Made by a program: the position numbers and the translations under genes. The notes below the pieces were generated by a model. That model was not told the DNA's origin. It did not search any database and saw only the letters and a list, made by a program, of their open reading frames with translations. This document shows positions 1 to 64,000 of a stretch of DNA of 64,000 bases, piece by piece. How positions within the stretch are numbered: the stretch's first letter is position 1; each line of letters starts with the position of its first letter. Source of the stretch: Eutreptiella sp. 'Long Island Sound 2002' (lineage: Eukaryota; Euglenozoa; Euglenophyceae; Eutreptiales; Eutreptiaceae); the NCBI GenBank assembly GCA_964036045.1, contig OZ038380.1:124230899-124294898 (forward strand). The letters are read 5' to 3'.

Positions 1-169
1 GGTGTTAAAGAAATTACGGAGGTATCAAATAATTCACGGAGGGGGTTATATAATTCACGGATGTATCAGATAATGAATGGAGGGTGTTAAAGAATTCACG
101 CAGGTATCAAATAATTCACGGAGGGGGTTAAATACTTCACGGAGGTATGAAATAATTCACGGAGGTATC
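1..169. repeat. 41-bp satellite array, left-edge segment
   Basis: Tandem repeat of two alternating half-units, AATAATTCACGGAGGTATCA and AATAATTCACGGAGGGGGTT, with scattered substitutions. The array continues off the left edge. Stop codons and A/T-rich spacers break every frame, so I call no gene. Confidence 0.95.
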
Positions 170-195
170 AAGGTAGGTAGGTAGGTAGGTAGGTG
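170..195. repeat. (AGGT)n microsatellite
   Basis: A perfect run of AGGT tetranucleotides joins the satellite to the GC-rich island on its right. It probably arose by slippage from the AGGT within the satellite unit. Confidence 0.9.
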
Positions 196-1985
196 CACTC
201 GGTCGTGGAGAGGCGCCCCATGGTTCCCCCTGGCGTTCCCCCTGTGACGAACAGGAACAGGCTCCGCGCGTGAAGAGGGGAGGCGGCTTACTTCCCGCTA
301 GACCTGACTGTTGGCCCCCAACAAAGCGGCCCCGGGCTACGCCGGGAGGGCTGATCGCCGCCAGCGTGACATGCTTGTCTCGCCGGGAGGGTGTGCCCCC
401 GTGCTTGCGCACGTCCCCTCCTTTGGGCTGAACCCTAGGGGTTCACCGGACTTCCTGGCGTATCCCGTTCCCAAGGCGTGCATGCACGTTCTTGGTACTA
501 GGGTTCCGAGGCGCTTGGGTGTCGCACGCTCCGCCTCGAGTCCCAAAGCAGCGCAGGCCTTAGGAGGCAGCCTTACCCCCGGTCTCCGGATCTCGTTTGG
601 CCGGGTCACCTGCATGGCACGGGCTGCCTCAGTGCCCGGGCTGTGGGCACTGGGTTTCCTACTGTTGTGTGGCGTTTGTGTTTGGGTCCGGTTGGCGGTT
701 GGGTGCGGGTTTTGTTAACCCCGCCAGTCCTGGCTGGGGTCTTGGGTGGGTGTGTTTGGGCACGGTTTGTGGTGTTGTCCCTCTAGTGTCGGCTGTTTGT
801 GGTGTTCGTGGTTGGGCTTCGGTTTCGGCCTGCTTTTGGGACGTGTGTGGTTTCGTGGGCGCCCCGCTTGCCCCCCGCCGTTTCCGGTTCCGGCGTGCGG
901 TGTGGGCGTGTGTGCTGGGCCCGGGTCTCGCCTGTGCCCAGCCCTTCTTGGCTGGGTTGTCGGGGTGTGTTTTTTGCGCTTTGGTTTTTTCTTTTCTTTT
1001 TTTTTTTTTTTCCGGGCTTTGTGGTCCCTGTCCCTCCATCCCCTTTCTTTCGGGCTGGGCTGGTGGCTCTTTTTTTTTTTTTTCCGTGTCCCTTTTCCCC
1101 GTGGTCCGCTGTTACTGGCTTGGTGTTGCCGGTTTTGGGTGGGTGGTCCCCCTGTGCCTCTGTGGGGGTCCTGTCTTCGGTGCCTTCTGGGGGGGGGCTT
1201 GGCCGCCTGTGGTGGTGTTGGCGGGCGGTTTGGCGGCTGTGGGCTGTTTTCGTGCCTTTTCCCCCTCCCCCCTCCTTGTTTTTGGGGGGGGGGGGGGGGG
1301 CTTGCCTGTTCCTCCCTCTGCCTTCCCTGGGCTGGCGCACGCACTGGCCTGCATTCAGTGTTGTCTTCCGGGCTGCTGTCTTCAGTTGCGTTCTGTGTGG
1401 CCGCGTTCCGGCCCCATGGGTCGGGTGGGCTTTGTACACGGTGGGCTCGGCGCCCCTTCTTGCCGGGTTAGGTCCTGGCTCTGCCGGCTGGGCGGCTGCG
1501 CCAGGCGGCTGCTTGTGGTTTTGGGTTAGGGGGCTGGGGTTGTTCGTGTCCTTTCCCCTCTGCGGTGCCGGCTGTAATCTTCTGGGTGGTCCGCCACCGT
1601 TGTCACCTGGCGCGCTTTGGCCCCGTGTGTGGCCTGCGGTGCTGGTGTGTGGCGTGGTGGCGTGGCGCCTTCCAGGGTGTGCGGTGGCTGGCTTCGGTTC
1701 GTCCCTCAGGTTAGGGTCCGTTGTGTCGTGCTGTGCCGCTCTGTGCCGCATCGCGTCGCGTCGTGCTGTGGTGCGTTGCACTGTGGCGCGCTGTGGTGCG
1801 GTGTGCCGTGGTCTCGCGTGGTGCCGCGGTGGGTCAGTGGAGGTCAGCCTGGCCTGTGTCGTGGTGCGGAGTGCGGGCCGGAGTGTGGCCGGCTGGTGGT
1901 TGGGGGGTGCGGTTAGGTGTGGGTGGCCCGCTGGGTCCGTGCTGTGGGGGCTTGGGCGTGCCGCTCGGGCTGGTGGGTCGGGTAG
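196..1985. other. G/T-rich (plus strand) sequence, probable intron or gene flank
   Basis: Strongly strand-biased: G and T rich on plus, C and A rich on minus. It has poly-T runs near 990-1012 and 1070-1083 and a poly-G run near 1278-1299. The open frames here are low-complexity products of the composition and none resembles a protein family. It lies just downstream, on the minus strand, of the PFP coding fragment, so a long intron or 3' flank of that gene is the simplest reading. Confidence 0.5.
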
Positions 1986-2670
1986 GTCTTCGGGAAATTC
2001 TGCTGAATGATCACGGTGTCCTTGGGGCGTGCACGCTGACTCTCACCCATGGACTCAATCTTCACCGGGCCTCGCAGACAGGCAGGCGTACTCGGGGTGT
2101 AGGAAAGGCGTTCCTTCTCCAAGGCAGACAAACAGAAATCAGGAGTCGGACGGTGGAGGTGGCTTCCGAACGCCGTTTGAGTGGCGAAAGGCTTGCACTG
2201 CAGCTCGGCTGCGCTGGCAGGGACATGAGGGTCCGGGTCGGTGCCGCCGGCAGGCATGAGCTCATACTTCAGGGTCAGGGGGATGTCCATATCTCCGGTG
2301 CTGAACTGCAGGGGTCCGGGGCACCGGTAGTAATCTTGGCACTTCCAGTCTTCACGGCGCTCGGAGAAGGCCTTGAAGGGGGCACCGTCCAGCAGCACCA
2401 AGGCCTTCGCGATCACAGCCTTTCACTTCCCCTTGCGGCGCTCGAAATTCATCATGGACCGGATCGGCGTGCCGCCGCAGTGCCATTCCTCCACTGGACG
2501 CAACAGGCTGGTGACGGACGCCCTCACGGACGTGAGACCAGCTGAGATCAAGCCCCCGGCCGTCAATCCAAGTGCATAGCAATACTCTGCGTCGAACCGC
2601 GACGGTAACGCAGCCCGGCCCTTATAGCCAAAGGCGTGGTCGCGTGACGGTCCGTGGGGTTGCCCTCCCT
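1986..2670 (-). pseudogene. Pyrophosphate-dependent phosphofructokinase (PFP) fragment with an in-frame TGA
   Basis: PFP converts fructose 6-phosphate to the 1,6-bisphosphate using pyrophosphate in cytosolic glycolysis. Read on minus, about 2640-2424 matches the C-terminal part of the long PFP family: FGYKGR, PSRFDAEYCYALG, ISAGLT, PVEEWHCGGTPI, MMNFERRKGK. A TGA at 2421-2423 follows, and the same frame continues with VIAKALVLLDGAPFKAF and YYRCPGPLQF, the usual PFP C-terminus. A linker then leads to SALEKERLSYTP and QNFPKTY, which resembles the PFP N-terminus. This suggests a tandem PFP-PFP fusion cut at an intron. A possible AG acceptor lies near 2670; I find no clear GT donor at the other end. 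The TGA falls where relatives have Met, so this is a broken copy or a captured fragment. The family call is firm; the fusion is inferred. Confidence 0.75.
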
Positions 2671-3171
2671 GGGGGCCTGTGCCTTGGTCCCGTGTCCTCT
2701 GGGGGTCTCGGTCCCTAGTCGTGGGTGCCGCGGCCGTGCCTTCGTCCTCTTCCGGTGCCTGTGAGGTGGCCTTTGTGGTGGCCGGGGTCGTCGCCTGGCG
2801 GTGAGGGCGTGGTGGTGCGCCGTGCGGCGGCGTTCCCTGCGGCTTCCTCTGTGGGTGTGGCCCGTTCTCCCCGTGTAGGTGTGCCTTCCGTTCTCCGTGT
2901 GGTTTCCGGTGGCCGGTGGGCGTGCGCTGGTGTGATCCGCATGGCGTCCGATGTTTGCTTCGGTGGTGTGTGTTGGGGTGTTTGGTGGGGCTGGGGCGGC
3001 GCTGGTCCCCCCGTCGTGGTGTGCCCTTCCTGGGTGTGGGTCGTGGTGCCTGCCGTGGTGCCCTTTTCCTCCGTGTCTTGGTCCCCGTTCCCGCCCCTTC
3101 CTGGTTCTTGCGTGGTTTCCTGCCCCCATGTGGTGTCGCTTCCGGCGTCCTGTCCCTGCGTGTGCCTGCCC
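2671..3171. other. G/T-rich spacer, probable intron
   Basis: Same strand bias as 196-1985 (C/A rich on minus). Open frames exist on both strands but are low-complexity Pro/Thr/Arg or Gly/Val/Cys strings with no family match. It separates the PFP exon from the RS-rich ORF. Confidence 0.45.
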
Positions 3172-4797
3172 TCACTTGGGGCCCTTCCGTGCCCTCTTGC
3201 CTGAGTGCTCCTTGGTGCCCCTTGCCCTTCTCTTGCCCTTGTCCTGCCCCTTCCTGCTGTGGTCGTGGCGGGAGGGGCGGGGTGGGGAGGGGGCGCCGGC
3301 GGCCCAGGCCTGGGGGTGGGTGGCCTGGAGCCACTGGCGGAGGGCTTGGGGGGTGTAGGGGGGGCGGAGGCCCTGGACCGCATCGCGGAGGAGGGCCTCC
3401 CATGCCGCTTGCGGCATGATGGCCTCCGGGGGGGCCTCGTTGGGGTTTGCGGGGGTGCGGGTGCGGACCTCCTCTAAGGTATGTACCATGTGCACCCCTT
3501 CGTGCCTTCCCGCTCCTCCGGCCCACTTCACCCAGCGGCGGAGCTCCTGCAGAGCGGGGGGAGACCACCAGGCGAGGTAGGCGGGGGCCCGGGGGGGGGA
3601 GGGGTCCGTGCCCGTGGTCGTGGTGCGGCGGGGGGAGGACGTGGACCCGCGGTGGTGGCGGGGGTGGCGGTGCCTGGGGGAGCGGGAGCGGCGGCGGCGG
3701 GGGCTGGGGGTGGAGGACGGGTACGGGCGGAGGGGGGAGCGGGAGGGGGAGGTGGACATGGGGCGGCGGTGGCGCGCTCGGTGGCGTCCGGGGGAGCGGG
3801 AGTGGTGGTGGCGGGGGCTGGGGGTGGTGGATGGGTACGGGTGGCGGGGGGAACGGGGAGCCCGGCGGGGCGTGTGGGGGGAGGGGGAGGTGGACGTGGG
3901 GCGGCAGTGGCGTGCTTGGCTGCGTCGGGGGGAGCGGGAGTGGTGGTGGCGGGGGCTGGGGGTGGGGGTCTTGTTTGGCCGGTGGGGGGAGGGGGAGGGG
4001 GACATGGGGCGGCGGTGGCGCTCGTGGTGGTGCCCGGGGGAGCGGGAGCGACGGGAGCGGGGTCCCGGGGGGTCGTGGTGGTACCTGGGGGAGCGGGAGC
4101 GGCGCGAGTGGGTGGTTGAGGCGCGGTGGGAGTGTGGGCGCCGTGGGCGAGTGTGCCGTGCGGAGGGGGGGCGGGAGCGCCGCCGTTTGCGGGACCGGGC
4201 CTCATCGCTCGAGTCGGGCCAGTCCGGAAGCGTCGGCGGCCCCTGGGGGGCCTCGCGCGGTGCCGCCTGGTACTGGGGGGGGGGGGGGGGGAGGTCCCCC
4301 GTCGTCCATGGGGCCCCTTCGGCCATCGGATGGTGGCCGGGGGGGTACGGATACGGTTCCTGGTACGGGGGTGGTGGTTGGTACGGGGGGGGTGGCTCCT
4401 GGCGGTAGGTGGGGTATGCGGGTGGGGCACTCGGTGGCTGCCATCCCGTCCGCTGGTGCTGTTCGTGCACGGGGGGTTGTGGCCCCGTGGGGTAGGGCGG
4501 TGGGCAGTGGTAGTGGTGGGGGTGGTGCTGGTAGTGGTGGTGGTGGGGCCGCTGGTGGTGGTGGTGTGGGTAGTGGTGGGGTTGGTGTTGCGGGTATGGC
4601 CCATGGACCCCTTGTGGGTTTTCCGGTCCCCCTTGTGGGGGTGGGGGGTTGGGCATCGTGGGCAGTCCCCGGGGCTGCACTATGTGGTGGGCATGGGGGA
4701 AGGGTTGGGCGCCGGGCTTGACGGTGACGGTGGTCGAGGGGTCCCACGTCCCTGGGTCGGTTTGGCCGGCGGTGGCGGAGGGGGTTAAATAATTCAC
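3172..4797 (-). CDS. RS-rich, His/Pro-rich protein, unrecognised
   Basis: Open frame of 541 codons. From the N-terminus: a Pro/His/Tyr-rich section (about residues 40-190, with PHHYPHHHH-type runs); an arginine-serine section (about 195-390) with many RSRSPRHH-like repeats typical of splicing-associated RS domains; a more ordinary section (about 395-500, including ELRRWVKWAGG and EAIMPQAAWEALL); and a Lys/Arg-rich tail. The first Met lies in the satellite junction, so the true start is uncertain and may be a later Met or a spliced upstream exon. The RS repeats suggest an RNA-processing role, but the frame could be partly fortuitous in GC-rich repeat DNA. It lies just upstream of the PFP fragment on the same strand. 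Confidence 0.4.
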   Translation of the reverse strand: MNYLTPSATAGQTDPGTWDPSTTVTVKPGAQPFPHAHHIVQPRGLPTMPNPPPPQGGPENPQGVHGPYPQHQPHHYPHHHHQRPHHHHYQHHPHHYHCPPPYPTGPQPPVHEQHQRTGWQPPSAPPAYPTYRQEPPPPYQPPPPYQEPYPYPPGHHPMAEGAPWTTGDLPPPPPQYQAAPREAPQGPPTLPDWPDSSDEARSRKRRRSRPPSARHTRPRRPHSHRASTTHSRRSRSPRYHHDPPGPRSRRSRSPGHHHERHRRPMSPSPSPHRPNKTPTPSPRHHHSRSPRRSQARHCRPTSTSPSPHTPRRAPRSPRHPYPSTTPSPRHHHSRSPGRHRARHRRPMSTSPSRSPLRPYPSSTPSPRRRRSRSPRHRHPRHHRGSTSSPRRTTTTGTDPSPPRAPAYLAWWSPPALQELRRWVKWAGGAGRHEGVHMVHTLEEVRTRTPANPNEAPPEAIMPQAAWEALLRDAVQGLRPPYTPQALRQWLQATHPQAWAAGAPSPPRPSRHDHSRKGQDKGKRRARGTKEHSGKRARKGPK

Positions 4798-6318
4798 GGA
4801 GGTATCAAATAATTCACGGAGGGGGTTAAGTAATTCACGGAGGTGTGAAATAATTCACAGAGGGGGTTGAAAAATTCACGGAGGTATCAAATAATTCACG
4901 GAGGGGGTTGAATAATTCACGGAGGTATCAAATAATTCACGGAGGGGGTTCAAGAATTCACGCGGGTACGAAATAATTCACTGAGGGGGTTAAAAAATTC
5001 ACGGAGGTATCAAAGAATTCAGGGAGGGGGTTGAATAATTCACGGAGGAATCAAAAAATTCACGGAGGGGTTTAAATAATTCACGGGGGTATCAAATAAT
5101 GCACGGAGGGGGTTAAATAATTCACGGAGGTATGAAAAAATTCACGGAGGGGGTTAAATAACTCACGGAGGTATCAAAAAGTTCACGGAGGGGGTTTTGT
5201 GATTCACGGAGGTATCAAATAATTCACAGAGGGGGTTAAATAATTCACGTGGGTATCAGATGATTCATGGAGGGGGTGAAAGAATTCACGGGGGTATCAA
5301 ATAGTTCACGGAGGGGTTTAAATAATTCACGGAGGTATGAAATGATTCTCTGAGGAGGTTAAATAATTCACGGAGGGCTCAAATAATTCACGGAGGGGGT
5401 TGAATAATTCACCGAGGTATCAAATAGTTCACGGAGGGGGTTGAATAATTCACGGAGGTATCAAAGAATTCACGGAAGGGGTTAAATAAATCACGGAGGT
5501 ATCAAATAATTCACAGAGGGGTTTAATATAATTCACGGAGGTATGAAATAATTCACCGAGGGGGTTGCATAATTAACGCAGGCATGAAACAATTCATGGA
5601 GCGGGTTAAATAATTCACGGAGGCATGAAACAATTCATGGAGGTATGGAAAATTTCACGGAGGGGGTTGAAAAATTCACGGGGGTGTCAAATAATTCACG
5701 GAGGGGCTTAAATAATTCACGGAGGTATGAAATAATTTACTGAGGGTGTTAAATAAATCACGGAGGTATCAAATAATTTACGGAGGGGGTTGAATAATTC
5801 ACGGAGGTATCAAATAATTCACGGCGGGGGTTGAATAATTCACGGAGGGATCAAATACTTCACGGAGGGGGTTATATAATTCACGGATGTATCAGATAAT
5901 TCATGGAGGGGGTTAAATAATTCACGCAGGTATCAAATAATTCACGGAGGGGGTTAAATACTTCCCGGAGGTATGAAATAATTCACGGAGGTATCAAATA
6001 ATTCGCGGAGGGGGTTAAGTAATTCACAGAGGTGTGAAATAATTCACGGAGGGGGTTGAACAATTCACGGAGGTATCAAATAATTCACGGAGGGGGTTGA
6101 ATAATTCACGGAGGTATCAAATAATTCACGGAGGGGGTTAAAGAATCACGCGGGTATGAAATAATTCACTGAGGGGGTTAAGAAAAATCACGGAGGTATC
6201 AAATAATTGAAGGAAGAGGTTGAATAATTCACGGAGGTATCAAATGATTCACGGAGGGGGTTAAATAATTCACGGGGGTATCAAATAATGCACGGAGGAG
6301 GTTAAATAATTCACGGAG
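4778..6318. repeat. 41-bp satellite array
   Basis: About 1.5 kb of the alternating half-units, with single-base variants such as CACGCAGG and CACCGAGG and some half-unit irregularities. No coding potential. Confidence 0.95.
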
Positions 6319-7312
6319 GTGAAGCGGTACCGTGGGGCCTCGCGGAGCGTGAGGCCTTCGACCCTTGAGACTCACGGAACACTGCGCTGAACTTGTTTCT
6401 TTGCTCTTTGCCTTGCACTGAATTTCCCTTTCTTGCACCCCTGTTTTGTTTGCCATTTTGCTATCACGGCTTGTCTTGGCCTTGCTTTGCTTTGACGTGA
6501 GAAAAAGAAGATGCTGATCCCTTGGTATTTGTGCATACTTTGCCGCCGCACTCTTGGTCCTGCTTTGCTTTCACGTGAGAAAAGCTGAACACCTTGCGAG
6601 CTTTTTGAACCGCAGGCTGATTTTGATAATAAAATATCCTGCTGCTCGTTGCGTGCAAACACACAAAAACCTTTGATCGTCCAAGCCTTGCTGGCACCCA
6701 ATGGCAAACGCAGCGCACCATATCCACAGGAGGTCTAACCTGTATCGAGGGTTTCTTTCAGTGAATCCATCATAGGCTGAGACCTTCCTTGCTGTACCAC
6801 GTACAGTTTTGAGCTTCCACGATGCTGAGCGCCATAGGCCAGTAGCCGTAGGCCCTCAACGAGGGCGCTCTTGCCACAATGCTAAGCGCCGCCGGTGTAT
6901 TTCGAGACCTTTGGCCCTCAACGAGGGCGTTGGTTGCGTCCACGATGCCCTGGCATGCTGCCCCAGGACGAGGGATGCGGCGTTCAGGCCAGTGTCGGCC
7001 TACAAATAATTCTGAGAACCTCGGACGGTCCTCCCATATGACACAAACCTGAACGTCAACGACAAACAGATTCCGTAACAAACAGAGTTAACATACACGA
7101 CGCAAATCGCATACATTATGCTACAGAATTTAACTATATAAAAAATAAATGCCAAATAAAAACACGTAACGGCAGCTATTGGCTGCCTTCAGTCACTTTC
7201 GTGATGCGAAATTGCGTCATTTGCGTGGACTTCGCGCTATGCGCCAGAAGCCTTCGCGACGCTAAGCTCTGCTACAAAATGCAAACGCAGGGATCGTTAC
7301 CGATTCTGCTTC
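6319..7312. other. Unassigned 1-kb island inside the satellite
   Basis: Non-satellite sequence with no convincing gene. It has two local duplications. A segment ending GACGTGAGAAAA or CACGTGAGAAAA after a TTTGCTTT run occurs near 6470-6500 and 6545-6585. A unit with CCACGATGC, AAGCGCC and CCCTCAACGAGGGCG is repeated imperfectly across about 6816-6950. An A/T-rich stretch with ACTATATAAAA is at 7130-7140. It could be a short non-autonomous element or an old insertion, but I see no terminal repeats or target duplication. Confidence 0.4.
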
Positions 7313-8362
7313 AGAGGTATCAGATAATTCATGGAGGGGGTTAAATAATACATGAAGGTATGAATCAATTCACTGAGGTGGTTAAATAAATTACGGAGGT
7401 ATCAAATAATTCACGGAGGGGGTTGAAGAATTCGCGGAGGTATCAAATAATTCATGGAGGCGGTTAAATAATTCACGGAGGCACGAAGTAATGCACAGAG
7501 GGGGTTAAATGATTCACAGAGGTATCATAATTCACGGAGGGGGTTAAATAATTCACGGAGGTATCAAATAATTCAAGGAGCGGCTTGAATATTTCACGGA
7601 GGTATGAAATAAATTTCACGGAGGTCTGAAATAATTCAGCGAGGTATCAAATAATTCACGGACGGGGTTAGATAATTCATGGAGGGATCAAATAATTCAC
7701 GGAGGGGGGTAAACAATTCACGGAGCTATCAAATAATTCACGGAGGGCGTAAATAATTCACGGAGGTATGGAAGAATTCACGGAGGGGATTACATAATTC
7801 ACGGAGGTATCAAATAATTCATGGTGGGGGTTAAATATTTCATGGAGGCATGAAATAATTCACGGAGGGGGTTAAATAATTCACGGAGGTATGAAGTAAT
7901 TCACGGAGGGGGTTAAATCATTCACAAAGTTATGAAATAATGCACGGAGATATCAAATAATTCACGGAGGGGGTTAAATAATTCACGGAGGTGTGAAATA
8001 ATTCATGGAGGGGGTTACCTAGGTATGAAATAATTCACGGAGGTGCTTAAATAATTCATGGAGGTATGAAATAATTCACGGAGGGGGTTCAATAATTCAC
8101 GGAGTTATGAAGTAATTTACGGAGGAGGTTAAATAACTCACGAAGGTATGAAATAATTCACGGAGGGTGTTAAATAATTCACGGAGGTAAGAAATAATTC
8201 ACGGAGGGGGTTAAATAATTCAAAGAGGTATGAAATAATTTACGGAGGTATCAAATAATTCACGGAGGGGGTTAAATAGTTCACGGAGGTATGAAATAAT
8301 TCACGAAGGGGCTTACATAATTCACGGAGGTATGAAAAAATCCACGGAGGGGGTTCAATAAT
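7313..8362. repeat. 41-bp satellite array
   Basis: About 1.05 kb of the satellite, abutting the left direct repeat of PLE1. Variants include shortened half-units and isolated unrelated bases. Confidence 0.95.
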
Positions 8363-8556
8363 TCACTCCCAAAGATAAAAGTCGTCGACGGATATAGCAA
8401 CACTCGGATAAAATTGTCCAAACTCCACTTGTGTTAAGTTGCAAGACAAATGCACCACTCACAACAATGAATGTCAAACAAAGTCCACTGACTTCCAACG
8501 TCAAGTACGCGTTTCGACCCTAGGTAGGGTCCTCCTCAGCCAGAACAATCCTATGG
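8363..8556. repeat. PLE1 terminal direct repeat, left copy
   Basis: Begins TCACTCCCAAAGATAAAAGT and ends AACAATCCTATGG. Matches 44166-44366 in the same orientation with a few substitutions and one small indel. It corresponds to the pseudo-LTRs of Penelope-like elements. Confidence 0.9.
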
Positions 8557-9624
8557 GACACAAAAATGACATTATTCATGGATATGGGGTTAGGGTTGAA
8601 AAATCCCCACCCGAAACATGAAAATATTCCAAAATTGAAATTATCATTAGGATTGGGTACGGACTTGACGGCGTGCCATAGTCTGTCAAAGGCTCAAACT
8701 TCGAAGTCTTGACCTTGCGGCACACCACACAAAAGCCTTCCGTCTTGGCCTTCCTTGGTCGCCCGGGCCAAGTTCCTTGCATCTAAAAGGGAAGGCAACC
8801 CATGAGAGAAAGTTGAACAAGTACAACAGCGAAGACCATACACTAGTACATACCGTTCAAAGCCCTAAAGGCTCAAAGCGTTGTCCTTGTCCTTTCGCAA
8901 GATGAAAGTCTTTAAAATGACCTATTTTGTATCCTTGAATCTAAGGATCATGGTGCAAGCATCGGAAGACACCAACCTCCATTGTCCCAAAACTTGTTGC
9001 TTACCACTCACACAAAACACCGGCCGCAAATGTAGAACCACTGAACTCTTAGTTTGACGAACCAATCTACCACAATGGTAGATTGGCAATGGTGGCATCT
9101 TACAAATTGAGACCTTGTTGTTGAACTACGAATGTGCATACCTGAGGATGGAATCCGAAACTTTGTGGTCACGGAGCTCTTTGCAGACCAAGCAGGCCTA
9201 CAAACTTCTTCTTGTTCTCGGCTGCATAGAAGTGAAGATAATCGACCGACATGGGTAAAACGGCGATCCGGACCAGAAAAAAAAGTACAGAATAAAAAAT
9301 ATTGAGTTACTTAATGGAAACATATGAAAAACGCATGCATACCGTTCAGGAATAAAAAGATAATTTCTCCGTTGACCACCCCAGTGTGGCGCGCAGGCGG
9401 CTTTGGACAAGCTGAGTGGAGCTGCATTTTTTCGCTGCCGCTTCTGCTGTCATGTGCGCGTCGCGGCGCCTGTCGCAGGTCACATGTGCAGCACAGAGAT
9501 AATATAGAATCTGCAAAAATGACGATCAATGGGCCACATAAATGGCCGATCCGCGAAAAATGGCATCGCACTGTACCATTAGGTCCGGCTAAATCGTCAG
9601 ATCGAAAATCCAGTCACGTGTGCA
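8557..9624. other. PLE1 3' noncoding region
   Basis: Between the left direct repeat and the end of the RT frame. Relatively A/T rich, with no convincing ORF on either strand. I looked here for a GIY-YIG domain, which usually follows the RT in PLEs, and saw none. Confidence 0.55.
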
Positions 9625-10230
9625 CTAGTCCTCACGACGAAGCGCACGCATTCGGCGCGAGTGGAACAACAAGCGTAGATTAGGCGACGGCTTCAATGTA
9701 ACATGCACCTGCAGGTCAGGGATTGCTTTCTTGAACTTGCTCCTTATGGGTGTGAACAAGGCAGTCCATGGGATAGGCATAGATGCATGGAATGGCACAC
9801 GTACCACATGCACCACCTCCGTAGTGCGCGCCTTGGGCTTCAAGTAGCGATCACGATCCGCCCACATGCGTGGAGGTTTGGCATAAACATGATGCGGGTA
9901 ACGAAAACGTACAAGTGCACTTTTCAACCTTCGCCAACACATCCAAAAATACTCTTCATGGGAACATAACCTCAAAAATCTAATGCATTCCGCCGTAATC
10001 CATCCCACTTTCACATGCCGTGGCGTGTTTGAGTTCCACGGAATGTAGGAACATGTGTGGGTGGGTTTGAAGTACACACTAGTCTTCAAAGGGTGGATCC
10101 TCACAATGAGTAGATCCATGAAAGGGATGTTTGTTTCCTTGTTGAAATGTTCAATGCCAACACGCAAATGCGAGGGGTAAGGTCGTTGCATACGCTCCAA
10201 GAATTGTTTCTCATCCACTTCGGGTTGGTG
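9625..10230 (-). pseudogene. PLE1 reverse transcriptase, C-terminal (thumb) segment
   Basis: Starts at the element 5 junction with HQPEVDEKQFLERM and continues through LRVGIEHFNKE, MDLLIV, VGWITAECIRFLR, LIRFRYP-like residues and LKPSPNLR. It aligns by eye with PLE2 58000-58560 (HFNK, VDFLDVFII, LGWIKGERARYLR, RPSPNLR). This is the part of a Penelope RT after the FIDD motif, which lies across element 5 at about 12350. The frame ends at 9625 with a basic tail. Confidence 0.75.
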
Positions 10231-10520
10231 TAAGGACCCGTCTTTTTTTCAAAACCTGAAGCTGTAGCTTCAGAAGGCCAAGACCCCCCCCCCCCCCTCC
10301 CGGTGAAGCTGCCCGACCAAATCTGCAAGTGGTTGCCTACCAGCTTTGCGTATTCCTTTACTAACCAGTGTTGCACATGAAAACGCTTTCCCTTTTGGAA
10401 CCCACAAACAAAACACAAGCAATTGAAGCATTAATGGACACCAAAGTGTGACCTCATTGATCATTTGCGTCGGAGTCACCTCAACGACTGGAAACAACAG
10501 TAGACATCCAATGGAGTTAT

Positions 10521-11043
10521 CTAAATGTCAACGACACCTGAATCACACCTGAACTGCTCAAGAAGCCACGGCGGCAGGTTACCCTCCGGTTCGACGGTGT
10601 CGCTCTCTGCCCGAAACCCCTTCCAGCGCACTTGATAATGCACCTTCCCGCGCCTTTTTACTGATTTGATGATCCTTTCAGGCTCATACATGGTCTCATC
10701 ACCATTTTCTCTCTCATATGCATCTACCAACTCCTGACAATGGCGCAATGACTCTGCGGGCTCCTCTGTGTCATCCCCCTCCCCATACCCTTTCCACCGA
10801 ACTACATAATGCACCACCCCATCCCGCATCGCTTTCCCAACAATGGCCTCTACCTCTGCCTCGTCCTCCCCTTCACTCTCTTCTTCCCCGCGGCGCTTGT
10901 GAGGGACAACCTTATCTACTGCCCGGTAGGCTTTGGCCCTTTTGGCCCTTTTGGGCGGGGGCTTTTGGGAGCCTCCGAATATTTTGGTGAGCTCGTTTTT
11001 TGGGGCAAGAACTTGGGATGCACCTTGGGGATAGGAACCAAAG
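10521..11043 (-). CDS. Double chromodomain protein
   Basis: Two chromodomains in tandem. The first has HYVVRWKGYGEGDDTEEP and the second has YEPERIIKSV followed by HYQVRWKGF and DTVEPEGNL. Chromodomains bind methylated histone tails, so a chromatin-targeting role is likely. Upstream in the same frame are a basic stretch (PKRAKRAKAY, a possible nuclear signal) and an acidic one (GEEESEGEDEAEVE). The frame is open from about 11043, but the first ATG is at 10829 within chromodomain 1, so an upstream exon or a partial gene is likely. No integrase or transposase domain is attached. It is the only recognisable gene in element 5. Confidence 0.7.
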
Positions 11044-11204
11044 AGTCAAAATTCTTGCGAAGTTGAAGGGCCCCCGAAGCGAGCAAAGGTAAAGGCCGGG
11101 GTGGCTTGGTTACCTTGGTTCTCACGATGAACTTGTCCATATGTGGCAAAAGGCAAAAAGGCTGTCGGACCATGGATTTGTGTGGAAATGTGAAACAACT
11201 CATA

Positions 11205-11660
11205 GCGCAAGGCTCTCGGCACCTCTACAACCAAAACTAAAGCAGGGGCGTGCCTTCGTACAACAAATGAACAACGTTGGACCACATTAAAAGCCACTAG
11301 CGCACTTTGTTGACGTCGCCGTTTTGACATGCACTGCAAATCTAATTGTATCATCTGCTCACTAGTACACAGGAAAAAAACCACTCCTTGTGCGAGGCTC
11401 CTACGACCTCTACAAACAAAAGTGAAGCAAAGGCGCACCTTCCTACAATCAATAAACACCGTTCGCGCGCAGTAGGGAGGCCCGGGTCGCACGGCTGACG
11501 TCGCCGATTTTAGATGCCATAGCAATGCAACGCAAATCGGAATCCAACAAAAACACAAGGCAGAGTGGAAGGCTTCTACGAAGTCTACAACCAAAATCAA
11601 AGCAAGGCTGTGCATTCATATACGGAATCAACACCAGTGCACTTCAAAACAAATCAAGAC
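11205..11660. repeat. Three degenerate repeats of about 180 bp in element 5
   Basis: A segment resembling AGGCTCTCGGCACCTCTACA, followed by CAAAACTAAAGCA and a CGTGCCTTCGTACAA-like piece, recurs near 11209, 11391 and 11564 at about 180-bp spacing with substitutions. No coding potential is evident. Confidence 0.6.
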
Positions 11661-12328
11661 AAATCCTGCAACTTGAGACAATTGTGCATTGTGTGGCACT
11701 CACATGGTGAATGCTATTGCAGCTCAGAATTCAGCAAGGCATTTGAGGCAGAATCGTACAATTGTGGCACTCGCATGAGTCATGTTGCAGAGCATCCACC
11801 CATTCGTACCTTAACAACGATGCGCCTACCTCAGTTGCCTCCTAGTCCACTCATCTTCCACTTGGGCTCCTCCGGCTTCAAGGGACTTGTGATCCCCCAT
11901 ACACGTAGGCGTGGCAAAAGCCGAAGCAAATGCGCCCATTAACGTGTACCAGTCCCCTCCCAAGTGCATTGATGCACCCAAGGGGGACAGCCGGTGTGGG
12001 CTGAGGCACCACACCAGGGTTTAGCCAGATCCTTAACTCCGGGCCTTCTATCATCCACCGGAGTCACCCTTGTTTCCGAATCGTGTCCTAATTGGCAATT
12101 GGATAGAACTAACACTATTAGCATCGTTGTTAAGGCCGTCGATGGGCTGGCCTGCTGTGAGCGCGCCGCCGAAGGCAGGGAGCGCGCCGCCACCACAGGC
12201 CCCAAATCCGCCAAATCAGGTCCAAATTTGGCATTGCACAATTTTCTCCAGCTGTGAAGCCGGCCCCACCCCCCCCCCCCCCCCTCTGAAGCTACAGCTT
12301 CACGATTTGAAAAAAAGACGGGTCCTAA

Positions 12329-13399
12329 GACTAACCCATCATCAATGAACCGGAAGAGCAACATATCCGTCAATGGACGTAGCCGTTCATAAAATCTCAA
12401 CACAAGGTTGGCCCATGTTGGTGCGCAATTGGTTCCCATGGGGAAACCAATAAGTTGCAAGAAAACACCCAAACCGGGGGTCTCAAACACGGTGTGAAAA
12501 AACACAATGTGTAGAAGACATTCCCCCACCGTCAAATCGGGCGAGTATTGCATAGCAAAGAAAGGGAAGTGAGCACATAGGAAGTCGAATTCCTCCTTCG
12601 GTACGGAGTGGAACAACATTCCCATAAAAGCTCTCTCTTCCACCGAGATGTTGCTCCCATCGACATTGAGCACAAACCACGTTTGCCAAAATCGAAAAGC
12701 ATGGGAGACATCCGTCCAGCGAATCGTAGTGTACAATGACGCAAAGGATGGTGGATACCTTAACAAATTTTGTTGCCTCCGTTGTGCGCATCCGTGCGAG
12801 TGCATCCGAAGTGTCTTTCAATACACATTGCACCGGATCACGGAAGCGATCCAACTTGAGAAGGATAGAGCCACCAACCGCCAACAAATAGGAGACACTT
12901 GTCGTGCACCACCTATACAATCCCACTAATGGGCGCGATGCCCATCCTCCTTGTGGGGATAGATGCATGGACTTGTGTGTTTTGCAAGAAAGATGGAATT
13001 TGGCCATGACGGGTTTCTTTGCTTGTGCAAGAAAATTTCCCAACACTTTGGTAAGCGACTCGGGAAGAAAGTTGCACGTGAACACATGTAGGCTCATCAT
13101 CCATCCTTGTGCTTTTTGCTCCCATTGTTCAACCGTGCCATCAAGTTTGCGATAAACCGGAGAAGACATGTGGTTTTGTACCTCCGTTTGGTAGGTAGAC
13201 AAGCGCATGATAACCGAGCTACCATCCTTGTCCGCCGGTACCACCACATGATTGGTGAGGTATTCATCCACAAGCGACGGTTTGAACGTCACTCCACGAC
13301 GAAATAAAGGAACATTGTTGAGATGGGAGATAGACAACAAGCAATGGTCGGAAGCATGCTTCGTGGCGGTGCAAATCTCACCGTAAACGGACGCTATCT
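12329..13399 (-). pseudogene. PLE1 reverse transcriptase core
   Basis: Minus-strand RT in two frames. The first (13399 to about 12750) carries NNVPLF, HVVVPADKDGSSVIM, FHLSCKTHKSM, RPLVGLYRW and LLKLDRF. The second (about 12780 to 12329) carries FASLYTTIRW, VSHAFRFWQTW, QLIGFPMGTNCAPTWANL and RFIDDG, the catalytic Asp-Asp motif. The frameshift near 12720-12790 falls in motif A, whose Asp I cannot find in either frame, so this copy is not expected to be active. The ends are element 1's TA (13400-13401) and element 5's TAA (12326-12328). Confidence 0.8.
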
Positions 13400-13401
13400 T
13401 A

Positions 13402-13434
13402 TGGGATGCAGCGTTCTAGGGCGTGGTGCGGAAC
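13402..13434 (+). repeat. Element 1 left TIR
   Basis: TGGGATGCAGCGTTCTAGGG followed by CGTGGTGCGGAAC. It is the exact reverse complement of 26406-26438, identical to the element 2 ends, and nearly identical to the isolated copy at 30431-30462. Confidence 0.95.
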
Positions 13435-13588
13435 CCCCCCAATTTTGGGTGTTGTTAATATGGTTGGAACCCGGAATTTCACATGTTACATGGGTGCACT
13501 ATGATGCAACAATGTGCCTTCCATGTTTCGTTTGCTCGATATTGCCTGTTTTGCACTTTTTGCGATTTGATCTTTGTGTGCTCTAACT

Positions 13589-13735
13589 AGTTATCGCGGG
13601 GTTAGAACGGGGTTAGACCACTAGTTATCGCGTGGGTTATCGCGCGATAACCTAGTTATCGCGGGGGTTATCGCGGGGGTTATCGCGCGATAACCTAGTT
13701 ATCGCGTGGGTTATCGCGTGGGTTATCGCGCTTCA
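13589..13735. repeat. GTTATCGCG motif array (element 1, 5' region)
   Basis: Repeated CTAGTTATCGCG, GGGTTATCGCG and the palindrome GTTATCGCGCGATAAC, just upstream of the first gene's ATG at 13789. The same array is at 33612-33768 in element 2. Confidence 0.95.
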
Positions 13736-15449
13736 TTTTATGTTTCCCCTTTTCGCTTTAGCTCTCAAAGCTTTCATATTCTTTGATAATGGCCCTTGCT
13801 GCTGCCCACGCTTGGTGCGAGCACCATCAAAAGCTCCTTGGGGTCCGTCGCCTTGGCGGTCCTGAGGGGTTTACGATGGGTGATGCCAATGTGAGGCGCC
13901 CTGTGGCGACCCGCTTTGAACATGGTTTGGACTTTGGACTCCTTGTCCATAAGTCCCCCTTCATGGCGGACAAGCGAGACCCCCTGGTTCTCAGCAACTA
14001 CATCTTCGAGTTGCTAGAGGTAAATCCGGGGGTTGCTGGATTTTTGATCCAGCTTCATCCGGACGATGTGGACGCCGTGGTGGAGTCCGTCACCGCCCAT
14101 GCCGAGAAGGGTGCGGGGACGAAGACGACCCTCTATGTGGGTCAGGAGGAGGAGGAGGAGGAAGTGGAGGAGGAGGAGGAGGATGCGGGGGGGGTGGGGG
14201 CTGGGGGGAGGAAGGAGAAGCCCCACAACCCCCTCATGATTAGTGTCCACAAGGTAAGGATCCGACCGGGTAAGGGGAAGGGGCAGTCGGATGGTTGGTT
14301 CCCCCAACCCCTCACCCACAACACCCGCCGGGTCTGCACTGACGACCCCGAAAACAAGCTCCCCATGCACTCCCTTTGCCCCACAAGGGAGTGGGAGCGT
14401 TAGTGGTATGGGGTCACCACTCCCAACATTATTTCGGGGCAGGGGGTGATTCTTTTTCCATTTGGGGCAACACCCCCCCTTATTGGGGAGGCGGAGGAGG
14501 TGGTTGCCGCCGAGCCCTTGGGGGCCTTTAATAGGGACCCCAATGACCTTGTGCTCACGGTGGGGGGAAAGCTGGTGGTCAACCACCTCCTGGAGCACGA
14601 TTTTTTGAGTGATGTGCAGCTGCAAAGTCTTTTGGATGATTTGGATAGGGTGCCTCTCTCAGAGAAGGCACCCATTTTCAATGAGAACCCCCCCATTGTC
14701 GGCAGGCCCCAAGATTCTGGGACCCGCCGTACATTGTATGGCAACTATGGGGGTGCCAACCACCACAGGCACAACCCCCACAAGCTCCATGATCTGCCAG
14801 TCCTCAAAAGGGTGGCAGATCGTGTGCTTGAGACGGCGAAGAAGACTGTGGTGGGGGGGGTTGGATGGAGCTGCACCATCCTTGACATGGCCGAAATTTC
14901 GAGCTATGACCACACCCCCCAGCACCTCCATCGCGACGCCCCCCCCTACACCATTCCTGAAGGCACATTGATTGTCAATTGCCTTATTATGCTAACCCAT
15001 AATCATCAGGAGGAGGATGGGTCACATTTTCTTTTTGTGCCCTCCAGCAGTTCGGGGTTCCCTGACCCTTGGGTGGAGAGGGCTGTGCCATTCAAGAGGG
15101 GCACTGCCTTTTTTTTTAATGCCCTTGATGTACACCGGGGGTCGGGGATTCCCAAGGCCTCCCCCACGGGGGTGTCCCACCCCCGCCTCATGGCATTTTT
15201 TGCCATTGAGCTTACCCAGGGGGGGAATCTGTAACTACGAAGCCAACCCCAGATACTGTACATTCGCCAACTCCTGGTCAACTCCATGTCGAGAGCATTC
15301 AACTTGCTTGTACTTGTGCACTGTGTTGTTGCTACGCCTTGTGCATGAAACGTGAGGAACTATTGATATTTTACAGCTTTTGGTTGCGTTGCTTTGTTGT
15401 TATGATGCAATATGTGGGTTTTTTGGGTCGAAGCCAACTTTTTGGAAGC

Positions 15450-15615
15450 CAAGTCAAAGTTGGCGCGCCAACTTGGCAGTTGGCGCGCGCCAACTCAAGA
15501 GTTGGCGCGCCAACTGCCAAGTTGGCGCGCCAACTGCCAAGTTGGCGCGCCAACTTGGCGCGCCAACTCTTGAGTTGGCGCGCGCCAACTCCGGTTTTGG
15601 CGCGCGCCAAGTGCC
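15450..15615. repeat. TTGGCGCGCGCCAA motif array (element 1b, 5' region)
   Basis: Nine or so palindromic TTGGCGCG(CG)CCAA cores with short variable spacers such as AAGT and AACTCAAGAG, between the left end and the first gene's ATG at 15681. Confidence 0.95.
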
Positions 15616-15680
15616 CCATTCTTCCTCTTCTTTTGCACCCTTTATGCATTCCCTTTCCCTTCTAGGCATTTCACGTTATC

Positions 15681-18482
15681 ATGCCTCCAAAGCAACCCAA
15701 GAAGGGCAAGGGGAAGAAGGTGACAGTCACCGACCCCACGTCTGCCCCAGCCCCAGCCCCCGCTGCACCACCTAACCCCGAGGTGCAGCCGGTGGTCGAT
15801 GCCCACATCGCCAACGTGGGCTCCGAGCACTTCCCCGGGGGCTATTTTCCCATCCCCTACACCCTCACCTCCCCGGACGCCGAATCCTTCCCCCAGCTCC
15901 CCCCCCTCCGCGAACCCCTGGAGGCCGCCCTCTTCGGCAAGTGGGACCAGCCGGGCAATCCCCACTTGGTCTGGCGAATTGACGCCACCCGTGTTAACTT
16001 CGCCCTGACCAGGGGGGTTCTTAGCAGGTTCTGCTGTGCCGTGATGGGCCGGTACCCCACGACGCTCGCGGTCGAGTTGAAGCTTTCTCAAGTCACCCTT
16101 GAGGCCTTCAACAAGACCCTGAAGCTGTGCACTGCTGCAGCGTCAAAAGAGTTCGTTAACGTTCTCGACCTGCAGGAGATGCCGCCTCAGGGTCTCGACC
16201 CCGAGGAGCAGTGGCTGTGGGTGGATCCAGTCAAAAAAAGTGGCTGGATGCACCGCACGGCCACTGACGCCGTCGTGCGGTACCAGACGGTGAAGGTGCA
16301 GGCGTGGGATGCAGTAGCTCACACGGAGTTCTCCACCAACCGTCGCCTGCGCACCCACATCCCCGACATCACCCACCCCACCCTCTACAGCACCGACGCC
16401 CCCTTCACCATGCTTGGCATGGGTTGCCCCCACCCCTCCTTCCACAACTCCTACCCCGTCGCCAACCACGACATCCCCAACCCCCCCATCGTCACGGAGG
16501 AGGGTTTTGCCGCGGCGGGCTACCGCCAGTATGACCGCATCATCCCCGAGGATCTGTGGGCCAGACTGGCGGAGCTCGCCACGGTGGAACTCAACCCGTC
16601 GATGCTCGAGGAGGTGGACCTCTAGGCCCCCGGGGAAGGTGGGGGGCGCTATCAGACGACGGTCTCCAGCGTCCCCCACTGGTTCCCGGACGACCTCTGG
16701 CAGGCTGTTCTGGCCCTGCTGGGGTTCTCCCTCCCACCGCTGCAGGGACTTGAGGCCTTGTGCCCCAAGATCATCGAGCGGTGGGAGGCAGAACCCTGGA
16801 AGGGTTTCCAGATCCCCCACCGCGATTTTGCACTGTCTGTGAAACAGTCAGTGCAGTGCATGGTTGTGTTCATCCCCCTCACCACCTCTCCCCCGTCCAA
16901 GTCCCTCCAGGTGTGCCCAGGCACGCAGGGGGGCTATCACGCTGCGCATCGGTGGGATATTGTTATCCAACCGCTTCGCAGCGTGACGCTCCTCCGCGGG
17001 ACGGTGATCCACCGCGGTGCGGGCGGGCCTGGCCGGGCACTGTTCATCCCGTTTGCACCCGTCGGCTACCGGTCGCGCATGCTGACCGTAGAGCCGGAGA
17101 GTGTAACGGAGCTGATGAACAGTGTTCCGGTGATGCCCTCCGAGCTTCTGGCCGAGGGGGCTGCAGTCGGGTCCCCTCTGTGCCTCCCGTATGGGTCCGA
17201 CCCGTCCAGGTACCGGCCCCAGGATCCACCACCCCGGCAGAACTACAGCCCCCTCGACCAGGGGTCTGAGGAGGCCGAGGCAGCCGCCACCGACCCCGTG
17301 CCTGCCCCCCACGAGGTGGACATGCCGGAGGCGCCGGCGGATGCGGAGGAGAGGCCGGCCGCGCCGGCTGACGCGGATGCCGCCCCCCCCCCCACAGAGT
17401 GCGGCACAGGAGGAGGAGGAGATGCCGGCGGCGCCAGCGGATGCGGAGGCGCCGGCGGATGCGGAGGCGCCGGCGGATGCGGAGGCGCCGGCGGAAGCGG
17501 AGGAGAGGCCGGCCGCCCCATCCCCGGCAGAGGAGGACTTCCTCACTCCCGACGCGACCCCCCAGCCAGTCTGCTTCGTGTGGGAGGCTGAGCAGCCGTT
17601 GGACCCCCCGGTGCCCTACATGGGGGACGTCCTCCTCTTGCAAGAGGGGCTGTCTGCGGGTCTTTTTCTGACCCCCACCGACCACGCGCACGTGGGGCCC
17701 ACCGCCGAGGCGGCCAGAGCGGATGCCTGCCTCACTCCGCACATCCACCGGTGGTGGCTTCCCCCCCTCGAGGCCACCGACTTCTGCCGCGTGCGCTGCA
17801 CGGCCGGCACGGTGGTGTACTCGTTCGCCGCACTGGGCGCTGCGTTCGTGCGGGAGCCAGGGGCCGGCCGCATGGCCCGGATGTCCATGGCCCACTTCAG
17901 CCCGCCCCTGAGCTCCCAGGACGCCGAGATGTTGGACCTCGTCCGTGTGGACAAGGCCCGCCGCAGCATCTGCTCCTGCAGCGAGAAGGTGTGCCCGCGC
18001 GGTGCCTTGCATGCATGCGATGTTGTCACACGTGACACGAATTTGGCGCGCGCCAAATAGCAGATTGGCGCGCCAACTTCGCAGTTGGCGCGCGCCAACT
18101 TCCATCTTGGCGCGCGCCAAGTCACCGGTTGGCGCGCCAAATGTTCGGTTGGCGTGCGCCAAGTCCAGTTTTGGCGCGCGCCAAGTCAAGTTTTGGCGCG
18201 CCAAATAGCTAGTTGGCGCGCGCCAAGTGCTGTTTTGGCGCCTGAATTCTGTGGCTGGTTTTCGAGTTGTCGCTGTTGCAGTGGTGTCGTTGTGTGCATT
18301 GTTTTATGCCTGTGTTGTTGCGCATTTGCAGGGGTTACATGGGGGTCAAAGAGGCCACCCTCACGGAGATGAAGGGCCTACTGGACAAGCACCCGGTTGC
18401 GCACCTGCTTGACCCCAAGCGCAGGCGGGCGGAAGAGAGCAAGGGGAGTCAGAGTCAGGGCAGCAAGCGGTCGAAGAAATGA
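15681..18482 (+). pseudogene. Element 1b 2OG-Fe(II) oxygenase-like gene
   Basis: ATG at 15681 opens a frame starting MPPKQPKKGKGKK (basic), then a Pro/Ala linker and a domain of about 280 residues I do not recognise. A TAG at 16623-16625 interrupts it, but the same frame continues to about 17390. It then carries QIPHRDF (near 16815), a PGTQGG turn, VIHRGAGGPG (near 17005) and RALFIPFAP: the HxD...H...R layout of double-stranded beta-helix oxygenases, closest in pattern to the phytanoyl-dioxygenase type. A C-run frameshift near 17382-17396 leads into an acidic Ala/Pro repeat and another globular section to about 17988. GT at 17989 and TTTGCAG at 18331 bound an intron holding a motif array; the last exon ends in a basic tail at 18482. 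The TAG and frameshift suggest decay. Confidence 0.6.
18045..18240. repeat. TTGGCGCGCGCCAA motif array (element 1b intron)
   Basis: Tandemly spaced palindromic cores fill the intron between donor 17989 and acceptor 18331 of the oxygenase-like gene. Confidence 0.95.
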
Positions 18483-18497
18483 GCAGGCACTGGCTGG

Positions 18498-18700
18498 GCA
18501 TGGTTTTGGCGCGCGCTAAGTGGTAAGTTGGCGCGCCAAGTCCTGATTTGGCGTGCGCCAACAGGGGAGTTGGCGCGCGCCAAATGGGAAGTTGGCGCGC
18601 CAACTTGCCACTTGGCGCGCGCCAACTCAGGACTTGGCGCGCGCCAACTGACGAGTTGGCGCGTGCCAAATCCTGAACTGGCGCGCGCCAAGTGCCTGCC
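18498..18700. repeat. TTGGCGCGCGCCAA motif array (element 1b, between genes)
   Basis: About nine palindromic cores between the stop of the first gene (18482) and an apparent acceptor CCGCAG (18778-18783) upstream of the second gene. Confidence 0.95.
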
Positions 18701-18802
18701 AACTGTGTGCCATCTGTGTGCGAACGTGCAACAACGTTCCGTTGCATGATCTAACCCGCCTGTCACGTCCTCACGTGCCGCAGGTCTTTGTTTGTGCACC
18801 AT

Positions 18803-20614
18803 GCAGCGGCCCTTTGAGCAGCTGGCACCCTCAAACTACCGCGACAGGCGCGCGCGGCTGGCAAGCCTTCGCGAAGTCGTGGGGGAGATTTTGGGGCCAC
18901 ATTGGGAAGTACACGTCAAACCCGGCCGCCGCCGCATCCACCTCGTTTGCGGGGAGAGCAAACCCCCCACCCCCGATTTGGAGCTGTTGGCCGCGGCCAT
19001 TCCGTGGGAGAGCCGCAAAAATGGCGACAGCTTCCGCAAACTGCAGTACAGCCGGGCACACAGCCAATGGAAGTGCCCATGGGGAACCCTGATGCAGGTG
19101 CGAAAGGCATTGTCCGCCCCCCGTGTCACGGAGGTCCATTTTCAGACGGACGAGGACAATGACATTTTTGGGGCCGCATGCAATCTGTGGCAGAAACTGC
19201 ACGTATTTTCACCCTGCACCAAAGCGTTTCCCGGCGACCGTTCACGGTGACCCGTTACACACGGCCTGTTTTGTGGCATAGGTGATGTGGCACCGTGACG
19301 GCCCCACGTTCCTGACGGACAACGTGTGGGTGGGCATCTCCTTCGACGGGACAAAGCTCTGGCAGGCCTCCTTCGTGCATTTTGCCGTTGGAGACCTGGG
19401 GAGTCATATGCCCTTGGGCTCTTGGATCTTGCTGCGCGGATCCGAGAAGAAGGCCATCATTTCCCAATCGGCCGAGGTCTATGACCTGAACGCGGACCTC
19501 ACCGAGGTGGCGCAGCAGCAAATCCCCGATAAAGGGGGTTACCTGCGTAAGGTGATTTGTTTTTTTATAGCAGACACCAAGGCGCAGGTCATTTTGGGGG
19601 GTTGCTCCTCCTTCACGGCCAAAAACCCCGCAGCCACCGTTTGTTGGCTGTGTGGGAAAATCGGGCAACCATTCTGCACGAATTTGGTTGCGGGATGGGG
19701 GTAATTGTCGAGGAGTGGCTGTGGGCGGGGATGATCTGCCCGATCGTGCGCCCCGCCCAGCGGCCCCCCGACTATGGGCTGCATGGTGTGCACCGGCAAG
19801 TGCACAATGGGCTTTCAGCCCTTGTGAACAGCCTCCACACGGTGCATCGGTGGCAAAGGGGAAAGGCCGTGAGGTGGGTGCAATGGTTCCTGGATCCCAT
19901 TCGGATCCAGGCACGGACCGCCACCGGGGTGGCGTTGGAAGAGGAGAGGAAGGATAAGAAGAAGGTGCCCCTGAAAATCGAGCAGACGGCGGCTGCCGAG
20001 TGGGTGAAGAGTGAGGGATGGGACACCATGTGTGACCATCTGGAGGGGGAGGGCCTCCTGCAGCATGTCGTTGACATGGGGGGGGTCCGGGTGTCCTGGA
20101 CGGACGCCTTCCGGCAATGGGGAAAATCCCTGTTGGCAACAAGCGATGTCGTCTGGAAATCCGGACCTTGCAGTTGCCCGACATGAAAATTTTGCGAACA
20201 GAATTGAAAAAAATGGGGGAGGCCCATAAGGCCTGTGAAATGAACGTCACCCTGTGGGCCCATCTGTGGATTGACCACCTGTTGGGATGGGCCCGCAGGT
20301 GGGGGCACATTGCCATTTTTGCCGCCTTCAAAGGAGAGGGGCGGCACAAAGCCCTGAAATGTGAAATCTCAAAGCGCAGCTTTCGAGGTGGAAGTAAAGG
20401 CGGCCGGGTGTCCAGACTGCGGGGGGCCAGAGTGCGGGTGAAGGGGGGCAAGGGGGATCGCACGCGGAAGGGGTGGGGGGAAGTGATCCGCTCAGATAAT
20501 CTGGACTGGGGGTTATATAATAAAAAATTTTCGGTTTGGGAGTCGTCGTGGACGAAGCAAAGGGGGTACATAGAGAATAAGGGGGTCTTCGTCCAGGCTG
20601 AACAAGGCATGTGA
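18803..20614 (+). pseudogene. Element 1b DDE-type transposase candidate
   Basis: Segments 18803-19250, 19282 to about 19670, then shifted frames to 20186 and 20117-20614. A very short GT-AG intron (about 19249-19280) may join the first two. Key pattern: VGISFDGTKLW (Asp codon at 19345), then FFIADTKAQVILGG (Asp at 19573) leading into AATVCWLCGK, then WIDHLLGWARRWGHI and FKGEGRHKALK (Glu at 20335). The element 1 transposase has the same order (Asp-Gly/Ala; Asp-x-Lys...Gly-Gly...C-W-L-C; His-rich helix; Glu followed by basic residues), which recalls the RAG1/Transib-type core. At least two frameshifts (near 19660 and 20150) break it. Transposase function is inferred from pattern and position. 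Confidence 0.55.
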
Positions 20615-20796
20615 CCTCTATATATGATTTATATGATTGATTTGACAGCTTCTTGCACATTCGCAGTCTTTTGCACATTAATCAAAAAAAGATGGAACAA
20701 TGCTTTCTTCGTGCCAAGTGTGCAAGGGCAGGTGAGGGACGGAATTTCCAGTGACAACAATGGTATGCAAGTCGATTGTTTGATCGGTGGGGGGAC

Positions 20797-20925
20797 ATTT
20801 GGCGCGCGCCAAGTCGCAAGTTGGCGCGCCAAGTCCGGACTTGGCGCGCGCCAACTTCCCAGTTGGCGCGCGCCAAGTCCGGACTTGGCGCGCCAACTTG
20901 CGACTTGGCGCGCCAACTTGTGAAA
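20797..20925. repeat. TTGGCGCGCGCCAA motif array (element 1b, 3' region)
   Basis: Six or so cores with spacers GTCGCAAG and GTCCGGAC, between the transposase candidate and the right end. The cores recur in mirrored order, so the array is nearly a large inverted repeat. Confidence 0.95.
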
Positions 20926-21865
20926 TTGCGCGAGCCCAGGCCCGGGAAGCCAACTTTGGGACTTTTGTACCGTGTAGGAGTGTTTTCAGCACGAGAGGGG
21001 CATGAAACCCGGGTTTTTTCAGGGTAAGAAGTTTCCATTTACACCAAAAAGGAGGAAAAAATCCCTAGGTAGCCAGTGTAACAACATAATAGACACCCGC
21101 CGTGATTTGGCTGCATTCCGAAGCAAGTTGGCGAATGTCTCTTGGCTTCGTAGTTACATCTTCGATTCCCCAACCTGCACGTGACGCAGTCCATTAAGAG
21201 GCCCCAGCTGGGGGCACCCGCTGGCCGGGTGGCCGGGACAGTCCAGTGTGATGGGGCGGTTAGGTGTAGGGGGAAGGTGGTAGCCAATTGCTACGGATGC
21301 AATCGGCTAATTTTGTGCACCGCCCACAAAGATGGCCTTTGTGTGCCATGCCAGGAGGGGGAGGAGGTGGAGGGGGGGGGGGGGAGGAGGTGGTGGTGGA
21401 CCCCAATGGGGTCAGCATTGAGCAATCTGCTCAGTGCTTGCTCCCGGTGGGAACAACCACCGGGCATTTTTTGTTGTCGGGGTGGGGGATTGGGAGGGAG
21501 GTGATTGCCCCCCTCACTAATGAGGAGGCGGGGGCGGTCGCAAGCCACCCCGATCAGTGCCCCTTGGCCAAGGTGTGCCATGGGGAGGCACTGCCCTGGC
21601 CCACCTTGCAAGGGCATGTTGGGATGAAGGTGCCGGCGGGCACCATTTTGGTGGTGAGGAGGGGGTTGTATGGGGGAGTGGCAAGGGTGGCCCCTGAGGT
21701 GGAGGGGGTGGCCCAGGTTGTGGAGTGGCGGCAGGTGGGGGAGTATGCGGCCGTCACGGACTTCGTGTGGCTGCGGAGGCTGGGCCTGGTGCTGGACGAC
21801 GCCAAGAAGGAGGGCCAAGGCATGTGTCCATGTCACCAGGTGTGAAAACTTCCCACAACACCCTG

Positions 21866-22050
21866 CTCTAACCCCTGCTCTAACTAGTTGTCGCGCTAGG
21901 TTATCGCGTTCTAACTAGGTGCTCTAACTAGTTATCGCGCTAGGTTATCGCGTTCTAACTAGTTATCGCGGGGTTATCGCGGGGGGTTATCGCGGGGGTT
22001 ATCGCGCGATAACCTAGTTATCGCGGGGGTTATCGCGCGGGTTATCGCGT
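21866..22050. repeat. GTTATCGCG motif array (element 1 intron)
   Basis: CTAACTAGTTATCGCG, AGGTTATCGCG and the palindrome GTTATCGCGCGATAAC repeated within the intron 21840-22081 of the first gene. Counterpart at 35963-36125 in element 2. Confidence 0.95.
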
Positions 22051-23292
22051 GTTTTTTTTTTGTTTCTTTTGTTTTTTTCAGGCTACCATCTTGCAGCTGC
22101 CCCGCATCTTCGTCAAGGACGACGCCCAGGCAGCCGACGCAGCAGGCGGAGCGGCAGAAGCAGCGGGGGCACGGCCCGCCAAGCCGGTGGCGGCCCGGTT
22201 GGAGCTGGAGGGGGAGAAGAGGCTGCCGGAGGGGGCGTCGTGGCGGTTTGGGGAGCCTGGGGATGAGGCCTGCAGGATGGGGGGGACGGGATGGTACCGG
22301 CAGGTCACCATCACAGAGAAGGAGGGGGGGGTGGAGAGGAAGACCAACCTCACCCTCCCCTCCTATGTGTGGGTTGGGGGGGAAACGGCCAAGTGGCCGC
22401 AAGCCGCAGAGGGGGAAACGGTTGCGGCTTTTTTGTGTTTGTTTGGGATGAGCGACCCCCCCCAAAGGAAATCTTATTTCCTTTTGAGGGTGTGTTTTTT
22501 GTGGGAGGGGGAGTATACGGGGAGGGAAGTGTGGCAGAAGCTGCACAGGGGGGGGGACATCCACCAGGTTGGTGGGTATGACCCCCCCCCTTCTGTGGTG
22601 GACGCCACTGCCGATTGGGTTCGGCAGTATGCACCCAAGGGGGGAAGGCCGGGAAAAGGCCAGACGAAGCGGGGACCAGACGTGGTGGTGGTTGAGCCGG
22701 ATGCCCCCCCCCCCTTAGGGGTAAGGGCCAAACCCCCGCCCCCAAGCCCTCCCCCAAGCCATCGAAGGTGGCAAAGGTGGCGGCAGCCCAGCCCCCCCAT
22801 GAGGCCCTGGACGTGGAGGCCTTGGGGGCCAGTGTGGCCACCCACGTGACGGACGCTTGCCAGGTTTTGGTGGAGCAGGCGGCCGCCACGGGGGTCGAGG
22901 CCGCACTGGCCAAGGGTCGGTCGGCCGACCACAAGTCGGCCTTGGCGAAGGCCGAAAAGGCCCAGGGCAACACCCAGCGTGCCCTGGACCAGGCCCTCAA
23001 CCTGGCCGCCAAGAGGGGGGAGGAGGTGGAGGCGATGAGGGAGGCCCCGAGGGAGGCCCAGGAGGGGAGGCGGAAGGCGGAGGTGGAGGTGGCCCAGCTT
23101 AGGGTGGAGGTGGAGGGGCAGCGGAGTAGGGGGGATGACCTTGGGCAGCGCTTGGGGGTGGCTGAGGCGCAGGTGCGCAGCCTGACCTCCACCCTCTGTG
23201 CCTCCTTCGGGGCGCAGCAGGCCCGGCAGGGGCTGGCGCCGCAAGGGTTGCAGAGTCAGGGTAGCGGGAGTAGGAGTGGGAGCCAATGACTA

Positions 23293-23925
23293 GTGGATTT
23301 GCTCAAGGGGTTGCCCAAGGGCATTTTTCGTGGGGAGCAGCGATATGGGGCCCAAGTGGACATGTGCCACTTTGGCCTTGTGGGAAGTGGAAACCCCAAC
23401 CCCTCTAATTTTAGGGCGACCCACATGGCCGCTGCTACCGTGAGGCCTGCCCTCACCCCCTTGGTTGCAGACCTCAATGGGTATTGCACCTCCAATGCTC
23501 CACCATGGTTCACATGGTGTAGCATCCAAATTGTTCGCCCCCAAGGGACGGACACCATGGGCCTCCACTCCCATTTGCGGGATGGGGCGCCCATGGCGCT
23601 TATTGTGTGTGTGGGGTCTTTCACGGGGGGTGAGTTTTGGGTGGAGAGTGGTGGCCTGCTGAATCCCTCCTTGAGGGAAAAAAAGCGGCACACCCGTGTG
23701 TGCAAGGGTAGGGCGATGGAGGGTGGGGCATGCACCGCCACCCCCCAAGCCCCGGTGTTGTTCAACACCAGGGCACTACACGCTCCATTGCCATGGGAGG
23801 GCGAGCGATGGAGCGTGATTTTTTATAGTGCGGGGGGGGTTCTGCACTGCACGCCTGTGTGGCGGCAGCAGCTGCTGTCCATGGGTTTTAGGGTGCCCAA
23901 TGCTTCCTCTAACCCCTCCAGCTAG
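23293..23925 (+). CDS. TET/JBP-like 2OG-Fe(II) oxygenase, copy 1
   Basis: 211 codons. The core reads LHSHLRDGAPMALIVCVGSF, then TGGEFWVE, FNTRALHAPLPWEGERW and SVIFYS, ending VWRQQLLSMGFRVPN. The pattern GxFTGGELWVE...H..LPW.GERWSVIFYS...LGF.P is that of TET/JBP-type oxygenases abundant in protist genomes; TET and JBP hydroxylate 5-methylcytosine or thymine in DNA. Distal His is residue 163 and the 2OG-binding Arg about 172. The usual HxD reads His-Ser-His (residues 92-94), in both copies, so activity is uncertain. The frame opens right after the preceding gene's TGA with a GTG codon and has no ATG until 23362; a spliced leader exon or continuation of the upstream gene is possible. Confidence 0.7.
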   Translation: MDLLKGLPKGIFRGEQRYGAQVDMCHFGLVGSGNPNPSNFRATHMAAATVRPALTPLVADLNGYCTSNAPPWFTWCSIQIVRPQGTDTMGLHSHLRDGAPMALIVCVGSFTGGEFWVESGGLLNPSLREKKRHTRVCKGRAMEGGACTATPQAPVLFNTRALHAPLPWEGERWSVIFYSAGGVLHCTPVWRQQLLSMGFRVPNASSNPSS

Positions 23926-24164
23926 TGTTATTTGTGATTCGATTATTGTTCACTATTTCTATTACTGTACTCTGTGGACTCTGAGGAGGGGCAACTAGCC
24001 CGGAACATGTCCATTTGACTGATTTGAATTTGTGATTGTGGCGCCATGTACCCCGTGCCTGCACATTGTTGACATCTCCAAGGTTTCCTGGGTGCAAAAT
24101 CAACGTTTGTGAAGGTTTTAGGGTGCCCAACGCTTGCTCTAACACCACCAGTTAGTGCGCACTA

Positions 24165-24332
24165 ACCCCTGCTCTAACTAGTTATCGCGGGGGTTATCGC
24201 GCTCTAACCGGGTGCTCTAACTAGTTATCGCGGGGGGTTATCGCGCTCTAACTAGTTATCGCGGGGGGTTATCGCGGGGGTTATCGCGCGATAACCTAGT
24301 TATCGCGGGGGTTATCGCGTGGGTTATCGCGT
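24165..24332. repeat. GTTATCGCG motif array (element 1, before transposase)
   Basis: CTAACTAGTTATCGCG and GGGGTTATCGCG repeats, again with GTTATCGCGCGATAAC, between the second oxygenase and the transposase. Counterpart at 37308-37472. Confidence 0.95.
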
Positions 24333-24395
24333 GTGTTTTTTGGGCCCTTGCTTCAAAACCCTCCCTCATTTCGTGTCCAGGTCCTCTTATTCTTC

Positions 24396-26056
24396 ATGGA
24401 CAGTGCTGTCAATGAGGCCCTGCGGGCTCTCAACACAGCTAACCTCCGGCGGTACACCGATCTGCAGTGCCCCAAGGCCCGGCGGCGGCGTTTGAAGGCG
24501 GTTCAGCGGCTGGTGCGAGTTCTATTGGGTGACCCAGACGTCGTGTGTGGCACCAACACCAAAGGCGAAGTTTGTTTAAGTGGTGGGGCGTGCACTGCCC
24601 TGTCTGGCCCACTTGGCGGCCATCTTGCATTAACAGCTCAGGAGCATGAGGCCCTGAGCATGCTACGCATGGCATGCAGCATGCATCTCTCCCAACGGGC
24701 CCTTTTGCGAATGCCCCGCCGTTGCACACAACGGGACCTAAGGACCGTTCGGCAACGGATCATGCCCTACTTTCCCCAAACCACCATTGTAAAGTCTACC
24801 ACAGGCCGCAATAGGGCAGCTGCCCATGTGCCTTTGCAATCAATTGTGCAAAATGCAATATCTATGGCCCGAGTTATTGGGAAACCCCCCACTAGTGGCG
24901 TTGCCATTGTTGTTATTTCAGTTGATGCGACTTCCTTGTGGAAGGCATCCTCCACCCGTGCGGATGTATGGGTTAATGTATGGGGGGGGGCAAAATATGC
25001 TTCGAAGGAGAAGCTATGGGCCTCATGGTTTTGCATGGATGGCGGGGATGAACAGGCTTTTTTGAGAAGCCTGGACATCCCCGCCAACCTCAACCAAGAG
25101 GTGAGGGATGTGGAAGAGGACGTTGTCCTCTTTCAAAACCAATTTTTGACTTGCACTGTCATTTTGACAGGGGATGGGAAGGGGATGCAAGCAATGGGGG
25201 GGGCTGGGTCTAAGTGTTGGTTGTGCAAAGACCCCAACGGGATTGTTGAGCAAATGGGGGTGGAGTCCACCTCAAGATGGGGGGCATTCTTGAGAAGTGT
25301 GACCCCTCATAGGCGGCCGGGGGACTACCAACATGCAGCATGCCGCATCCTAAACGGCATTGCAAAGCGCATTGAGACCACCCTTCAGGCCCTCCCCCCT
25401 GGTACCCCTGGTAAGGCCCAAGCTCTTGCAGCTTTGCAGGCCTTCAAGCAAGCCCTCAAGGATGAGACCTCAGGCATCCCTCTGAGGGAACGCCTCCCTT
25501 CGGCCTCGAGGGCCACAGAAAAAGATTTCGATCTAACAAGCACCAAAGTTTTCCTAACCTCCCCCCCCTTCCAAAGGCAATTTGTGGATTGCCTCAAAGA
25601 GCATGTCCCCACAGTGAGGACCCCTGGGGGACCTATATTATGGGTTGTTGTGCATGTCATGGTGAAATGCATTGAGGGTTTGTATGAGCTTTGGAGGGTG
25701 AGGGAGATGTACACTCTAACCCAAGTGGAACGCCACCGTGCGTTGACCACAAAATTTTCAAAAGCGTGGGGAGACTCAGGTTGGTCCCCCACCAGGTGAA
25801 TCCATTGGTGCTTGGCACATTCCGCCTTTTTTGCCGAGAAATGGAGGAACATTTTTCAGTTTTCCTCCATCCCAACGGAGTATCGGCATGGGCCTTACAA
25901 GAGGAGGCTCAAAAATTGTTTTTGAAGGGTTGGTCCTTGGTGAGGCCAAGTATGTCCCTCCGCCACATGCACCATTGCATGTCCATGAACGCCCTGGAGC
26001 AAGGGCTTTTGGGACTGGAGGCAGCCAAGGCCTCAGACATTGATGACTTTGTATGA
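24396..26056 (+). pseudogene. Element 1 DDE-type transposase candidate, copy 1 (broken)
   Basis: ATG at 24396 follows an apparent acceptor TCGTGTCCAG. After a basic N-terminus come VVISVDATSLWK (Asp177), VILTGDGKGMQAMGG (Asp260) with SKCWLC, and, beyond the stop, IHWCLAHSTFF and IPTEYRHGPYKRR (Glu about 495). The Asp...Asp-Gly-Lys...C-x-x-C...LAH...Glu...basic order resembles the RAG1/Transib catalytic core and matches the element 1b gene. A TGA at 25797-25799 replaces a Trp codon present in copy 2, and a 2-bp insertion near 25920 adds a second stop. It is not KDZ-like: I see no YDxAC or DGExxER motif. Exact family unverified. Confidence 0.6.
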
Positions 26057-26124
26057 AAAACGACCACACATGCTTTGTGCCAAGTGTTTTGTGTTGTTTG
26101 TCCTAGGGAGGGAGGGAGGAGGGG

Positions 26125-26235
26125 TGCGCGATAACTACCCGCGATAACTGCGCGATAACTGAGTTATCGCGCGATAACTAGCGCGATAACTAGTTAGAGC
26201 AAGGTGCTCTAACTGCGTTCTAACTCTGTTCTAAC
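26125..26235. repeat. GTTATCGCG/GATAAC motif array (element 1, 3' region)
   Basis: CGCGATAACT repeats (inverse orientation of the 5' arrays) plus GTTCTAACT and GCTCTAACT units, between the transposase and the right TIR. Counterpart at 39266-39385. Confidence 0.93.
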
Positions 26236-26405
26236 TGTGCTCTAACTCTTTGACCCCCCCCCCCAAAAACCACCCCTACAATGAGGGTTATGTGGGGAAA
26301 GAAAGGGGATGGGGGGTTTTTGAGGGTGCTGAATCCATTTTTTTAGGTGGTTTGCCCCAAAATTGAGGGTAGGTGGGTGTTCCAGAAATTGCGTTCTAAC
26401 TAGGG

Positions 26406-26438
26406 GTTCCGCACCACGCCCTAGAACGCTGCATCCCA
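26406..26438 (-). repeat. Element 1 right TIR
   Basis: Exact inverted copy of 13402-13434, followed by the TA duplication at 26439-26440. Confidence 0.95.
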
Positions 26439-26440
26439 TA

Positions 26441-26478
26441 GCGATCACATTCTCCGGCAACTCCGCACCGGAGGAACG
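26441..26478 (-). pseudogene. PLE1 coding remnant between elements 1 and 3
   Basis: Thirty-eight bases of PLE1 left between two insertions. On minus it reads SSGAELPENVIA and joins in frame to 13399 on one side (after removing element 1) and to 30898 on the other (after removing element 3). Confidence 0.8.
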
Positions 26479-26629
26479 ATATTCCTTTATCTACCCGCCT
26501 ATGTGCGGCCGAAAAAAGTAGCCGAAAAATTTTTCGTCACAAAATTTTATGAAAAGTGGTACACCTAGGTTTTTGAACGTGCCGAACGCGATGGAAACGT
26601 CCGTTTTTGATGGTTTTAATTTTTTCATT

Positions 26630-26865
26630 TTTGGCTGCAAATGTGCAGCCGGTATGCACCCGAAAGCCTCAATTGGGGCAGTTTTTAAGCAGAATTTTGG
26701 GTGCACTATGCACCCGGGCTGCACACGTGCAGCCAAAAATGCACCCAGTGTCCCCAATTTTCCGGGAATCACACCGTTTTGCTGCATCTTTGCAGCCGAT
26801 TGGCTGCAAAGTGCAGCCAATCGGCTGCACTGTGCAGCCATTTGGATGCATAGTGCACCCGTTTA
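26630..26865. repeat. GGCTGCA...TGCAGCC motif array (element 3, left subterminal)
   Basis: Pairs such as GGCTGCAAAGTGCAGCC and variants reading TGCACCC, repeated between the left end and the accessory gene. Each pair is an imperfect inverted repeat. Confidence 0.9.
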
Positions 26866-26918
26866 AATAAAGATATGCATCTCTCTTGTTTCTCGTGTTT
26901 GTCCCAGAGTCCCACATC

Positions 26919-28717
26919 ATGGCTGTGCCCCCCCTGCCTGACGACTATCAGCGGGAAGGTGGTTACCTCGCGGTGACCAAGCCCGAGGAATTGGAGTTTG
27001 AGACGTGCATCTGCTTCCAGGTTTGATGCCCCTTGACTCCCGTTACACCTTGCTGCGTGTGTTCCCCTGCATTCACGCTCCCTTCGCACCCCTTAATTCC
27101 CATCCACTGCCTGCACTCATCCACTTCGCATGCAGAGCACAGCGGCACTCAAGCTGTACTATGCAGCTTGGGTGCAGAAGAATGCTCCAAAGAGCAAGAA
27201 GCTCTGGTTGACGAGCATCGTCAACTACAAGGTCACCGGTCGGGGCAACAACCGGCTGGCCGGTGCCACAACCAACGTGGCGGATGGTACATGGAAATAC
27301 TCTGAGGTGTGCAGCTGTCCTATTGCCTATCCTATCGCTTGCTTTTGTTCTTCATTGTTGTTGTGTGGTTTACCTAGGAATTTCCGTCTCCGTGCACTTG
27401 TTTTTCAGATCACAGCGTTGTGGTCCCAATGGAAGGATGACTCGGATGAGGAAGGACAGGAGGAGGAAGAGCAGCAGGAGGAGGAGGAGGAGGAGGAGGA
27501 GGAGGAGGGAGGGGAAGACCCAGGGAAGGTCCCCATCACCCCTCCCCCCAAGAAGGCCCCCCGCACCAGCCAAGGGAAGGAGATCGTGAAGAAGGGCAGT
27601 CCCAAGGCCCAAGAAGCCCGAAGCCCCAAGCCCAGCCCCAAGAAGAAGGCCAAGAAGGCACTCCCCGCCACAAGTTTCAAGAAGATCGTGGTCAAGGAGG
27701 GGCCGACCCGGAGGCAAGCAGACTTGCGGCGCCCTGGGTTCAGGCAGAAGATCCAGCACGCCTTGGAGACCTGCGCAGAGGCCGGGTACAACTTTACCTG
27801 GGCCAAGTGGCGCAAGCACTACGCCGAGTGCATCGCCCACACCGCCAAGGGGCAGCGGGCCTACTACAAGGAGCTCTTCTGCCTGTCTACTACGTTGGTG
27901 TCCTTGGCCAGCGGCGACGTTCTGCAGGCTGCCGGCAAATGCCACGCTGGTTGGGCCGGCTCAGTGCAGCGCGCCAAGGGAAAGCTGCAGGCGATCTGTA
28001 CGGAGAACGCGGTTGACAAGGTCCCGTATGAATTTGCAGGTGTGCCTGCTGCATCCAGTCTTTTGGGCTGCCCTGTGCAGCCGGTGGGCTGCAATGTGCA
28101 GCCAATTGGCTGCATCATGCAGCCATTTGGCTGCATACCTGGCTGCATACTCGGCTGCACTGTGCACCCGATTGGCTGCAAAGTGCAGCCCACAATATGT
28201 TCCTTGTTCTTTCATAGGAGACTGCCTTGAGTCTTTCCTCGACTGCGAGAACTGCGACGATGCGGTGGACTCGGACGAATTGCCGGAGGGTGAGTATGGC
28301 TGCAGTGTGCAGCCGGAACGGCTGCAAGATGCAGCCATGCGGCTGCAGTGTGCAGCCCACTGGCTGCACAACTGGCTGCACTATGCAGCCAGTTGCCGGC
28401 TGCATTATGCAGCCATACGTTTTTCAATGCAGCCACCATTGCGGCCAAATGGCTGCACTATGCAGCCAAACGGCTGCACGATGCAGCCAGCATAATTTAC
28501 GATGCAGCCAGTCGGCTGCGTGATGCAGCCAAGTGCATTTTGGTTCCCTGTTTGCATCCTGCTTCGCACTGTCACCTGCTCCCTGTCTTGCTGTTCCTTG
28601 CAGAGTGAAAGCGCCAAGGCGGCGGAATCCAACGACGAGGTCGAGGAGGTGAAGGCGGACCAGGACGAAGCGGAGGAGGTTAAGAGTGAAGGGGCCGGGG
28701 AGGGTGCGCAAGCCTAA
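26919..28717 (+). CDS. Element 3 accessory gene, five exons
   Basis: Exon 1 26919-27020 (MAVPPLPDDYQREGG to CICFQ); exon 2 27136-27306 (YYAAWVQKNAPKSKKLW, GTWKYSE); exon 3 27409-28039 (ITALWSQWKDDSDEE, a long Glu run, a Lys/Pro section, then RQKIQHALETCAEAGYNF and TAKGQRAYYKELF); exon 4 about 28218-28288 (DCLESFLDCENCDD); exon 5 28604-28717, acidic. Introns are GT-AG; the exon 4 donor is one base out of phase with exon 5 and unresolved. The last two introns carry the motif arrays. Exons 1-3 match the element 4 accessory gene in order and pattern. Function unknown; the acidic run and basic regions suggest a nuclear DNA- or chromatin-associated protein helping the adjacent transposase. Confidence 0.65.
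28065..28195. repeat. GGCTGCA...TGCAGCC motif array (element 3 intron 3)
   Basis: Five or six motif pairs within the intron 28040-28217 of the accessory gene, including GGCTGCATCATGCAGCC. Confidence 0.92.
28295..28535. repeat. GGCTGCA...TGCAGCC motif array (element 3 intron 4)
   Basis: About eight motif pairs within the intron ending at TTGCAG 28603, for example GGCTGCACTATGCAGCC. Confidence 0.92.
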
Positions 28718-28971
28718 CTCCTATTTATTTTCCCTGTTGTTGTACAATTGAACCCGGTCGATTCCGCCTGAAAGAGAGCGGTACCACAGTGTGTATGAGT
28801 GACGTTGACTGACTGTTGTTTTGCTTTGTGTTGTGCCTCCGCTTTGCGTCTGTTTGACAATTGCAGAAAGATAGAAAATGTATTGGAAATAAAAATAAAG
28901 ATACACAGAACGTGGAACATAGAACGTGGAATAGAACAACGATTTGGGACGAATCGGTGGTGTAACTTTTT

Positions 28972-29052
28972 GGCTGCTAGGCTGCAGCCATTTGGCTGCA
29001 TCCATGCAGCCATCCGGCTTCATAGTGCAGCCGACTGGCTGCATAGTGGAGC
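28972..29052. repeat. GGCTGCA...TGCAGCC motif array (element 3, before transposase)
   Basis: Four or five motif pairs shortly upstream of the transposase ATG at 29105. Confidence 0.92.
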
Positions 29053-29104
29053 CGCTGTTATGTAGACCCGGGACGCACTGTCTTTGTTCTAGGCCCCCCA
29101 CAAA

Positions 29105-30462
29105 ATGCGGTACGAAGCCAGAGAGCTCAACTACAACGAGGTCCAGAGCCAACTACCTCGTGACCCCCTTCCGGGACATTGTGTGCTACCCAGGGCGCAC
29201 CCGGGTCGATTTTTGAAGATCATGCTGAAGCCCATCCACATGGTGATGCGCCGCCACCTACGCAACCGCGGGAAGGGTGGCCTAGTCAAACCTCTTTGGA
29301 GGTACCTGGCCTTCAAGATGTGGTTAGGAATGCTGAAGCCCCGTCGTATTGACGACCTGTTCGAGGTCGGGCACCCGGATGAGGACAACTATGTCGCCAA
29401 CCTCTTGCACCGCAAGCTGTTCTACAAAATGCAACGCAATTGCAATGTGGACATCACCTCCCTAATCGAAGCGTGTAATGAGGGATGGGTCCAATGGTGG
29501 GAGCACGGGGATGCAGTTGCAATCGATGAAGCAGTTGCACCCCATAAGGGTAGAAGAATTGGGGGTATAATTCAATATATCCCCAGGAAACCACACAGTA
29601 CGGGGATTAAGCCATATGTTTTATGCGATTATGTCTCTGGCTATGTGCTGCAGGTGTATTTATACACCGGGAAGAAAGGTCAGCTCCGAAGGAGTAGCCC
29701 AAAAGTGGCTGGCAAGTTCACAGGACCAGAAATTGTAAATCATTTTTGTTCATCCCTACAGCCATGACAGATGTTGTCGTTGTTTGTGACAGTTTTTTAG
29801 GATCTCACAGGCTTGCTCAGATGTTGGCCTGCAGGGAACAACCTTTTTTATTTTTAGTCAAACATGACCAGCTAGGGGTGCAGGAAGGGGGGGCACTCTT
29901 GAGTGAGGGGGAACACTGTATCACCACCAATGCAGATGCAGGATATGCACTGCATGTGTACAAAAACCCCAAGGTCGGGGGGAAGGCTGCTCGTGTGGTC
30001 CCGCTGATGACCAATTGCGCGCCTGAGGAGCACAACACTGTCTCCAAATCGGGCAAACCAGTGCCTGGAGTAATTCAGGCGTACAGTGATTTGGCCGGGG
30101 GGGTGGACACAGCCAACCAACTCGCCTTACAATGGCGAGAAAGGGGAAGATTTAGGAAATGGTCCAATTCTGTTCGGGCATTCATGCTGCGCTACGCAGC
30201 AACAAATGCATATCTTGCACCGCGGTACACAAAGTCCATCCACCACGACTGCTCAATGTACGATTTCCAACTGCTTGCATTGGAACACATGTTCCCAAGA
30301 GAGTCCGCACCAGACCACACACCCTCAAAAAGGACAAGTAGGGGGCGATGTGTTGTTTGTGGGCAGCGCACCTACTGGTGGTGCCCGACGTGTAATGTGC
30401 CATTGCATGTAAACGGACGGTGTTGGACTGTGGGATGCAGCGTTCTAGGGCGTGGTGCGGAA
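29105..30462 (+). pseudogene. piggyBac-type transposase of element 3, frameshifted
   Basis: DDE_Tnp_1_7 family. First catalytic Asp in VAIDEAVAPHKGRR (codon 29525), then QYIPRKPHSTGIKPYVLCD and YVLQVYLYTG. A frameshift near 29762 separates it from the rest: VVVVCDSFLGSH (second Asp) and AGGVDTANQLALQW (third Asp, codon 30106). The C-terminal Cys-rich segment reads RCVVCGQRTYWWCPTCNVPLH. Alignment by eye with the intact element 4 transposase shows the join is a 1-2 base error, not an intron. The frame then runs into an isolated copy of the element 1 TIR (30431-30462), so the natural C-terminus is lost. Cut-and-paste activity is not expected from this copy. Confidence 0.85.
30431..30462 (+). 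repeat. Solitary element 1-type TIR in element 3
   Basis: Thirty-two bases starting TGGGATGCAGCGTTCTAGGG, identical to the left TIR of elements 1 and 2, with no right partner nearby. The next 20 bases are only loosely like element 1 (a shared TTGTTAATA). It may be a relic of a deleted family member, or the end of a related element that mobilised this piece. Confidence 0.85.
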
Positions 30463-30537
30463 TGCACACCATTGTTAATAGCGTACAAGGAATGTCTCTA
30501 CGTGTTTCTCGCATGGTCTGGGTTGCTGCAGGACGGG

Positions 30538-30870
30538 ATGGCTGCACATGGGCTGCACATTGGCTGCACAGAGCTTACCGTGGCTGCACATGGGCTGCAT
30601 GTTTTGGGCATGGCTGCACAATGGCTGCATACATGCAGCCAAATGGCTGCACTCATGGGCTACAAATAAATACGTTTTGGCTGCAGACATGCAGCCATTT
30701 GGCTGCATTTGTGCAGCCATTTGGCTGCATCTATGGCTGCACACATGCAGCCAAATGGCTGCACAATGCAGCCACTGTTTTGGCTGCTTTTTTTTGCCAC
30801 CGGCTGCACTTGGCTGCGTTGGTCCCATCGACTGCCGAAAAAGCAGCCAAAATCCTGGCTGGGTCGCAGC
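30538..30870. repeat. GGCTGCA...TGCAGCC motif array (element 3, right subterminal)
   Basis: About fifteen motif copies, single GGCTGCACA and paired GGCTGCA...TGCAGCC, between the transposase and the right end. Confidence 0.93.
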
Positions 30871-30897
30871 CGACCCAGCCGGTAGATAAAGGAATAT

Positions 30898-31860
30898 AGT
30901 TTATAGTAGGGAAGGCCTCCCCTCAAGTCCACACACGACGCCGGGTCATCTTGCTTTTGTTTCGCAAAGAACGCGGACCATCCCAACACACGACAAAGAT
31001 CCACACATTCATGTTGTAAAACATTCAATTTAGGGACAAAGTGTTTGGGGTTGGGGTGAGGGACATATTTGGGGCCAAGCTTTAAAAGGAGGCACAAATA
31101 TGGCGGTGGTGTTTCCACCACATCATTCACCAAAGTCTGGATTGCATGCGTGTTGTGCATGTGCTCCTCACGTACATTCATGTGCTTCTCCCTTTTTTGG
31201 CGCCGTCGTTGCTTTTGCCACGCTTGTTTGCGCGTTTCTTGCCGGACGACGTCTCCTCCGCTTTCTACGAGGTGTGTTGCCGCGAGGAGCTCTTGGTTGA
31301 GTAGAGTTGTTCCCTGCGTTGCTTCGCGTGCGGCGTGGTGTATTGGATCCTGTGCGAGGTGTTTGGGCGCGAGGCGTGTTGGGCGTGGGAGGTGTCTTGT
31401 CTCCACGCTTCTTTGGACGCCCACGCTCGTTTTTGTCGCCGTTGGTTCCACCACCACGTCTTCGACCGTTTTTTGCATGTTGTTGTTTGTTGTCCACCAT
31501 CAATTGGCGTACCGCCTCCGTCAAGATCTTGATTTGCTCTGCTTGTCCTTGCACGATGGCGTCGGCCGCCATAGCTTTGTTCACCTCCTCTCTCACCTTC
31601 TCGTTTTGCACCCGTGTAGCCCTTTCATTGAGTTTTTTGTCAAAGTGTTCCAAATACTTTGTATGCTTCGCCTCAGCCTCAAGATCAATGCGACGCCGTG
31701 CCTTTACCATGGCCTCCACGGTGTGTTGCACATGCTGACGTGCGGTGGTCATCATGACGTCCACGATGGGATGGAAGTTGTTGCCATCACCTAGGTCCAT
31801 GAGTGCATCCTGCGTGTCGACTTCGGTAAGGTCGACTTTGTAATCCGTGCTTAGCGAAGT
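30898..31860 (-). pseudogene. PLE1 ORF middle segment
   Basis: On minus, the piece from 31860 reads MDLGDGNNFHPIVDV, ARQHVQHTVEAMVKARRR and a predicted coiled coil, then an Arg/Lys/Pro/Thr-rich basic region. A frameshift near 31200 leads to KLGPKYVPHPNP and LCRVLGWSAFFAKQKQDDP, the start of the Penelope RT core; PLE2 has the matching LGPKYTPH and VLLWNAYFLTKEDNDKP at about 53165-53300. It ends at the element 3 ATAT with YYKLY. Confidence 0.7.
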
Positions 31861-32059
31861 ATATTCCTTTGTCTACGACGTAGATGACGAAATGGGCGCT
31901 TCTAGGGGTCGGGAAAAACACCCTTGCTTTTACGACGCTTCCGGGGGTTTTTGAGGTGGCCCGACGCACTCGCGCACGAGTTTTCATGCGGTTCATCCAT
32001 TTTCAAGGAGAGAAGCACTTTGCATGTTGCCTCTGCCTCTGCTTCCATCGTTCTGAGCG

Positions 32060-32180
32060 TTGTACAGGTGCCGCGCGTTGGCCGCGTTTTCCGTGTTCCG
32101 CTTCGGTGCTTCCGCCCGTGCTTCTGGAGGTACGTTTGCTGCGTTTGCCGCGTTCTCTTCGTCTTCCCCGTTGCCCTAGA
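32060..32180. repeat. Element 4 motif array, left region
   Basis: Units combining CCGCGTT, GCGCGTT and GTTCCG with GCTTCTGGAGG, just upstream of the accessory gene. Related units recur at 32700-32858, 39580-39685, 40300-40460, 40845-40930, 41105-41270, 41640-41800 and 43580-43735. Confidence 0.85.
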
Positions 32181-32197
32181 GGCCCTCTTCTCACAAA

Positions 32198-35100
32198 ATG
32201 ACCACCCCGCTGTACCCCAACAACTATAAGCAGTGGCTGAAGGCTGATGGAGCGTTGGAGAAGTGGAAGCCGAAGGAGGCGGGCCAGATGAGCTTCGTTG
32301 TTTTCCAGCTGAAAGCACAAACATTTATGTGCCCGCAACATGCAACCTTCGTTGTCCTCGTTCGTTTTGTCCGTCACATGCTTACTCGACATTGCCCCTT
32401 GATTTGGTTCCCCATGCTTCTGCTCTCTTGATTGCATTCTTTTCTGCACAGCGGGGTACTGGTGCGGGTGGGTCGAGCAAAGGGCCAAGAAGCAGAAGAA
32501 GCTGCCGGATGGTTGGGAAGACGGCAAGGCCTTCTACTTGACCACGGTGCGGCTGTACCACGTCAAGGTGCCGAAGGCCGCAAAGAAGGGGGCCCTGCCC
32601 CAGGTCTTCGACTATCGCAGCAAGCAAGATCAGTGGTTCAAGTACAAGAGGGTATGTCAATGCGTTGCACGTGTGCCTCTAGTTTCAGGGGGGCCTAGGC
32701 TGTGTTTTCTGCGTTCATGACGTGTTGCATCATTGCCTCCGAACGCGCTTCTGGAGCCTTCCGCGCGTTATCCGCGTTCTGCGCGTTCCGGTTTCTTGCC
32801 TCCACCCCTGCTTCTGGATGCACGTCTTGCGTTATCCGTGTTCTGTACGTTCTTTTCAGCTGCAGAAGGACCGGTTTCTGGCCTGGGCGGAGGACATGCC
32901 GCAAGAAGAAGAGGAGGAGGAGGAGGAGGAAGACGACTCCTCCAGCAGCAGCAGCAGCAGCACCAGCAGTGCCAGCGCCAGCGGCGCCAGTGGAAGTCAC
33001 CGGGCGCCCACTCCGGAGAAGAAGGCCGCAAGGAGTACCGTTTTGGAGAAAGAGAAGGAGAAGCACAAGGAGAAGGAGAAGGACAAGGAGAAGGAGCTAG
33101 AGGCAGAAGGAGAGGCGATTGGGCAGCAGAAGCAGGAGCTGGCAGCGGCGGCGCAGGACGTTGTGGTGGTGCAGGGTGCAAAGGGGAAGGAAGGGAAGGC
33201 CAAGGAGGGGAAGCCGAAGGGCAAAGAGAAGGGCAAAGAGAAGGGGAAAGAGAAGGGGAAAGAGAAGGCGGGCGGAGTGGGCAGCGTGGGCTTCAAGATT
33301 GAAGGAGCGGTGGGTCCCCAGAAGTCCATCCCGGCGAAGACGACTCGCTTCGAGCACTACAAAGACAGCGCGCAATACGCGAACGACATGCAGGTGTTCT
33401 TCACGTCCCATGCGTTGTGTTTTGCGTGCCTCTGGGATGCAGCGTTCTAGGGCGTGGTGCGGAACCCCCCCAATTTTGGGTGTTGTTAATATGGTTGGAA
33501 CCCGGAATTTCACATGTTACATGGGTGCACTATGATGCAACAATGTGCCTTTCATGTTTCGTTTGCTCGATATTGCCTGTTTTGCACTTTTTGCGATTTC
33601 ATCTTTGTGTGCTCTAACTAGTTATCGCGGGGTTAGAACGGGGTTAGAGCACTAGTTATCGCGTGGGTTATCGCGCGATAACCTAGTTATCGCGGGGGTT
33701 ATCGCGGGGGTTATCGCGCGATAACCTAGTTATCGCGTGGGTTATCGCGTGGGTTATCGCGCTTCATTTTATGTTTCCCCTTTTCGCTTTAGCTCTCAAA
33801 GCTTTCATATTCTTTGATAATGGCCCTTGCTGCTGCCCACGCTTGGTGCGAGCACCATCAAAAGCTCCTTGGGGTCCGTCGCCTTGGCGGTCCTGAGGGG
33901 TTTACGATGGGTGATGCCAATGTGAGGCGCCCTGTGGCGACCCGCTTTGAACATGGTTTGGACTTTGGACTCCTTGTCCATAAGTCCCCCTTCATGGCGG
34001 ACAAGCGAGACCCCCTGGTTCTCAGCAACTACATCTTCGAGTTGCTAGAGGTAAATCCAGGGGTTGCTGGATTTTTGATCCAGCTTCATCCGGACGATGT
34101 GGACGCCGTGGTGGAGTCCGTCACCGCCCATGCCGAGAAGGGTGCGGGGACGAAGACGACCCTCTATGTGGGTCAGGAGGAGGAGGAGGAGGAAGTGGAG
34201 GAGGAGGAGGAGGATGCGGGGGGGGTGGGGGGTGGGGGGAGGAAGGAGAAGCCCCACAACCCCCTCATGATTAGTGTCCAGAAGGTAAGGATCCGACCGG
34301 GTAAGGGGAAGGGGAAGTCGGATGGTTGGTTCCCCCAACCCCTCACCCACAACACCCGCCGGGTCTGCACTGACGACCCCGAAAACAAGCTCCCCATGCA
34401 CTCCCTTTGCCCCACAAGGGAGTGGGAGCGTGAGTGGTATGGGGTCACCACTCCCAACATTGTTTCGGGGCAGGGGGTGATTCTTTTTCCATTTGGGGCA
34501 ACACCCCCCCTTATTGGGGCGGCGGAGGAGGTGGTTGCCGCCGAGCCCTTGAGGGCCTTTAATAGGGACCCCAATGACCTTGTGCTCACGGTGGGGGGAA
34601 AGCTGGTGGTCAACCACCTCCTGGAGCACGATTTTTTGAGTGATGTGCAGCTGCAAAGTCTTTTGGATGATTTGGATAGGGTGCCTCTCTCAGAGAAGGC
34701 ACCCATTTTCAATGAGAACCCCCCCATTGTCGGCAGGCCCCAAGATTCTGGGACCCGCCGTACATTGTATGGCAACTATGGGGGTGCCAACCACCACAAG
34801 CACAACCCCCACAAGCTCCATGATCTGCCAGTCCTCAAAAGGGTGGCAGATCGTGTGCTTGAGACCGCAAAGAAGACTGTGGTGGGGGGGGTCGGATGGA
34901 GCTGCACCATCCTTGACATGGCCGAAATTTCGAGCTATGACCACACCCCCCAGCACCTCCATCGCGACGCCCCCCCCTACACCATTCCTGAAGGCACATT
35001 GATTGTCAATTGCCTTCTTATGCTAACCCATAATCATGAGGAGGAACATGGGTCACATTTTCTTTTTGTGCCCTCCAGCAGTTCGGGGTTCCCTGACCCT

Positions 35101-38100
35101 TGGGTGGAGAGGGCTGTGCCATTCAAGAGGGGCACTGCCTTTTTTTTTAATGCCCTTGATGTCCACAGGGGGTCGGGGATTCCCAAGGCCTCCCCCATGG
35201 GGGTAAGGGACCCCCGCCTCATGGCATTTTTTGCCATTAAGCTTACCCAGGGGGGGAATCTTCGATTCCCCAACCTGCACGTGACGCAGTCCATTAAGAG
35301 GCCCCAGCTGGGGGCACCTGGTGGCCGGGTGGCCACGACAGTCCAGTGTGATGGGGCGCTTAGGTGTAGGGGGAAGGTGGTAGCCGATTGCTACAGATGC
35401 AATCGGCTGATTTTGTGCACCGCCCACAAAGATGGCCTTTGTGTGCCATGCCAGGAGGGGGAGGAGGTGGTGGGGGGGGAGGAGGAGGAGGTGGTGGTGG
35501 ACCCCAATGGGGTCAGCATTGAGCAATCTGCTGAGTGCTTGCTCCCGGTGGGAACAACCACAGGGCATTTTTTGTTGTCGGGGTGGGGGATTGGGAGGGA
35601 GGTGATTGCCCCCCTCACTAATGAGGAGGCGGGGGCGGTCGCAGGCCACCCCGATCAGTGCCCCTTGGCCAAGGTGTGCCATGGGGAGGCACTGCCCTGG
35701 CCCACCTTGCAAGGGCATGTTGGGATGAAGGTGCCGGCGGGCACCATTTTGGTGGTGAGGAGGGGGTTGTATGGGGGAGTGGCAAGGGTGGCCCCTGAGG
35801 TGGAAGGGGTGGCCCAGGTGGTGGAGTGGCGGCAGGTGGGGGAGTATGCGGCCGTCACGGACTTCGTGTGGCTGCGGAGGCTGGGCCTGGTGCTGGACGA
35901 CGCCAAGAAGGAGGGCCAAGGCATGTGTCCATGTCACCAGGTGTGAAAACTTCCCACAACACCCTGCTCTAACCCCTGCTCTAACTAGTTATCGCGCTAG
36001 GTTATCGCGTTCTAACTAGGTGCTCTAACTAGTTATCGTGCTAGGTTATCGCGTTCTAACTAGTTATCGCGGGGTTATCGCGGGGGGTTATCGCGGGGGT
36101 TATCGCGCGATAACCTAGTTATCGCTGGACCAGGCCCTCAACCTGGCCGCCAAGAAGGGGGAGGAGGTGGAGGCGATGAGGGAGGCCCTGAGGGAGGCCC
36201 AGGAGGGGAGGCGGAAGGCGGAGGTGGAGGCGGCCCAGCTTAGGGTGGAGGTGGAGGGGCAGCAGAGGAGGGGGGATGACCTTGGGCAGCGCTTGGGGGT
36301 GGCTGAGGCGCAGGTGCGCAGCCTCACCTCCACCCTCTGTGCCTCCTTTGGGGTGCAGCAGGCCCAGCAGGGGCTGGCGCCGCAAGGGTTGCGGAGTCAG
36401 GGTAGCGGGAGTAGGAGTGGGAGCCAATGACTAGTGGATTTGCTCAAGGGGTTGCCCAAGGGCGTTTTTCGTGGGGAGGAGCGATATGGGGCCCAAGTGG
36501 ACATGTGCCACTTTGGCCTCGTGGGAAGTGGAAACCCCAACCCCTCTAATTTTAGGGCGACCCACATGGCCGCTGCTACCCTCAGGCCTGCCCTCACCCC
36601 CTTGGTTGCAGACCTCAATGGGTATTGCACCTCCAATGCTCCACGATGGTTCACATGGTGTAGCATCCAAATTGTTCGCCCCCAAGGGACGGACACCATG
36701 GGCCTCCACTCCCATTTGCGGGATGGAGCGCCCATGGCGCTTATTGTGTGTGTGGGGTCTTTCACGGGGGGTGAGTTTTGGGTGGAGAGTGGTGGCCTGC
36801 TGAATCCCTCCTTGAGGGAAAAAAAGCGGCACACCCGTGTGTGCAAGGGTAGGGCGGTGGAGGGTTGGGCATGCACCGCCACCCCCCAAGCCCCGGTGTT
36901 GTTCAACACCAGGGCACTACACGCTCCATTGCCATGGGAGGGCGAGCGATGGAGCGTGATTTTTTATAGTGCGGGGGGGGTTCTGCACTGCACGCCTTTG
37001 TGGCGGCAGCAGCTGGTGTCCATGGGTTTTAGGGTGCCCAATGCTTCCTCTAACCCCTCCAGTTAGTGTAATTTGTGATTCGATTATTGTTCACTATTTC
37101 TATTACTGTACTCTGTGGACTCTGAGGAGGGGCAACTAGCCCGGAACATGTCCATTTGACTGATTTGAATTTGCGATTGTGGCGCCATGTACCCCGTGCC
37201 TGCACATTGTTGACATCTCCAAGGTTTCCTGGGTGCAAAATCAACGTTTGTGAAGGTTTTAGGGTGCCCAACGCTTGCTCTAACCCCACCAGTTAGTGCG
37301 CACTAACCCCTGCTCTAACTAGTTATCGCGGGGGTTATCGCGCTCTAACCGGGTGCTCTAACTAGTTATCGCGGGGGGTTATCGCGCTCTAACTAGTTAT
37401 CGCGGGGGGTTATCGCGGGGGTTATCGCGCGATAACCTAGTTATCGCGGGGGTTATCGCGTGGGTTATCGCGTGTGTTTTTTGGGCCCTTGCTTCAAAAC
37501 CTCCCTCATTTCGTGCCAAGGTCCTCTTATTCTTCATGGACAGTGCTGTCAATGAGGCCCTGCGGGCTCTCAACACAGCTAACCTGCGGCGGTACACCGA
37601 TCTGCAGTGCCCCAAGGCCCGGCGGCGGCGTTTGAAGGCGGTTCAGCGGCTGGTGCGAGTTCTATTGGGTGACCTAGACGTCGTGTGTGGCACCAACACC
37701 AAAGGCGAAGTTTGTTTAAGTGGTGGGGCGTGCACTGCCCTGTCTGGCCCACTTGGCGGCCATCTTGCATTAACAGCTCAGGAGCATGAGGCCCTGAGCA
37801 TGCTACGCATGGCATGCAGCATGCATCTCTCCCAACGGGCCCTTTTGCGAATGCCCCGCCGTTGCACACAACGGGACCTAAGGACCGTTCGGCAACGGAT
37901 CATGCCCTACTTTCCCCAAACCACCATTGTAAAGTCTACCACAGGCCGCAATAGGGCAGCTGCCCATGTGCCTTTGCAATCAATTGTGCAAAATGCAATA
38001 TCTATGGCCCGAGTTATTGGGAAACCCCCCCCTAGTGGCGTTGCCATTGTTGTTATTTCAGTTGATGGGACTTCCTTGTGGAAGGCATCCTCCACCCGTG

Positions 38101-41100
38101 CGGATGTATGGGTTAATGTATGGGGGGGGGCAAAATATGCTTCGAAGGTGAAGCTATGGGCCTCATGGTTTTGCATGGATGGTGGGGATGAACAGGCTTT
38201 TTTGAGAAGCCTGGACATCTCCGCCAACCTCAACCAAGAGGTGAGGGATGTGGAAGAGGACGTTGTCCTCTTTCAAAACCAATTTTTGACTTGCACTGTC
38301 ATTTTGACAGGGGATGGGAAGGGGATGCAAGCAATGGGGGGGGCTGGGTCTAAGTGTTGGTTGTGCAAAGACCCCAATGGGATTGTTGAGCAAAGGGGGG
38401 TGGAGTCCACCTCAAGATGGGGGGCATTCTTGAGAAGTGTGACCCCTCATAGGCGGCCGGGGGACTACCAACATGCAGCATGCCGCATCCTAAACGGCAT
38501 TGCAAAGCGCATTGAGACCACCCTTCAGGCCCTCCCCCCTGGTACCCCTGGTAAGGCCCAAGCTCTTGCAGCTTTGCAGGCCTTCAAGCAAGCCCTCAAG
38601 GATGAGACCTTAGGCATCCCTCTTAGGGAACGCCTCCCTTCGGCCTCGAGGGCCACAGAAAAAGATTACGATCTAACCAGCACCAAAGTTTTCCTAACCC
38701 CCCCCCCCCTTCCAAAGGCAATTTGTGGATTGCCTCAAAGACCATGTCCCCACAGTGAGGACCCCTGGGGGACCTATGTTATGGGTTGTTGTGCATGTCA
38801 TGGTGAAATACATTGAGGGTTTGTATGAGCTTTGGAGTGTGAGGGAGATGTACACTCTAACCCAAGTGGAACGCCACCGTGCGTTGACCACAAAATTTTC
38901 AAAAGCGTGGGGAGACTCAGGTTGGTCCCCCACCAGGTGGATCCATTGGTGCTTGGCACATTCCACCTTTTTTGCCGAGAAATGGAGGAACATTTTTCAG
39001 TTTTCCTCCATCCCAACGGAGTATCGGCATGGGCCTTACAAGAGGAGGCTCAAAAATTGTTTTAAGGGTTGGTCCTTGGTGAGGCCAAGTATGTCCCTCC
39101 GCCACATGCACCATTGCATGTCCATGAACGCCCTGGAGCAAGGGCTTTTGGGACTGGAGGCAGCCAAGGCCTCAGACATTGATGACTTTGTATGAAAAAA
39201 GACCATACATGCTTTGTGCCAAGTGTTTTCTGTTGTTTGTCCTAGTGAGGGATGGAGGAGGGGTGCGCGATAACTACCCGCGATAACTGCGCGATAACAC
39301 AGTTATCGCGCGATAACTAGCGCGATAACTAGTTAGAGCAAGGTGCTCTAACTGCGTTCCAACTCTGTTCTAACTGTGCTCTAACTCTTTGACCCCCCCC
39401 CCCAAAAACCACCCCTACAATGAGGGTTATGTGGGGAAAGAAAGGGGATGGGGGGTTTTTGAGGGTGCTGAATCCATTTTTTTAGGTGGTTTGCCCCAAA
39501 ATTGAGGGTAGGTGGGTGTTCCAGAAATTGCGTTCTAACTAGGGGTTCCGCACCACGCCCTAGAACGCTGCATCCCATTCGACCATGCTTCTAGAGGCGT
39601 CTGCCGCGTTATGCGCGTGATCCGCGTGCCGGTTCTCTGCTTCCGGACATGCTTCTGGAGGACATTTGTCTGTTTTTCGCGTTCTTCAGGTTCTGGAGTC
39701 CGGACTGGCGGAGTATGGGGTGACACTGGGACGGCTGGAGAAGCACTACCGAGTGTGCTTGAGCGCGGACGCCAGTGGTCGGAAGGATGCTGCTGCTGCC
39801 ACCCTGCTGCACAGCCAGGTGCGCCCGACCGCGGCGCAGGGTCTGCTGGCCTGCGGCGTTCAGAACGCGCAATCCGCCTCCGCCGCCCGTGAACACTTGG
39901 ACCGCGTCTACCGGACGTCGGGGCACCGGCAGGCCACGGATGGGATCCTGAAAGGGATCTCCGTTTGTACTGGCTGCGTGGAGGCCCCGGAGAGGCCGCC
40001 CAGCGCGCTCGTGGGGACAGAGGCACCGGGCCCGGAGCTGCACGGGGTCCCCTTGGCAGCGCTGAAGGGGCAGCACCCCCTTGGGGAGCGGAGGCGACCG
40101 CCGCCGTCCCTTGCGAGCCTGGCCGCCGGAGATCTCGTGGACATGAGTACCGACGACCTCAAAGAGAGATACAAGAGAACGGTCACAATGGCCGGCATGA
40201 TGGCGTATACCCTCACCGAAGACCGCGAGGAGGAGCTGCCGGCGACGGGCGCGTGGACGATGATCAAGAAAAGGGAGTTGGCGTCGCTGCGGGTATGCTG
40301 CGTTATTTACGTTATGTACGTTCCGGTTTTTTGCCTCCCAACGCGCCTCTGGAGCTGCTTCCGGTTGTTCTGCGCGTTCGCCGCGTGATCCACGTTGCCG
40401 GAGTCATGCTTCCGGACGTGCCTCCAGGGGTAATAGTCCTCGTTCCGTGTGTTTTCGTTGCAGATGGCAGCAGATTACGGGGTCGCTTGGAGCACAACCC
40501 AGTTGCGTCCGCCACCCCCGTTTGGGTACCCCCATCTCCCGCTCCTGGTCCAGCCCCACCACCACCACCATCACCCCTACGAACACCACCATCAGCTGCA
40601 ACCCCAACCCCAACCGCGGATGTTGGAGCCGGAGCCGGAGCCGTACGTCAAGATGGAGCAGGAGTGGGAGCAAGAGTGGGAGTGGCGGGGCAAGCAAGAG
40701 TACGTGGAACCGGGAGAAGCGGAAGGGGAACGGTGGGAGCAGTATGAGCGGCCAACGACGCAAGAGGAAGTACAGGAAGAAGAACCGATGCAAGCCGAAG
40801 GTAGGGCCACTGTGTGTTCCGTGTTCTGCATGTCCCCCTAATGTGATTTCGGTCATGTTTCCAGAGGCGTCGGCCGCGTTTTCCACGTCATCCGCGTCCC
40901 GGACCGGTGCTTCCGGTCACGCCTCTGGGGGCAGTTACACTGTCCTGCACGCTTTTGGCGTCCCTGGTACAGAGCCCCGAGCCGACAGGGACCGCAGCAT
41001 CACGCCGGTGGAGCAGAGGAGGTCCCCGATCAACGTGAAGGTCGAACAGACTGGGGAGGAATCCGCCGACGAGAATGTTCTGCTGGAGGTAGGTGTGAGT

Positions 41101-41279
41101 TTGTCGTTTGTCGCCGTTCACGTTCCGCGCGTTGGGTCCCTGTGCCTCCGACCATGCTTCTAGGGGCGTTCGCCGCGTTATGCGCGTGATCCGTGTCATT
41201 GTTGGTTTGCTTCCGCCGTGCTTCTGGAGTCATTCGCTGCGTGATCGACGGTATCCGCGTTCTTTTTGCCATTCAGTAA
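32198..41279 (+). CDS. Element 4 accessory gene, multi-exon, with element 2 in intron 3
   Basis: Exon 1 from ATG 32198 (MTTPLYPNNYKQWLK to SFVVFQ; donor unresolved, near 32330-32365). Exon 2 about 32452-32651 (GYWCGWVEQRAKKQKKLPDG, TTVRLYHVKV, QWFKYKR). Exon 3 32860-33393 (KDRFLAWAEDMPQ, Glu and Ser runs, long Lys/Glu section). Exon 4 39690-40292 (VLESGLAEYGVTLGRLEKHY, DLKERYKRTVTMAGMMAYT). Exon 5 40464-40800 (His/Pro and Glu/Trp-rich). Exon 6 40973-41088. The next acceptor at 41276 is followed directly by TAA. All but exon 1 have clean GT-AG ends and join in phase. Exons 1-3 are homologous in layout to the element 3 gene. Function unknown; a chromatin or DNA partner of the transposase is my inference. 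Confidence 0.7.
32700..32858. repeat. Element 4 motif array, intron 2
   Basis: CGCGTTATCCGCGTTCTGCG, CGCGTTCCGG and CTTCTGGA units within the intron 32652-32859. Confidence 0.85.
33433..33465 (+). repeat. Element 2 left TIR
   Basis: Identical to 13402-13434. Confidence 0.95.
33612..33768. repeat. GTTATCGCG motif array (element 2, 5' region)
   Basis: Near-identical counterpart of 13589-13735. Confidence 0.95.
33814..35946 (+). CDS. HRD-type 2-oxoglutarate/Fe(II) oxygenase with zinc-binding tail, copy 2 (open)
   Basis: 711 codons; the likely start is ATG 33820 (MALAAAHAW) or 33814. An N-terminal domain I do not recognise is split by an acidic Glu run (about residues 125-140). The oxygenase core follows: QHLHRDAPP with His383 and Asp385, HFLFVPSSSSGF, FFFNALDVHRGSG with His451, and DPRLMAFFAI with Arg468 as the likely 2OG-binding residue. 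A Cys-rich region at 512-546 (CDGALRCRG, CYRCNRLILC, HKDGLCVPC) could bind two zincs. A GTG TGA follows CAG at 35940; as in copy 1, CAG|GTGTGA is probably a donor, so the ORF would normally splice to a coiled-coil exon, which is damaged here. Such enzymes hydroxylate nucleic acids, proteins or small molecules; the substrate is unknown. Confidence 0.72.
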   Translation: MIMALAAAHAWCEHHQKLLGVRRLGGPEGFTMGDANVRRPVATRFEHGLDFGLLVHKSPFMADKRDPLVLSNYIFELLEVNPGVAGFLIQLHPDDVDAVVESVTAHAEKGAGTKTTLYVGQEEEEEEVEEEEEDAGGVGGGGRKEKPHNPLMISVQKVRIRPGKGKGKSDGWFPQPLTHNTRRVCTDDPENKLPMHSLCPTREWEREWYGVTTPNIVSGQGVILFPFGATPPLIGAAEEVVAAEPLRAFNRDPNDLVLTVGGKLVVNHLLEHDFLSDVQLQSLLDDLDRVPLSEKAPIFNENPPIVGRPQDSGTRRTLYGNYGGANHHKHNPHKLHDLPVLKRVADRVLETAKKTVVGGVGWSCTILDMAEISSYDHTPQHLHRDAPPYTIPEGTLIVNCLLMLTHNHEEEHGSHFLFVPSSSSGFPDPWVERAVPFKRGTAFFFNALDVHRGSGIPKASPMGVRDPRLMAFFAIKLTQGGNLRFPNLHVTQSIKRPQLGAPGGRVATTVQCDGALRCRGKVVADCYRCNRLILCTAHKDGLCVPCQEGEEVVGGEEEEVVVDPNGVSIEQSAECLLPVGTTTGHFLLSGWGIGREVIAPLTNEEAGAVAGHPDQCPLAKVCHGEALPWPTLQGHVGMKVPAGTILVVRRGLYGGVARVAPEVEGVAQVVEWRQVGEYAAVTDFVWLRRLGLVLDDAKKEGQGMCPCHQV
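35963..36125. repeat. GTTATCGCG motif array (element 2 intron remnant)
   Basis: Counterpart of 21866-22050, cut off by the internal deletion at 36125. Confidence 0.95.
36126..36430 (+). pseudogene. Coiled-coil exon remnant of the oxygenase gene, copy 2
   Basis: Corresponds to 22985-23289 in element 1: an Ala/Glu/Arg-rich coiled coil (EVEAMREALREAQEGRRK, VEVEGQQRRGDDLGQRLG) and a Gly/Ser tail ending SGSRSGSQ. The upstream half of the exon and the splice acceptor are deleted, so it cannot be joined normally. Confidence 0.8.
36434..37066 (+). CDS. TET/JBP-like 2OG-Fe(II) oxygenase, copy 2
   Basis: Near-identical to 23293-23925, with the same layout (HSHLRDG, GSFTGGEFWVE, ALHAPLPWEGERW, SVIFYS) and the same His-Ser-His in place of HxD. 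A handful of amino-acid changes (for example K to E near residue 17) and no stops. No ATG near the 5' end, as in copy 1. Preservation of the frame in both copies suggests it was functional when the family last moved. Confidence 0.7.
   Translation: MDLLKGLPKGVFRGEERYGAQVDMCHFGLVGSGNPNPSNFRATHMAAATLRPALTPLVADLNGYCTSNAPRWFTWCSIQIVRPQGTDTMGLHSHLRDGAPMALIVCVGSFTGGEFWVESGGLLNPSLREKKRHTRVCKGRAVEGWACTATPQAPVLFNTRALHAPLPWEGERWSVIFYSAGGVLHCTPLWRQQLVSMGFRVPNASSNPSS
37308..37472. repeat. GTTATCGCG motif array (element 2, before transposase)
   Basis: Near-identical counterpart of 24165-24332. Confidence 0.95.
37536..39195 (+). pseudogene. Element 2 DDE-type transposase candidate, copy 2 (frameshifted)
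   Basis: ATG at 37536. Carries ISVDGTSLW (copy 1 has Ala for Gly), LTGDGKGMQAMGG, CWLCKD and, after a frameshift, RWIHWCLAHSTFF and IPTEYRHGPYKRR, ending ASDIDDFV at 39195. The only lesion seen is one extra C in a run at about 38698-38709, which shifts the frame before the third acidic residue. Copy 1 is intact at this site but broken elsewhere, so the two copies show the gene's full extent of about 553 codons. Confidence 0.65.
39266..39385. repeat. GTTATCGCG/GATAAC motif array (element 2, 3' region)
   Basis: Counterpart of 26125-26235, with one small difference (ACACAGTT for ACTGAGTT). Confidence 0.93.
39545..39577 (-). repeat. Element 2 right TIR
   Basis: Exact inverted copy of 33433-33465. 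Confidence 0.95.
40300..40460. repeat. Element 4 motif array, intron 4
   Basis: GCGTTATTTACGTTATGTAC, GTTCCGG, CTCTGGAGC and CGCGTGATCCACGTT units within the intron 40293-40463. Confidence 0.8.
41105..41270. repeat. Element 4 motif array, intron 6
   Basis: CGTTCCGCGCG, CCATGCTTCTAGGGG, CGCGTTATGCGCGTGATCCG and related units between 41089 and 41276. Confidence 0.8.
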
Positions 41280-41639
41280 CGCCCCAAAAGAAGATGCCGG
41301 CCGCCGGAACCGACTTCGAGAGCCCAGTGACTTGGCCAACGCCAGGTTCAACGCAGTCCACGGCCTCCTGGCCGGATGCCGACGAGGCCGTCGGCCGTAA
41401 GGCCTCCCAGCCCAACCCGGTGGCGCCCGCATGGGCCAACCCAACGCCAGCACCCCTTACCCAACAGCCCCCCCACTGGTGGCAACGCGGTGGTGGCGGT
41501 TCGTGGCCTGCCCCTTGGACCGGCCACAAACGACCCCACAGCGCTGTGAGTTGATACTTACACCACCAGCCGACCCGCATGGCGGGAAGGGGGAGAGAAA
41601 ACATTAACGGATACACGGTTTGATTGGAAAAAGAATACG

Positions 41640-41800
41640 ACCCACCGTTTTCTCCGTTGCCTGCGTTCTCCGTGCTCTGTTTCGTGCGCCTCTCGCATGC
41701 TTCTGGAAGCATTCCCCTGTGTTTTTCGCGTTATCCGCGTTCTGCGCGTTCCGGTTAGCGTGCCTACGAACGTGCCTCTAGAAGCTGTGCACACTGTGTT
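41640..41800. repeat. Element 4 motif array, before the transposase
   Basis: CGCGTTATCCGCGTTCTGCG, CGTTCCGG and TGCTTCTGGAAGC units upstream of the transposase start. Confidence 0.85.
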
Positions 41801-41865
41801 TCGCGTATTCGGTGTGTACTGTGTGTCCCATCATTGCTACCAGCATTATTTTAGAGCACTTTGAA

Positions 41866-43425
41866 ATGCCTCTTAATCTCTCGGCTGGTCGCCTCCGCAA
41901 GGAGCACTGTGCCACTTCAATTGAGTACGGGTTACGACCCGGGGAGTCCAAACTCGGTGAGCTAGACACGGATGGAATGTGGGACTACATGATGAAACCC
42001 ATTGTGGATGCCCAAGAGGCCATTCTGCGAGCCCGGGAAAGGGAGGACCTCATCCCCTTAGTACCACGGTACAACACCTTCGTGCTGTTGCTGGGCATGG
42101 TGCGGCCCATGCAGGTGGATGGAGTCTGGGACCGTGACGGGTTGGTGTACAATGCCTATCTAGCACGGTTGCTATCCCGGGGGCAATACTACGATCTACA
42201 CAAACATTGTCGCCCGGATGTGGTGGACCTTATTGAGGCGGTTAGTGCCCATTGGGCTGCAGCATGGACCATGGGAGGCGCGGCCACGGGGGATGAAACC
42301 CTAGTGCCGCATACGGGCCTTAGGGCAGGCCCCCTCAAGATGTACATTGTGCGGAAACCGCACAACACCGGCATCAAGCTCTATTGCTTGGCCGATGCCG
42401 GCACGGGGTACATTGTGGACGTCTACCTCTACACTGGCCGCCGTGGTGTGCTACGCCGACACGGTTGTGGTGCGGGCAACCTCAACGCCCGACAGCTGAT
42501 GGCGATGTGGTCCAAACAGCTGCCGGTCTACACGGTCCTTGTAGGGGACTCGTTCTTCGGGTCACACGCCACCGCACAACGGCTTGCGCGTGAGGGCCGC
42601 CCCTTCATCACCATGGTGCGAAAGGACACGGCCGGTGTCCTGCAAGCCGGTGACCGCATCCAGGCCGGGCAGACAGCTGTGGCCACGGTTGACGGCCACA
42701 GGTACGCCCTGCAGGTGTACAAGCAGCCGAAAACCGGAGGCAAACCTCCCAAATTGGTGCCGATCATGTCCAACGTGTGGTACGCTGCGCGGGGCCCCCT
42801 GCACCACACGGGCCGGGAAATCCACCCCCTCGCTGCTGCGTACCGCCAACTGGCACGGGGGGTGGACTCTGCCAACCACATGGCGTTGCAGATGCGCCTC
42901 TTGGGAAGGCAGATGTCCTGGTCGCAAGGCGTGCGAGGCTTCTTGCTGCGATACGCCGCGGCCAACGCGTTTGTAACCTGCCGCGCCCTAGAAAGGTGCC
43001 GAGGCACGGATAGCATGTGGGAGTGGCAGTGGGCCCTCCCTCGCCGCCGCTACTGTACCGATGCGCAGCCGCGCCGCAACATCCACGTCCCCGTTGCCGG
43101 CGCCCAACGGCGCACTTGTGCACATTGCGGCAAAGGCCGCACACAATACGTGTGTAGCGGATGCCCGGACACCCCGTTGCATGTGCAATGCTTTGCACCC
43201 GCGCACGGGATCACTACAACGGGCACGGAGGACGCCGAGGGAAGCGAGCCGCCCCTTAGCCAGGAGACTCAAGAGGGGGACGCCGGGGAGGACGACCCGG
43301 AAGCGGACGGCGAGGACGAGGAGGAGGCGGATAGCGATGAGGAGGAAGAAGAGGAGGAAGCGGAGGACGCTAGAGGGAGCGTAGAGGACGATACGTTGGA
43401 GAACTTCTCCTTCAGCGTGCAGTAG
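41866..43425 (+). CDS. piggyBac-type transposase of element 4, intact ORF
   Basis: About 519 codons from ATG 41866 (an in-frame ATG at 41812 is also possible). DDE_Tnp_1_7 family: Asp143 in GGAATGDETLVPHTG, followed by KMYIVRKPHNTGIKLYCLAD and YIVDVYLYTGRRG; Asp228 in VLVGDSFFGSH; Asp334 in LARGVDSANHMALQM. The C-terminal Cys-rich domain (CAHCGKGRTQYVCSGC, then PLHVQCF) is the usual piggyBac DNA-binding knuckle. An acidic tail ends in a long Glu/Asp run. No stop or frameshift, so it is the best candidate in the window for an active transposase. The element's target duplication is ATAT, not the classic TTAA. Confidence 0.9.
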   Translation: MPLNLSAGRLRKEHCATSIEYGLRPGESKLGELDTDGMWDYMMKPIVDAQEAILRAREREDLIPLVPRYNTFVLLLGMVRPMQVDGVWDRDGLVYNAYLARLLSRGQYYDLHKHCRPDVVDLIEAVSAHWAAAWTMGGAATGDETLVPHTGLRAGPLKMYIVRKPHNTGIKLYCLADAGTGYIVDVYLYTGRRGVLRRHGCGAGNLNARQLMAMWSKQLPVYTVLVGDSFFGSHATAQRLAREGRPFITMVRKDTAGVLQAGDRIQAGQTAVATVDGHRYALQVYKQPKTGGKPPKLVPIMSNVWYAARGPLHHTGREIHPLAAAYRQLARGVDSANHMALQMRLLGRQMSWSQGVRGFLLRYAAANAFVTCRALERCRGTDSMWEWQWALPRRRYCTDAQPRRNIHVPVAGAQRRTCAHCGKGRTQYVCSGCPDTPLHVQCFAPAHGITTTGTEDAEGSEPPLSQETQEGDAGEDDPEADGEDEEEADSDEEEEEEEAEDARGSVEDDTLENFSFSVQ

Positions 43426-43579
43426 ACGGGGTGGCGGAGGCGGCCGTGGTGGGATCGAGAAGGTCATGGCCGCCAAGGCTCTGCCATCCCCACCCATGGG
43501 GGCCAGTGCGAAACCTGGGGGGGACCAACCGCGTAGGCTGGATACCCAACTGTGAGGACGCGGCCCCCCCAACATAGGT

Positions 43580-43735
43580 GTGCTGTGTTTTACGCGTTAT
43601 CCGCATTGTGCTCGTTCCGGTTCAGTGCTTCCGCACATGCTTCTGGAAGCGTTTTCCGCGTTCTCCGCGTTATCCGCGTTCCGGAGCGTTCTGGAGCGTT
43701 ATCCGCGTTCTGCGCGTTCTCCTAGCTTACGGGGA
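43580..43735. repeat. Element 4 motif array, right region
   Basis: CGCGTTATCCGCATT, GTTCCGGTT, GCTTCTGGAAGCG and CGCGTTCTCCGCGTTATCCG units between the transposase stop and the right end. Confidence 0.88.
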
Positions 43736-43799
43736 TAACGTACTAGCAGGTATGGTGAGTGGAAGCCCAAAAATGGCGCTTCTGTAGACAAAGGAATAT

Positions 43800-44224
43800 G
43801 CATCATAGTATGATTTCATCGCCTCATTGAATGCTTTGTGTGTTGCTTTGTGCTTATCTTGCGCTGCATCGAGATCTTTTTGGTGAAATTGGAGTCGTAG
43901 TTCGCATTCATTTTGGTGCAATTGTTTTTGCAAGTCCTCGTCCACTACGTGCTTAATGGTCACCGTGCCATCTCGGAAGGTGCTTTCTTTAGGGCGAAAA
44001 TCATTCACCATTTGGTGGCGGAGTTTTTTATGGGCCGTCTCTTTGTCTTTGAACGTCCGATATGCCAATAAATGTTCAAGGGCCGGCTTCCTTAGCTCTT
44101 GGGGTCCTTTGGAAAGATCGAATCGGGCAGCTTTGTTTTGAGGCATTCCAAAATGACGGGTATACTCACTCCCAAAGATAAAAGTCGTCGACGGATATAG
44201 CAACCCTCGGGTAAAATTGTCCAA
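43800..44224 (-). pseudogene. PLE1 ORF, N-terminal segment
   Basis: Minus-strand frame beginning MDNFTRGLLYPSTTFIFG, with a basic and Gln/Glu-rich, probably coiled-coil section (KQLHQNECELRLQFHQKD, AFNEAMKSYYDA). It is cut by element 4 at the ATAT and resumes in frame at 31860. I do not recognise a domain; PLEs often have an N-terminal extension of this kind. The first codons lie in the right direct repeat. Confidence 0.65.
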
Positions 44225-44366
44225 ACTCCACTTGTGTTAAGTTCCAAGACAAATGCACCCGGCAACACTCACAACAATGAATTTCAAACAAAGTCCATTG
44301 ACTTCCAATGTCAAGTACGCGTTTCGACCCTAGGTAGGGTCCTCCTCAGCCAAAACAATCCTATGG
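44166..44366. repeat. PLE1 terminal direct repeat, right copy
   Basis: Same orientation as 8363-8556 with a small insertion (CCGGCAACACTCACAACA against CCACTCACAACA). It ends CTATGG, where the satellite resumes. Confidence 0.9.
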
Positions 44367-45025
44367 TATGAAATAACGCACGGAGGGGGTTAAATAATTG
44401 ACGGCGGTATGAAATAATTCACCGAGGTATCAAATAATTCACGGAGGGGGTTAAGTAATTCACGGAGGTGTGAAAAAATTCACGGCGGGGGTTGAATGAT
44501 TCACGGAGGTATCAAATAATTCACGGAGGGGGTTAAATAATTCACGGAGGTATCAAATAATTCACGGAGGGTGTTAAATAATTCACGGAGGTATCAGATA
44601 ATTCATGGAGGGGGTGAGATAATTCACGGAGGTATGAAATAATTCACGGAGGGGGTTAGATAATTCACGGAAGTATGAAATAATTCACGGAGGTATCAAA
44701 TAATTCACGGAGGGGGTTCAGTAATTCTAGGAGGTGTGAAATAATTCACGGAGGGGTTGAATAATTCACGGAGGTATCAATTAATTCACAGAGGGTCTTA
44801 AATAATTCACGGAGGTATCAGATAATTCATGGAGGGGGTTAAATAATTCACGGAGGTATCAAATAATTCACGGAGGGGGGTAAATAATTCACGGAGGTAT
44901 GCAATAATTCACGGAGGGGGTTAAATAATTCACGGAGGTATCAAATAATTCACGGAGGGGGTTAAATAATTCACGGAGGTATGAAATAATTCACGGAGGG
45001 GGTTACATAATTCACGGAGGTATGA
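44367..45025. repeat. 41-bp satellite array
   Basis: About 660 bp of satellite between PLE1 and the tyrosine-recombinase element. No coding potential. Confidence 0.95.
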
Positions 45026-45100
45026 AATCTCGTGTTTTGAGCTTGCTCAAAACACTAGTTTAACTAATTACCTCTTCATTAGGCATTTGTCCGTTTTGAT
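45026..45100. repeat. Split direct repeat A1
   Basis: Starts CTCGTGTTTTGAGCTTGCTC and ends GGCATTTGTCCGTTTTGAT; identical to A2 at 49558-49629. It contains a short palindrome (TTTTGAGCTTGCTCAAAA). Confidence 0.93.
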
Positions 45101-45111
45101 TTTGTTTTGTC

Positions 45112-47480
45112 ATGCATGCACCAAATAATATGCAAGGGGACGTTGTCGTTGTTTCCGACGAGTCGAGTGTACTGACAGAGACGGACAAGGAATTGGCCGA
45201 GTTGAAGTTGATGCTTCGTAAACAAGATATGGAGATGGAGAGACTCCGTAGTCAATTGGCGGCTGCCGAGATTGAAAACAAAAAGGAAGATGAGATGCCG
45301 GATTCGAGCTTGGAGGAGATAGAGAGATTTTTGAAGAAGGACCGGGTTACGGTTTGGATGAAGGACGCGTCCGAGGTGCTCAAGAAGTATGTGACATCCG
45401 TGCCGAATCCAACGAGACCGTCGGACGTGGGCGGCAAGCAGGGACAACAATTAAGTGTTGGGGATGCGTTGGCATATAGGATGTGGAAGATTTTGATTGT
45501 CGCTCACAGAGCCTACTTGAAGAGATACTCCGCAGGTGAGAAGTGGGGACCTAAGGGAAAGTCGGAGTCGTTTGAAGATTCGATGGTGGCCGGTGGCGAT
45601 TCGTGGAGATACAAGAGTATCCACCTCAAGAAGCGCGATGGGGTAGCCTATTGGTTGTCAAAGACCGGAGATTGGATCCCGGTGGATGCGAAACCGGGTG
45701 AGGATTGCAGGAGGTGTGCGGCGGCTGGGAAGACGGAGAATCTCCGTCATTGGTGTTTCCGATGCCCTTTGTGGTCCTGGCGAGCCAATCCGTGGCGGTA
45801 CCGAGATGCCGTCGCGGGAATTTATCCGCCCGGGGCGCAGAGGCCGACATTCCGTTGGATGGCGATGGAATTTGAGTCCAGCCGACGCGAAGAGGAACCC
45901 ACTAGCGTTGTGGGTGTTGCGATTCGGGGATGGAAACCTTCAACAACGGCGGGGTATCTATCCAACTTGCGAAGGCTGGCGGACATTGAAGAGGAGATCG
46001 GAGAGGAAGGCAATTTGCCAGAGGTATTGTCTCGAAAGTTCGCCCGCCATGTCCAACATGGGGGTAGTGCAAGTGCAGCAAGAGGTATTATCTCTGCCGT
46101 GCGAGCGTGCGAGGATTTGCAGCTGGTCTCGGGGGTGGTTCAACCCATTCATTGGAGACTGGCAAAGGCTGGAGCTCAAGCGGGAGTGCAGGAGTATGCT
46201 AGTCCTGTATTGTTGCGGCATCTTGTGGAGAAGACGGTTTCGAACGATGAACGGCCGGTGGTGGTCATGGCTTTGGTTTCTTATGTTTTTTTTTTACGAG
46301 TTGCAGAGGCGCCGAGTGTGCGGGTTGGCGATGTGCCTGATAGTGGCTATGTTGTTTTTTGGAACAGCAAAACTGGAGATGAGGGTGCCAGCGGCGCCCT
46401 GTGCCTAAGTGGCTGCAGCCGTTTGTGGAGTGGATCTATGAATGGGCTGTGGAACGTGGGTGTGAGCGAGATGACTTGTTGTTTCCTGCGGGGGCTGCCT
46501 TTTTGGAGAAGACCCTAACAGACATCGTGTACGGCACCACGTGGGCAGGACATCGTTGGCACTGTTTCAGACGCGGTGGGGCTGCGGCTTGTTGGAAGCG
46601 TGGTCCGTCCTTACCGCATTTTAAGTGGTGGGGTCGATGGGCCGCGACGGCCACGGCTATGGCCTATGCATTGGGTTACAGAGATGAAGATGTCGTGTCA
46701 CCTCTCTGTCTACCACAGGTTTGGGACATGGCGCCTAGGGCGATGTTCGTTGATCCGGAAGGAGTATGGGGTGACATCATGTTCGATGACAGGAGCCAGC
46801 AGAAGAACAAGCCGGTCTGGGGACGAGGCGAGAGACGACGGGCGGCTCCAAGTATGGCGCGGGGCAAGCGGTTTGCAGGCGAGCCTAGGTCTGATGCGGC
46901 AGACTTGGGGAGTTCTTCGGACGAGTCGGACTCCGGTGTGTCCGCAGATGAGGAAGTTGGTCCACTGCCAGGTTTGCGGCAGGATGCGCGAGTTGTTCTG
47001 CAGGCAGGCACGAGAAGGAGTGAGCGATCAGGATCGTCGGTGGGCCCTGGAGGCGACGGCGGGCGTCCGGGGAGTGATCCCGGTCCGTCGGTGCCCGCGG
47101 GGAGTGGAGAGCGACATGTAGGTGGCGCTGGACGGCAGGAGAGGCGATCTTCCACGTCCTGCGGACTTGAGTTCAAATTCACAGCACCGCCCTCGGGACG
47201 ATCAACGGCGGAGCCTACAGCCGGGCCTTTGCGGTCGGCGAATGCGGCTGGCAGAGGAGGACGTGGAGTCAAAAGGTCGGTGGGTGGCAGAGCCCTTTCA
47301 GTACCACCAAGACGGCAGGGTCGCCCGCAGGTGGCGTTGCCGCAAAATTCGGAGAGGGGCTCGGCTACCGGCGGGGTGGCGAGAACTGAGCGGCGTGGAC
47401 GCCAGAGTGACGGAGAGTCCGGGCCGAGGAGAAAGCGATCCAGGACTGTACCCAATAATTCCGACAGGAGGGGGGGCTAG
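45112..47480 (+). pseudogene. Tyrosine recombinase with N-terminal coiled-coil/zinc region, frameshifted
   Basis: First frame from ATG 45112: an N-terminal coiled coil (ELAELKLMLRKQDMEMERLR), a Cys/His knuckle (CRRC with HWCFRC about ten residues on), then the recombinase N-lobe and FFLRVAEAPSVRVGDV with the first catalytic Arg (about 46297). A frameshift near 46390 leads into PKWLQPFVEWIYEW, WHCFRRGGAAA (the HxxR box, His codon 46560) and WGRWAATATAMAYALGY (the Trp and Tyr region). This is the DIRS-type recombinase pattern HxFRRGGA...GRW...Y. After about 47000 the frame becomes a basic Arg/Gly/Ser tail. The recombinase would integrate circular DNA copies; the frameshift may be a lesion or programmed. 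Confidence 0.85.
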
Positions 47481-49437
47481 CCGAGTCTTGGATGCTGCGG
47501 GGGAGCGGGAGGTGGGAACTTCTGTGCCGGGGCTCATCGGTGGTGTGGTGGGCACTGGTCCTGACCTTGGATTTAAGGGTGGGATTTTTTTGACTATCAT
47601 GTCGGTTGTGACGCAGTATCTGGTGTGGTTGACAGCACGGTTAAAGTGTTCTGTCGCGTTGTTGATACGCAGATTTTGGATTTTCTTGAATAGGATGGCC
47701 TGTGCGTGTGAGGATTTTCGGTTAGATGAGCCAATGGCGGTGTTTTTGATGGCGGTGCAGTGTTTGGCGCCTGGGGCGTGGGACTCCATTAACCATCTGT
47801 CAACTTCACCGAAACCGCAGAAGGCGTCCATTACACCCCAGGTCTTACAAGCCGGCATTGGGGAGGTGGGATGTTATAGGATCTCAGAGGAGGAGTGGGA
47901 TGAGGTGGTGCCGCCGGAGTTTTTGAATTTCATGCGTACGTTTGATCTGCGAAGTTCTGCTGAAGGTAATGGGCGTGTGAGGGCGCCGGTTCCTGGGATT
48001 ACCGATGCTATTAGGCAGACGGGTGTGTTACATGATGAACCGATGTCTCTGTCGCCTACGTGCTTCCCGTTTGTGATTCCGAAGAACGAAATCAAGTGCT
48101 CTCTGATTTTAAGTTGTGTGGGGATTCACAGGGGGATGTATTTGAAACCTCTTAAGTTTTCGCTGGCGTCGTGGGAAAACATTGGGCGGTGGATGGCGGA
48201 ACAGGATCCGTCGGTGCAGTTGTACGGGACACACATTGACCTCACGAATGCATATTGGTCGTTTCTCTTGCCTCCGAAGGCACAACGAATCTTTCGTTTT
48301 TACACGAGTCAGGACAGTGGGTTGGTTTCTTTGGACCGGCTGCCTTTCGGGTGGGCTTTCTCGCCTTTTCTGTGTGAACAACTGCTGGGCAGGGTGGTAC
48401 AGGGTGCAGTGCCGGACGGCGTTTTCCTTGTCCACTATTTGGATGATTTTATATTATTATCCGCGAACAAAATGTTGTTGAGTATGACCACTGAAGAGGT
48501 CGCGGAGCGTATCCGACGGGCAGGATTTCTGGTTAGTTTGAAAAGTACACTGACACCTGTGCAGGTTTTGAAGGCTTTGGGTAAAGTAGTTAATTTGAAG
48601 GAGAGACGTGTTCAGGTGCAGCCCTTTGTGTTTCCGCAGTTGATTGTGGCTTGGATTAGGTTGGCAACTTGTGGATATAGCAAGAGGAGGTTGGATAAAT
48701 TGCTAGGTACACTGCAGTGGCATTTGCGGCCGCGGAGGGGTTTTTCAGGTCTGTTGGCTGGGTCCTACGCTTGGTCTCGTTTTGGGCCAGAGACGGCGGC
48801 AGCCACGCCTGTTAAGGTGCTTGAGGGACTGGCGTCTGCGATTGCGAGAATCGGCCAGAGCTGGCGCCCGATTTCTGCTGTTCGTATGCGCAGGGTGCGT
48901 CGGCTGGGTGGTTGGTGCTTGCAGGAAAGACAGGCTGTATTGGATGATTTATTTGGCGCCGTGATTTTTGTAGATGCCGCTAAGGATGGAATGTGTTATA
49001 GGGTAGGAGGCGTGTTGCCCTCGGTGCCTGCGGTACATACGTGGGTGTGTCCAGATGGCCCTTGTAATCAGCAGGTTGCGGAATTGATGGGCGTGGCGTG
49101 GGTGGTTCGGTTGGCGGTGCAGTTGGGTTGGAGGCTGGTGACAGTTTTTGCTGACAGTTTGGTTGGTATTGCGCAGGTCAGGGGATTGAGAGCGTCGTCT
49201 GGGCTGCGTACACAGTTGCGTGTGTTACGTGCTCTGACCTGGGTATTGCATAATACAGGAATCCCGGTGAAATTGGTATGGGTGCCTTCTGTATTGCATC
49301 CAGCGGATCCGATGAGTAGGATAACAGTAGATTTTGGAGGCGAGGTTCATCAGGCAGAGATGGCGGCGTGGAGGCGCTGGGGTGTGTTGCAAAGACATCC
49401 AGAATTGTGTTGGGTGCAGGGACCGAGCTACGTATGA
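47122..49437 (+). CDS. Reverse transcriptase-RNase H of the tyrosine-recombinase element
   Basis: The frame is open from 47122; an ATG at 47599 is the likelier start, since the earlier part overlaps the recombinase tail. RT motifs: THIDLTNAYWSFLLP (motif A), LDRLPFGWAFSPFLCEQLL (motif B) and VHYLDDFILL with YLDD at about 48438-48449. RNase H: AVIFVDAAKDG, QQVAELMGVAW, TVFADSLVGI and LVWVPSVLHPADPMSR. No stops through the catalytic core. It copies the element RNA to DNA in the nucleus or cytoplasm before recombinase-mediated integration. Uncertain points are the start and whether it is made by frameshift or reinitiation from the upstream frame, which it overlaps. Confidence 0.9.
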   Translation: MALDGRRGDLPRPADLSSNSQHRPRDDQRRSLQPGLCGRRMRLAEEDVESKGRWVAEPFQYHQDGRVARRWRCRKIRRGARLPAGWRELSGVDARVTESPGRGESDPGLYPIIPTGGGASRVLDAAGEREVGTSVPGLIGGVVGTGPDLGFKGGIFLTIMSVVTQYLVWLTARLKCSVALLIRRFWIFLNRMACACEDFRLDEPMAVFLMAVQCLAPGAWDSINHLSTSPKPQKASITPQVLQAGIGEVGCYRISEEEWDEVVPPEFLNFMRTFDLRSSAEGNGRVRAPVPGITDAIRQTGVLHDEPMSLSPTCFPFVIPKNEIKCSLILSCVGIHRGMYLKPLKFSLASWENIGRWMAEQDPSVQLYGTHIDLTNAYWSFLLPPKAQRIFRFYTSQDSGLVSLDRLPFGWAFSPFLCEQLLGRVVQGAVPDGVFLVHYLDDFILLSANKMLLSMTTEEVAERIRRAGFLVSLKSTLTPVQVLKALGKVVNLKERRVQVQPFVFPQLIVAWIRLATCGYSKRRLDKLLGTLQWHLRPRRGFSGLLAGSYAWSRFGPETAAATPVKVLEGLASAIARIGQSWRPISAVRMRRVRRLGGWCLQERQAVLDDLFGAVIFVDAAKDGMCYRVGGVLPSVPAVHTWVCPDGPCNQQVAELMGVAWVVRLAVQLGWRLVTVFADSLVGIAQVRGLRASSGLRTQLRVLRALTWVLHNTGIPVKLVWVPSVLHPADPMSRITVDFGGEVHQAEMAAWRRWGVLQRHPELCWVQGPSYV

Positions 49438-49490
49438 AGATGCCCTGATTCGAGCCGCCGGTGAGAGATGTCTGTCTGGTAGAGTTTTCC

Positions 49491-49557
49491 GGAGTGCCTG
49501 GGGCAAGCATTTATGTGGCATTGAGCTGTTGTGTATCGTGCATGCACTAGAGTTAAA
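49491..49557. repeat. Split direct repeat B1
   Basis: GGAGTGCCTGGGGCAAGCAT then TTATGTGGCATTGAGC to AGTTAAAC; one or two differences from B2 at 50040-50106. Confidence 0.92.
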
Positions 49558-49629
49558 CTCGTGTTTTGAGCTTGCTCAAAACACTAGTTTAACTAATTAC
49601 CTCTTCATTAGGCATTTGTCCGTTTTGAT
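49558..49629. repeat. Split direct repeat A2
   Basis: Copy of A1, directly adjacent to B1. Confidence 0.93.
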
Positions 49630-50039
49630 CCCCACCCCCCCCCCACTGTCGACTGTTCTTGAGGCGGGTGGGTATGCCGAAGTGGGTGAACATGATACAC
49701 TATGATGAAGACAATAGTGGAAGGCACAGGAGCATCAGCAGCCCGGTACCTAGGGAGGAGTCGGAGGGGAGGGGGAGCAGCGGATCCATGACCTGTCCCC
49801 ACCCACCCACCCCCTGAGGCCACTGTGAGCAGGCCGTGAAGGGTGGTGTCGTTATGTTTGCATGTATGAGATGTATGTTAGACAGTGCAATAGGTGTAGG
49901 CGTCGGCGAGGGGAGGCAGCGACCGCGGGTAAAGAGTTCTGTGTGTGTGACTTGTGGTGGGGTCACCTGCGGGGAGGCGGACGATGTTGCACCCTCAACG
50001 ATGTATACTGTCCACTGCAGAGTGGTGACTGATTGGGCC
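49630..50039. other. Spacer between A2 and B2
   Basis: Noncoding spacer of the retroelement. C-rich at the start, then mixed composition; short frames only and no recognisable motif. Confidence 0.6.
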
Positions 50040-50106
50040 GGAGTGCCTGAGGCAAGCATTTATGTGGCATTGAGCTGTTGTGTATCGTGCATGCACTAGG
50101 GTTAAA
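50040..50106. repeat. Split direct repeat B2
   Basis: Copy of B1, ending at the junction with satellite. Confidence 0.92.
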
Positions 50107-52709
50107 CATTCACGGAGGTATGAAATAATCCACGGTGGGGTTAATATTTCACGGAGGGGGTTACATAATTCACGGAGGTATCAAATGATTCACGGAGGGG
50201 GTTAAATAATTCACGGAGGTATCAAATAATTCACGGAGCGGGTTAACTAATTCACGGAGGTCTGAAATAATTCAGGGAGGTATCAAATAATTCACGGAGG
50301 GGGTTAAATAATTCACGGAGGTATCAAATCATTCCCCGAGGGGGTTAAATAATTCACGGAGCGATCAAATAATTCCCCGAGGGGGTAAATAATTCACGGA
50401 GGGATCAAATAACTCATGGACTGGGTTAAATAATTCACGGTGTTTTCCAATAATTCACGGAGGGGGTTAAATAATTCACAGAGGTATGGAATAATTCACG
50501 GAGGGGGTTGCATAATTCACGGAGGTATGAAATAATTCACGGTGGGGGTTAAATACTTCACGGAGGCATGAAATAGTTCACGGAGATATCAAATGATTCA
50601 CGGAGGGGGGTAAATAATTCACGGAGGTGTGAAATGATTCATGGAGGGGGTTGACTAATTCACGGATATATCAAATAATTCGAGGAGGGGGTTAAAGGAT
50701 TCACGCAGGTATGAAATAATTCACTGAGGGGGTTAAATAATTCACGGAGGTATCAAATACATCACGGAGGGGGTTAAATAATTCACCGAGGTATCAAATA
50801 GTTCACGAAGGGGCTTACATAATTCACGGAGGTATGAAAAAATCCACGGAGGGGGTGAAATAATTCACGGAGGTATGAAATAATTCACTGAGGGGGTTAA
50901 ATAATTCACGGAGGTATCAAATACATCACGGAGGGGGTTAAATAATTCACGGAGGTATCAAATAGTTCACGAAGGGGCTTACATAATTCACGGAGGTATG
51001 AAAAAATCCACGGAGGGGGTGAAATGATTCACGGAGGTATGAAATAACGCACGGAGGGGGTTAAATAATTGACGGCGGTATGAAATAATTCACGGAGGTA
51101 TCAAATAATTCACGGAGGGGGTTAAGTAATTCACGGAGGTGTGAAAAAATTCACGGAGGGGGTTGAATAATTCACGGAGGTATCAAATAAATCTCGGAGG
51201 GGGTTAAATAATTCACGGAGGTATCAAATAATTCACGGAGGGTGTTAAATAATTCACGGAGGTATCAGATAATTCATGGAGGGGGTGAGATAATTCACGG
51301 AGGTATGAAATAATTCACGGAGGGGGTTAGATAATTCACGGAAGTATGAAACAATTCACGGAGGTATCAAATAATTCACGTAGGGGGTTCAGTAATTCAC
51401 GGAGGTGTGAAATAATTCACGGAGGGGTTGAATAATTCACGGAGGTATCAATTAATTCACAGAGGGTGTTAAATAATTCACGGAGGTATCAAATAATTCA
51501 CGGAGGGGGTTAAATAATTCACGGAGGTATCAGATAATTCACGGAGGGGGTTAAATAATTCACGGAGGTATCAAATAATTCACGGAGGGGGTTAAATAAT
51601 TCACGGAGGTATGAAATAATTCACGGAGGGGGTTACATAATTCACGGAGGTATGAAATAATTCACGGAGGTATGAAATAATCCACGGTGGGGTTAATATT
51701 TTCACGGAGGGGGTTACATAATTGACGGAGGTATAAAATGATTCACGGAGGGGGTTAAATAATTCACGGAGGTATGAAATAATTCACGAAGGGGGTTAAA
51801 TAATTCACGGACGTATCAAATAATTCACGGACGTCTGAAATAATTCAGGGAGGTATCAAATAATTCACGGAGGGGCTTAAATAATTCACGGAGGTATCAG
51901 ATGATTCCCCGAGGGGGTTAAATAATTCACGGAGGGATCAAATAATTCACGGAGGGGGTAAATAATTCACGGAAGTAGCAAATAATTCACGGAGGGGGTT
52001 AAATAATTCACAGAGGTATGGAATAATTCACGGAGGGGGTTACATAATTCACGGAGGTATGAAATATTTCACGGTGGGGGTTAAATACTTCACGGAGGCA
52101 TGAAATAATTCACGGAGATATCAAATAATTCACGGAGGGGGGTAAATAATTCACGGAGGTGTGCAATAAATCACGGACGGGGTTGGCTAATTCACGGATG
52201 TATCAAATAATTCACGGAGGGGGTTAAAGGAGTCACGCAGGTATGAAATAATTCACTGAGGTGGTTAACTAATTCACGGAGGTATCAAATAATTAACAAA
52301 GGGGGTTAAATAATTCACGGAGGTATGAAGTAATTCACGGAGGGGGTTCAATAATTCACGAAGGTATGAAATAATGCAGGGAGATGTCAAATAATTCACG
52401 GAGGTGTGAAATAATTCACGGAGGGGGTTGAATAATTCACGGAGGTATCAAATAATTCACGGAGGGGGTTAAATGGTTCGCGGAGGTATGAAACAATTCA
52501 CGGAGGGGGTTACATAATTCACCTAGGTATGAAATAATTCACGGAGGGGGTTAAATAATTCACGGAGGCATGAAACAATTCACGGAAGGGGTTCAATAAT
52601 TCACGGAGGTATGAAGTAATTCACGGAGGGGGTTTTATAACTCACGAAGGTATGAAATAATTCACGGAGGTATCAAATAATTCACGGAGGGGGTTAAATA
52701 ATTCACGGA
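50107..52709. repeat. 41-bp satellite array
   Basis: About 2.6 kb. Blocks of several hundred bases here (for example 51030-51330) closely resemble 44370-44700 and stretches of 59600-60700, including the same rare variants (GACGGCGGTATG), which indicates segmental duplication within the satellite. Confidence 0.95.
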
Positions 52710-53102
52710 CCGTGTTGAAAATGAAAATGCTTCGAGTTGTTTTGACGCAACTCGTGCTTCTATGCCCTTAGTGTCACACAGCGAAGCAAAACAGCCTCAA
52801 GCTTGAATCAACACTGGCAATGTGTCACTCTGAGCGTCTACTCCATAAGAGTATGCATTTCGCCGCCAAACAACAGCGCCCTCATCAGCTCACGCTAAAA
52901 ACTAAAAGGCAAATGCACAGCATGGTCCAGGATGTGAAAATCAGAACAATTGAAGCGACAGACCAACAAATTCGCAAGCAATGAAAAAATCGCAAAAGCG
53001 TAAGAGCCAAAAGCGACAGCGACACTTTGGAATGGCCAGGGCTAAGCGCCTGCACGCCCATCAACCAAAAGCAAATCATGAACCGTCAGTTCCGGGGTAA
53101 AA
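52710..53102 (+). repeat. PLE2 inverted terminal repeat, left
   Basis: Matches the reverse complement of 58571-58964 with scattered substitutions and small indels, up to CCGGGGTAAAAG. Confidence 0.92.
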
Positions 53103-53939
53103 GATTTTTGGATGGTGATGACCCGATATCGTTACCTCCTGATATCCGTTTTCTCCTCTCCCTTGGCCCCAAGTACACCCCGCATATGGCGCCTTCGGTG
53201 GCTTTCGAACGCTACCACAAAGCTGTTTTTGGGGAATTGGCCAATTTAGAACGTGTGCTCTTGTGGAATGCATATTTTCTCACAAAAGAGGATAATGACA
53301 AACCCAATTTTTATGAGACTATGCCCTACAAGCACACATTTCCAAAGGAACGTTGTTTCCGAATAAATTGTTAGATGAGTGTGGGAGTGCCGGCTTTGCT
53401 AATCCTTCATGCGTTGCGCATGCTCGTGATACAATGGTTTGTGCATTCTCTTCAACCAAGCTCACGGAGTTGCCATGTCGTGGTGTTGGTTTGTGTTGGC
53501 CTATGGTCCGTGATTTCACTAAGGACTATGTTACTGTGAGCGGGGATAAAGATTGTTCTCATACAATCATGACAATTTCCGCTTATCAATCCGAGGTTGA
53601 CGTTCATCTCCGTGGTATGACTCCCGATCGGCTTTTTCGCTACGTAAAATTAGGCTCCCACGCCTCTGATTTAGATTGGTGGCTCGATCGTGCAAAGCAA
53701 TGGATGTCCATGTTGCATGATGTCATGGTGTCGTTTTTGCCTCACGAGTTGGTGGATTTCATTGACGTTTTCCTACGCATGCAACCACCTCCTTCCTTTC
53801 CTTCTTTCTATCTTTTGTGCAAGTCCCACAAGGGCTTGACATATCGTATGGGCCATTGGCCTAGTCGCCCCATTGTTGGAATGGTGAAATGGGCGACTAC
53901 ATCGTCGTCCATAATTTTGTCGGTAATTGGCACTCCCTG

Positions 53940-54305
53940 CGTGCGCGCAATGGTGCATTTTTTCCATAGTGCGCGCAAATTTTCAAAAATATGACCTTTA
54001 TAGCGCGCCTATTGCGCGCGCTCTACCGCGCCATATTGTCCCGTTTTTCAAATTTTTCAAAACCGGAAAATGTTTCAAAACCATGTTTTTTCCAGTGTCC
54101 TGCGTTTCTCAAAAACCTCCTTTTTCAAAAACATTCCCGGTTGCTCATCCAACCCAAGACACATGCAAAAACACTGTCTGAAAGGTCCGAAAAGTGTGCA
54201 ACAGTACAAGTCCTCCTGGGCACAGACAGTGTAGCGCGCGCAACATATTTACAGCGCGCGCTATGAGCCTTACGGCGCGCGCTATACCAAGTATAGCGCG
54301 CGCTG
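53940..54305. repeat. GCGCGC motif clusters (element 6, left region)
   Basis: AGTGCGCGCAA, TAGCGCGCCTATTGCGCGCG and, at 54230-54305, ATAGCGCGCGCTGT-type units. Similar clusters lie at 55280-55385, 56015-56110, 56815-56920 and 57280-57361, each between exons or near an end. Confidence 0.85.
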
Positions 54306-57203
54306 TCATTCAGTGATCTCCTTAATGGTTTGGACCACCACTTCGGCCTCCCACTCCTTCTCCCATTCGGGTCTGTGGTCTTCTGCCCCAATGGCAGCTG
54401 GGGCTGCATCCCCTTCTTCTTGTGGGCTTGGGTCGCCTTCTGGGGTTGCTCCTTCTGGTGCCTCTTCTTCTTTGGGGGCTGCTCCTTCTCCTTCTTGTGG
54501 CGCGGCCGCTGGTGCCTCTTCTTCTTGTGGTGGGGCTGGTGCGTCGTCTTCTTGTGCTACTGCTGCTGCTGGGGCTGGTGCCTCTTCTTCTTGTGCAGCT
54601 GCTGCTGGTGCTTCTGCTGGTGCTGCAGCTTCGGCAGGTCCCTTGTCTTCTTGTGGGGGGGCTGGTGGCTGGGCTGGTGGGTCTCCTTGGGGCTTCTTCT
54701 TCTTTGGGGTTGGTGGCTTGGACGGGGACATCCTCATGGTCTTTGGGTTGGGGCAGAGGTCCACAATTTCATCGGCCTCGTACGTCTCCCACCACGCATG
54801 CCACTTGTCCAACTCCTCATACACTTTGCTTTTGGCGGAGAACACCTGGCAGCTGGGCATGAACTCCGACCAGTCGTCCTCTTCCTCCTCCTCTTCCCCT
54901 TGTTGGCTGGGGCTCCACTGATCGTTGGGGATGATGACGGCCACGTGGTCCTGAGGGGCCCTCCTGGCGCCTGCTGGCTTGACTTCGGCTCCCTCCACCA
55001 TCATCGGCGCGATCGCAGTGGTGCGGTAGATGATCCACCGAGGCTTGTAGCCTTCTTTGTAGGACCAATCTCGGCGCTGCATGAGCTCATCTCTTGCCTC
55101 CTTGTCCGCGTCGGCTCTGCTCTGCTGCTTGGCCTTGGGAGCCGTACTGGGTGGGGTCGAACCGCACGGACCTCCTTGTTCTTGTGGCTGGTCTGGGACT
55201 GGGACAGGCTGCTTCGGTGCTGGCTTTGATGCGAGCTGCGGCTGGGGTGCCTGCTGCGGTGCCGTGTTGCTTGCCTGGAAAGAGTAGCGCAGAGGCATAG
55301 CACAGGCATAGCACGCGCAATACGGAGCATAGCACGCGCGACGAAATGCATAGCACGTGCAATGACAACGATAGCGCGCGCTGCATTACCTTTTCTGCTT
55401 TCTCCTTTTCTGCTTTCTTCCGTCTCTTCTCCTCCTCTTCCTTCTCCTTCTTCTTCCTCCTCTCTTCCTCTTCCTTCTCCTTCCTCTTCCTCTTTTCCTC
55501 CTCTTCCTTCTCCTTCTTCTTCCTCTTTTCCTCCTCTTCCTTCTTCTTCTTCTTTGCTTCGTCCTCTTTCTTCTTGGCCTGTTCCGCCTGACGTTGGACT
55601 CTCTGTGCCGCCTGTGCCAGCAGCTGCTGGTCGGCAGTCTTCTGGGCAGGGACCTTTCCAGGCGGGTGGGGGGGCTTAGCGGTGTGGGAGGCGGAGATGG
55701 CTGGTGGTAGGTCGCTGGTGGCTGCTGGCTCCTCGGTACGCTTCTTCTTGGGCCTTGGGACTGTCACGGATTCCGTCTCCGGCACGGCAAAGGCGTCGGC
55801 CCAGTCCACCTCCAGCTCCTCCATCTGCCGCTTAGCCCGGGCCAGCACCGGGGAGGGGCCTTGCTCCTTCCGTCCGTCAAGCCAGTCGGCCGCATGCTTG
55901 GACTGCCCGGCAATGTCCGCGGGCACGCTGATCATCAACGGCCCTCTGCGGGATCCCGGGCACAGGAGCTGCTCGAAGCTGCCCACCTACGTGACAATGG
56001 GACAGAAGGTAGGGCCGTAGCGCGCGCAAACAATCAAATCGCGCGTGCTACAACAAATGAAGCGCGCGCAACAATGTCGAAAGCGCGCGCAATGGCAAAC
56101 ATAGCGCGTACCTGTGCCTGTGCCAGTTGTTGTTGTTGTTGCTGCTGTTGCTGGGCCATCTGCACCCGCTGCTGCTGCTGGAGCAGCTGCAGTGTTGCCT
56201 GCTGCACGGCTGCCTGCTGTTGGAGCTGCTGCTGCTGCACTTGCTGCTGCTGCGGCTGCTCCTCGTCCTTGACCGCCGTGGTTTTGACTTTGGCGCCGGT
56301 TGCAAGTGCCCTTGCGGCACTGGCTCCTTTCTTGGCTGACCCCCGCAGCAAACTGGCACCCGCACTTCTCACCGAGGCGCACTCGTTCTTGAAGGCCATT
56401 GCCCCCGCGTCGGTCGCGTTGATGAAGCTCGGTGGGTCCTTGAAGTAGAAGTGGTGGACGGTCTTTGCGGTGGCACCCGGAGGCGTGTGGGTCCGAACGT
56501 GACCCCACCCGTAACTTGCCCAGCACGAGAACAGCAGCTCGTACCCCCCCACCTTGCAGTGTCTGTTCGGTTCTTGAAGTCGCTGCTGAAGGCGAAGCCC
56601 GTACGTGGCCCGGGTGGGGGAGACTGAAACTGTGCTTGCACTTGGGGTTGCTGCTGTCTTGGTTGGACCCATCTGTGTGCACGGCAACCTGTAAATGCTG
56701 CCTACTTGCAAGCTGGTTCCATTCTGTGGCGAAACTAGCATAGGACGGGAGAGAAAAAAGGTGTGTGGGGACCTTACTTCTCGTCCAAGTAATCAAATCT
56801 TTGTACCTGAGTAAAATAGCGCGCGCAACATGAGAACGTAGCGCGCGCAGAAGTCAACGAAGCGCGTGCTATGAGCGGAAGTGCGCGCAATGTCACATGC
56901 AAAGCGCGCGCAATAATACTTTCTTCTTGGAATCTTCATGAGCAGGACCAAGTCCACCACCGACAGGGGTGTGACGGCGTTGGCAGCCTCGGTCTTGCGA
57001 CGCTTCTTCTCTGCTTCAGACACGGGGGCCCTTTTTTCCAACTTGGCCCACAAAGACCGTTGGACGGCAGACCCTGAGCAAAAAAACTCAACTAGGTCCG
57101 CCAAAAGGTCCTCGTTCTTCAACAGGGACCACCCATAGTGGGGGCCCAAAATGCTGGCAATCTTTCCTGACATTGACAGCGTCACATGCGATGCCGGAAG
57201 CAT
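54306..57203 (-). CDS. Element 6 multi-exon gene, unrecognised
   Basis: Likely exons on minus. About 57203-56930: MLPASHVTLSMSGKIASILG, LADLVEFFCSGSAVQR, EAEKKRRKTEAA, ending at a GT near 56918. About 56741-56110: GYELLFSCWASYGWGH, FKDPPSFINATDAGAMAFKN, then long Gln runs. About 55986-55390: RKEQGPSPVLARAKRQMEELE, then a very long Lys/Glu coiled coil. About 55270-54306: Pro/Gln-rich, RRDWSYKEGYKPRWIIYRTT, DDWSEFMPSCQVFSAKSK, ELDKWHAWWETYEADEIVDL, then an Ala/Pro/Glu repeat tail. GCGCGC motif clusters occupy the gaps. Exact splice sites are not resolved. The build (charged low-complexity runs, many exons) resembles the accessory genes of elements 3 and 4, but I cannot show homology. No function assigned. 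Confidence 0.5.
55280..55385. repeat. GCGCGC motif cluster (element 6)
   Basis: ATAGCACGCGCAATAC, ATAGCACGCGCGACG and ATAGCGCGCGCTGC units between two exons of the element 6 gene. Confidence 0.8.
56015..56110. repeat. GCGCGC motif cluster (element 6)
   Basis: GTAGCGCGCGCAAACA, GAAGCGCGCGCAACA and AAAGCGCGCGCAATGG units between exons. Confidence 0.82.
56815..56920. repeat. GCGCGC motif cluster (element 6)
   Basis: ATAGCGCGCGCAACATG, GTAGCGCGCGCAGAAG and AAAGCGCGCGCAATAA units adjoining the 5'-most exon of the minus-strand gene. Confidence 0.82.
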
Positions 57204-58570
57204 CTGAAACTTTAGAAAAATAGGCGTTTTTGCCCTGCTTATTAGGACATGGGGTTACAAACCCAAGACCCCGAGCCATAGCGCGCGCCATGCTGCGCGC
57301 TATAGTTTTGTAGTGCGCACTGAGCCATCGCGCGGCAATACCCTGTAGCGCGCACGCAGGGCCATGTTTCTTTCGTTGGACCGCACCCTCCACCCCCAAT
57401 TTGCACCCCTTGTGGACACTTTAGACTTCGTAAACCGGTTGCACACTTTTGACGCCAATTTCGGTTTTGCGTCCGGTGACTATGCTATTACAGTGGTGGA
57501 CTTTTCCAACATGTATTCCAACTTCCTTTGGGAAGATGTTCGTGATGCATGGCAATTTTGGATGTCGTTTTTTCGGCGACATCATGGGGCGTGCGCTTTT
57601 TCCGCGCACGAACAAGCTTTTGCTCAATGGCTTTTTACGCCTTTGCCACGGGACCTTTTTGATCAATGTACTGAGGTATTTTTGTTTCTCCATATCCCTT
57701 ATTGTGATGCGATGACGCTGGGAGAGTTCGTTTTAGCTTTAGTCTTCACACACACGTTATTTGTGGTGCCGGGCAAAGGATTGCATAGGCAACGAGCAGG
57801 TTTTCCTATGGGGACCAATGCGGCGCCACCCTTTGCGAATCTGATTGACCGCTACTATGAATTATTGTGTCCTCTCCCTTCATTGCCTGGCTTTATGCAC
57901 GGTAGGTTTATAGACGACTTGTGTGTGATTCACCCGCGTTCGTGGGCTCCGAGGGTTTGTGAGCATTTTCGCCGATGCTATCCCCCTCATTTGCCTTTTG
58001 AAGTGCAACATTTCAACAAGTAGGGAGGCGTTGATTTTCTTGATGTCTTCATTATCTCAGTGTGTGGTGAGCTGCGCTATTGTACGAATTTCAAGCAAAC
58101 CAACTTCGGTGTTTACATGCCTTGGCGTAGCAACAACCCACAGGCTCATAAACTAGGTTGGATTAAGGGTGAACGTGCTCGGTATTTGAGAACAAATTCC
58201 AATGAAGCCTATTTCGACATTGTTTCTGAAAGATTGAGATCTTGCTTAATTCGGCTACACTACCCGCGGTGTGCTTATGACATGTTGCCTCTCTCTTGGT
58301 CCATGAAGTCACGCTACATGGCGCGACGACCACACGCCTCCGCGCACCATTCAATTCATGTGATGCGTGTTCCCTACCATTCCTCTTTGGATTTTTCCTT
58401 GAACCGCCTCTTGCGGTGGATTGAGCGCAAGGTGGCCCGACATGTGCCCGGTGTGCGCCTCTTTGTGAGGCATAGGCCCTCGCCTAACCTCCGAGCTGTG
58501 TGGCATCGCCTTGCCATGTGCACACTTCGTGCTTCCGGGGAGGGTGGGTGGGAAGGAAAAGAAAAAATTT

Positions 58571-58964
58571 CTTTTACCCCGGAATTGACGGTTCACAATT
58601 TGCTTTTGGTTGATGGGCGTGCAGGCGCTTAGCCCTGGCCATTCCAAAGTGTCGCTGCCGCTTTTGGCTCTTACGCTTTTGCTATTTTTTGATTCGCTGC
58701 GAATTCGTTGGTCTGTTGCTTCAATTGTTCTGATTTTCACATCGTGGACCATGCTGTACATTTGCCTTTTAGTTTTTAGCGTGAGCTGATGAGGCCGCTG
58801 TTGTTTGGCGGCGAAATGCATACTCTTATGGAGTAGACGCTCAGAGTGACACATTGCCAGTGTTGATTCAAGCTTGAGGCTGTTTTGCTTCGCTGTGTGA
58901 CACTGAGGGCATAGAAGCACGAGTTGGGTCAAAACAACTCGAAGCATTTTCATTTTCAACACGG
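58571..58964 (-). repeat. PLE2 inverted terminal repeat, right
   Basis: Inverted partner of 52710-53102. The last codons of the RT frame (to 58632) lie within it; the remainder is noncoding. Confidence 0.92.
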
Positions 58965-61900
58965 AGGGGGTTGAACAATTCACGGAGGTATCAAATAATT
59001 CACGCAGGGGGTTAAATAATTCACGGAGGGATCAAATACTTCACGAAGGGGGTTAAATAATTCACGCAGGTAACAGATAATTAATGGAGGGGGTTAAATA
59101 ATTCACGGAGGTGTGAAATAATTCACGGAGGGGGTTGAATAATTCACGGAGGTATCGAATAATTCACAGAGGGGGACAAATAATTCACGGAGGTATGAAA
59201 CAATTCACGGAGGGGGTTACCTAGGTATGAAATAATTCACGGAGGGGGTTCAATAATTCACGGAGGTATGAAGTAATTCACGGAGGGGGTTAAATAATTC
59301 ATGAAGGTATGAAATAATTCACGGAGGTATCAAATAATTCACGGAGGGGGTTGAATGATTCACGGAGGTATCAAATAATTCACGGAGGGGTTAAATAATT
59401 CACGGAGGTATCAAATAATTCACGGAGGGGGTTAAATAATTCACCGAGGTATCAAATAATTCACGGAGGGGGTTAAATAGTTCACGGAGGTATGAAATAA
59501 TTCACGGAGGGGCTTACATAATTCACGGAGGTGTGAAAAAATTCATGGAGGGGGTTAAATAATTCACGGAGGTATCAAATAATTCACGGAGGGGGTTAAA
59601 TAATTCACCGAGGTATCAAATAATTCACGGAGGGGGTTAAATAATTGACGGCGGTATGAAATAATTCACGGAGGTATCAAATAATTCACGGAGGGGGTTC
59701 AGTAACTCACGGAGGTGTCAAATAATTCACGGAGGGGTTGAATAATTCACGGAGGTATCAATTAATTCATCGAGGGTGTTAAATAATTCACGGAGGTATC
59801 AAATAATTCACGGAGGGGGTTAAATAATTCACGGAGGTATGCAATAATTCACGGAGGGGGTTCAATAATTCACGGAGGTATCAAATAATTCTCGGAGGGG
59901 GTTGAGTAATTCACGGAGGTATGAAATAATTCACGGAGGGGGTTACATAATTCACGGAGGTATGAAACAATTCACGGAGGTATGAAATAATCCACGGTGG
60001 GGTTAATGTTTCACGGAGGGGGTTAAACAATTCACGGAGGTATCAAATGATTCACGGAGGGGGTTAAATAATTCACAGAGGTATGAAATAATTCATGAAG
60101 GTATGAAATAATTCACGGAGGTATCAAATAATTCACGGAGGGGGTTGAATGATTCACGGAGGTATCAAATAATTCACGGAGGGGTTAAATAATTCACAGA
60201 GGTATCAAATAATTCACGGAGGGGGTTGAATAATTCACGGAGGTATCAGAAAATTTTTTGGACGGGGTTAAATAATTCACGGAGGTATCAAATACATCAC
60301 GGAGGGGCTTACATAATTCACGGAGGTATGAAAAAATTCATGGAGGGGGTTAAATAATTCACGGAGGCTTGAAATAATCCACGGAGGGGGTTAAATAATT
60401 CACGGAGGTATGAAATAACGCACGGAGGGGGTTAAATAATTGACGGCGGCATGAAATAATTCACGGATGTATCAAATAATTCACGGAGGGGGTTCAGTAA
60501 CTCACAGAGGTGTGAAATAATTCACGGAGGGGTTGAATAATTCACGGAGGTATCAACTAATTCACAGAGGGTGTTAAATAATTCACGGAGGTATCATATA
60601 ATTCACGGAGGGGGTTAAATAATTCACGGAGGTATGCAATAATTCACGGAGGGGGTTCAATAATTCACGGAGGTATCAAATAATTCACGGAGGGGGTTGA
60701 ATAATTCACGGAGGTATGAAATAATTCACGGAGGGGGTTACATAATTCACGGAGGTGTGAAATAATTCACGGAGGTATGAAATAATCCACGGTGGGGTTA
60801 ATGTTTCACGGAGGTGGTTAAATGATTCACGGAGGTATCAAATGATTCATGGAGGGGGTTAAATAATTCACGGATGTATGAAACAATTCACGGAGGGGGT
60901 TAAATAATTCACGGAGGTATCAAATAATTCACGGAGGGGGTTGAATACTTCACGGAGGCATGAAATAATTCACTAAGGGGGTTGAATTATTCACGCAGGA
61001 ATCAAATAATTCACGGAGCGGGTTAACTAATTCACGGAGGTCTGGAATAATTCAGGGAGGTATGAAATAATTCACGGAGGGGGTTCAACAATTCACGGAG
61101 GTGTGAAATAATTCACGGAGGGGTTGAATAATTCACGGAGGTATCAACTAATTCACAGAGGGTGTTAAATAATTCACGGAGGTATCAAATAATTCCCCGA
61201 GGGGGTCAAACAATTCACGGAGGGATCAAAAAATTCACGGAGGTGGTAAATAATTCACGGAGGTATCAAATAATTCACGGAGGGGGTTAAATAATTCACA
61301 GAGGTATGGAATAGTTCACGGAGGGGGTTACATAATTCACGGAGGTATGAAATAATTCACGGTGGGGGTTCAATACTTCACGGAGGCATGAAATAATTCC
61401 GGGAGATATCAAATAATTCACGGAGGGGGGTAAATAATTCACGGAGGTGTGAAATGATTCACGGAGGGGGTTGAATAATTCACAGATGTATCAAATAATT
61501 CACGGAGGGGGTTAAATAATTCACGGAGGTGTGACATAATTCACTAAGGGGGTTAAATAATTCACGGAGATATCAAACAATTCACGGAGGGGGTTGAATA
61601 ATTCACGGAGGTATCAAATAATTCACGGAGGGGGTTAAATAATTCACGCAGGTATGAAGTAATTCACGGAGGGGGTTCAAGAATTCACGAAGGTATGAAA
61701 TAATGCAGGGAGATATCAAATGATTCACGGAGGTGTGAAATAAATCACGGAGGGGGTTGAATAATTCACGGAGGTATCAAATAATTCACGGGGGGGGTTA
61801 AATAGTTCGCGGAGGTGTGAAACAATTCACGGAGGGGGTTACATAATTCACCTAGGTATGAAATAATTCATGGAGGGGGTTAAATAATTCACGGAGGCAT

Positions 61901-62117
61901 GAAATAATTCACAGAGGGGTTTCAATAATTCACGGAGCTATGAAGTAATTCACGGAGGGGGTTTTATAACTCACGAAGGTATGAAATAATTCACGGAGGT
62001 ATCAAATAATTCACGGAGCTGGTTGAACAATTCACGGAGGTATCAAATAATTCACGCAGGGGGTTAAATAATTCACGGAGGGATTAAATAATTCACGGAG
62101 GGGGTTAAATAATTCAC
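58965..62117. repeat. 41-bp satellite array
   Basis: About 3.15 kb. Internal blocks recur almost unchanged at hundreds-of-bases spacing (59700-60010 and 60480-60800), a higher-order repeat on top of the 41-bp unit. Confidence 0.95.
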
Positions 62118-62169
62118 GATAGGGGGAACCGACAAGGGCCGAGAGAGCAAGGGTCAGGGTGCAGGGAAG

Positions 62170-63855
62170 TTGGGTTCTGGTTGCCCCCGACGATTGCAAC
62201 CCCCATCCGCCTTTGCACTCGTGAAGTGGAGATCTAAGGAGATGTCGGTACCCCCGGTGATAAAATGGCGTGATGTCTTTGCTTTCAACAATGTTGTTGC
62301 CCAGAGTTTGGCAAAACTGGTGGGCAGGGCGCTGAGGCTGCTTTTGCACGACATGTATGTTACACTGTCTTCTCTGGCGATGCCTGTCACGGTCGGTGTC
62401 AGGGACTTGGTCTGTGCAGTGTCCAAGACACAGAGTCGGAGGTCCCATGTGCGTCCCTTGGAGGCAGATGTGGACGATATGTTCTGGGAGCTTGGCAAGG
62501 AGGTGTGTATGTCGGCTATTTCACATGCACTCTCCACAGCGAAGCGCACGCGTCGGGAGAAGGACATGGTCTTTTCGCTCCACAAGGATGGTGATAAGTC
62601 GCTGGATAGGATTGGAGGCTCCACCTCCGAGGAGTTTCGGGTCCTTGCAGAGGATGAACTACTGAGATTTGTCCGTTGGGGGTCTTTCGAGAATACCCTT
62701 GTGGTATGTGGCCCGGTCATCCTATCTCAAGGGAAGCAAGGTGTCCCTATTGGGGGACATCTTGCGGCACATATCGCAGACTTCTGGGCGATGTATGCTG
62801 AACATTTGACGTTTTCTGGTGAGTCCAAAGAGAGGGCACAAAGACAGGAGGAATGGCAGCAAGGGGTTGAGAGCCTCAAGCTGAGTGAGCCAGTAATTGT
62901 GGTCCTGCCGGGGGCTGAGCCTTTGGTTTGTTTTCGCTCGGGGTCCACACACCGACTGTTTGGGGATGTGTGGGCGTCGAGGGAGAGGTTTTGGGCCAGC
63001 ACAGAGCAGGTACAGTCCAGGGGCCTGACAGGCTGGTGGGCTCCTGCGGACCGCCTCCTTGCGTGGGTGACTGTGGGGTGTGTTGATATCCCTATTCTGG
63101 GTGTTGTTCCCTGGGACAGTGCCCCAGGTGGTCGGGTGCAACACATTGTACAGCGTACTCCGAGGAGGGATAAGGCCCGTGTGCTCGACTTTCTGTCCCA
63201 GTTTGCCCCCATGGAGTTTGTGATGGGCGAACTGGGTAGCCGAGCGCCCCAGCCGGAGTGTGCCTCACCCATGGTGTTCCTTGCGAGATTTGGGGATGAT
63301 ATATATATTTTCCTGATTAATATGCCTGATGCTTTGGCTGAGGTTGTTCAGCTTGTGGTGTTTCAACTTCTGCGGTCCATGTATCGTGTCCCACTTAAGT
63401 GGGAGGTGCATGGGGCCACTGTGCAATGGTGTGAGGCGGCGATCCCTAATACGAGGGATCTCCGCCTTCTCCGCAAAGGGGTTGTTCTGGACCTGAACTG
63501 TTTTTCTGCGGATGAGGCCGACTGGGCCCGATGGCTGCCCGCTTCGGCTCCGAATTCAGGTCCAGTGATGCAGGCACAGGTCCCCTCGATTTTGCAGAAG
63601 TCCCTGTGGTTTGCACTGCAGTGGCGTGATGTATATGCCAATGTTCGCTCTTTTCTGTGGGGGCTGGGGGTGCTGGGCTACCCACATCGCTGGTGGAAAC
63701 CACCGTTGGACCGGTTTTTTACTCAGCATGCGTTGCGGTCCAGGTTTCCGGATGCGGTGATTGAGAGCTGGTACAAGGAGGGCAGGGTACACGCCTCCGG
63801 ACATGTGGCAGTGGAGGCGAGCGGCTACCCTAGTTCTGCACTCGCCCCGTTTTGA
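62170..63855 (+). CDS. Reverse-transcriptase-like protein, unassigned family
   Basis: 561 codons, uninterrupted. Possible RT motifs in order: motif A-like LEADVDDMFWELGKEV (about residues 98-113), motif B-like QGKQGVPIGGHLAAHIADFW (about 198-217) and motif C FLARFGDDIYIFLIN with the Asp-Asp at codons 63294-63299. The gap of about 160 residues between B and C is large for an RT and holds a section I do not recognise (GWWAPADRLLAWVTVGC, LGVVPWDSAPGGRVQ). No endonuclease, RNase H or recombinase is attached. It starts about 50 bp from the satellite, and the ATG may be preceded by an exon. It could be a domesticated or retroelement RT; function unknown. Confidence 0.6.
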   Translation: MGSGCPRRLQPPSAFALVKWRSKEMSVPPVIKWRDVFAFNNVVAQSLAKLVGRALRLLLHDMYVTLSSLAMPVTVGVRDLVCAVSKTQSRRSHVRPLEADVDDMFWELGKEVCMSAISHALSTAKRTRREKDMVFSLHKDGDKSLDRIGGSTSEEFRVLAEDELLRFVRWGSFENTLVVCGPVILSQGKQGVPIGGHLAAHIADFWAMYAEHLTFSGESKERAQRQEEWQQGVESLKLSEPVIVVLPGAEPLVCFRSGSTHRLFGDVWASRERFWASTEQVQSRGLTGWWAPADRLLAWVTVGCVDIPILGVVPWDSAPGGRVQHIVQRTPRRDKARVLDFLSQFAPMEFVMGELGSRAPQPECASPMVFLARFGDDIYIFLINMPDALAEVVQLVVFQLLRSMYRVPLKWEVHGATVQWCEAAIPNTRDLRLLRKGVVLDLNCFSADEADWARWLPASAPNSGPVMQAQVPSILQKSLWFALQWRDVYANVRSFLWGLGVLGYPHRWWKPPLDRFFTQHALRSRFPDAVIESWYKEGRVHASGHVAVEASGYPSSALAPF

Positions 63856-64000
63856 TATAAATATAATTACGGTCCTGCCCTAAGCATTGCATATTCCGTT
63901 TCCGGTGTGGGATGTTTGAGTGGCCATTGAGAGTGTGTCTGCACGGTGTTGTTGGTCGACTGTGGCGGGGACTATGGGGAGCGTGGAGTGCTGAGTGCCC
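63856..64000. other. Downstream flank to window edge
   Basis: Non-satellite sequence after the RT-like ORF, starting with an A/T-rich TATAAATATAATTA stretch. No gene seen; the element or gene unit may continue past the edge. Confidence 0.4.

Follow-up and report, generated by a model that had tools for sequence, protein, structure and literature searches.

Our study revealed that two elements in the window analysed, a 64 000-nucleotide stretch of the genome of the euglenid Eutreptiella sp. 'Long Island Sound 2002' (contig OZ038380.1), are copies of one young DNA transposon, here called E, and that both of its oxygenase-like ORFs recur, with the same stop codon context, in a second, distant family, F5, which is new here. 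The best explanation, to which we give a probability of about 45 %, is that E is a CMCT transposon whose oxygenase-like accessory proteins are aimed at its own CpG-rich arrays, in part by way of readthrough; within it, we infer the fold, catalysis, readthrough, DNA as substrate and targeting.

Structure and copies of family E

Element 1 (13402..26438, + strand) and element 2 (33433..39577, + strand) are 98 % identical and both are bounded by TGGGATGCAGCG.../...CGCTGCATCCCA ends. The TG...CA terminal inverted repeats of element 1 (13402..13437, + strand, with its partner at 26403-26438) are flanked by the target site duplication (TSD) TA; they are perfect, as the first-pass annotation had stated, and measure 36 bp rather than the 33 bp it gave. 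No TSD was seen at element 2, from which 960 bp are missing (22025-22984 of element 1) and most of ORF2a with them, and element 1 carries a 5.9 kb nested transposon, N1, at 15231-21157. The full length of the family is ~7.1 kb; both window copies are damaged, and intact copies exist elsewhere in the genome. Further copies with the same ends, which the annotation had led us to look for, were found in abundance: at least 40 genome matches, ~99 % identical, span 999 or more of the first 1001 bases, and since just 40 of 1834 candidates were scored this number is a lower bound. A 2 bp TSD of varied sequence flanks 14 of 18 family E copies (chance 3e-14) and a 3 bp TSD one further copy, and TG..CA termini are present in all 18. 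Ends, TSDs, copies and ORFs together bear out the annotated DNA transposon with a transposase beside two oxygenase-like ORFs.

The transposase of element 1 (24396..26053, + strand, starting with M at 24396) has the CMCT-type signature D-D-C(2)C-H(4)H-E, in line with the earlier call of a DDE-type enzyme. The gene is broken in both window copies, by a TGA at 25797-25799 in element 1 and by a frameshift in element 2 (37536..39192, + strand). D177, D260, C274xxC277, H470(4)H475 and E495 are invariant in E, P0038, P0046, F5, F3, F4 and N1, invariance being scored only where a column has data, that is, in six or seven sequences. It is by this signature that we place family E as a cut-and-paste element of the CMCT (CACTA/Mirage/Chapaev/Transib) type. 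KDZ models are among Pfam's families, and the transposase found no match in Pfam or NCBIfam and no meaningful one among PDB sequences; those of P0004, P0038 and P0046 had no Pfam match at E-values up to 10, and no relative was found in viral contigs. As far as the relevant part of the source goes, the CMCT group is defined by its transposase signature, a TSD of 2 to 5 bp and, in most cases, CA..TG termini (PMC12730594). Family E has a TSD of that size (2 bp in 14/18), but its termini are TG..CA in 18/18, where the same part of the source says most, not all. Like KDZ transposons with TET/JBP genes, E unites a transposase and an oxygenase gene in one element; unlike them, it has a 2 bp TSD (8 bp for the KDZ element Zisupton, in the part of PMC12730594 that treats it), CMCT-type motifs and a transposase unmatched in Pfam, which together rule out KDZ membership and agree with the first reading that KDZ motifs are lacking.

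CpG-rich arrays lie before ORF1 (13580..13730, + strand, motif GTTATCGCG; ~33611-33761 in element 2), before ORF2 (21876..22059, + strand; ~35977-36125 in element 2, cut by the deletion) and before the transposase (24170..24341, + strand; ~37311-37482 in element 2), and a 3' subterminal array (26128..26247, approximate bounds, - strand) holds the motif inverted (CGCGATAAC). These palindrome arrays stand ahead of ORFs and at the ends, and their sequence differs between families. Family E has 11.8 CpG per 100 bases within the arrays versus 3.7 outside, and the enrichment has the same direction in N1, F3, F4 and F5. CpG sites show transitions at 39/640, compared to 92/3459 other C/G sites (odds ratio 2.4, p 4e-5), as expected if E copies carry 5mC. 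Array-specific protection of CpG was considered and set aside, transitions in arrays (6/160) being not significantly rarer than outside (33/480; p 0.18). Heavy cytosine methylation has been reported for E. gracilis DNA, according to the relevant part of PMC12455990.

Oxygenase-like ORFs and their conservation

ORF1 is a 717 aa open frame in element 2 (33793..35943, + strand), with an HxD...H...R 2OG-Fe(II) oxygenase-like domain, a Cys-rich part and a C-terminal region. In element 1 its first part (13762..15231, + strand) has a stop at 14401-14403 and is cut by N1, with a frame-broken remainder at ~21154-21842. The motifs in element 2 read LHRD...DVHRG...RLMAFF. PhyH profile matches have E-values of 0.003-0.07, the best at 18.3 bits lying below the curated cut-off of 22, and the only profile leads are PhyH, 2OG-FeII_Oxy_3 and TlxJ, the last a 2OG dioxygenase that was the top PDB sequence match of a joint E and F5 profile (over the HxD region, E 0.1). 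F5 ORF1 matched no Pfam family, and the AlphaFold2 model of ORF1 was unusable (mean pLDDT 25.8). The 2OG-Fe(II) pattern and the profile leads weakly suggest a PhyH-like protein. The annotated HRD...H...R protein with a Cys-rich region is found in ORF1; the coiled coil said to be fused to it lies in a separate frame, ORF2a (approximately 22013..23286, + strand), a coiled-coil protein by eye, which is frame-broken in element 1 and open over 423-425 aa in copies L011, L012 and L014.

ORF2b (23290..23922, + strand, in element 1; 36431..37063, + strand, 211 aa, in element 2) is a protein with TET/JBP-like motifs (GGEF / H / GER). The TET/JBP pattern comprises a GG after the HxD strand, a distal H and the R of GxRyslvf, and these features are present in ORF2b and kept between E and F5 (G113-G114, H164 and R173), as are H93 and H95. 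At the metal-pair position, where HxD is expected, E has HSH or HAH and F5 has HRH. Nothing meaningful was matched by ORF2b among Pfam, PHROGs and NCBIfam profiles or PDB sequences, and neither the E nor the F5 protein matched Pfam Tet_JBP. A search of the genome itself with PF12851 gave at least six places, none coinciding with those listed for E or F5; a place elsewhere in the genome, C2034:19243-19665, does match Tet_JBP. The AlphaFold2 model of ORF2b was again unusable (mean pLDDT 28.6). ORF2b resembles TET/JBP at the level of motifs only, and, given the HxH and the absent profile match, may not coordinate iron in the manner of TETs. The original description of the second protein as TET/JBP-like is borne out by the GG, distal H and GER, and not by a profile match or the HxD pair.

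The gene order of F5, ORF1 - coiled coil - ORF2b - transposase, is the same as in E. ORF1 is 25.6 % identical between the families over 450 positions (E 3e-19), with HRD/HRG/R and Cys kept and H390, D392, H458 and R475 invariant, and ORF2b is 31 % identical over 190 aa (E 1e-30); the active-site residues of both proteins are kept in F5. F5 ORF1 is open in L035 (601 aa), and an inner stop was seen in 11/150 copies of F5 ORF2b, a sample biased toward good copies as the best-scored 150 of 3734 candidates. None of the F5 copies seen has every ORF open; C7 copies keep ORF1 and reduce ORF2b to ~20 residues, and a C25 copy has ORF1 and transposase broken and part of ORF2a duplicated. Among 13 E copies, ORF1 is open in 8, ORF2b (200-211 aa) in 13 and the transposase in 4, a count that is biased, as ORF2b is short and the copies were picked by a match to the first 1001 bases, a stretch reaching into ORF1. 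Decay of the oxygenase ORFs relative to the transposase, the outcome that would have told against the annotation, was looked for in this biased sample and was absent; the open-frame counts and the active-site residues conserved between E and F5 rule out random decay. No codon-position bias was visible among the 13 young E copies, and single copies drift.

ORF2b continues the coiled-coil ORF in frame past a stop, CAA-TGA-CTA (23284..23292, + strand; 36425-36433 in element 2), whose nine bases are identical in E and F5. Of 18 E copies examined, 15 retain the site and all 15 have the sequence, which is also present at 7/8 distinct F5 places (L044 repeats L038), whereas the surrounding codons match between E and F5 at just 1/41. 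The diverged E copies P0083 and P0088 have R at the stop position. CAA-UGA-CUA is a known high-readthrough context. No strong hairpin was found downstream of the stop (z -1.7 to 0.8, not significant). An intron spanning the stop was considered, as F5 has a pyrimidine-rich stretch and CAG after it; these signals are absent in E by eye, and in either family the two halves share one frame; readthrough is therefore preferred, not proven, on this reading of the sequences. Since only open frames appear in the protein database, a neutral-stop simulation was not counted as evidence.

Discussion

Under the preferred explanation, the E element would make two accessory proteins besides its DDE transposase. 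The first, ORF1, would be an enzyme of 2OG-Fe(II) oxygenase-like type that also contains a Cys-rich module. The second, ORF2, would be a coiled-coil protein; leakiness of the UGA-CUA stop would let a fraction of it run on into ORF2b, a second oxygenase-like domain with a beta-helix, and so form a fusion. Guided perhaps by the Cys-rich or the coiled-coil part, these proteins would be aimed at the family's own CpG-rich palindrome arrays, where the oxygenase would oxidize a silencing mark, 5mC being the first candidate and thymine/base J the second, and so might keep promoters and ends usable by the transposase. A more detailed version is tentative at best: an old Euglena transposon group with a dedicated two-oxygenase editing kit, ORF2b being made only by programmed UGA-CUA readthrough as a coiled-coil fusion. 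On that version, ORF2b would hold its metal in a 3-His site (HxH...H) and be directed to CpG palindrome arrays which, specific to each family, mark every promoter as well as the two ends. The first-pass annotation had proposed a self-encoded DNA-modification editor; the element with two oxygenase-like ORFs holds, and the set recurs in F5, while DNA as the substrate is what we infer; that the elements edit marks on their own DNA or chromatin is plausible, though not proven.

The substrates of the oxygenases might instead be proteins, whether histones, the transposase or silencing factors of the host, with the PhyH-like ORF1 hydroxylating a chromatin protein and the element still escaping silencing. 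PhyH-type enzymes are known mostly for small-molecule and protein substrates, and to our knowledge none of the three ORF1 profile leads is a DNA-acting group. This reading is unlikely, since the CpG-rich arrays before ORFs and at ends point to DNA, as do the TET/JBP genes on fungal CMCT-group transposons described in the relevant part of PMC12730594. We also hold it rather unlikely that ORF1 is the sole enzyme and that ORF2b, as a pseudoenzyme with a beta-helix or as a 3-His metal protein, serves in binding, such as the reading of a modified base. The HxH in place of HxD in both families and the unmatched Tet_JBP profile would suit such a role, but at 31 % identity the two families still share HxH, GG, the distal H and GER, whose R we take to be the residue binding 2OG, and 3-His iron sites are catalytic in some cupins.

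That ORF2b is not a beta-helix at all, its likeness to TET/JBP being a chance of short motifs, is improbable. The fold finds no support in any database profile, PDB sequence or model, yet H, GG, H and GER plus strand follow one another in the order and at the spacing of the TET/JBP pattern, and both families have kept these residues. Least credible by far is a passenger role, in which the element would have captured the oxygenase ORFs from its host and they would now drift; many young copies are broken and codon-position bias is lacking, but E and F5 have both ORFs in one and the same order and, at 26-31 % identity, with their catalytic residues kept, and the frame is open in F5 ORF1 of L035 and in most of the F5 ORF2b copies listed. 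That distant families retain the active-site residues of two oxygenase-like ORFs in each element speaks for a function that is needed. The preferred reading remains that of accessory proteins aimed at the element's own arrays.

Plant Spm/TnpA and VANDAL/VANC offer a parallel, in that an element-encoded DNA-binding protein acts on family-specific repeated motifs and keeps the element unsilenced, as putative array binding would in E; unlike in E, no oxygenase is involved there. JBP1 and JBP2 of kinetoplastids are 2OG oxygenases acting on DNA (base J), and base J is reportedly present in E. gracilis (Dooijes 2000). They share with E a euglenozoan host and 2OG oxygenase(-like) proteins, but are host genes off transposons, and ORF2b has no Tet_JBP match. 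In a euglenid, a host type for which cytosine methylation and base J are both reported, the action of the enzymes is testable. The closest comparison is with fungal TET/JBP-encoding (TET+) DNA transposons, which, in the relevant part of PMC12730594, include the CMCT-group EnSpm, ESTA and Plavaka and are described with a TET/JBP dioxygenase per element; the phrase 'two TET' is absent from the text of that paper. Going by the same part of the source, they and E share a DDE transposase with C(2)C and H(3-4)H, a 2-5 bp TSD, an internal 2OG-type oxygenase gene and a proposed counter-silencing role, whereas E differs in its euglenid host, its two oxygenase-like ORFs per element, its TG..CA ends (theirs are usually CA..TG), its CpG palindrome arrays and an ORF2b with HxH that is unrecognized as TET/JBP and lies behind a conserved UGA-CUA. 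Mark-editor transposons, described in fungi, thereby gain a comparable euglenid case. If recoding at UGA-CUA is true, a DNA transposon could set the dose of an editing enzyme against that of its partner protein.

The nested N1 (15231..21157, + strand) has ends GTAACTACGAAGCCAA and a TSD of ATCT, read by eye. Its ORF1 (15666..17591, + strand) has one in-frame stop (16623-16625) and the motifs PHRD...VIHRG...RALFIPF, by which alone it is 2OG-like. The 2OG-like ORFs of N1 and F4 were considered as homologues of E ORF1, and the likeness is at motif level only, with hhalign E-values of 0.03 over the HRD...HRG part and 0.51 over 13 columns, respectively. N1 also has TTGGCGCGCGCCAA arrays (15460-15610, 18043-18226, 18506-18691 and 20799-20916) and a transposase (18750..20611, + strand, in pieces in more than one frame) of the same superfamily as that of E.

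Family E: copies and open reading frames

Elements 1 (13402-26438) and 2 (33433-39577) were 98 % identical in the window comparison and are both copies of DNA transposon family E, in which ORF1, ORF2a (a putative coiled coil), ORF2b and a transposase follow in that order. The inverted ends of the family read TGGGATGCAGCG... and are perfect across 36 bp in element 1. Another transposon, N1, is nested inside element 1, and 960 bp are missing from element 2. The window (G000:C3:124230899-124294898) belongs to a 2.28-Gb genome in which the Euglena spliced-leader sequence has 3283 exact occurrences (1601 + 1682) and its reversed control none, so the host is a euglenid. The family recurs in this genome, with full-length copies of about 7.10-7.12 kb in 9 of 20 fetched regions (L009, L011, L012, L014, L015, L017, L021, L023 and L025). 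Ends were read in 18 copies, comprising the two in the window and those at 16 of the 20 fetched loci, with L016, L022, L027 and L028 excluded as incomplete or tandem. A target-site duplication (TSD) of 2 bp was found in 14/18 copies and one of 3 bp in 1/18; the remaining three had none, and among these L012 and L023 have one flank in common. The 5' end of E was also present as tandem head-to-tail copies of its first 606 or 1413 bp (L017, L027 and places on contigs C2 and C7).

Reading frames were surveyed in 13 aligned copies, all taken from the top-ranking hits of a search with bases 1-1001 of the element, a stretch that contains the ORF1 start. ORF2b (200-211 aa) was open in all 13, compared with 8 for ORF1 (717 aa), 4 for the transposase (582-584 aa) and 3 for ORF2a (423-425 aa), and all four were open in L011 and L012. 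Substitutions among these 13 young copies showed no codon-position bias, and single copies therefore drift once inserted.

Transposase and related families

Searches with the E transposase gave no hit in Pfam or NCBIfam and nothing meaningful among PDB sequences; two distant relatives were found in the database (P0038, 38 % over 93 %; P0046, 31 % over 50 %). An alignment of these proteins with the transposases of E, N1 and three further families, F3, F4 and F5, revealed a set of invariant residues that contains, in this order, D, D, CxxC, H(4)H and E, an order described as the signature of EnSpm, Mirage, Chapaev, Transib, Plavaka and ESTA transposases (PMC12730594). The 2-bp TSD agrees with transposons of the CACTA/Mirage/Chapaev/Transib type; however, these usually end CA..TG, whereas E ends TG..CA. 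Identity to the E transposase was 28 % for F5 (E-value 3e-38) and 22 % for F3 (2e-6).

F5 is a distant family with the same ORF order as E. Its copies on C7 carry ORF1, arrays and transposase, with ORF2b reduced to about 20 residues; the copy on C4 has ORF2b (with an F4 insertion at its end), an array and a transposase open over 541 aa; and the copy on C25 (region L044) has, in order, a frame-broken ORF1, a partly duplicated coiled coil, ORF2b, an array and a broken transposase. None of the copies examined on these contigs had every ORF open.

Candidate oxygenases

The putative oxygenase fold of E ORF1 is suggested by a Pfam PhyH match under the cut-off (E-value 0.003-0.07). The 601-aa open frame of F5 ORF1 (L035:2531-4333, minus strand) had no match in Pfam and aligns with E ORF1 (25.6 % over 450 positions, E-value 3e-19), retaining HRD, HRG, R and several Cys. 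A profile of both found the 2OG dioxygenase TlxJ as its top match among PDB sequences, aligned at HxD; this is suggestive, at a non-significant E-value of 0.1.

E ORF2b had no meaningful profile match in Pfam, PHROGs, NCBIfam or PDB sequences, and its likeness to TET/JBP lies at the level of motifs (LHSHLRD...GSFTGGEF...ALHAP...GERWSVIFY). The F5 homologue (31 % over 190 aa, E-value 1e-30) reads GHRHMRD...SGGEV...AHHGP...GERYAIVFY. TET/JBP proteins carry HxD, whereas ORF2b of both families has HxH at that place. Inner stops occurred in 11 of the best 150 of 3734 first-look genome candidates for F5 ORF2b, a list biased to good copies. The Tet_JBP model found six places in the genome, one over the cut-off, and none coincides with E or F5 places among the matches listed; two of the weak places showed no significant likeness to ORF2b. 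The sole match over the cut-off (G000:C2034:19243-19665, minus strand, E-value 6.6e-18) lies in a 534-aa open frame on a 49-kb contig and may be either a host gene or a contaminant.

A conserved stop codon

In E, ORF2a and ORF2b share one frame and are parted only by CAA TGA CTA, which is present in 15/15 copies retaining the site (the region is lost in 3/18 examined). The coiled-coil ORF and ORF2b of F5 are likewise in one frame, parted by the identical nine bases at 7/8 distinct places (L038 falls within L044), the upstream part being missing at the eighth. In an ungapped 44-codon comparison of a single copy of each family, only 1/41 codons apart from the nine bases was identical; within ORF2b the same codon was used at 27/61 identical residues. 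That the nine bases stay identical amid such divergent neighbours thus suggests that the RNA is under selection. In human cells, UGA CUA is the high-readthrough consensus (PMC4359377). E ORF2b has no ATG upstream of residue 25, and F5 ORF2b has none ahead of its motif, as would be expected if ORF2b were an extension and not a gene of its own. Two observations count against the proposed readthrough: two diverged E copies have arginine at the stop position, and the search for a hairpin after the stop gave nothing significant.

Palindrome arrays and a possible role

A palindromic CpG-bearing motif, different in each family, is arrayed before ORFs and at the ends of E (GTTATCGCG/CGCGATAAC), N1 (TTGGCGCGCGCCAA), F4 (TTCGTACGAA) and F5 (GTATACGGCCGTATAC); F3 arrays (CGCTCAGTGAGCG) are confined to its two ends. 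These motifs, chosen post hoc, gave 39 hits in E, 56 in N1, 17 in F3, 17 in F4 and 26 in F5, whereas simple shuffles averaged 0.23 hits or fewer. CpG per 100 bases inside versus outside arrays was 11.8 vs 3.7 (E), 13.9 vs 6.9 (N1), 7.9 vs 5.6 (F3), 12.9 vs 6.3 (F4) and 11.2 vs 3.4 (F5). Transitions among E copies affected 39/640 CpG compared with 92/3459 other C/G sites (p 4e-5), an excess that suggests 5mC on E copies; arrays (6/160) and the CpG outside them (33/480) did not differ significantly (p 0.18). Apparently heavy cytosine methylation has been reported for the E. gracilis regions that flank giant-virus insertions (PMC12455990).

What is established is the anatomy of these elements and its recurrence. 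Most likely, E elements are a counter-silencing kit, in which the transposase would serve movement and the putative oxygenases would alter a DNA or chromatin mark, their presumed substrate, at the palindrome arrays they are proposed to target. TET-bearing transposons of fungi (PMC12730594) are known relatives. Among the titles and abstract starts listed from open-licence literature, we found no description of oxygenase-bearing transposons in Euglena, or of stop-codon readthrough in such transposons.

Surroundings

N1 (15231-21157, TSD ATCT) encodes its own transposase, which is of the same type as that of E and matches F4 in blastp with E-values as low as 7e-24. It also has palindrome arrays with CpG and an ORF whose pattern (PHRD...VIHRG...GRALF) resembles HxD...H...R, and by motif is a second element in the window bearing an oxygenase-like ORF. 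F4 ORF1 (on L031/L033) reads LPHTD...RHHGLP. ORF1 proteins of N1, F3 and F4 are mutually related (7e-15 to 5e-5) and are linked to E ORF1 at motif level only. The L025 flanks, L031, L032 and L033 hold a nested set of four families, E, F3, F4 and F5, with related transposases and family-specific arrays; E lies just past an F3 end, and F3 and F4 lie in or beside F5.

Elsewhere in the window, a long ORF (41782-43425) matched DDE_Tnp_1_7 (E-value 4.6e-15), which we take to be of piggyBac type, and the inter-element region 27097-30669 holds, as judged by eye, GGCTGCA palindrome arrays and piggyBac-like ORFs. A reverse transcriptase ORF (PF00078, E-value 3e-12) occupies 47122-49437, and large 41-bp satellite arrays lie at 4640-9600 and several other places. 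A 400-nt inverted repeat (52710-53109 and 58565-58964) is 96 % complementary, its arms 5455 nt apart.
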